DNA from: a virus
Virus record (IMG/VR): IMGVR_UViG_3300035162_001186
Coordinates: 1-26,245 of that record
Reading direction: 5' to 3' (one strand)
DNA length: 26,245 nt
Below, in pieces: positions 1 through 26,245 of this stretch (its first letter is position 1; every line of letters starts with the position of its first letter). Position numbers and translations under genes: made by a program. The notes beneath the pieces were generated by a model. The model searched no databases. It saw only the letters and a program-made list of their open reading frames with translations, and was not told the origin of the DNA.

Positions 1-160
1 TTGCACTTGATTTTTCAAAACCTCTATTTTCAAAAAACCCAATTACTGCATCTACTTCAGCAGCAGGAAAAGAAAGTTTCTCAGTAAGATATTGATTAAA
101 AAACTCTTTAACTTCGTTTCCACTATCGGGTATTTTAGCAGTTGGTAAATTAGATGACAT
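1..160 (-). CDS. Small virion protein, N-terminal part only
   Basis: The gene starts at the ATG at 158-160 and runs off the left edge, so only about 53 residues are visible, beginning MSSNLPTAKIPDSGNEVKEF. The visible part has the motif FFEKRGF near the edge. From memory, small conserved virion proteins of T4-like marine phages in this position look similar, but I cannot name a T4 counterpart. The ATG directly abuts the TAA stop of the upstream tail-tube-like gene (161-163), and an AGGA about ten bases upstream serves as ribosome binding site, so the two genes are probably co-transcribed and co-translated. The role in the virion is inferred from context only. Confidence 0.75.
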   Translation of the reverse strand, partial: MSSNLPTAKIPDSGNEVKEFFNQYLTEKLSFPAAEVDAVIGFFENRGFEKSSA

Positions 161-1567
161 TTATATATTTCCTAATGGATTCTTTTGTGACGGTATAGTA
201 CGTGTATTTCCTAAACCGTTTTCGTTATAGTTATTTACTGCCTGATTAGCAAGTTGAACTAACTTTTGGTTTCCGTCACTTATTTCTGCATCTAATTGAT
301 CAAGTAACGAACTTTTTTCTGTAGCATTAAGTGTGTCCCAAGTAGTTAAATCTGCAACTTGTTCAGTGTTTGTATTAATTGCTCCGATAGCAAGTGCTTT
401 CTTTGCTAATGTTTCTTTAAGTGCAGGATTTTCTGCAAGTGTTTGTGTTACCTGAATAGGCGGATATAGTTTGTTTTCTTTTTGTGTGGTGATTGCCAAT
501 GCTTCAGTTGTTTGGGTGCCGCGGCCACCGCTTTTAGGAAAACTTGTATTTGCAAGTCCGCTTACATTAGTTCCGGTTGCAGTTCTAATAGTTTGCCCAG
601 CAACTTGATATGCTTCGTTACGCACACCTTCTTTAGTAAGTTTCTTAGCATTTTTAACTGTACGTGCTGCTGTAAGTAAGGTTCCTAGATCAGCTTTACC
701 ACCTGCGATGTCTCCTAGCACACTTGAACCACCTGCTAGTATACCAGCACTTCCAAAAAGGCTGCTTGAACTACCTGCTGAAATTGGGCTTGGTGTATTA
801 TCATAATGTACAGTGCCAAATCCTTTTGGAGAATTTCCTTCGTCGATTGGTCCATCTGCATAAAACACACTTTCGTACATTACCGACATTGAACTTTGTA
901 CAGGTTCGGCACTTGCACTATTATCTAATGTATCGTGTTGCCAGCTTTCAATCATCGGATTAACCAATGTCATTGTTAAGTACTGATGTCTTGCCATTTG
1001 ACTTATCTGTATACTTGTAAAAAATGGTTCGTATGAATTATTATCTAAACCAAATCTATCTCCGTTCTGTTCACTACCTTTGTACGTATTAAATCTATTA
1101 TATGGTCTTGCCTCTTGGTTAGGAGCTCCTGCGCCATCTCTGCTACCAAATGTACCATCTGCATAATAATAGTTATAATATGCAGTCCATAATTGAGTAA
1201 CAATACTCGCATTGTCGTCGTGGAATGTAATATTTACAGGCGAATAGTCAATGCGTGTTTGTAAATTCTTTTTACGATTGTATTTGTTTTTAGTTTCAGT
1301 TTGGATATTAAACTTTGGCATATCGACACTTTTAACAAGCATATTAACTTCGTTACTATGACGTTGTACCCATCCAGGCAATATTTTGTTTATTACGTTT
1401 TCGTTTAGATTAAGTGTTACGTGATATAGAAACTTTTGCTTAGGTGCTAGACGAAAGTTATCGTCTGTATACAACCTAGCTGCGTGAGTGTAGTCGGCCA
1501 TATCCCCTTTGGGACTAAGAGCACCGTTTACTAAATTATCTAAGAATCCACTGAATATGTTTGCCAT
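161..1567 (-). CDS. Tail-tube-like (gp19-fold) virion protein, possible gp54/gp48-type tail-tube initiator
   Basis: This 468-residue protein lies downstream of gp19. Its first 230 residues have the layout of T4-family tail-tube-fold proteins: a strand-rich segment LLVKSVDMPKFNIQTET, then a segment with an aromatic cluster (LWTAYYNYYYADG), then a late strand region. The last 200 residues are Gly/Ala/Ser-rich and probably helical (SSSLFGSAGILAGG onward). That arrangement recalls T4 gp54, which caps the baseplate and nucleates the tube, but gp54 is shorter (about 320 residues) and I cannot align them confidently. The best call is an accessory tube or baseplate-junction protein of the virion. The start is fixed by a late promoter only five bases upstream, so its mRNA is predicted to begin at the A of the ATG and to lack a leader. 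It is separated from gp19 by a terminator. Confidence 0.7.
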   Translation of the reverse strand: MANIFSGFLDNLVNGALSPKGDMADYTHAARLYTDDNFRLAPKQKFLYHVTLNLNENVINKILPGWVQRHSNEVNMLVKSVDMPKFNIQTETKNKYNRKKNLQTRIDYSPVNITFHDDNASIVTQLWTAYYNYYYADGTFGSRDGAGAPNQEARPYNRFNTYKGSEQNGDRFGLDNNSYEPFFTSIQISQMARHQYLTMTLVNPMIESWQHDTLDNSASAEPVQSSMSVMYESVFYADGPIDEGNSPKGFGTVHYDNTPSPISAGSSSSLFGSAGILAGGSSVLGDIAGGKADLGTLLTAARTVKNAKKLTKEGVRNEAYQVAGQTIRTATGTNVSGLANTSFPKSGGRGTQTTEALAITTQKENKLYPPIQVTQTLAENPALKETLAKKALAIGAINTNTEQVADLTTWDTLNATEKSSLLDQLDAEISDGNQKLVQLANQAVNNYNENGLGNTRTIPSQKNPLGNI

Positions 1568-1572
1568 ACTAA

Positions 1573-1580
1573 TATTTATC
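1573..1580 (-). promoter_or_regulatory. T4-type late promoter (GATAAATA) for the tail-tube-like gene
   Basis: Read on the minus strand, the octamer GATAAATA matches the T4 late consensus TATAAATA at seven of eight positions. If it occupies -13 to -6 as in T4, transcription starts at 1567, which is the A of the start codon. There is therefore no room for a Shine-Dalgarno sequence. The promoter lies just downstream of the gp19 terminator. Confidence 0.7.
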
Positions 1581-1600
1581 CAATGTTATTAACTGCGTAT

Positions 1601-1628
1601 AAAATGAAAAAGGGGCAATTAAGCCCCT
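1601..1628 (-). terminator. Rho-independent terminator after gp19
   Basis: On the minus strand the stem AGGGGC / GCCCCT (1628-1623 with 1616-1611) encloses a six-base loop and is followed directly by TTTTCATTTT. It lies 30 bases past the gp19 stop and upstream of the next late promoter, so it separates the gp18-gp19 transcript from the following one. The opposite strand has no U-tract, so it should work in one direction only. Confidence 0.85.
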
Positions 1629-1657
1629 AATTCTTGTAGATTTTACTAGTGTGTAAC

Positions 1658-2290
1658 TTAGCCAGTTGTTGAAGCAATTGCTGCTACACTTCTACCAATT
1701 GCTGTACCAACACCGCCACCGCCAGCACCTTGTGTCTGGATAGCGTTGTCGTACTTGATAGTAAGTGAAACTGTAACTGGTTCATTAGCACTGTAAGCTA
1801 ATGAGTTATAGTTTGCACTTTCTAAGTAGCAACCATATAGTTCAAAAGTGTCTAATGCTTCTGGTGCGTAGTTACCGTTACCACCGTCTAGAATTTCAAT
1901 TCTAGTTACAAACTTATAATCGATGCCACTTGCTGCACTAGACTGTTCCATAAAGTCAAACTGTCTTTGTAGCTGCTCGCCAACTAGCTTTTGTACTGCG
2001 CCAGTTGCGTCATCTCTTAATGTAAGTGTAATAGCTTCCCAGGTATGTTTCCCTGCAAGATAAACTCTTGAGTTATATACGTCAACAGTCATTGTCTCGA
2101 AGCTAACGTTTGGTCTAGTAACATCCTGAACCTGTTTTGTTAGTTCAGTAACTTCGCCTGCACTTACACCAAAGTTTTCCAGTGACACTCGAAAGCGGTA
2201 CTGGAGTTTTGGCATAAGTAACCCTTGGGTAGAGTTACTTGCATCCGAAGCTAATGGAACTGTGATTTTTGATAATGATGAAATAGCCAT
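1658..2290 (-). CDS. 19: Tail tube protein gp19
   Basis: This 210-residue protein is the main tail tube subunit, which stacks as hexamers inside the contractile sheath to form the DNA channel. It has the family pattern: an N-terminal strand PKLQYRFRVSLENFG, the mid-segment VTRPNVSFETMTVDVYNSRV typical of marine T4-like gp19, and a C-terminal strand TVSLTIKYDNA. It is longer than T4 gp19 (163 residues), mainly through a Gly/Ala-rich tail (GAGGGGVGTAIG). It follows the gp18 sheath gene in the usual T4 order. An AGGAG-type ribosome binding site precedes the ATG, a late promoter lies in the short gap, and a terminator follows, so it can be made both from its own transcript and by read-through from gp18. 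Confidence 0.92.
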   Translation of the reverse strand: MAISSLSKITVPLASDASNSTQGLLMPKLQYRFRVSLENFGVSAGEVTELTKQVQDVTRPNVSFETMTVDVYNSRVYLAGKHTWEAITLTLRDDATGAVQKLVGEQLQRQFDFMEQSSAASGIDYKFVTRIEILDGGNGNYAPEALDTFELYGCYLESANYNSLAYSANEPVTVSLTIKYDNAIQTQGAGGGGVGTAIGRSVAAIASTTG

Positions 2291-2316
2291 TTACTTTGCT
2301 CCTAATTTGTTATATA

Positions 2317-2324
2317 TATTTATC
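2317..2324 (-). promoter_or_regulatory. T4-type late promoter (GATAAATA) for gp19
   Basis: The minus-strand octamer GATAAATA sits in the 38-base gap between the gp18 stop and the gp19 start. The predicted +1 is at 2311, giving a leader of about 21 bases that contains TTAGGAGC as ribosome binding site. Confidence 0.75.
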
Positions 2325-2328
2325 ATTC

Positions 2329-5300
2329 TTACAAGCCTGCTATCTCACCAGTATTTTTCAAGCGTAGCGGAATGTAAACAAACTCTACTGCTTTTACTGG
2401 TTCTATTGCTATGTCTAAGTACAGCTCGTTTCTGTCAATTCTAGCTGGTGTGTTATTACTAGTGTCACATACAACTAAGAAGTCATATAGTGCTCTAGCA
2501 CCTACTAGTTCCAAACATAAACTTTCTGCTGCTTGTTTGATTTGATCTCTTGTAATCTTATCGTTTGGCTCAAAGATATAAGGCTTAGCAAGTTTGTTAA
2601 GTTGACTACGTAAGTAGATAACCAAACGTGCTACGTTAATTCTATCTAATGAACTTGCATTTCTTGCACGAGTCTTTTGACCGTAGTTAACAAGTCCTGC
2701 ACCGTTAATAAACGTAATTGGATTAACACTTACACTATAAAGTGTATCACGCTGTCCTTCGTTTAATGCAATTGAAACAAATTCGCCGCTTCCATTAACA
2801 TAACCTGTTGCCGAAGCATTAGTTACGCCACCTCGTCTTGTGCCTGCTGGTGCAAACCAAGGATAGCTAACTTGATCACTAAGTGCAATTGTGCGTAGCA
2901 TCATATGACTTGGCGGAACAACTACATTGTTGCCTGCGTTATCACTTGTGAAGCCCCAAGGGTAAAACATACCCAAGTACTCGTCTCTTGATACAAGTCC
3001 GTCATCGTTATCTTCAACTGCAAGTTTAGTATTTTGACCCCACTCATTAAGTGATGTTGCGTCTGATGTTAATCTTGCTGGTGTATCACCTACAATAAAT
3101 GCACTTAGGCCTCTATCAAGGTTTAAACTAATCATTTCGCCAATTAGCTCTGAATAACCAGGTGTTGCCATAACGTTAAAGATTTTTGTTTCGTCATCTC
3201 TAATGTCTTGGTTACTGTTCATTTCGGATTGTAGTCCTTGCACAATAACTTTACGTTGTGCGTGGCGTCCAAATGATCCTGCACCGTCTTCTTGGTTTCC
3301 TGATTCAGTAACCCAACGATCTGGACTGTATGCTGCCATACTTACATCGCCCATTCTAATATTGTCAGCTGTAATATCAACATAGTTACGTACATATTTC
3401 TTAACGTTGAATCCGCTTCTACGTAAGTTCCATAGTAACATACCTTGTGGATATAGTGCTGGATCTGGAGCATCTGTGTCTAAAAAGCTGTTTAATAGCA
3501 TTTCAGCAATAGTTGATTCAGTAGCACTGCCGTCTGTACTGTAACGTGCATCAGCAAATAAAACACCATCTTCAGTAGTTTGGTCTGACTTGTCAATCAA
3601 TACCCATTTTGTAAGATCAGCACTGTAACGATAAATTGTTGGATAGTTTTCTAAGTCTGCTGTACTAATCCAAAGATCGTTTGCTACTAAGCTAGTAGTT
3701 GGTTCAGTTGCTGCTGTAGTAATTTTTGCATTTGGAAATGCGCCTGCAGTATTATAACCAACCCACGTTGTACCATTGTGATACATCATATCAACTTCAT
3801 CAACTACTGAACTGTACCATAATGTACCGTCTGCTGTTGTTGATGTTGGAGCATTTGCTGAAGCAGTAAATGTAGAAAGTACTTTCCAGTTACTAATTTT
3901 AGCTTCTGTAATACCAATATCTTCTAGTGCGCTAGATGTATCAGTAATGTCAACATCGCCGCCTTTAGTGTGTGAAATTATAACTTTATTATTTGCATCA
4001 ACTGAAGCAACAACATTTGTAAGTCCGGCACTATTAATTCCATCAGCAATTAATTCAGCATCGCTTGCTGCGCCAGTTGCTGTAAATGTAACAACAGCTG
4101 ATACTTTTGTTGTAGTGCCTGCAATTGTTTCTGCAAGTGTAAAGCTAGTTGAACCAGCACTAATCTGTGCTGCAACTATACTTGATGTTACTGTTGAAGC
4201 GCCTGATGCTGATCTACGGAAGATTTTAAATTCTGCTAGTTTATCAGCTGCTTCTGTCCAGTTAGACTGTACATAAAGATCGCCTAGTGCAAGATTAACA
4301 CCGCCGCCTGCTTTATCAAGTGCTACTAATGCACTTGCATTATCAGCGTGTATAGGTGCAGTTACTAAATCCCATAATTCTGTAGCAGAATTCCAAACTT
4401 TAACTCTCCAACGTGCGCCACTGTTTGCTTCTGTTGTTTTTAACCAAACACTGCTTGTTGGACGAGGTGTAGTTGCTCCTGCTTTCCATTGTGGAACTGA
4501 TGTGTGTGGATCAATTGCTAGTTCTGGTATTGCATAAGTTCCTGCTGTGATTGCTACTTGTGCTAGTAATCCAGTTCCTTCTGCAATTGTGATAGTAGTT
4601 GCATTTGCTCCAGTATTAAAAATAGCAAGTTGTCCGTTAACATTTGCAGATGTAATACCTGCGTTTGTTAAGTTTGATACATTATTAATTGCTGTAACAA
4701 CTGCGTCTAAGTCTGTTCCGCCTGTTGTAACTGTTTCGCTGTCAATTGTAAATGTAAGTCCATTAGTAATTGATGTTATTGCGCTGCCTGTTACAGTTGG
4801 TACTGTGCCAGTCCAAGCAGTTGTGCCTACTTTAACCCAGTTACCTACATAGTTTTTGTAGAACACAGTATACGTAGTATCTTGTCCTGCAACAACAGCA
4901 TAGTCGCCAATTGCGCCTACTGAACCTTTAGGTACACCAGCAGTAAGTTGTGCTGCAAGTGTAACTACTATTGGTGTTTTTACACCAAAACTTTGTCCGC
5001 CTGTTGAAGTAATTGCTTCGCCGTTCCATTCAAAAATACCAAATGCAGTTGAAGCAGTGTCTACCCAGTATGCGCCATTTGTAGGATCGCCTGCTGGTGC
5101 AGTTGCAGTAGCTTTTAATGCACCTAGGTCTACGTCTGCACGTACAACCCAAGCTCTGTTTGAAACACCAAGTAATGAGTACGCTGCTTGTAAACCATAT
5201 TCGTTTAGTTCACCGCCGTGTATTGCATTATTATTAGCATCAGTATAAAAAATTGGGTCACCAAAGGTTTCTGTTAAATCACGTTGTGATGTAAGTAAGT

Positions 5301-5472
5301 AAGGTGTACCTGCGTTAGCTTTTAACGTACCTGGAGCTATACCAGTGCCGGCGCCGTTAGTTTTATTTGTTGCGCAAGCGACGAAAATCATTGGGACCGT
5401 ACCTGGTTCAGCGGGTGTGTAAAAACTCTCGTCTACTACGCTAACCTGTACTCCGGGTGATGTTAGTGCCAT
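2329..5472 (-). CDS. 18: Contractile tail sheath protein gp18
   Basis: This is the tail sheath subunit, which contracts to drive the tube through the host envelope. The N-terminus MALTSPGVQVSVVDES and the C-terminus (NELYLDIAIEPVKAVEFVYI followed by PLRLKNTGEI) are the conserved ends of T4-family gp18. The core region around YSPDRWVTESGN and the late block with LNEGQRDTLYSVSVNPITFI fit the sheath fold. At 1047 residues it is far longer than T4 gp18 (659). The extra length lies between residues about 120 and 620 and consists of Thr/Ala-rich beta modules, including two stretches that resemble flagellin IN motifs (about 253-312 and 470-522) and short strand-turn-strand units ending in WV or W. 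These insertions probably face outward on the sheath. The start has TTAGGAGA as ribosome binding site and a CTAAATA late promoter upstream. Confidence 0.95.
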   Translation of the reverse strand: MALTSPGVQVSVVDESFYTPAEPGTVPMIFVACATNKTNGAGTGIAPGTLKANAGTPYLLTSQRDLTETFGDPIFYTDANNNAIHGGELNEYGLQAAYSLLGVSNRAWVVRADVDLGALKATATAPAGDPTNGAYWVDTASTAFGIFEWNGEAITSTGGQSFGVKTPIVVTLAAQLTAGVPKGSVGAIGDYAVVAGQDTTYTVFYKNYVGNWVKVGTTAWTGTVPTVTGSAITSITNGLTFTIDSETVTTGGTDLDAVVTAINNVSNLTNAGITSANVNGQLAIFNTGANATTITIAEGTGLLAQVAITAGTYAIPELAIDPHTSVPQWKAGATTPRPTSSVWLKTTEANSGARWRVKVWNSATELWDLVTAPIHADNASALVALDKAGGGVNLALGDLYVQSNWTEAADKLAEFKIFRRSASGASTVTSSIVAAQISAGSTSFTLAETIAGTTTKVSAVVTFTATGAASDAELIADGINSAGLTNVVASVDANNKVIISHTKGGDVDITDTSSALEDIGITEAKISNWKVLSTFTASANAPTSTTADGTLWYSSVVDEVDMMYHNGTTWVGYNTAGAFPNAKITTAATEPTTSLVANDLWISTADLENYPTIYRYSADLTKWVLIDKSDQTTEDGVLFADARYSTDGSATESTIAEMLLNSFLDTDAPDPALYPQGMLLWNLRRSGFNVKKYVRNYVDITADNIRMGDVSMAAYSPDRWVTESGNQEDGAGSFGRHAQRKVIVQGLQSEMNSNQDIRDDETKIFNVMATPGYSELIGEMISLNLDRGLSAFIVGDTPARLTSDATSLNEWGQNTKLAVEDNDDGLVSRDEYLGMFYPWGFTSDNAGNNVVVPPSHMMLRTIALSDQVSYPWFAPAGTRRGGVTNASATGYVNGSGEFVSIALNEGQRDTLYSVSVNPITFINGAGLVNYGQKTRARNASSLDRINVARLVIYLRSQLNKLAKPYIFEPNDKITRDQIKQAAESLCLELVGARALYDFLVVCDTSNNTPARIDRNELYLDIAIEPVKAVEFVYIPLRLKNTGEIAGL

Positions 5473-5512
5473 ATTATTTCTCCTAATTTAAAGTGTGAGC
5501 ATTCGTTACTAT

Positions 5513-5520
5513 TATTTAGC
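5513..5520 (-). promoter_or_regulatory. T4-type late promoter (GCTAAATA) for gp18
   Basis: The minus-strand sequence GCTAAATA contains CTAAATA, the form of the late promoter reported for T4-like cyanophages. The predicted +1 is near 5507, giving a 35-base leader with a good TTAGGAGA ribosome binding site ahead of the gp18 ATG. Confidence 0.75.
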
Positions 5521-5587
5521 ATCTAATCTATTTTTCAATGCCAAAAACACCAGTAAAAAGGTACCATAAAGGTGAGGTAAATACAAT

Positions 5588-5923
5588 ATGAGACCATTAT
5601 GCAAATGCGGCCATCGTCCTGCGGCCATAAATTACAAAAAAGGCAATAAAACCTACTATCGCAGTCTATGTGAACGATGTTTACGTAGTGGATTAGGACA
5701 CGGTATACCTAAATGGAAACGTGCTGGTTACGAAAAGAAAGAAGTATGTGAGAAATGTGGATTTAAGTCAAAGCATCCGGAACAGTTTAATGTATTCCAT
5801 ACTGACGGTGATTTAACAAATTGCCGTTCTAATAACTTAAAAACTATTTGTGCTAACTGTCAACGAACACTTCAGAAAGAAGGTAGTCGCTGGAAGCAGG
5901 GAGATCTAATCCCTGATTTTTAA
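5588..5923 (+). CDS. Zinc-finger HNH-endonuclease-like protein
   Basis: This 111-residue protein has two cysteine pairs forming a first knuckle (C5, C7 with C28, C31) and a second set (C54, C57 with C88, C91) around an HNH-like core: H71, D73, then NNLKTICANCQ. This is the zinc-bound beta-beta-alpha layout of HNH nucleases, but the usual final His after CxxC is Gln92, so cleavage activity is uncertain. Similar small proteins ending in WKQGDLxPDF occur, as I recall, in T4-like marine phages. The gene runs opposite to its neighbours, between gp18 and the kinase gene, and its last 71 bases overlap the 3' end of the kinase gene. The ribosome binding site is AAAGGTGAGG, eight bases before the ATG. 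It may be a free-standing homing-type nuclease or a DNA-binding regulator. Confidence 0.8.
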   Translation: MRPLCKCGHRPAAINYKKGNKTYYRSLCERCLRSGLGHGIPKWKRAGYEKKEVCEKCGFKSKHPEQFNVFHTDGDLTNCRSNNLKTICANCQRTLQKEGSRWKQGDLIPDF

Positions 5924-6413
5924 ATATTGTCTTTATTAGAATGTCTACATTCTTTTTAAGTCTACTTAGATCACCATTGTTGTCAATTGTGTAATTACAC
6001 ATCCATTGTTCAATACTCATCGAGCTTGCATCTTCTTTAGGTAGATGATCTGTGCGGTCAACCCAAATAGCATAATCAAAAATTTCTTCGTTTTGCATTG
6101 CAAAAAATTCACGCCTGTTACGCAAGCCACAATAGATATTATGATCCTTATATAAGTTACGTCCTAATCTTGCTAGGTCATCTTTGCAGTAATTGTGAAT
6201 CATATTGTACCATTCTGTACGATGGTTATGTCTGTCTGCATAACACTCTTCTTCGTCAGCATAATCGTACTTGTCCTTTAGTTCATCAAAAATAAACAAT
6301 TCTGAACAAAATTTTGAACTTGATTCAAATTTATAGCCATAAGATTCTAATATCTCGCATACAGTATCTTTGCCGTGTCGGCCGTGACCTACAACTAGTA
6401 ACTTTGGTAACAC
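5853..6413 (-). CDS. P-loop (deoxy)nucleoside monophosphate kinase-like protein
   Basis: This 186-residue protein opens with a Walker A loop, GHGRHGKDT (residues 9-17), followed by an adenylate-kinase-like arrangement: a helix, a variable lid region rich in charged residues, and a late strand YAIWVDRTDHLP with Arg and Asp. This fits the phage dNMP kinase family (T4 gene 1 type), which phosphorylates dNMPs for DNA synthesis; substrate preference cannot be read. The start is a GTG at 6411-6413, chosen because an in-frame stop lies two codons upstream and AAGGAG is six bases before it. The gene has its own consensus host promoter, unlike the structural genes around it, so it is probably expressed early. 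Its end overlaps the opposing HNH-like gene by 71 bases. Confidence 0.75.
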   Translation of the reverse strand: MLPKLLVVGHGRHGKDTVCEILESYGYKFESSSKFCSELFIFDELKDKYDYADEEECYADRHNHRTEWYNMIHNYCKDDLARLGRNLYKDHNIYCGLRNRREFFAMQNEEIFDYAIWVDRTDHLPKEDASSMSIEQWMCNYTIDNNGDLSRLKKNVDILIKTIFKNQGLDLPASSDYLLSEVFVDS

Positions 6414-6440
6414 ACATTACTCCTTTTAGAATATAAGTGT

Positions 6441-6469
6441 ATTATAGCTTAGTTTGTAATGGTTGTCAA
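6441..6469 (-). promoter_or_regulatory. Consensus host sigma70 (early) promoter for the kinase gene
   Basis: On the minus strand TTGACA (6469-6464) and TATAAT (6446-6441) are both perfect and are separated by exactly 17 bases. The predicted start is near 6434, about 20 bases before the GTG start. The -35 box lies just past the stop of the preceding small gene. Confidence 0.9.
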
Positions 6470-6472
6470 CCT

Positions 6473-6721
6473 TTAATCGTAATGTCCGCCCAAAACAGCA
6501 ACAGTGTTTATATCGTCTAAGTACATCTGTGCTTCGCGTTCCGCATACGCTCGATTAAAGCCTTCTTCGTGGAGATAACTTTCGTTGTTGCCCCACAATC
6601 GTTTAAAATATGAATTATAAGTTTTTTCGACGGAGTCGTCGGACCAGGATGGATCGATTAGCTTGCCTTTAATTATCCAATTAAATCGGTTAGCTTCTCT
6701 ACGTACAAATGGTGAACACAT
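6473..6721 (-). CDS. Small protein of unknown function (82 aa)
   Basis: I do not recognise this 82-residue protein. It is charged and aromatic, with a basic N-terminal third (FVRREANRFNWIIKGK), a WSDDSVEKTYNSYFKRLWG segment that is probably helical, and an acidic C-terminus; no cysteine pairs, membrane segment or signal peptide. The start ATG has a strong AAGGAG ribosome binding site seven bases upstream, which supports it as a real gene. It lies between gp13 and the kinase gene on the same strand, with 67 bases before it and a clean gap after it. A weak late-promoter-like TGTAAATA is upstream. Confidence 0.75.
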   Translation of the reverse strand: MCSPFVRREANRFNWIIKGKLIDPSWSDDSVEKTYNSYFKRLWGNNESYLHEEGFNRAYAEREAQMYLDDINTVAVLGGHYD

Positions 6722-6746
6722 TATTGCTTCTCCTTGTTACATACTG

Positions 6747-6754
6747 TATTTACA
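6747..6754 (-). promoter_or_regulatory. Possible weak late promoter (TGTAAATA) for the 82-aa gene
   Basis: The minus-strand octamer TGTAAATA keeps the TAAATA core in the short gap between gp13 and the small gene, and would give a leader of about 20 bases with AAGGAG. It departs from the other sites at the third position and may be chance. Confidence 0.35.
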
Positions 6755-6788
6755 ATATAACAAGATGTTAGCGCCAACTTTGGTAGTT

Positions 6789-7772
6789 TTAGCCGATTGT
6801 AAAGCTGTAGCCTACACCGCCGGCAACTTGCATTGTAAGTTCTAATTCAAGTTTTTCCATTTCAGCTGCTGCTTCCTGTTTAAGGGCATCGCCATTAAGT
6901 GCTGACCCACCTTGTGGTCCTGCAATAGTAGCAAACTTTGAACGTGCTTCGCCTAGCATATATTTGCAAGCTGCAAGTGTGTAATCTTTAATCCATTGAC
7001 TTGCTAGATAGTCGGTTAGTAATTCACTATCAGGGCGATAATTATACGCCATCAGCATAATTGTTTCATCTGATCTTGGTCGTTGTAATATTGTTAATTT
7101 TTTATTTGCAGTGTTCCAGCTAAATTCAATAAATGATCCAAACATTCTACCTACTAGTTCTTGGTACTGACTAAACATATCATACGTTGCTAGTCCTCCC
7201 ATATTGCTACTTGAAAGTAAGTATGCATTTGTATATGCTAAACTAAACGGATCAAATAAACTTCCTCCGCCATTTTCGCCACTGTCATAAAGTTTTATAT
7301 TTACAACATCTCCGGTAGTTAACCCTGTATTAAACGTAATAGTTCTTGCATCAGTATCAGTAGAATAATTTGTAGTAACTGTACCATTAACTGTTATTAC
7401 AATAGATGCTACTGCTGTTAAATTATAATTTACTTTAAATACTTGCTGAGAGTCTGTTGAAATCATTGTAGTTGAATAAAGTGGGCCGCCTGATGCTGAG
7501 GTACTCGGACGTGATCCTACACTTCTACGAAATGCCTTGCGAACCTCTACTACTTCATTTGGTAGTGTGTACTCATTTTGATCTGGAATTGTTTTTAAAA
7601 ACAGATAACTTTCTTCAACTGAATTATCACTTCGTTGTCTAAATTTACTAAGTGCTTTAGATAAAGCAGTATCGTAATGTATTGGGTCAAGTTCAACATC
7701 GACCATACCTCCGCCTAAGAAAGCGTTTACATAATCAAATATTGCTTGTTTTTGTGTTTGTTCAACTGCCAT
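6789..7772 (-). CDS. 13: Neck protein gp13 homologue
   Basis: Gp13 helps form the neck that closes the filled head and joins it to the tail. The C-terminal third (SQWIKDYTLAACKYMLGEAR, then SKFATIAGPQGG, NGDAL, EAAAEMEKLE and a final FTIG) matches the pattern of the T4 gp13 end (RWVKDWATALAKELNG ... LPGGVTIDGQ ... ILVG). The N-terminal helix (IFDYVNAFLGGGMVDVELDP) is typical of marine T4-like versions. At 327 residues it is slightly longer than T4 gp13 (309). A beta-rich stretch at about residues 100-165 looks like an inserted module. The ATG has a GGAG ribosome binding site only nine bases upstream and a late promoter beyond it, giving a leader of about 14 bases. Unlike T4, gp13 is transcribed away from gp14. 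Confidence 0.82.
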   Translation of the reverse strand: MAVEQTQKQAIFDYVNAFLGGGMVDVELDPIHYDTALSKALSKFRQRSDNSVEESYLFLKTIPDQNEYTLPNEVVEVRKAFRRSVGSRPSTSASGGPLYSTTMISTDSQQVFKVNYNLTAVASIVITVNGTVTTNYSTDTDARTITFNTGLTTGDVVNIKLYDSGENGGGSLFDPFSLAYTNAYLLSSSNMGGLATYDMFSQYQELVGRMFGSFIEFSWNTANKKLTILQRPRSDETIMLMAYNYRPDSELLTDYLASQWIKDYTLAACKYMLGEARSKFATIAGPQGGSALNGDALKQEAAAEMEKLELELTMQVAGGVGYSFTIG

Positions 7773-7791
7773 TTAAGTTTCTCCGTCATAG

Positions 7792-7799
7792 TATTTATC
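7792..7799 (-). promoter_or_regulatory. T4-type late promoter (GATAAATA) for gp13
   Basis: The minus-strand GATAAATA would start transcription at 7786. The transcript would open with ACGGAG, placing the ribosome binding site at the very 5' end of a 14-base leader. It is divergent from the gp14 late promoter, with 17 bases between the two octamers. Confidence 0.75.
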
Positions 7800-7816
7800 G
7801 TAAGTCCTATCTTAAC

Positions 7817-7824
7817 GATAAATA
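7817..7824 (+). promoter_or_regulatory. T4-type late promoter (GATAAATA) for gp14
   Basis: The plus-strand octamer GATAAATA is followed by TGTAT and then ATG at 7830. With T4 geometry (-13 to -6) the transcript starts at the A of that ATG. This is the same spacing as at the tail-tube-like gene at 1567. Confidence 0.72.
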
Positions 7825-7829
7825 TGTAT

Positions 7830-9197
7830 ATGCCAAGATTAAGTTTATATAAACCAGAACGCGGAAAAGACTTTAAATTCTTAGACCGCCAAATTAATGA
7901 AATGTTTACCATAGGTGGAACAGACCTGTTTGTCCACAAATACATTGGTACAAATGACGGAACAACTGCAAAGGATCATACACAGATTCAAGATATGTTG
8001 TTCTTAGAAAATAGAGATAGAAAGTATGATAAAGATATCTATACTCTAAGAGGCATTTACAATGTACAAGACATTGATTTTGATTTAAGTCAATTTGGAT
8101 TGTTTTTAAGTAATGACACATTGTTTATGACGGTGCATATTACAACATCTGTAGAATCAATAGGGCGTAAACTTATGCCTGGCGATGTTATAGAAATTCC
8201 ACATTTAAAAGACGAATATGCAGAAAATGATTTTAGTGTAGCACTAAAACGTTTTTATGTTATTGAAGATATTAACAGAGCAGCGGAAGGATTTTCGCCA
8301 ACTTGGTATCCTCACTTATATAGACTTAAACTTAAACAGATTGTTGACAGTCAAGAGTATAAAGATATACTTGATTTGCCTGCAAGTGAAGATTATCCTG
8401 AGGACGGCACACTGCGCGATGTGTTAAGTACATTTGAAGCAGAAATAAATGCTAATAATGCAGTTGTTGCAGAAGCAGCATTAAACACTCCTAAAAGCGG
8501 TTACGATGTTGACGAAAATTATTACACGCTTGCATTAGATGAGACCACAGGCAGAGCAAAGGTGCAAGAAGTTGCATCTGATGGTAGCACTATTACTGAC
8601 ACAGCATCTCCGACAGCACACGGTTATAAAGGTTTACTAATTGGCGACGAATTTGCTCCAAGTGGCAGTAACTTTTCAAGTGGCATTAGTTTTCCATTAA
8701 ATAGCGTAGAAGGTGATTACTTTTTAAGAACAGACTTTTTGCCACAACGTATGTTCCGCTATAGCGGCAACCGTTGGTTAAAGGCACACGATGTTAAGAG
8801 AGCTCCAATGAATAATGGCACTACACAAACACTACGTGGTTCGTTTATTAATGATGTTAATACATATCTATATAACACACCAATTGCACAAGACTTTGTA
8901 CGCTTAACAGTAGGACAAACTGTTATTAATACAGAAATTGCATATACAACAGCAAAATATATACAACTAGAAATTACCAATGACACAAGAGATGGTGCTA
9001 GACGTATAAGCTACACTGTTGCTGATAATTCAGGTATGCTAACTAGTTACGACGATAATGGTACTGCTAGAGTGCGTATTACGCTGGCAGCAAGTGCTAT
9101 TAAGGACGAAGGACTGTTTAGCTTAACTCTGCATAATGAAAGAACACAGCAGCGTCAAGCACTATCACAAGCACTAAAACCACAGGCGGATAACTAA
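7830..9197 (+). CDS. 14: Neck protein gp14 homologue
   Basis: Gp14 works with gp13 in the neck, where the tail joins the DNA-filled head. The N-terminus MPRLSLYKPERGKDFKFLDR, the central LSQFGLFLSNDTLFMTVHI and PGDVIEIPHLKDEYA blocks, and the C-terminus RQALSQALKPQADN are the signature blocks of marine T4-like gp14; T4 gp14 shares the PxxGDLIYFP-type block. At 456 residues it is much longer than T4 gp14 (256). A beta-rich insertion occupies about residues 345-435, before the conserved end. I chose ATG 7830 rather than an upstream in-frame ATG at 7824 because 7824 lies inside the late promoter and conserved relatives begin MPR. The stop overlaps the gp15 start by one base (TAATG), so the genes are translationally coupled. 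Confidence 0.85.
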   Translation: MPRLSLYKPERGKDFKFLDRQINEMFTIGGTDLFVHKYIGTNDGTTAKDHTQIQDMLFLENRDRKYDKDIYTLRGIYNVQDIDFDLSQFGLFLSNDTLFMTVHITTSVESIGRKLMPGDVIEIPHLKDEYAENDFSVALKRFYVIEDINRAAEGFSPTWYPHLYRLKLKQIVDSQEYKDILDLPASEDYPEDGTLRDVLSTFEAEINANNAVVAEAALNTPKSGYDVDENYYTLALDETTGRAKVQEVASDGSTITDTASPTAHGYKGLLIGDEFAPSGSNFSSGISFPLNSVEGDYFLRTDFLPQRMFRYSGNRWLKAHDVKRAPMNNGTTQTLRGSFINDVNTYLYNTPIAQDFVRLTVGQTVINTEIAYTTAKYIQLEITNDTRDGARRISYTVADNSGMLTSYDDNGTARVRITLAASAIKDEGLFSLTLHNERTQQRQALSQALKPQADN

Positions 9198-10708
9198 TGG
9201 CTGAACATTTTTATGACGGACAAATAAGAAAATACCTTGTACAATTATTACGACTGTTTAGTAACTTTAGTTACGCAACAGGCGATGGTACAAAAACGCA
9301 AGTACCAGTATTGTATGGTGACTTGACTAGGCAGGTAAGTTCGATATTACGAGATAACTCCGAAAACAAAATACCTAGTGCGCCGCGTATGGCATTGTAT
9401 ATCACAGGGCTAGAAATGGACCGTGACAGAACTAGTGATTCTAGTTATGTAAACAAGCGTCACGTAAGAGAACGTGCACCAGACGGCGCCGGTGGATATA
9501 CCGACCAGCCAGGAAAGCAATATACTGTTGAACGGTTAATGCCTACGCCTTATAAACTAACTGTAAATGTAGATATATGGTCAACTAATGCAGATATGAA
9601 ACTACAGATTATGGAGCAAATATTAATGCTATTTAATCCTAGTTTAGATATTCAAACAACTGACAACTATTTAGACTGGACTAGTTTAACTACTGTAATG
9701 ATGGACAGTGTTAATTTTAGCTCTCGTTCAATACCAGTAGGAATTGATAGCGACATTGATGTTGCACAAATGACATTTAGTACGCCAATATATATTAGTC
9801 CTCCTGCTAAAGTTAAGCGCCTTGGAGTTGTTACTAATATTGTTACTAGTATTTTTGACGGAGACGGGTATTACGACTTTGAGCAAATGCTCCAAGGTAC
9901 TAATTTATTTACTCTTGCTGGCGCAACTGCTCCATATATAGATGGTGACGAACAAAATGAAGTTGTTGATACTGGGAAATTTCCAAATGACGGTGACGGT
10001 GTTTTAACTCCAAGAACGCAAAAAACAAGAACAGTAACACCAGTTGTTAATAATCCAATACAAGAACGTGTGCTTATACTCAATGGCGAAATACAATTAT
10101 TAGATAACGGATTGCCTAGCACTACTACTTGGTCTACTTACTTCGAACTATTACCAGGTAACTATCGAGCAGGCCTTAGTATTATGTATCTTAGAAGGCC
10201 GGATATAACTGGCCTAGTTGCAGGACGCATTACTATTAATAGCATAGACGAAACTAAGTTAGTAATTGACTGGGACAGAGACACATTACCTAGTAACGAT
10301 ACTATACAAGGTCCTGCACGTAATGCAAATCAGTATTCTAGCATAGACTTTATTATTGATCCGCTACGGTATGATCCAACTACTGCTAAAACACCAGGTC
10401 AACGATTGTTATTATTAGGCAGTATCGGAAGTACATCAAATACCGACGGAGCTGATGCTTGGAAAAACACAGATAATTCAGACTTTGTAGCAGGAGCAAA
10501 CGACATTATTGAATATGATGGTACTAACTGGTATATTGTATTCGATGCAAGTGCTGACAAACTAATATACAATGACGTAGTAATTACTACTCTATACACT
10601 ACAAATCTTAACACCGGAGTGCAATACTACTGGGACGGGGATCAATGGCTACTAAGTGTAGATGGTGAATATGCCAAAGGTGACTGGACAATTAATCTAG
10701 ACGGATAA
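9197..10708 (+). CDS. 15: Tail sheath stabiliser/completion protein gp15 homologue
   Basis: Gp15 caps the tail after sheath assembly and connects tail to neck. The first 30 residues (FYDGQIRKYLVQLLRLFSNF) match the T4 gp15 opening (FYNSSFRRYATLMGDLFSNI), and the block with LTVNVDIWSTNADMKLQIME then QILMLFNPSLDIQ matches T4's LSIFTRYEDDMFQIVEQILPYFQP. The later SPPAKVKRL corresponds to the family's YPP segment. At 503 residues it is nearly twice T4 gp15 (272); everything after about residue 240 is a Thr/Asn/Asp-rich, probably beta-structured extension with Tyr/Trp-rich units near the end (YYWDGDQWLLSVDG). It starts at the ATG overlapping the gp14 stop and ends eight bases before the Nudix gene. 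Confidence 0.85.
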   Translation: MAEHFYDGQIRKYLVQLLRLFSNFSYATGDGTKTQVPVLYGDLTRQVSSILRDNSENKIPSAPRMALYITGLEMDRDRTSDSSYVNKRHVRERAPDGAGGYTDQPGKQYTVERLMPTPYKLTVNVDIWSTNADMKLQIMEQILMLFNPSLDIQTTDNYLDWTSLTTVMMDSVNFSSRSIPVGIDSDIDVAQMTFSTPIYISPPAKVKRLGVVTNIVTSIFDGDGYYDFEQMLQGTNLFTLAGATAPYIDGDEQNEVVDTGKFPNDGDGVLTPRTQKTRTVTPVVNNPIQERVLILNGEIQLLDNGLPSTTTWSTYFELLPGNYRAGLSIMYLRRPDITGLVAGRITINSIDETKLVIDWDRDTLPSNDTIQGPARNANQYSSIDFIIDPLRYDPTTAKTPGQRLLLLGSIGSTSNTDGADAWKNTDNSDFVAGANDIIEYDGTNWYIVFDASADKLIYNDVVITTLYTTNLNTGVQYYWDGDQWLLSVDGEYAKGDWTINLDG

Positions 10709-10716
10709 CTACTTGT

Positions 10717-11154
10717 ATGAACAAGATAGTCGGTAGTGGTGCTCTTTTCTATGCACTTAATACAAAAAGATTTTTATTCCTACATCGTGCTAACGGTAAA
10801 ACTGCAGGCACCTGGGGTCTAGTAGGCGGCGGCAGCGAAAATAACGAAACACCATTTGAAGCGTTAACTCGTGAAATACAAGAAGAAGTCGGCGACCTTC
10901 CTAAATTTGTAAAAACAATCCCATTAGAAACATTTGTATCTAACGACGAACGTTTTAACTTTCACACGTATCTTGTGTTAGTAAAAGAAGAATTTTTACC
11001 CTTGCTAAACGAAGAACATAACGGATATGTTTGGATAAGTTTTGGCCATTGGCCCAAGACATTACATCAAGGTTTACGCAATACCTTACAAAATAAAACC
11101 AATCTTGCTAAATTAGAAACAGTGTTTCAAGTTATAGATCTATTAGAGGAATAA
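10717..11154 (+). CDS. Nudix hydrolase
   Basis: This 145-residue protein carries a Nudix box at residues 38-60: Gly38, Glu44, then REIQEEVGD with Arg52, Glu53, Glu56, Glu57 and Gly59. These glutamates bind the metal that activates water for cleavage of a nucleoside-diphosphate-linked substrate. The last box position, usually hydrophobic, is Asp60. The length is normal for a single-domain Nudix enzyme. The substrate cannot be told; possibilities include oxidised nucleotides, NDP-sugars or capped RNA ends. It begins eight bases after gp15, with a weak ribosome binding site, and is followed without a gap by the cupin gene, so it probably rides on the gp14-gp15 late transcript. That is an odd place for a nucleotide-metabolism enzyme. 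Confidence 0.9.
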   Translation: MNKIVGSGALFYALNTKRFLFLHRANGKTAGTWGLVGGGSENNETPFEALTREIQEEVGDLPKFVKTIPLETFVSNDERFNFHTYLVLVKEEFLPLLNEEHNGYVWISFGHWPKTLHQGLRNTLQNKTNLAKLETVFQVIDLLEE

Positions 11155-11499
11155 ATGGAAAAAGATAACGTTATAAAAACAGATTACGGATACGATGTTG
11201 TGTGGGCCGATAATGAATATTATTGTAGTAAAATATTAGTATTTGAAAAAGAAGATCAACAAATCTCTTTACATTTTCATAAAGACAAACATAAAAGTTG
11301 GTTTGTTAATGCAGGTAAATTTGAAGTACAATGGGTTGATCCAAAAGACGGTAAAGCATATTCTCAAGAACTTCCAGAAGGCGCAGTATTTGTTGTGCCG
11401 CAGTTGTTGCCTGTAAAATTAAAAAGTTTATCACCTAATAGTGCTATAGCCGAAACTAGTAACAACAATAACTTAGAAGATTATTATAGGTTGGGATAA
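11155..11499 (+). CDS. Cupin-fold protein with degenerate metal site
   Basis: This 114-residue protein is a single cupin (small beta-barrel) of the type II mannose-6-phosphate isomerase-like group: WADNEYYCSKILVFEK, then HFHKDKHKSWFV, a turn before PEGAVFVVP, and a C-terminal EDYYRLG. In active members the first motif is HxHxxxxxE and the second ends in a His after the proline-rich turn. Here H40 and H42 are present, but the Glu position is Lys47/Ser48 and the second-motif His is Val87, so metal binding is likely weak or lost. It may be a sugar-binding or structural protein. The ATG directly follows the Nudix stop, with AGAGGAAT as ribosome binding site, and its stop overlaps the next ATG (TAATG). 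Confidence 0.8.
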   Translation: MEKDNVIKTDYGYDVVWADNEYYCSKILVFEKEDQQISLHFHKDKHKSWFVNAGKFEVQWVDPKDGKAYSQELPEGAVFVVPQLLPVKLKSLSPNSAIAETSNNNNLEDYYRLG

Positions 11500-11765
11500 T
11501 GTTAAAAATAGAAGACACTCAAATATTCATAAAAGAAGTTAGATACTTCCGTCAAGAAATAAATCGAATTAATACTACTAGTGTAAAAGAACGTGCAGGA
11601 AAATTATTAACGGATCTTGAAATGGAATGTAGACTTATAACCGAAGCACACAATCCAGCTAATAGTAAATCAATAGATCCTAGAACAGCAAAAGATAGTA
11701 TTGAAAAGACCGTTGAGTTGCGAAGACAGTTAACTCAGCTTATAAAAGACTCTAAAGAGTACTAA
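11499..11765 (+). CDS. Small helical protein of unknown function (88 aa)
   Basis: I do not recognise this 88-residue protein. It is charged and almost certainly all-helical, with heptad-like stretches (IFIKEVRYFRQEINRI and IEKTVELRRQLTQLIKD) separated by a loop with Asn and Pro. There is no signal peptide or membrane segment. The start overlaps the cupin stop by one base, so it belongs to the gp14-gp15-Nudix-cupin transcript. Its last 14 bases overlap the 3' end of the opposing fibre gene, and no terminator is visible between the converging genes. Confidence 0.75.
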   Translation: MLKIEDTQIFIKEVRYFRQEINRINTTSVKERAGKLLTDLEMECRLITEAHNPANSKSIDPRTAKDSIEKTVELRRQLTQLIKDSKEY

Positions 11766-13356
11766 GTCTTTTTATGTTAATTACGCCTACCATAGGTGCG
11801 TGAGCCGTACACTGATATCTAAAGTTTCCACTAGTATTTTCTGGAATTCTCCAATACAATGTTCCTCTATCCGGATCGTGAAGTGCATCAACAGTTTGTT
11901 GAGTTAGCGCACCTTGAGGAGTTACGTGAAATACTCCTGATGTTAATGCTGTGCCAGTTGCATCTTGTATTTCAGTAGGATGACCCGGTGCTGCATTTAA
12001 ATCAAATGCAATAGTAGTTCCTGATATTGCATAGATAGTTGGATTTGATCCTGTATAATGACTATTAAATGTGTAGGATGTAAATCCGTTCGCACCAACA
12101 CGAAGTGTAACCATTGCGTTTTCGGCAACTTCGTCTATTGATATTCCGGCAGACTGAGCATCTGTTAACTGACTAAATTGTGATGCTCCAGCAACAACGT
12201 TACTTGCAATAGTAATTGTATCCGTCCCCGGAGTTGTGCTAAGGACAATACCGTTACCATTTACAAAGTTAAGTGTGTCTGTAGTCGAGTCGGCTATAAT
12301 GTCACTACTGCCTAATACTGAAATAGTAGTAAAGGCATTTTGGTTTACATCGCCGCCTGAACCTGCTGCTGAAGGTGCCCATTTACTAGCATCATTGTCC
12401 CAGGCTAAGATTTGGCCGTCACTAGGTGCGCTAGTAGTAGTGTCTACATCACTTAATGCATCAATACTAATAGCATTTATACTAGTTAAGTATGTTCCCA
12501 AATCACTAATTTGTGATTCAGTAACACTTAATGCCGCTTGGTGTTGTGTAACACTTGATTCTGTAATATTAGCATTTGGTACATTTGCCCAAGTAACTGC
12601 TGTTGATAAATCGTTTGTTTCTGTGAAGCTAGTAAGGTAACCGCTTAGGTCTGGTGGAGTATAACGGAACACACCTGTTGTATTATCATAACTTATTGCT
12701 CCGTCACTTGCTGCTGTTAATTCGTTGCCTACACTTAAATCAGTTAGTGTAACTACACTAGGCTTATTAGCGACATTGGCCCAATCTAAGTAGTACGAGC
12801 CATCAAAGCCGTCAAGGGTGTCTGCATCAGTTCCTGCGCCTCCTGTAGTAGCATCTGTGCCTGGTGCCCAATTTGAGCCATTCCATTTAAGCACGTTACC
12901 TGTTGCAGGAGTAACACTAGCAGTGTCAACATCACTTAAAAAGTCAATACCAAATGCAGCCATATTAATTGTTAAGTTATTAGTATCAGTTGTAATTTCT
13001 GTATCTATGTTTGTCCCGCCAAGTACACTTAGTGTAGCTGTTGCAGTAGATGCAGTAGATGACCCGTCATCAGATGCTACTGTTTCAAACAAATTTTGTG
13101 TTGTGCCACCTTCTACTGTACTAGTAATTGTTAATGTTTTGCCAGTAAGGCTAGTGCTAACACCAGTGCCGCCGGCTACAATTAATGTATCGTTAGCAGT
13201 GTCTGGCGTAACCGAACCAGTGTCTGCATCAAATGTAGTAAAGATATTTCTTTCTGATGGTTGTACATTCCAAACAACACCATCAAACTCCCAAGTAGTT
13301 CCGTTGGATGTATATGTATCGTTTGCTTCTGGATTTGCTGGAAAATTTAACGCCAT
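11752..13356 (-). CDS. Repetitive tail-fibre or appendage protein with C-terminal cupredoxin-like domain
   Basis: This 534-residue Thr/Ser/Asp-rich protein looks like a fibre or appendage subunit. The N-terminal tag (MALNFPANPEANDTYTSNGT then TWEFDGVVWNV) is common, as I recall, in marine phage fibre genes. The middle has repeats of two kinds: LSDVDT...P..G..L.W....WAP (twice, around residues 140-165 and 300-330) and beta units ending in LTIT, LTIN or ITI. The C-terminal 90 residues form a different, compact domain ending YQCTAHAPMVGVINI, with H459, C516, H519 and M522 arranged like type-1 copper ligands. It has its own late promoter and an AGAGGT ribosome binding site. The stop overlaps the convergent 88-aa gene by 14 bases. 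Confidence 0.75.
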   Translation of the reverse strand: MALNFPANPEANDTYTSNGTTWEFDGVVWNVQPSERNIFTTFDADTGSVTPDTANDTLIVAGGTGVSTSLTGKTLTITSTVEGGTTQNLFETVASDDGSSTASTATATLSVLGGTNIDTEITTDTNNLTINMAAFGIDFLSDVDTASVTPATGNVLKWNGSNWAPGTDATTGGAGTDADTLDGFDGSYYLDWANVANKPSVVTLTDLSVGNELTAASDGAISYDNTTGVFRYTPPDLSGYLTSFTETNDLSTAVTWANVPNANITESSVTQHQAALSVTESQISDLGTYLTSINAISIDALSDVDTTTSAPSDGQILAWDNDASKWAPSAAGSGGDVNQNAFTTISVLGSSDIIADSTTDTLNFVNGNGIVLSTTPGTDTITIASNVVAGASQFSQLTDAQSAGISIDEVAENAMVTLRVGANGFTSYTFNSHYTGSNPTIYAISGTTIAFDLNAAPGHPTEIQDATGTALTSGVFHVTPQGALTQQTVDALHDPDRGTLYWRIPENTSGNFRYQCTAHAPMVGVINIKRLSTL

Positions 13357-13379
13357 TAGTTTAACCTCTATGTTTTATA

Positions 13380-13387
13380 TATTTATG
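13380..13387 (-). promoter_or_regulatory. T4-type late promoter (CATAAATA) for the repetitive fibre gene
   Basis: The minus-strand octamer CATAAATA includes the TAA stop codon of the subtilase gene. The predicted +1 is 13374, giving an 18-base leader with AGAGGT before the ATG. Confidence 0.7.
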
Positions 13388-14954
13388 TAGTAGCTATTGA
13401 TAAATTAAAGTTACTAAGCAATAATGAACCAGTAACAGATGATGTGTTTGCAACACCGTATCTACTATATAATAATCTATTACTACTTCCCATTAGACTA
13501 GCAGTATCAGCAGTATAATCATTGTCTAATCCTGTATCAGAAATTACTGCTGACGAATCACCAATGACTTTATTAAGCAAATCATCAGGCGAAATAGTAG
13601 GCTGACTTTGTAAATAAAGAGCAAGTAGTCCTGCTACCTGTGGTGATGACATTGACGTGCCGCCAATATTCATTACACTATAGTTTGAATCTGTCGGATA
13701 TGTAAATGTAACTGAATTATAAGATGTATCGTTTAAGTTTGAAGCAGTGCTTAATATTTTATTTCCAGGAGCCCATACATTAACAGCTGGTCCTTTTTTA
13801 CTGTAGTTAGCTGGTCTATCTATTCCGCTATTAGATATGTTATCGATGCTTCCAACAAAAAATGCCCTATTACTATATGGAGAACCAGGGCGATGATATG
13901 AGTAAGTAGTTGCGTTATGCACCACTGTGTTATTATAATCATCTCCAGCAACAACGTCTGCTTTATAAAAGTCATTTCCGGCAGCTAAACATATGTGTAT
14001 TCCAGCATCGATCATATCTTCAATTTCTGCATCAACAGCAGAAACCTGTACTGGATATCTTGCACTTCCGCTATATATTGCTCCGGGAAGACCGTATAAA
14101 TCAAGAATGTTATCAGCTAGATCAAAGGTCCAAGGAGTTCCTCGATATGTTCCGCTAGCCGGGTTGCCAGCTTGTTCACCTAAATATCCCCAGCTCATAT
14201 TTACTATAGTAGGACGTCCGTTGGACTTAGCATTATGCCATAATCTTATTGAATCAAATGCATCTGCTGCCGGAATGCCTGTACCGTCGGGACCTTGTAA
14301 CGTTTCTAGCCCTGCAAGTTTTTGAGCATAAACATTTGCACCCTTTGCCCACCCGTATGTTTCACCTGCTGCAATTCCTGCACAATGTGTTCCGTGTCCG
14401 TCTCTGTCTCTATAAAAGTTTGCACTTTGTGTTCCGGATAATCCACTTTCTGTATACCAGTCAATTTGTTGTACTCGACTTACGCCGTTTGCATCTATAA
14501 ACTCTGGATGGTCTACTTGTAATCCGCTGTCTTGTATTACAATGTCAACGCCCGAGCCGTCTAGTGCATAATTATAATTTCCAGATACTGAACCAGTAAT
14601 TGAATTAAAATTATTATTGACATCTATACAGCGTCTAAGGCCCCAGTTTACAGTATTTTGTCCAACAGTTGTTCTTTCAAATGCACCTTCTTGACTTGCT
14701 CTGGTACCAATTTTAATATCGTCTCGTTGATCAGGCGGTATTTCTACTGCTAAAATACGAGCATCGTTACGGAGTTCATTAGCTTCTAGATCAGTTAACA
14801 TCCAGTGAGTCATTCGTGTTGACCCTAGTCTAGGATTAGCAATATCTACAGTTCGATTAGGTATTGGTCCAGCGCCGGTTGACGCTGTAAGTTCTGCATC
14901 AACTTCTTGTAAACTTATGCCTCTTTTAACAATTACTGCGTATTCTTTTTCCAT
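13383..14954 (-). CDS. Subtilisin-like serine protease (peptidase family S8)
   Basis: This is a complete subtilase of 523 residues. The catalytic tetrad is intact: Asp142 (VIQDSGLQVDH), His187 (DGHGTHCAGIAAG), the oxyanion Asn327 (AAGND) and Ser434 (GGTSMSSPQVAGL). The first 80 residues resemble an inhibitory propeptide (strands around YAVIVKRG and HWMLTDLEANEL, ending AVEIPPDQ), and there is no signal peptide, so it probably acts inside the infected cell or from the virion. I place the start at ATG 14954, which overlaps the previous stop as TAATG; an in-frame ATG six codons upstream (14972) is possible. Its place between virion-type genes suggests cleavage of structural proteins or of host surface proteins at adsorption; the target is unknown. 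A C-terminal tail of about 80 residues follows the catalytic serine. Confidence 0.93.
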   Translation of the reverse strand: MEKEYAVIVKRGISLQEVDAELTASTGAGPIPNRTVDIANPRLGSTRMTHWMLTDLEANELRNDARILAVEIPPDQRDDIKIGTRASQEGAFERTTVGQNTVNWGLRRCIDVNNNFNSITGSVSGNYNYALDGSGVDIVIQDSGLQVDHPEFIDANGVSRVQQIDWYTESGLSGTQSANFYRDRDGHGTHCAGIAAGETYGWAKGANVYAQKLAGLETLQGPDGTGIPAADAFDSIRLWHNAKSNGRPTIVNMSWGYLGEQAGNPASGTYRGTPWTFDLADNILDLYGLPGAIYSGSARYPVQVSAVDAEIEDMIDAGIHICLAAGNDFYKADVVAGDDYNNTVVHNATTYSYHRPGSPYSNRAFFVGSIDNISNSGIDRPANYSKKGPAVNVWAPGNKILSTASNLNDTSYNSVTFTYPTDSNYSVMNIGGTSMSSPQVAGLLALYLQSQPTISPDDLLNKVIGDSSAVISDTGLDNDYTADTASLMGSSNRLLYSRYGVANTSSVTGSLLLSNFNLSIATT

Positions 14955-15760
14955 TATACTAGACTTGCCCAAGCTCCATTTTCGTATACTTGCGCTTTGT
15001 TAAGAGTACTGTCATATATCATATCGCCGTTAACTCCTGCAAGTGCATTTTTTTGTGTTGTTGTAAAGCTAGGTAATCTAAATGGACCACCTGTGACAAT
15101 AGTTGCATCTGCTGCGGTTAATGTTATTGTACTTGCACTTGTAATAGTAGGAGTGCCTGCTCCACTAGTTTGTATATCGTTAGCAGTTAGTGTATTATTA
15201 ATTGTAATAGCATTACTAGTTGTTGAACCTCTAGTAGTCACAGATGCTAGTGTATCAGTTTCGGTAACAGCGCCGCCACTGCCTCCACTACTTGTTGTCG
15301 GCTGTATCCATTGTTGACTATCACCGTCATTAATATAAATGTAAAGTTTTCCGTTGGAAGTGTCTAACCATAAATTGCCTGATTGAGGACTTGTTGGAGC
15401 AGTTTCTGCCACATCTACACTTGCGCCACCTGATAACGAATCTTCGTTCATCCAATGGTCTGTTCTCCAAACTAGGACTTGTCCTTCATCAGGTATTGAA
15501 TTAGGCATATACATTACATCTTGAAATTCTTCAATACTAATGTTATTTAAAGATGAGGCTTGAAGAAATGCCGTAGTATCGACATTAGCTAAGTCAGCAC
15601 GGGCAATTTCAAAGCCGCCGGCAACCTTACCACTATATACTCTTAAACTATTAGTACCTTTATTAAAGAATACTTCTCCGCTAGAGCCTACATTACGATC
15701 TAAAAAATCGTCGGGTCTTGGTATAATCCTAATTCTATCTACTATGGGTGATGATGACAT
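14954..15760 (-). CDS. Putative fibre or appendage virion protein
   Basis: This 268-residue protein has features of phage fibre or appendage proteins. The N-terminal half carries two short strand-turn modules (SGEVFFNKGTNSLRVYSG and PDEGQVLVWRTDHW), then a PTSPQSGNLWLDTSNGKLYI unit of a type widespread in tail proteins, a Thr/Ser-rich repeat of ITI/ITL strands, and a C-terminal NGDMIYDSTLNKAQVYENGA unit ending in W. There is no enzymatic motif. It is the first gene of a late transcript, with an AATAGGAA ribosome binding site, and is translationally coupled to the subtilase by a one-base TAATG overlap. That coupling makes it a candidate partner, anchor or substrate of the protease; this is inference. 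Confidence 0.75.
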   Translation of the reverse strand: MSSSPIVDRIRIIPRPDDFLDRNVGSSGEVFFNKGTNSLRVYSGKVAGGFEIARADLANVDTTAFLQASSLNNISIEEFQDVMYMPNSIPDEGQVLVWRTDHWMNEDSLSGGASVDVAETAPTSPQSGNLWLDTSNGKLYIYINDGDSQQWIQPTTSSGGSGGAVTETDTLASVTTRGSTTSNAITINNTLTANDIQTSGAGTPTITSASTITLTAADATIVTGGPFRLPSFTTTQKNALAGVNGDMIYDSTLNKAQVYENGAWASLV

Positions 15761-15785
15761 TATTCATTCCTATTGTGCTATAACG

Positions 15786-15793
15786 TATTTATC
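15786..15793 (-). promoter_or_regulatory. T4-type late promoter (GATAAATA) for the fibre-subtilase pair
   Basis: The minus-strand GATAAATA lies between the end of the halogenase operon and the 268-aa gene. The predicted +1 is 15780, giving a 20-base leader with AATAGGAA. Confidence 0.75.
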
Positions 15794-15816
15794 TTAAATC
15801 ATATTAGTATTAGGTA

Positions 15817-16227
15817 TCAAAATAATTTAGTTTTCTTTGATATTTCTTGTATTTTGTCGTTTTTAAGCACAAATTTAGTTATATCGTCGCAGTGAATATA
15901 GTAAGGAGTGCTATCAGGAACACTAACAAATGGAATGTGATGATAACTATCTTCTATTTCTCCTAGCCAAGATTCTTTAATTACAGGAATTTCTATTAGA
16001 TCTTTATTAAAACCTTTTGTTGTTCCTATAACAGTTTTTTCAATTCCGTCGTCTTCGTCAATATAAAAGATTATTACATCGTGCTCTTGTAACAACGCAT
16101 TTAACCAATTTCTTAATCGTTGGCGATCTTTTTGACTTTTATATTGAGCCATATCATCACCTTCTTTCACTTCTCGCTTGTTTACTTCATAAGTAACAAG
16201 TTCAGTAGTTTGTAATTCTGAAATCAT
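15817..16227 (-). CDS. Small protein of unknown function, last gene of the halogenase operon
   Basis: I do not recognise this 136-residue protein with certainty. Residues about 30-70 (RQRLRNWLNALLQEHDVIIF, then a YIDEDDG turn and a second strand) have a helix-strand-turn-strand order that recalls the small Sm-like/SH3-like barrels of phage WYL_2-type proteins, which is only a guess. The rest is mixed alpha/beta with a Lys-rich C-terminus. The ATG overlaps the preceding stop as ATGA, and GGAGGTGA precedes it, so it is translated from the same mRNA as the five upstream genes. It has no membrane segment, signal peptide or cysteine cluster. An in-frame ATG at MAQYKSQ is a possible shorter start. 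Confidence 0.75.
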   Translation of the reverse strand: MISELQTTELVTYEVNKREVKEGDDMAQYKSQKDRQRLRNWLNALLQEHDVIIFYIDEDDGIEKTVIGTTKGFNKDLIEIPVIKESWLGEIEDSYHHIPFVSVPDSTPYYIHCDDITKFVLKNDKIQEISKKTKLF

Positions 16228-16961
16228 TTCTCACCTCCAAAGTGTTTATAGTATAGGTCTTGTATTGTATTTCTTTTTAGTGTAAACGTTGCATTGCTAA
16301 AGTACTTTCGCTTTGCTTGCCAAAACTTATCTATGGTATTCATTTCTCGACATACTAAGTCAAAGTTACTTTCGCTTAATGGAATTATGTGTGCTAACGG
16401 AGTTCCTGCTTTAATCAATACATCGCCTTTGTGAACATTATAGTATAATTGAATATTTATTTCATTGCTAATGCCTGGATTTAAAATTCCAATAGAACTT
16501 TCAAACTCGAAGCTATCCGGATATGCTATAGGAAGTACTAATAGTTTTACTCCCCTAGGAGCAACAACGTGCCACGGAGTATTAACTTTTACTAAAGTAC
16601 GTAAACTCCACGGTTTCATTGGTAATACCGAGCCTACACCATTAGATTGATTTTCTAATAAATTAGGTTCCATTGAGTCTGAAAGATCTGAAGTAGGTAC
16701 AGTCCATTCAAAACTCTCTGCATCGCCATTTGTTCGTATAATAACATCGTGCCACATAGGTACAATATACCCTTGGTTAAATAAATCAAAAATACCAGGG
16801 CACTGGTAAATATGATTCATTCTTCCCATTGATTGTTTCTTTTTCTTTACATAGGAATTTCGAGCAGCTTTAGCCCACGCAGGTATTGCTTCTTTAGCCT
16901 TCACTATTGGAAAGAAATCTGGAACTCCTGGTACTGTTGAATAAAACTCTATTTTTTTCAT
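16224..16961 (-). CDS. DUF6065-like protein of the halogenase operon
   Basis: This 245-residue protein resembles a family seen beside halogenase and oxygenase genes (DUF6065 as I recall it; this assignment needs a profile search). Shared features are an N-terminal strand, then KAKEAIPAWAKAA, CPGIFDLFNQGYIVPMWHD, and an all-beta second half with FEWTVP, GVKLLVLPIAYP and GTPLAHIIPL. The last block, a strand after a glycine turn, looks like a jelly-roll or dUTPase-like barrel edge. No catalytic residues are evident. Its function is unknown, possibly an accessory or substrate-handling protein for its neighbours. Both ends overlap the adjacent genes as ATGA, so it is tightly coupled to the oxygenase gene upstream and the small gene downstream. 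Confidence 0.7.
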   Translation of the reverse strand: MKKIEFYSTVPGVPDFFPIVKAKEAIPAWAKAARNSYVKKKKQSMGRMNHIYQCPGIFDLFNQGYIVPMWHDVIIRTNGDAESFEWTVPTSDLSDSMEPNLLENQSNGVGSVLPMKPWSLRTLVKVNTPWHVVAPRGVKLLVLPIAYPDSFEFESSIGILNPGISNEINIQLYYNVHKGDVLIKAGTPLAHIIPLSESNFDLVCREMNTIDKFWQAKRKYFSNATFTLKRNTIQDLYYKHFGGEK

Positions 16962-17530
16962 ATTATCACATCGTATGCTATATTGATTCTTTCTTTAGTA
17001 GATTCATTAGTATCTACTTCGTGCGGTAGCCAAGATGGCCATAGTATTAAATCCCTATCTTTAGGATCATAATAAAAGTCTCTAGTAAACGGAGATAAGT
17101 TATTACATTCACCTAATATATTTGCAGGATTGATTATTCTTAATGAACCAGCATTAGTACCTTGCAAGTAGTATACTCCAGAAAAAATTGCGCTCTTGTG
17201 CGAATGCATAACATTTCTTGTTCCTGGTTGATTAATATTAGTCCAATAATGTATTTTAAGAGCTTGATTGTTTATTTGCTTAAATGCGTTTGAAAAAACT
17301 TCGTCTTTTGAACTATAATAATTAATAGCACTAAACACCTTAGATGTAATTTCTTTTAATAACCAATCTATATTAGTGTATTTGTGCTTAGATCTCCAAC
17401 ATCCGTCATTGGTGTCCGATGTTGAAGGAGTATTGCGTATTTGATTTATTTGCTTATGTAACTCTTGCACTTGTTCGTCATTGCCGATGTCCGATGACGA
17501 ATCTAAAAATGCTTCATATAAAGATATCAT
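16958..17530 (-). CDS. 2-oxoglutarate/Fe(II)-dependent oxygenase (putative), second copy
   Basis: This 190-residue protein has the double-stranded beta-helix motifs of small 2OG-Fe(II) oxygenases of the 2OG-FeII_Oxy_5 type: MHSHKSAIFSGVYYLQG (H109 and H111, iron ligand region), LILWPSWLPHEV (distal His170) and ERINIAYDV (Arg181, expected to bind the 2-oxoglutarate carboxylate). Such enzymes couple decarboxylation of 2-oxoglutarate to hydroxylation or another oxidation of a substrate. It differs strongly in sequence from the oxygenase at 19041-19640 but has the same His spacing (109/111). The N-terminal 50 residues are acidic and variable. It follows the halogenase with an ATGA overlap and is overlapped in turn by the DUF6065-like gene. 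The substrate is unknown. Confidence 0.8.
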   Translation of the reverse strand: MISLYEAFLDSSSDIGNDEQVQELHKQINQIRNTPSTSDTNDGCWRSKHKYTNIDWLLKEITSKVFSAINYYSSKDEVFSNAFKQINNQALKIHYWTNINQPGTRNVMHSHKSAIFSGVYYLQGTNAGSLRIINPANILGECNNLSPFTRDFYYDPKDRDLILWPSWLPHEVDTNESTKERINIAYDVII

Positions 17531-19038
17531 TCACTATACCAATCTGTTAGATAATCGTAGTGATTGTCAAACATATCTTCTACTAAATCAAGTCTTTTAT
17601 TATGACACTCTAAAAAGAATTCAGCATATTGTTTTTGTTTATCAGTTAGATGAGACTGTACATCCTTATATGCTCCGCCAGAGTGGAGTACTGTAAACCA
17701 CTGTACAATATTGAACATAGAATTTGGTGCAATATTTATGAATCGTTGAGGAATAGGCAAAAATAAAGATATAATTTCTTTTGCTAATGGCGGCAAGTCA
17801 TCCATACGTTTTGCTTTTGCTTCTTTCCAATAGTCTGTATCATCTTTTGTTGCATAATAATAATGTATCCAAATAAACGCAAGAATTTCATTACACATAA
17901 AATCAAAGTTTTTATTAATTATACTTTTCTGTTTCTCACCCCAGATATTGCCGCTGTTGTTTAATGATCCAGCAATATCAGAAACAACAGCAGTAGTAAA
18001 TGTAATACCTGTTGCTTCTAATGGTTCAATAAATCCAGCACTTAATCCAACTGCGCACACATTTTTTAATGCAATCTCTTTATGGTATCCGCACTTCATT
18101 TTTAGATGTCTTGCAGGAGCCACGTGTTCACCAATCTTATTTCTTAGTTCTTGCTCTGCATCTTCTGGTGTAATATGCTTACTAGAATGTACATAACCGT
18201 TTCCTACACTCTTAAAGGTAGGAATAGTAAACATCCATCCACTATCCATTGCAGTAGCTTTAGTGTAAGGATGACATTGTTCTTGCGGATTAATATATTG
18301 AGTTCTAATTACTACAGCACTATCATTTAGTAACCAACGACTATAATCATTAAATTTTACATTTAATTTTTTCTCTAATAGTATACTTGCAAATCCTGTA
18401 CAATCTATAAATAAATCCGAAGTATACTTACTGCCGTCTTCTGATATTAAAGATTCAATACCGTCATCAGAAACTGATACATCGCTAATTCTAGTATCTA
18501 CATATGTAATCTTATCTAGTATTAATCCTTTTATAGTCTTAATTATATCATATGCGCTAAAATGCACGGCTCCAAAGTCTACAGGACCCATTCTGTGATT
18601 AACATCTAAGTAATCATCAAATTTTTGACAAACATTTTTTTTAGCTAATCTGTATGCAGGATGCCAGTTAGCAAATTCTGAGTACGGTTTGTCTATAAAA
18701 TAGTCACTAGTATAAAGGTCGTGCGCAATTACTACATTGTCGGGATTATCATTGTCTACAAAATAAGGTTCGTCGTTCCATCCTATTAATTCCACACCAT
18801 ACTTAAAGCTGGCATTACTATCTTTCATCCACATATGAGGAGTGATACCGCATTGACTTAAAAACTTTGCAGTAAACGGTTGTGTGCCTTCGCCAACTCC
18901 AATTGGTCCTTGTTCTGAATCTTCTATTAAAACAATTTCTGTTGGTATTTTTAAATTATTTGCTAGATATGCTGCTGTTAACCAGCCGCTTGTGCCGCCA
19001 CCAAAGATTGTAATTTTTTTAACTTTTTGTAAGTACAT
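17527..19038 (-). CDS. Flavin-dependent tryptophan-halogenase homologue
   Basis: This 503-residue protein belongs to the flavin-dependent halogenases, which use FADH2, O2 and halide to make a hypohalous species that travels to a lysine and halogenates an aromatic ring. It has the FAD-binding GGGTSG (residues 13-18), GVGEG (47-51), the catalytic lysine at position 79 (SFKYGVEL), the same number as in PrnA and RebH, and LEATG (Glu341, Thr343, Gly344) matching the LESTG halide site. The diagnostic WxWxIP motif is present as GWMFTIP, with Phe270 for the second Trp. No flavin reductase is encoded nearby, so reduced flavin would come from the host. A cyanophage relative, VirX1 of phage Syn10, has been reported to iodinate varied substrates. 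The start is two bases after the preceding stop. Confidence 0.9.
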   Translation of the reverse strand: MYLQKVKKITIFGGGTSGWLTAAYLANNLKIPTEIVLIEDSEQGPIGVGEGTQPFTAKFLSQCGITPHMWMKDSNASFKYGVELIGWNDEPYFVDNDNPDNVVIAHDLYTSDYFIDKPYSEFANWHPAYRLAKKNVCQKFDDYLDVNHRMGPVDFGAVHFSAYDIIKTIKGLILDKITYVDTRISDVSVSDDGIESLISEDGSKYTSDLFIDCTGFASILLEKKLNVKFNDYSRWLLNDSAVVIRTQYINPQEQCHPYTKATAMDSGWMFTIPTFKSVGNGYVHSSKHITPEDAEQELRNKIGEHVAPARHLKMKCGYHKEIALKNVCAVGLSAGFIEPLEATGITFTTAVVSDIAGSLNNSGNIWGEKQKSIINKNFDFMCNEILAFIWIHYYYATKDDTDYWKEAKAKRMDDLPPLAKEIISLFLPIPQRFINIAPNSMFNIVQWFTVLHSGGAYKDVQSHLTDKQKQYAEFFLECHNKRLDLVEDMFDNHYDYLTDWYSE

Positions 19039-19040
19039 TT

Positions 19041-19640
19041 TTAATATTCCTCATAATCAAATTGTATGTTAAAGGCCAGTGATACACGTATTTCGTTAGA
19101 CCTATTAGGTAACACCTTATGTAACAACCAACTTGGAAATAATAGTATCATACCGTCTTTTGGTTCAACAGTAACTAAGTTATGATATTTTTCTGCCTTA
19201 TGAGGGAAGCTAATCACAAAAGGATTTGTACTTTTAAATTGTATGTCGCCGCTATTTTTTGGCACATTGTGATAATAGCATCCACTAAATATGTTTGGTT
19301 GATACCCGTGTTCGTGTAATCCAATAACTTGATCTTTTTCAAATGTATTTGCCCAAGATCCAATAGTCATTAAACTTCCTTCTTTATACGGGTGTCCGAT
19401 TTCTTTTAGGTAGATAGCTGCGTGATTTATGATATTAGAATTTATTTCTTTCATATTAAAATCACTAATTATATCTGTAGAACTACTAGGATTAAAAGTA
19501 GTGTTTGCAGTATCGTTATCTGGTTGCCATTCATTTGCAAATTTAGCCTTAGGCATAATAGAATTTATTTCGTTATTGACTACAGTTCGATCTGCTATCT
19601 CTCCCATATATATTGGTGTACTAAAAAAGTCTCCTATCAT
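19041..19640 (-). CDS. 2-oxoglutarate/Fe(II)-dependent oxygenase (putative), first copy
   Basis: This 199-residue protein matches the 2OG-FeII_Oxy_5 pattern well: GLHEHGYQPNIFSGCYYH (His109, His111), GMILLFPSWLLHKV (distal His174) and EIRVSLAFNI (Arg185 for 2-oxoglutarate). The N-terminal segment FFSTPIYMGEI is typical of the family, in which a short strand precedes the oxygenase core. It should be a cytoplasmic Fe(II) dioxygenase acting on an unknown substrate, perhaps a protein side chain or a small molecule. Its ATG overlaps the stop of the U32/methyltransferase gene as ATGA, and its stop lies two bases before the halogenase ATG. The equal positions of the HxH pair in both oxygenases suggest an old duplication, although overall similarity is low. 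Confidence 0.85.
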   Translation of the reverse strand: MIGDFFSTPIYMGEIADRTVVNNEINSIMPKAKFANEWQPDNDTANTTFNPSSSTDIISDFNMKEINSNIINHAAIYLKEIGHPYKEGSLMTIGSWANTFEKDQVIGLHEHGYQPNIFSGCYYHNVPKNSGDIQFKSTNPFVISFPHKAEKYHNLVTVEPKDGMILLFPSWLLHKVLPNRSNEIRVSLAFNIQFDYEEY

Positions 19641-21304
19641 TTTCTAATTACCACTATGTATAACCCGTTCCACCATTCGTTTTTATTTTCTATAGAATTT
19701 AAAATTAATTTTTCATAAGTAGCAAGTCCTCGACAGTTATTAATACCTGTTCGGGCACCGTCTACGACTCCGTCCCAATTTGCATCGTCAAAAACTAGTA
19801 TCGCTTCTTCTGCTAATGCAGGCCAGTAATGCTCAACAGCTTTTGCTACGCTGCTTTCGTCGTGAGGGCCATCATAGAAAAACATTTTCATACTATTCAA
19901 CATTGGAGTTACATCTACTTCAAATAGATCTTTATTTAAAACCGTAACAGTTGAATCGCCTCGGTGTTCTTCGATATTTTTAAAGAATACGTTAATGTCG
20001 TTAGCTTCAGTTATTTCACCATTTGCAGACTGTATTCCTTCGCTCCAGTGATCGATAGCAACAGCATTAATAGGATTATCTTTTAATACAGCGCATAGTG
20101 TTGCGCCTAAGTACGAACCTACTTCTAGATACGTGTCTACACCTTGTGCTAAAGAATTTAATAATGTTTGTACTCTTGACGAAGTTAGTCCCGGAATATC
20201 TAAGTTTATTGTCGGAACTCCTGATCTAGCTATAGCTTCAGAAGTATGTTTGATTAATTCACTATGGTCGATATCAGACTTTACTTTATAAATTTTATCA
20301 CAGTACTGACATTCCCAACAGTCAAATTTACAATTTTTAATTTTGTCACGCCAAACATTAATAGGCTTTTCTATAAGGTTAGTTTCATTTAAGTATGTTT
20401 CAAATCCTTCTACAATAATTTCTTCATTTCTATCCCACTTACGAATAGTTTCCATTGTTTCATACAAACGACTTACTGCTTCTCGACCGTGCATTTTAAA
20501 TGTATCAATACCTAAGTCATTAATAAATTCTTCCCAGTCTTCCTTCCAAGGAGGAAGATCAGCAGTTTTTAAATGAACAGCGGGATCTTGTACGTCCCAT
20601 TTAGGACAACTTACGCGACTAATAGGATCATTAAAATATTGCGGTGCATTACCTTCTCTAGTATTATTATATTCAAAATGCTCAACCATCATTGGGCAAC
20701 TGCCAAGACAGCCTTCATTACCTAGTAAGCTATATTTTATATCTTTGCCAAAGTTTTCTTTTATCCACTCTTTTGCTTGTTTTAATCTTAGTAAAGTATC
20801 ACGATCTCTCATCAAGTCTCTATCAATATTAATATAGTCAAATCCGTATTTTGCAAGATTAACAATTTCAGTAGCAGAGCTCACATCACGAAGAATAGTG
20901 TTCTTTACCATTAGTTCAGGAAATGCACGTTTTATTTGACCAGTTGCCATCCAGTGTGTATGAGGAATAGTAGCAATACGCACACCTGCATCATACATTG
21001 GTTTAAAGTTGTAGATAAATGTATCTAAATTTTGTTGAGTAGGAGCAACTTGAATATTATTAAATGTTGCACTAACCGGTACTCCAGTGTAACTTTGAAT
21101 CTGAAGTGCTACGTCAATTGCATACTTGTAATCATCTTGTGCAACAAACACATCGCCCATAGCATCTTGTGCAAACGGAGCGATACGACTTGTAAAATAA
21201 ATGTCGTAGATAAGATGTTTGTATTCTACTACAAACTCTACAAACTCTTGATATTGTTCAGGAGTAAGTTTTGGATTTAGTGGAATGCTAAATATTTTTT
21301 CCAT
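19637..21304 (-). CDS. U32-like TIM-barrel protein fused to a class I methyltransferase
   Basis: This 555-residue protein has two parts. Residues 1-300 look like the U32 (collagenase-like/UbiU-TrhP-RlhA) family: repeated strand-helix units, an IDTFKMHGREA block like the family's KIxGR, and Cys199 and Cys203 in NEGCLGSCP plus Cys233. U32 members of known function hold Fe-S clusters and take part in oxygen-independent hydroxylation of RNA or quinone precursors. A linker carries CKFDCWECQYC (Cys325, 329, 332, 335), a probable metal or Fe-S knuckle. Residues 385-555 form a Rossmann methyltransferase of the Methyltransf_24 type: LEVGSYLGA (393-401), AVAIDHW, FFYDGPHD and ILVFDDANW. The ribosome binding site is weak (AGGTAACG). 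It is the first gene of the operon, so its product may set or prepare the substrate for the enzymes downstream. Confidence 0.75.
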   Translation of the reverse strand: MEKIFSIPLNPKLTPEQYQEFVEFVVEYKHLIYDIYFTSRIAPFAQDAMGDVFVAQDDYKYAIDVALQIQSYTGVPVSATFNNIQVAPTQQNLDTFIYNFKPMYDAGVRIATIPHTHWMATGQIKRAFPELMVKNTILRDVSSATEIVNLAKYGFDYINIDRDLMRDRDTLLRLKQAKEWIKENFGKDIKYSLLGNEGCLGSCPMMVEHFEYNNTREGNAPQYFNDPISRVSCPKWDVQDPAVHLKTADLPPWKEDWEEFINDLGIDTFKMHGREAVSRLYETMETIRKWDRNEEIIVEGFETYLNETNLIEKPINVWRDKIKNCKFDCWECQYCDKIYKVKSDIDHSELIKHTSEAIARSGVPTINLDIPGLTSSRVQTLLNSLAQGVDTYLEVGSYLGATLCAVLKDNPINAVAIDHWSEGIQSANGEITEANDINVFFKNIEEHRGDSTVTVLNKDLFEVDVTPMLNSMKMFFYDGPHDESSVAKAVEHYWPALAEEAILVFDDANWDGVVDGARTGINNCRGLATYEKLILNSIENKNEWWNGLYIVVIRK

Positions 21305-21339
21305 TGCTAATACGTTACCTATAATTTAATTGAAACTGA

Positions 21340-21352
21340 GTTACAGTGTAAC
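21340..21352. promoter_or_regulatory. Perfect 13-bp palindrome at the predicted start of the halogenase operon
   Basis: GTTACAGTGTAAC is a perfect inverted repeat with 6-bp arms around one central base. On the minus strand it covers roughly -4 to +9 relative to the predicted start from the TATAAT at 21355-21360. That placement suits a repressor or antisense control site, but no regulator is identified in the window. Confidence 0.45.
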
Positions 21353-21354
21353 TT

Positions 21355-21383
21355 ATTATAACATCAATTTAAGAAAAGAGCAA
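21355..21383 (-). promoter_or_regulatory. Putative sigma70-type promoter of the halogenase operon
   Basis: On the minus strand a perfect TATAAT (21360-21355) lies 17 bases after TTGCTC (21383-21378), which matches the -35 consensus at three of six positions. It sits in the 79-base gap before the operon. There is no ATAAATA late motif here, unlike the neighbouring transcripts. A TAAATTATA sequence nearer the gene is a weaker alternative. Confidence 0.5.
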
Positions 21384-21908
21384 CTACTCTTTGTCCCAGG
21401 GCCACTTAACTTCAAAATCTGGTTGTTTTTCAAGGCCGTGGGTGGTTGCATTACTCATATTGTAATAGTTATACAATACTAAGTCGCATTTTTCCATAGT
21501 GGTAGCATTATTAATTTCTTTAATTAACTTCTTTAAAGTTTTTTGGCTGCTAATATGTGCTTTAGCATAAAGTCTCATTGCTGATTTTATCAAAGCTACT
21601 ACGTCTTCGTTATCTTTTGCATTTAATTTATAGATGTGTTTCTTCCACTCTACATCACCAGAAGCAGTTACTATATCTTTTTTTGTTGTATACGGCTTAG
21701 TTAAACTAACTACGCCCTTATATGCATTTGTTAAAGGATACGAATATGCTACGTCTTCTGATAGTTTTTCGTGGGGCAACCAGTCTATAAATATTCCTTT
21801 ATTAGGAGGAATATAGCTTATAGTAAAATGCCAGTAGTCACCAATTTTAACAATTTCAGGGTGTACTCTTGGATCGTCACTGGCTAATGTTTCATTTATT
21901 ATATACAT
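21384..21908 (-). CDS. Protein of unknown function (174 aa)
   Basis: I do not recognise this 174-residue protein. The first half is strand-rich with many aromatics (IGDYWHFTISYIPPNKGIFI, then DWLPHEKL), and the second half is helical and basic (ALIKSAMRLYAKAHISSQKT then LKKLIKEINNA), ending with a Trp/Asp/Glu tail (KWPWDKE). There is no signal peptide, membrane segment or metal motif. Its ATG lies inside the end of the preceding gene (17-base overlap), with GGAG about 12 bases upstream, so it is translated from the same mRNA as the 288-aa protein. The next operon's -35 box touches its stop. Position between fibre genes and the halogenase operon suggests a late virion or assembly role, which is inference. 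Confidence 0.8.
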   Translation of the reverse strand: MYIINETLASDDPRVHPEIVKIGDYWHFTISYIPPNKGIFIDWLPHEKLSEDVAYSYPLTNAYKGVVSLTKPYTTKKDIVTASGDVEWKKHIYKLNAKDNEDVVALIKSAMRLYAKAHISSQKTLKKLIKEINNATTMEKCDLVLYNYYNMSNATTHGLEKQPDFEVKWPWDKE

Positions 21909-22758
21909 TTAGAATATCATCTCCGACAGGACCGGCTGTTGCACTTTTTGTATCCATTGTTAGTTTTTGAGTAGCTTCTTGGAGACTTAATGGCGTAGTT
22001 AAAAATGCATTATCAGATTTATCTCCAAGCGACAATGTTTCATCTACTTGAAGTTGAATATTTTCATTTATCTTTTGTAGTTGTGTTCCGTAACTCATAG
22101 CTAACGTTAACGTTTGTGTTTGGTGTTCAGGAGCCATACTTAAAATAGCATCCATATTTCCTGTGCCGACTCTTCCGTAGAACAAAAGATCAGTTGCTGC
22201 TTGTTTAGCTAGTCTATTAGTCCAAAATTCTGCTTCATATATATCTTCTTCGTCGGTGTCCATTATATCCATATATGTTCTGCCACTGCCGTCTGGAAGT
22301 AATGCTTCAGGAGACTCATTGAATTCGTTTACTAGATCTATAATTTGTTGCCTTTCGAGATACCAATTAACTAGTCTCCGTTTGGTCATAATTTGAGTAC
22401 GAGTAAGTTCGTCTGCTTCTATTTGACTTTCTCTACGATCAAACTCATTGTCAGAGTGTTCTGCTATGTGAAGATGTCTATCTACTTGAACTTGATATTT
22501 TTTAATCTCGTATTCCAAGTTTTCGATTGCTTCTTCTCTTGATTTTATTTCTAAAATCCACTGGCGTACTTTACTAAATGGTGTAATTTGTGTTTCTCCC
22601 ACAAACCAACGCATTTTAAATTTAGGATTGCTCCATTCTTTGTTTAACGAATATTCTAGAAGTTTATAGTCTTCTTCGGACATCATTGATGTATCAGACA
22701 ACACTCGGCTGCTGTAGTCAGATGCTTCTTGTTTAAATTGTGCTATTCTGTCAGACAT
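21892..22758 (-). CDS. Coiled-coil protein of unknown function (288 aa)
   Basis: This 288-residue protein is charged and mostly helical. Residues about 70-110 (SREEAIENLEYEIKKYQVQV onward, through DRHLHIAEH) and 115-140 (RESQIEADELTRTQIMTKRR) have heptad character and should form coiled coils. A later block EAEFWTNRLAKQAATDLLFY, followed by GRVGTGNMDAIL, looks conserved-type but I cannot name its family. The C-terminal part is helical with polar spacers. The product is likely a late structural or assembly protein, since it lies next to the fibre operon behind a late promoter. Translation starts at an ATG with AAGGAGAC eight bases upstream. That ribosome binding site is one arm of an 8-bp hairpin described separately. 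Confidence 0.8.
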   Translation of the reverse strand: MSDRIAQFKQEASDYSSRVLSDTSMMSEEDYKLLEYSLNKEWSNPKFKMRWFVGETQITPFSKVRQWILEIKSREEAIENLEYEIKKYQVQVDRHLHIAEHSDNEFDRRESQIEADELTRTQIMTKRRLVNWYLERQQIIDLVNEFNESPEALLPDGSGRTYMDIMDTDEEDIYEAEFWTNRLAKQAATDLLFYGRVGTGNMDAILSMAPEHQTQTLTLAMSYGTQLQKINENIQLQVDETLSLGDKSDNAFLTTPLSLQEATQKLTMDTKSATAGPVGDDILNVYNK

Positions 22759-22761
22759 ATT

Positions 22762-22798
22762 GTCTCCTTTATATGTTGTTAATATTTATTAAGGAGAC
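22762..22798 (-). promoter_or_regulatory. Hairpin that hides the ribosome binding site of the 288-aa gene
   Basis: On the minus strand GTCTCCTT (22798-22791) can pair with AAGGAGAC (22769-22762), a perfect 8-bp stem around a 21-base loop. The 3' arm is the ribosome binding site. The loop contains the late promoter octamer at 22790-22783. RNA that starts there lacks the 5' arm, so its ribosome binding site is free, while longer transcripts would have it closed. T4 uses this logic at gene e. Confidence 0.7.
22783..22790 (-). promoter_or_regulatory. T4-type late promoter (AATAAATA), proximal, for the 288-aa gene
   Basis: The minus-strand octamer AATAAATA gives a predicted +1 at 22777, leaving a 19-base leader that starts downstream of the hairpin's 5' arm and contains AAGGAGAC. 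Confidence 0.65.
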
Positions 22799-22807
22799 GT
22801 TTACAAA

Positions 22808-22815
22808 TATTTATT
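22808..22815 (-). promoter_or_regulatory. Second late-promoter-like octamer (AATAAATA), distal
   Basis: An identical minus-strand AATAAATA lies 25 bases upstream of the proximal one. It is embedded in a 16-base inverted repeat, ACAAATA-AA-TATTTGT (22803-22818). Transcripts from it (+1 near 22802) would contain the whole RBS hairpin. It could be a weaker promoter or the remains of a duplication. Confidence 0.45.
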
Positions 22816-22832
22816 TGTGGTTGATAGTATTC

Positions 22833-23882
22833 TTAGGATCTCCAAGCACACGTGCCTGAGCTTGCTCCTGCTTTGCCTTTTGGTTCCATACTTGTTCCGC
22901 CTTGGAAACCTTGTTCAGAGGCATAATTAAATCTCCAACTAAGATTATTTTGTAGTCCGTTGTACATACCTATCATATATTGATGATCTTGGCCCATTGT
23001 CATATTTTCTTCACCTGAGTTTCCTACAGGTTTATTATAGCCAGATGAGGTATTATTTGTAGTAAAGTTAGTTTTACGGAAGGTATACCCGGCGTTATAA
23101 CCACCTTGTGCGCCTGCCCAAGCAAACCCGCCTTTGGATTGAACTGATTTTTGTTGGTGACTATTTCCAGGTTGAGTTCCGCCTCTACTAGCTATTGTTC
23201 TGGTTGCAAATGTAAATGTATTAGAACTACCCCCATTATAGTGTATTCCTATATTCTCGCCACTCATTCCCCAAGATGATCCGCTCAATGAATTTTGACC
23301 AGTTTGTCCAATGTATGTTTTAGTGGACAAATTATATTCTTCAAACAGAGTAGAACTTCCGCCGCCACACCAAGCAAGGTAATGTTCTTGGAATACTGCT
23401 CCAAAGTTATGTCTATTAATTGCTAAACTTCTATCAATATCTGTAGTTTGTTGTTCAGTTCTCATATTAAATGCAGTAACGTAATTTGAACTAACTGCGT
23501 GTCCGCCGCCTGCTCCAAAAATGTAAGCATCGTCTAATGAACAAGCGCCTGGTTGATAGTTGAATGACCGTTCAATTGCGCCATCACCTAGATTGTATGT
23601 TGTGTCTGTAGCAGTTAGTGTTCTGTTTATATTATTCCAGGCAGCTGCACTTTTATAACCACCTTGCATATAAGCATTAGTGATAATTGTTCTATTCTGA
23701 AAAGGGATGGTCATTTGTGTCCATCCGCCTGCTAATGCATTTTCAGAATAATATTCTACTGTGCCGGTTTCTGTATTATGACGTATTCTTCCTGCGGCAT
23801 TAGCTGGGCGCTGTGCTGTTGTTCCTTTTGGTAATCTAAGGAATCCGGTATCGTTAATTGTGGTATTTTTTAATGTTGCCAT
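22833..23882 (-). CDS. Tail fibre paralogue A, kelch-like
   Basis: This 349-residue protein is one of a tandem pair. Residues 1-50 form the shared anchor module (MATLKNTTINDTGFLRLPKG, then TTAQRPANAAGRIRHNTETG and VEYYSE), also present in the next two genes upstream, which probably docks the fibre to the particle. Residues 70-349 are rich in Gly, Asn, Ser and aromatics, with repeats such as YIFGAGGGHAVSSNY and FNMRTEQQTTDIDRSL that resemble kelch/beta-propeller blades, and a conserved end SMEPKGKAG...CAWRS. It is likely a receptor-binding fibre or tip. The ribosome binding site is TTAAGGAA with the ATG 12 bases after the preceding stop. The conserved end blocks are shared with paralogue B at the DNA level, including a 38-base identical run. 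Confidence 0.82.
   Translation of the reverse strand: MATLKNTTINDTGFLRLPKGTTAQRPANAAGRIRHNTETGTVEYYSENALAGGWTQMTIPFQNRTIITNAYMQGGYKSAAAWNNINRTLTATDTTYNLGDGAIERSFNYQPGACSLDDAYIFGAGGGHAVSSNYVTAFNMRTEQQTTDIDRSLAINRHNFGAVFQEHYLAWCGGGSSTLFEEYNLSTKTYIGQTGQNSLSGSSWGMSGENIGIHYNGGSSNTFTFATRTIASRGGTQPGNSHQQKSVQSKGGFAWAGAQGGYNAGYTFRKTNFTTNNTSSGYNKPVGNSGEENMTMGQDHQYMIGMYNGLQNNLSWRFNYASEQGFQGGTSMEPKGKAGASSGTCAWRS
22924..22961. repeat. 38-bp exact direct repeat, copy 1
   Basis: This run is identical to 23986-24023. It encodes the NGLQNNLSWRFNYA part of both fibre paralogues. A second shared run of about 25 bases lies near each 3' end. Confidence 0.9.
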
Positions 23883-23894
23883 TGCATATATTCC

Positions 23895-24941
23895 TTAATC
23901 TCTCCAAGCACAAACAGCAGAACTTGATCCTGCTTTGCCTTTTGGTTCCATAGATGATCCACCTTGGAAGCCTGATTCTGTAGCGTAATTAAATCTCCAA
24001 CTAAGATTATTTTGTAGTCCGTTATATTGTCCTAGCATATACTGGTGATCATTTCCCATAGTGTAATTTTCTTCACCACAGCTCCCAACCGGTTTAGATA
24101 CTGTACCAGAAGTAGAATTTGTAGTCCAGTTAGTTTTACGTAAGTTATTACCGCCACTATACGACCCTTCGTTGCCTGCCCAAGCAAATCCATATTTTGA
24201 ATTAACTGCTTTTTGCTGATGGTGATTAGACACGCCAGTTCCGCCTCTAGTTGATATTGTTTTAGTTGCAAATGTCAGTGCGTTTCCGTTGTTTCCAGTA
24301 TAAAATATTCCGTAGTTTTCAGTACTCATACCCCACTGACTTCCGCTATAAGTAGTAGCGCCAATGGTGCCTTGTAACTGTTTGGTAGTCATATTATATT
24401 CCTCAATACGACCATCTGCACCACCTGCCATAAAGGTTCTATAATGTTCTTGAAATACTCCGCCAAAGTTATGACGACTTAATGCTAGACTTCTACTAAT
24501 ATCAGTTGCTTGAGTTTCTGTTCTCATATTATACGCAATAGTGTAATTTGAACTAACTGCGTGTCCACCACCTGCACCAAATACATAAGCATAATCCTTA
24601 GAACAAGCACCCCATTGATAATTAAATGCAGCCTCAATTGAGCCGTCACCTAGGTTAACAGTAGTATCAGTTGCTGCGTTAGTTTTATTAATATTATTCC
24701 AAGCAGCACTACTTTTATAACCACCTTGGATATATGCGTTTGTAATAATAGACCTAAAAGGAAATAACAAAGAGCTTAATTCCCAAGCTACTCCATTCCA
24801 AGATTCTAATTTACCACTATCGCTATTTACTCGCATACTAGCAATATTACCAGATGTTTCAGCTGGTCGTGTTGCGCTTGTGCCGACTGGTAATCTTAAA
24901 AATCCTGTATCGTCAATAGTAACATTTTTGAGTGTTGCCAT
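23895..24941 (-). CDS. Tail fibre paralogue B, kelch-like
   Basis: This 348-residue protein is the tandem partner of paralogue A. The N-terminal module (MATLKNVTIDDTGFLRLPVG, then TSATRPAE) matches, followed by a slightly different linker (SGKLESWNGVAWELS) and the same Gly/Asn/aromatic repeat body (YVFGAGGGHAVSSNYTIAYN, NMRTETQATDISRSLALSRH) and end (SMEPKGKAG...CAWRD). Most differences lie in blade edges, for example LRKTNWTTNSTSGTVSK against FRKTNFTTNNTSSGYNK, as expected for surface-exposed receptor-binding residues. It starts with an AGGAGG ribosome binding site; the ATG is one base after the upstream gene's stop, and 12 bases separate its stop from paralogue A. The two can recombine through the repeats. 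Confidence 0.82.
   Translation of the reverse strand: MATLKNVTIDDTGFLRLPVGTSATRPAETSGNIASMRVNSDSGKLESWNGVAWELSSLLFPFRSIITNAYIQGGYKSSAAWNNINKTNAATDTTVNLGDGSIEAAFNYQWGACSKDYAYVFGAGGGHAVSSNYTIAYNMRTETQATDISRSLALSRHNFGGVFQEHYRTFMAGGADGRIEEYNMTTKQLQGTIGATTYSGSQWGMSTENYGIFYTGNNGNALTFATKTISTRGGTGVSNHHQQKAVNSKYGFAWAGNEGSYSGGNNLRKTNWTTNSTSGTVSKPVGSCGEENYTMGNDHQYMLGQYNGLQNNLSWRFNYATESGFQGGSSMEPKGKAGSSSAVCAWRD
23986..24023. repeat. 38-bp exact direct repeat, copy 2
   Basis: This run is identical to 22924-22961, in the corresponding place of the second fibre gene. Recombination between the copies would delete about 1.06 kb and fuse the two genes in frame. Confidence 0.9.
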
Positions 24942-24942
24942 C

Positions 24943-25776
24943 TTAGAAGCCTCCTCTATTTGATATTGCGCCTGCTAAGTCTCTAATTTCATCTTCGCTT
25001 AACACCCTGTTCCAGACAGCAAGGAATTGCCATTTCCAGTCACTAGGTTGAGAACCGTTGCTCCATCTATTTATTGACAAATTAGTCGGGCCTTGAGAGC
25101 CACCTTGGAAATTTTGCCCGTATCGTAGGCCGCCATTTTTCCAGTATTGCCAATCATCGATATTAACTAGACCTTGAGTTTGTCCTGTTCCTGTGTGTGT
25201 AGCCCACTGATTGTTTGCTCCGCCACCGCCATCACTGTTATCATCGATTATCCATCCTTCTGCATAATAACATACATCTAATCCGCCGTGATGACCTAAT
25301 AACCAGTTGTTGCCGCCAGGCCCGGATGCTGTAATTCTTCCTCGAGATCCTCCATTAAATCCTGAGGTTGTCATTACAGTATAATTATTACTTGTAACAG
25401 ATGACACGTTTAAAGGAATAGTAATGTACGAACTAGTACCACCTGTTAGATATTTAGATCCAGTACCGGATGTTTGTTCAGTAACACCGCTTAGAGTAAT
25501 TGCTATATTATTTCCACTTATGTCGCTAAGGGTGCTGCCATTCCAACTATCCGGATTGCCTACATCTATTAGTAGTTCTAACCCTTCCATTGGAACGCCG
25601 CCTTTATTATTTTCAGCGTTAATCCAAAAACCTAAAAAGTAAAATTCTACATAGCCTAAAGTAGTATTATATCTCATAGCACCGTTTCCTGGATTAGCAG
25701 GGCGTTGTGCCGTTGTTCCTCTAGGTAGGTATATTGATCCTGTATCGTCAACTACGGTGTTTTTTAAAGTTGCCAT
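24943..25776 (-). CDS. Tail fibre with LamG/concanavalin-like C-terminal domain
   Basis: This 277-residue protein begins with the same anchor module as the two kelch-like fibres (MATLKNTVVDDTGSIYLPRG, then TTAQRPANPGNGAMRYNTTL). From residue 60 on it is a jelly-roll lectin-type domain of the LamG/concanavalin-A-like kind: MEGLELLIDVGNPDSWNGST, DISGNN, a Gly/Asn-rich middle, and the typical end FLAVWNRVLSEDEIRDL. Such domains commonly bind carbohydrate, so a role in host-surface recognition is likely. Its ATG overlaps the stop of the upstream S74-type gene (TAATG), and its own stop lies one base before paralogue B, so the four fibre genes form one translationally coupled set. Confidence 0.82.
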   Translation of the reverse strand: MATLKNTVVDDTGSIYLPRGTTAQRPANPGNGAMRYNTTLGYVEFYFLGFWINAENNKGGVPMEGLELLIDVGNPDSWNGSTLSDISGNNIAITLSGVTEQTSGTGSKYLTGGTSSYITIPLNVSSVTSNNYTVMTTSGFNGGSRGRITASGPGGNNWLLGHHGGLDVCYYAEGWIIDDNSDGGGGANNQWATHTGTGQTQGLVNIDDWQYWKNGGLRYGQNFQGGSQGPTNLSINRWSNGSQPSDWKWQFLAVWNRVLSEDEIRDLAGAISNRGGF

Positions 25777-26245
25777 TAATTATTCTTACTCTTTAACTTA
25801 GTAACTTCTGCTGATAATTCTTTAACAGCTTCTATTAAATATGCTGTTAGTTTAGTGTAGTGTACGCCTTCGCCTTTAACTAGATTAGGAAGAATTTTTT
25901 CAACTTCTTCTTTGATTAGTCCTGCTTCGCGCTTGCTACTGCCGTCTTTACGATCGTATATGACTCCTTCTAGACTCATAATTGCAGCAAGAGCTCCTGT
26001 AATTGGATTTACGTTTTCTTTAAGTGCAATACTTGAAGTTTCTACAATACTTGTTGCTGTCATTGTTGTAAATGTGCCAGCTGCTGCTGATGCTGCACCA
26101 ATAGTAGTTCCGTCAATATTACCACCGTTAATATCTACATTTGGTATTGCTGTAGTACCTGCACCTGTAATAGTAAGAGTACCTGCACTTAGCCCAGTTG
26201 CTGTTAGCAATCCAGTACTTGGAACAAAACTTAATTTTGAACTTG
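25776..26245 (-). CDS. Fibre/spike protein with S74 intramolecular chaperone, C-terminal part
   Basis: The reading frame is open to the right edge, so the N-terminus is missing; about 156 residues are visible. The first part is made of beta repeats (STGLLTATGLSAGTLTITG, GAASAAAGTFTTMTAT), as in trimeric fibres. The last 90 residues form a peptidase S74 domain: SSIALKENV, then AIMSLEGVIYDRK, EAGLIKEEVEKILPNLV, and a coiled-coil end (AYLIEAVKELSAEVTKLKSK). S74 domains assist trimer folding and cut themselves off at a Ser; the Ser-x4-Lys spacing of SSIALK matches the known Ser/Lys pair. The mature fibre would thus lose this tail. An internal TTG at 26210 is not the true start. Confidence 0.85.
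   Translation of the reverse strand, partial: SSKLSFVPSTGLLTATGLSAGTLTITGAGTTAIPNVDINGGNIDGTTIGAASAAAGTFTTMTATSIVETSSIALKENVNPITGALAAIMSLEGVIYDRKDGSSKREAGLIKEEVEKILPNLVKGEGVHYTKLTAYLIEAVKELSAEVTKLKSKNN

Follow-up and report, generated by a model that had tools for sequence, protein, structure and literature searches.

A putative late operon of halogenase, oxygenase and methyltransferase genes in a viral tail-fibre region: a candidate tailoring pathway for aromatic groups

Introduction

Ever since the first viral halogenase was characterised, it has been an open question which substrate such enzymes use in nature. VirX1, the halogenase of cyanophage Syn10, accepts many small aromatics in vitro. 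Among the U32 family of enzymes, TrhP and RlhA hydroxylate RNA pyrimidines; TrmR methylates ho5U, and a TrhO-TrmR fusion is found in some eukaryotes. To our knowledge, the targets of the U32-family hydroxylases known to date are RNA or quinones, not protein.

Here we describe an operon of a marine bacteriophage, carried on a DNA stretch of 26,245 nt (the window), in which the genes for a barrel-methyltransferase protein (A), two predicted oxygenases (B and D), a predicted halogenase (C), a DUF6065-superfamily protein (E) and a small protein (F) follow one another on the minus strand. No description of the joint system was found in the literature, and a megablast search of the region against phage records gave no match.

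Results

Gene organization and late promoters

A sequence-only reading of the window had described six genes coupled head to tail, and their number, order and coupling proved exact, with 4-nt ATGA overlaps at the A/B, C/D, D/E and E/F junctions and a 2-nt gap between B and C (Table 1). Their placement in a fibre region was likewise borne out; the tail-fibre-like gene G lies downstream. The boundary of the unit did not stand. In the window, ATAAATA boxes of the T4 late type occur shortly ahead of Q and none precedes the inner genes; because no late box precedes any gene between Q and the fibre gene, the start of the unit was moved upstream to Q at 22758, and Q-X-A-B-C-D-E-F is best explained as a single predicted late transcription unit of eight genes. 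In relatives, with a late box taken as NTAAATA no more than 100 nt ahead of a gene, boxes were present at Q in 25 of 26 cases, at G in 24/24 and at fibre gene I in 21/25, and were rare at the inner genes (A 0/27, B 0/14, D 1/24, E 4/28, F 0/28). The boxes would thus assign the operon to the late (virion) programme.

Table 1. Genes and late-promoter boxes of the operon region (positions in the window)
Feature	Position	Strand	Length (aa)	Description
Late-promoter boxes (two, T4-type, ATAAATA)	22783-22789, 22808-22814	-		upstream of Q
Q	21892-22758	-	288	phrog_1409; opens the predicted transcription unit
X	21384-21908	-	174	function unassigned; between Q and A
A	19637-21304	-	555	possibly U32-like TIM barrel (1-345) and COMT-like O-methyltransferase (about 362-555)
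B	19041-19640	-	199	predicted 2OG-FeII_Oxy_5 oxygenase 1
C	17527-19038	-	503	predicted flavin-dependent halogenase, PF04820
D	16958-17530	-	190	predicted 2OG-FeII_Oxy_5 oxygenase 2
E	16224-16961	-	245	DUF6065 superfamily, predicted dUTPase-like fold
F	15817-16227	-	136	small protein, family unassigned
Late-promoter box	15786-15792	-		opens the following unit (fibre gene G)
G	14954-15760	-		tail-fibre-like neighbour downstream, separate unit; phrog_9729 tail fiber, 5e-16

Predicted halogenase and oxygenases

Protein C matches Trp_halogenase (PF04820, 4.6e-86 in Pfam) and phrog_2928. The FAD motif GGGxxG (G13-G15, G18) and the putative catalytic Lys and Glu (K79, PLE341) are invariant in 20 halogenase sequences, and C can be predicted with good confidence to be a flavin-dependent halogenase. 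The canonical WxWxIP motif does not occur in C; the operon clade displays GWxFTIP or GWxWTIP forms, with W268 and P273 invariant and the second aromatic being F in the window. Variants of WxWxIP, or its absence, have been reported for some active halogenases. C is 28% identical to the Syn9 halogenase, and in a single-sequence search it was nearer to bacterial tryptophan 5-halogenases than to the Syn9/VirX1 type. VirX1 as the top PDB match of the C alignment was discounted, since the query alignment includes the Syn9 counterpart and the list is therefore biased. No phage-encoded flavin reductase was found in ten records.

B and D match PF13759 at 2.7e-21 (76 bits) and 2.3e-18 (67 bits), respectively, against a cut-off of 27 bits, and the HxH and distal His are kept in both where the pattern search located the motif; we regard their prediction as PF13759 oxygenases as secure. 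B is absent from many relatives.

Protein A: barrel and O-methyltransferase

In the C-terminal half of A (phrog_1458), a SAM-dependent methyltransferase is indicated both by domain (Methyltransf_24, PF13578, 6e-11 in Pfam) and by fold, with Z scores of about 16-17 (maximum 16.9) across some 170 residues. E394, G396, G400 and DDAN are invariant in this half, and its best fold matches include SafC and catechol O-methyltransferases. The N-terminal half is modelled as an 8-strand barrel (pLDDT of the A model 73.5). Seven Cys are invariant in A, and the invariant positions include E197, C199, C203 and C233. In profile-profile comparison the U32 profile scored P 0.0019 against A (unrelated families 0.43-0.64), which hints at a U32 identity. 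The Peptidase_U32 Pfam model gave no match at E<=1 in any of 17 A members, the Glu-Cys-Cys spacing differs from the E162/C170/C177 of TrhP, and PDB sequence searches with this half found no match. The fold rows shown for A are taken up by methyltransferases and by barrels of other kinds (pyruvate kinase, MTHFR), with no U32 protein, an absence not counted as exclusion. A search for the barrel in 230 alphaproteobacterial genomes had no match and was uninformative by its own measure. A radical-SAM reading of the CxxxCxxC at 325-332 was rejected because the motif follows the barrel instead of standing at its start. The sequence-only reading had proposed a U32-like/methyltransferase fusion and, for the operon, halogenation, oxidation, methylation and a U32-type reaction: domain matches speak for the first three and for the methyltransferase half of the fusion, and the U32 part is at most a tentative assignment.

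Proteins E and F

E matches phrog_7084 (6e-40) and no Pfam family. None of 20 E members reached the DUF6065 Pfam gathering score, and the bacterial relatives of E obtained 18.4 of the 26.6 bits needed. In profile-profile comparison E and DUF6065 aligned over 194 columns (P 2.2e-14, probability 98%), so that the DUF6065 likeness noted earlier holds as remote, superfamily-level kinship. The E model (pLDDT 82.7) resembles dUTPases with Z 9.8, nearly all top fold matches being dUTPases; the dUTPase profile scored P 0.001 against E, and a PDB sequence search returned weak dUTPase matches and nothing else. Asn stands at the position aligned with the catalytic Asp in the window E, and the Gly-rich fifth dUTPase motif is absent from the E sequence. 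We take the dUTPase likeness as a predicted similarity of fold and no more; it suggests a likely fold for DUF6065.

For F, the small protein of unassigned family, no Pfam or PHROG match was found, and its relatives fill a 16-row alignment. Among the contigs surveyed F was seen only alongside the halogenase. An assignment of F as a WYL_2/SH3 protein was dropped (one member at E 0.09, no WYL_2 match in the carrier contigs).

Recurrence of the gene set in viral genomes

A search of viral genomes for the gene set, suggested with the first reading, found the order A-(oxygenase)-halogenase-oxygenase-E-F in dozens of distinct viral contigs, which is more than chance. Of 87 distinct A contexts, 54 have the halogenase directly behind A, with or without one oxygenase between them; in the others Q-A, A-E or A-oxygenase-E is all that is present. 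The six genes do not always occur as a complete set. Independent gain or loss, named at the outset as evidence against a joint system, was seen in part. Every one of B, D, E, F and the halogenase is lacking in some relatives, but the gene order mostly holds and, within the loci read, Q-A stays intact. The distances of A, the halogenase, E and Q are correlated with one another (r 0.76-0.91), a mirror-tree correlation that is also expected from shared phylogeny.

Q (phrog_1409 at 1e-38) is followed by A in 80/80 Q loci with at least 1.8 kb of downstream sequence, and the two were never separated within the loci read; X lies between them in most relatives. Each of the two is present in 123 phage records, and both sets have the same composition by organism; in S-RIM14 they are about 6 kb apart.

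The recurrence of VirX1-type halogenases beside tail-fibre genes is independent of the Q-A operon. A tail-fibre-family gene lies no more than 4 kb upstream in 62 of 66 VirX1-like loci, including all 53 of those with E. The halogenase-E-oxygenase module is found downstream of tail-fibre genes in VirX1-type cyanophage loci. P-RSM6 and P-TIM40 are examples, and S-RIM44 is a less tight one. A phage-like contig binned with Maricaulis carries oxygenase-E-x-oxygenase-halogenase-oxygenase behind fibre-like genes, and neighbours of protein-hydroxylase type occur in Syn9 (JmjC_2) and S-SM1 (a gene annotated leprecan). Halogenase loci away from fibres include those of S-B64 (replication genes), CP21 (between the ligase and tail sheath genes) and HTVC008M (near terminase); VirX1-like loci L382-L384 and L386 are also not beside fibres.

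Discussion

The reading we favour, at somewhat less than an even chance, is a late pathway that tailors aromatic groups and probably has a tail or fibre protein as its target. The U32-like half of A would hydroxylate and its COMT-like half O-methylate; C would use FADH2 supplied by a host reductase to halogenate an indole or phenol ring, and B and D would carry out additional O2-dependent oxidations; E, with its predicted dUTPase-like fold, may have a binding or handling role without catalysis, and F an accessory one. The substrate would most likely be a tail- or fibre-region protein made concurrently, with Q or a neighbouring fibre as first candidates, and halogenation, hydroxylation or methoxylation would mark residues of finished virions at the host-binding end or close to it. 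The linkage to fibre and tail genes suggests that the virus may chemically modify the structures with which it binds its host; since fibre regions are plastic, this adjacency could be hitch-hiking.

Of the alternatives, the one that survives best, unlikely in our judgement, is that a small molecule (host metabolite, signal or antimicrobial) is made or altered and the fibre region is merely an address. Characterised relatives of C use free tryptophan or small aromatics, VirX1 takes many small aromatics in vitro, the roles proposed for cyanophage halogenases are protection of the host or a change in metabolites, and the methyltransferase half of A resembles small-molecule O-methyltransferases; however, the operon holds no scaffold-building gene, its promoter pattern is late, and its linkage is strict, to Q here and to tail-fibre genes in a second lineage. 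Still less probable is the absence of any joint pathway, in which a plastic fibre region gathered separate accessory genes with different targets on one late transcript. The patchy presence of B, D, E, F and the halogenase among relatives and the many other oxygenases in cyanophage fibre regions would fit, whereas dozens of contigs preserve the order and the translational coupling, E comes after the halogenase in two lineages with halogenases only 27-28% identical to each other, and F keeps to halogenase-bearing contigs among those surveyed. A nucleic acid target, with A as a TrhP/TrmR-like tRNA/rRNA hydroxylase-methyltransferase and E holding a pyrimidine by its dUTPase-like fold, is improbable and the weakest reading; the RNA chemistry of U32 TrhP/RlhA and TrmR, the TrhO-TrmR precedent, TrmR among the fold matches of A and the dUTPase matches of E are set against the altered dUTPase motifs of E, the linkage of Q-A and the halogenase to tail genes and a window that contains no tRNA.

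A broader form of the tailoring pathway, in which marine T4-like phages including VirX1 carriers have a dedicated post-translational modification system for the host-binding apparatus of the virion, one that brings about halogenation, hydroxylation and O-methylation of aromatic residues in their tail-fibre or tail proteins late in infection, is conceivable, though doubtful. Should virion proteins prove to be the substrate, phages would tune host recognition through chemistry as well as sequence, and protein-acting halogenases would be available from virions. The Q-A and halogenase-E-fibre linkages narrow the search for the substrate to a few testable proteins in cultured phages.

Comparison with known systems

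The U32 hydroxylases TrhP, RlhA and UbiU/UbiV, like A as modelled, have a TIM-barrel-like part with invariant Glu and Cys and are paired with an O-methyltransferase activity (TrmR or UbiG), as the A barrel is, and a KMHGRE motif aligns with KIEGR. A differs from these systems in that it lacks a Pfam U32 match, has another Cys spacing and may unite both activities in one phage protein. Alphaproteobacterial DUF6065 proteins (PF19541) are remotely homologous to E over about 195 columns, and the bacterial DUF6065 loci sampled have no halogenase or oxygenase of the operon kind within 1.5 kb.

In the cyanophages Syn19, P-SSM4, P-HM2 and S-RIM2, Q is followed by A (T4-GC 353/354, phrog_1409/phrog_1458) as in the window, with A 44-45% identical, and the block ends a run of tail/structural-like genes; T4-GC 353/354 was absent from the S-SM1 stretch read. 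Unlike the window, these blocks adjoin no halogenase or E, and several have a short phrog_274 gene after A. VirX1 of Syn10 and its Syn9 counterpart present the other half of the arrangement: a PF04820 halogenase with an E homologue and a PF13759 oxygenase directly behind it, a set shared with the window, whereas nearly all VirX1-like loci are without Q and A alongside.

Operon layout and predicted late transcription

Re-reading of the window sequence reproduced the strand, order and junctions of the six open reading frames A to F described in the sequence-only reading, and the halogenase, two oxygenases and methyltransferase named there are backed by Pfam, PHROGs and NCBIfam: C scores as a flavin-dependent halogenase, B and D as oxygenases of PF13759/TIGR02466 type, and A, in its C-terminal half, as a methyltransferase. 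The window makes up an entire viral record of 26,245 bases, and its tail tube, sheath, connector and fibre genes are T4-like. The subtilase gene listed in the table is kept in most close relatives and possibly encodes a virion-borne protease.

Further features of the window and of relatives' loci (L-numbers)
Feature	Sequence	Position	Strand	Remark
Tail-tube-like gene	window	161-1567		after the tail sheath
Tail-tube-like gene	window	1658-2290		after the tail sheath
Tail sheath	window	2329-5472	-	1047 aa; best-covered matches, at 44-47% identity, are PA5oct-like Pseudomonas jumbo phage sheaths
Subtilase	window	13383-14972	-	Peptidase_S8, 2.5e-27; flanked by two tail-fibre genes
phrog_1417 paralogue	window	22833-23882	-	tandem, upstream of Q
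phrog_1417 paralogue	window	23895-24941	-	tandem, upstream of Q
phrog_274 gene	L038	7692-8189		annotated "DNA endonuclease V"
phrog_274 gene	L281	3331-3930		annotated "DNA endonuclease V"
phrog_274 gene	L280	12985-13593		annotated "DNA endonuclease V"
Oxygenase gene row	L319 (S-SM1)	33496-39749		past fibre genes; one annotated "leprecan protein"

The T4-type late-promoter box ATAAATA is not over-represented across the window (13 seen, 15.3 expected); it lies at most 60 nt upstream of 6 of the 21 minus-strand genes against 1.1 expected, a count reached in 3 of 5000 shuffles. In relatives, where box distances hinge on the called gene starts, NTAAATA occurs within 100 nt upstream of Q (the phrog_1409 gene heading the operon) in 25/26 cases and of the downstream fibre genes G and I in 24/24 and 21/25, as against A 0/27, B 0/14, D 1/24, E 4/28 and F 0/28. 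Gene X, between Q and A, has a box in 9 of 24 relatives, all within one clade, and the operon halogenase in 10 of 35 (5.3 expected), mostly 69-81 nt off. The simplest reading is a single late unit from Q to F.

Relatives of the operon

Retrieval of IMG/VR loci carrying a close halogenase gave 35, most of them with the same neighbour genes; A, E, Q and the Syn9 counterpart of VirX1, the characterised halogenase of cyanophage Syn10, served as queries for further loci. The gene set and order sought in viral genomes recurred in part: once redundancy was removed, 87 distinct A sequences had sufficient flanking DNA, and in 54 of them the halogenase directly followed A, with or without one oxygenase, whereas the other 33 include the smaller arrangements Q-A, Q-X-A, A-E and Q-X-A-oxygenase-E. 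On this division the operon looks like an accretion around a Q-A core. Every Q locus whose downstream flank reaches 1.8 kb contains A (80 of 80, two in rearranged order), these being best-scoring matches that partly overlap the other searches and not 80 independent events. Among isolates, Syn19 Q and Syn19 A match 123 records each, with the same breakdown when compared at organism level. In Syn19, too, a phrog_1417 gene lies a short way upstream of Q, so the block ahead of Q-A is conserved in cyanophages. Near F, many relatives (L011, L014, L019, L020 and others) encode E a second time, in a diverged copy of about 30% identity.

In the VirX1-like loci, a second halogenase lineage, the box precedes the first halogenase in 26/54 (6.8 expected), E in 4/43 and oxygenases in 2/107, again a unit with its start at the halogenase. 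With at least 3 kb downstream (n = 44), E is found in 34 and an oxygenase in 37. A tail-fibre-family gene (phrog_863, phrog_529 or phrog_9851 type) lies within 4 kb upstream in 62 of the 66 loci having at least 2.5 kb upstream, and in 53/53 of those with E. Among named cyanophages, P-RSM6 and P-TIM40 agree with this linkage, S-RIM44 and P-SSM2 less directly; S-B64, CP21 and HTVC008M are exceptions. A Maricaulis-binned contig, phage-like in appearance, reads oxygenase-E-x-oxygenase-halogenase-oxygenase downstream of fibre-like genes. Two loci from bacterial bins, the Maricaulis (L044) and Porticoccaceae (L041) MAG contigs, are phage-like in gene content. Two of the three cyanophage phrog_274 genes tested fit Pfam models of 2OG-Fe(II) oxygenases, and oxygenase B is likewise matched by phrog_274; the endonuclease annotation is probably wrong.

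The A, C and E proteins

The A model (17-row alignment; mean pLDDT 73.5, pTM 0.53) places an eight-strand, barrel-like fold in the N-terminal half; the C-terminal methyltransferase half resembles SafC, catechol and related O-methyltransferases (Z 16-17). The U32 label given to A earlier holds only as a likeness: the barrel half is unmatched by the Pfam U32 model, but profile-profile comparison with U32 (30 sequences from one bacterial phylum) gave P 0.0019 in a co-linear alignment of 212 columns whose end pairs GIDVFKMHGRE with GVxSLKIEGR; unrelated families gave P 0.43-0.64. The residues essential in TrhP (E162, C170 and C177; PMC6599085) have a possible counterpart in the invariant E197, C199 and C203 of A, although the spacing differs, and we therefore call A U32-like and not a U32 member.

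K79, PLE341 and the GGGxxG motif do not vary in C, whose tryptophan motif has the variant form GWMFTIP. The closest solved structures in a single-sequence search are tryptophan 5-halogenases, VirX1 ranking thirteenth. No PF01613 flavin reductase was found in ten carrier records, including three complete cyanophage genomes, so the reduced flavin must derive from the host or another enzyme.

The DUF6065 likeness proposed for E stood at profile level (P 2e-14 against 29 sequences), while direct matches of its bacterial-genome relatives fell under the family cut-off. With the E model (pLDDT 82.7), 49 of the top fifty Foldseek rows were dUTPases and the other was a dCTP deaminase, which belongs to that fold group too; VIA-align listed dUTPases in all fifty rows (best Z 9.8 across 130 residues), and dUTPase motif 3 aligns with E (profile P 0.001). 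E is nevertheless unlikely to be a dUTPase, since the window copy has Asn where dUTPases and most E proteins carry Asp, and the Gly-rich dUTPase tail is absent from E. It may be a binding protein.

Proposed chemistry, substrate and comparison with known systems

By the known chemistry of their families, A would carry out ring hydroxylation and O-methylation, C ring halogenation, and B and D additional oxidation; an aromatic group would be the common denominator of a putative single pathway. Given the late timing and the association with Q and fibre genes, the leading candidate substrate is a virion protein, with a small molecule or RNA as possible alternatives. Full-text searches on halogenases in connection with phage tail fibres or virions, and on DUF6065, with few subscription journals in scope, returned no description of the joint system, whose novelty is relative to the literature covered. 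In that literature, cyanophage halogenases are treated as auxiliary metabolic genes or as a possible form of antibiotic protection (PMC10452541, PMC2984593), and VirX1 is described as a halogenase of broad range in vitro (PMC8407142).
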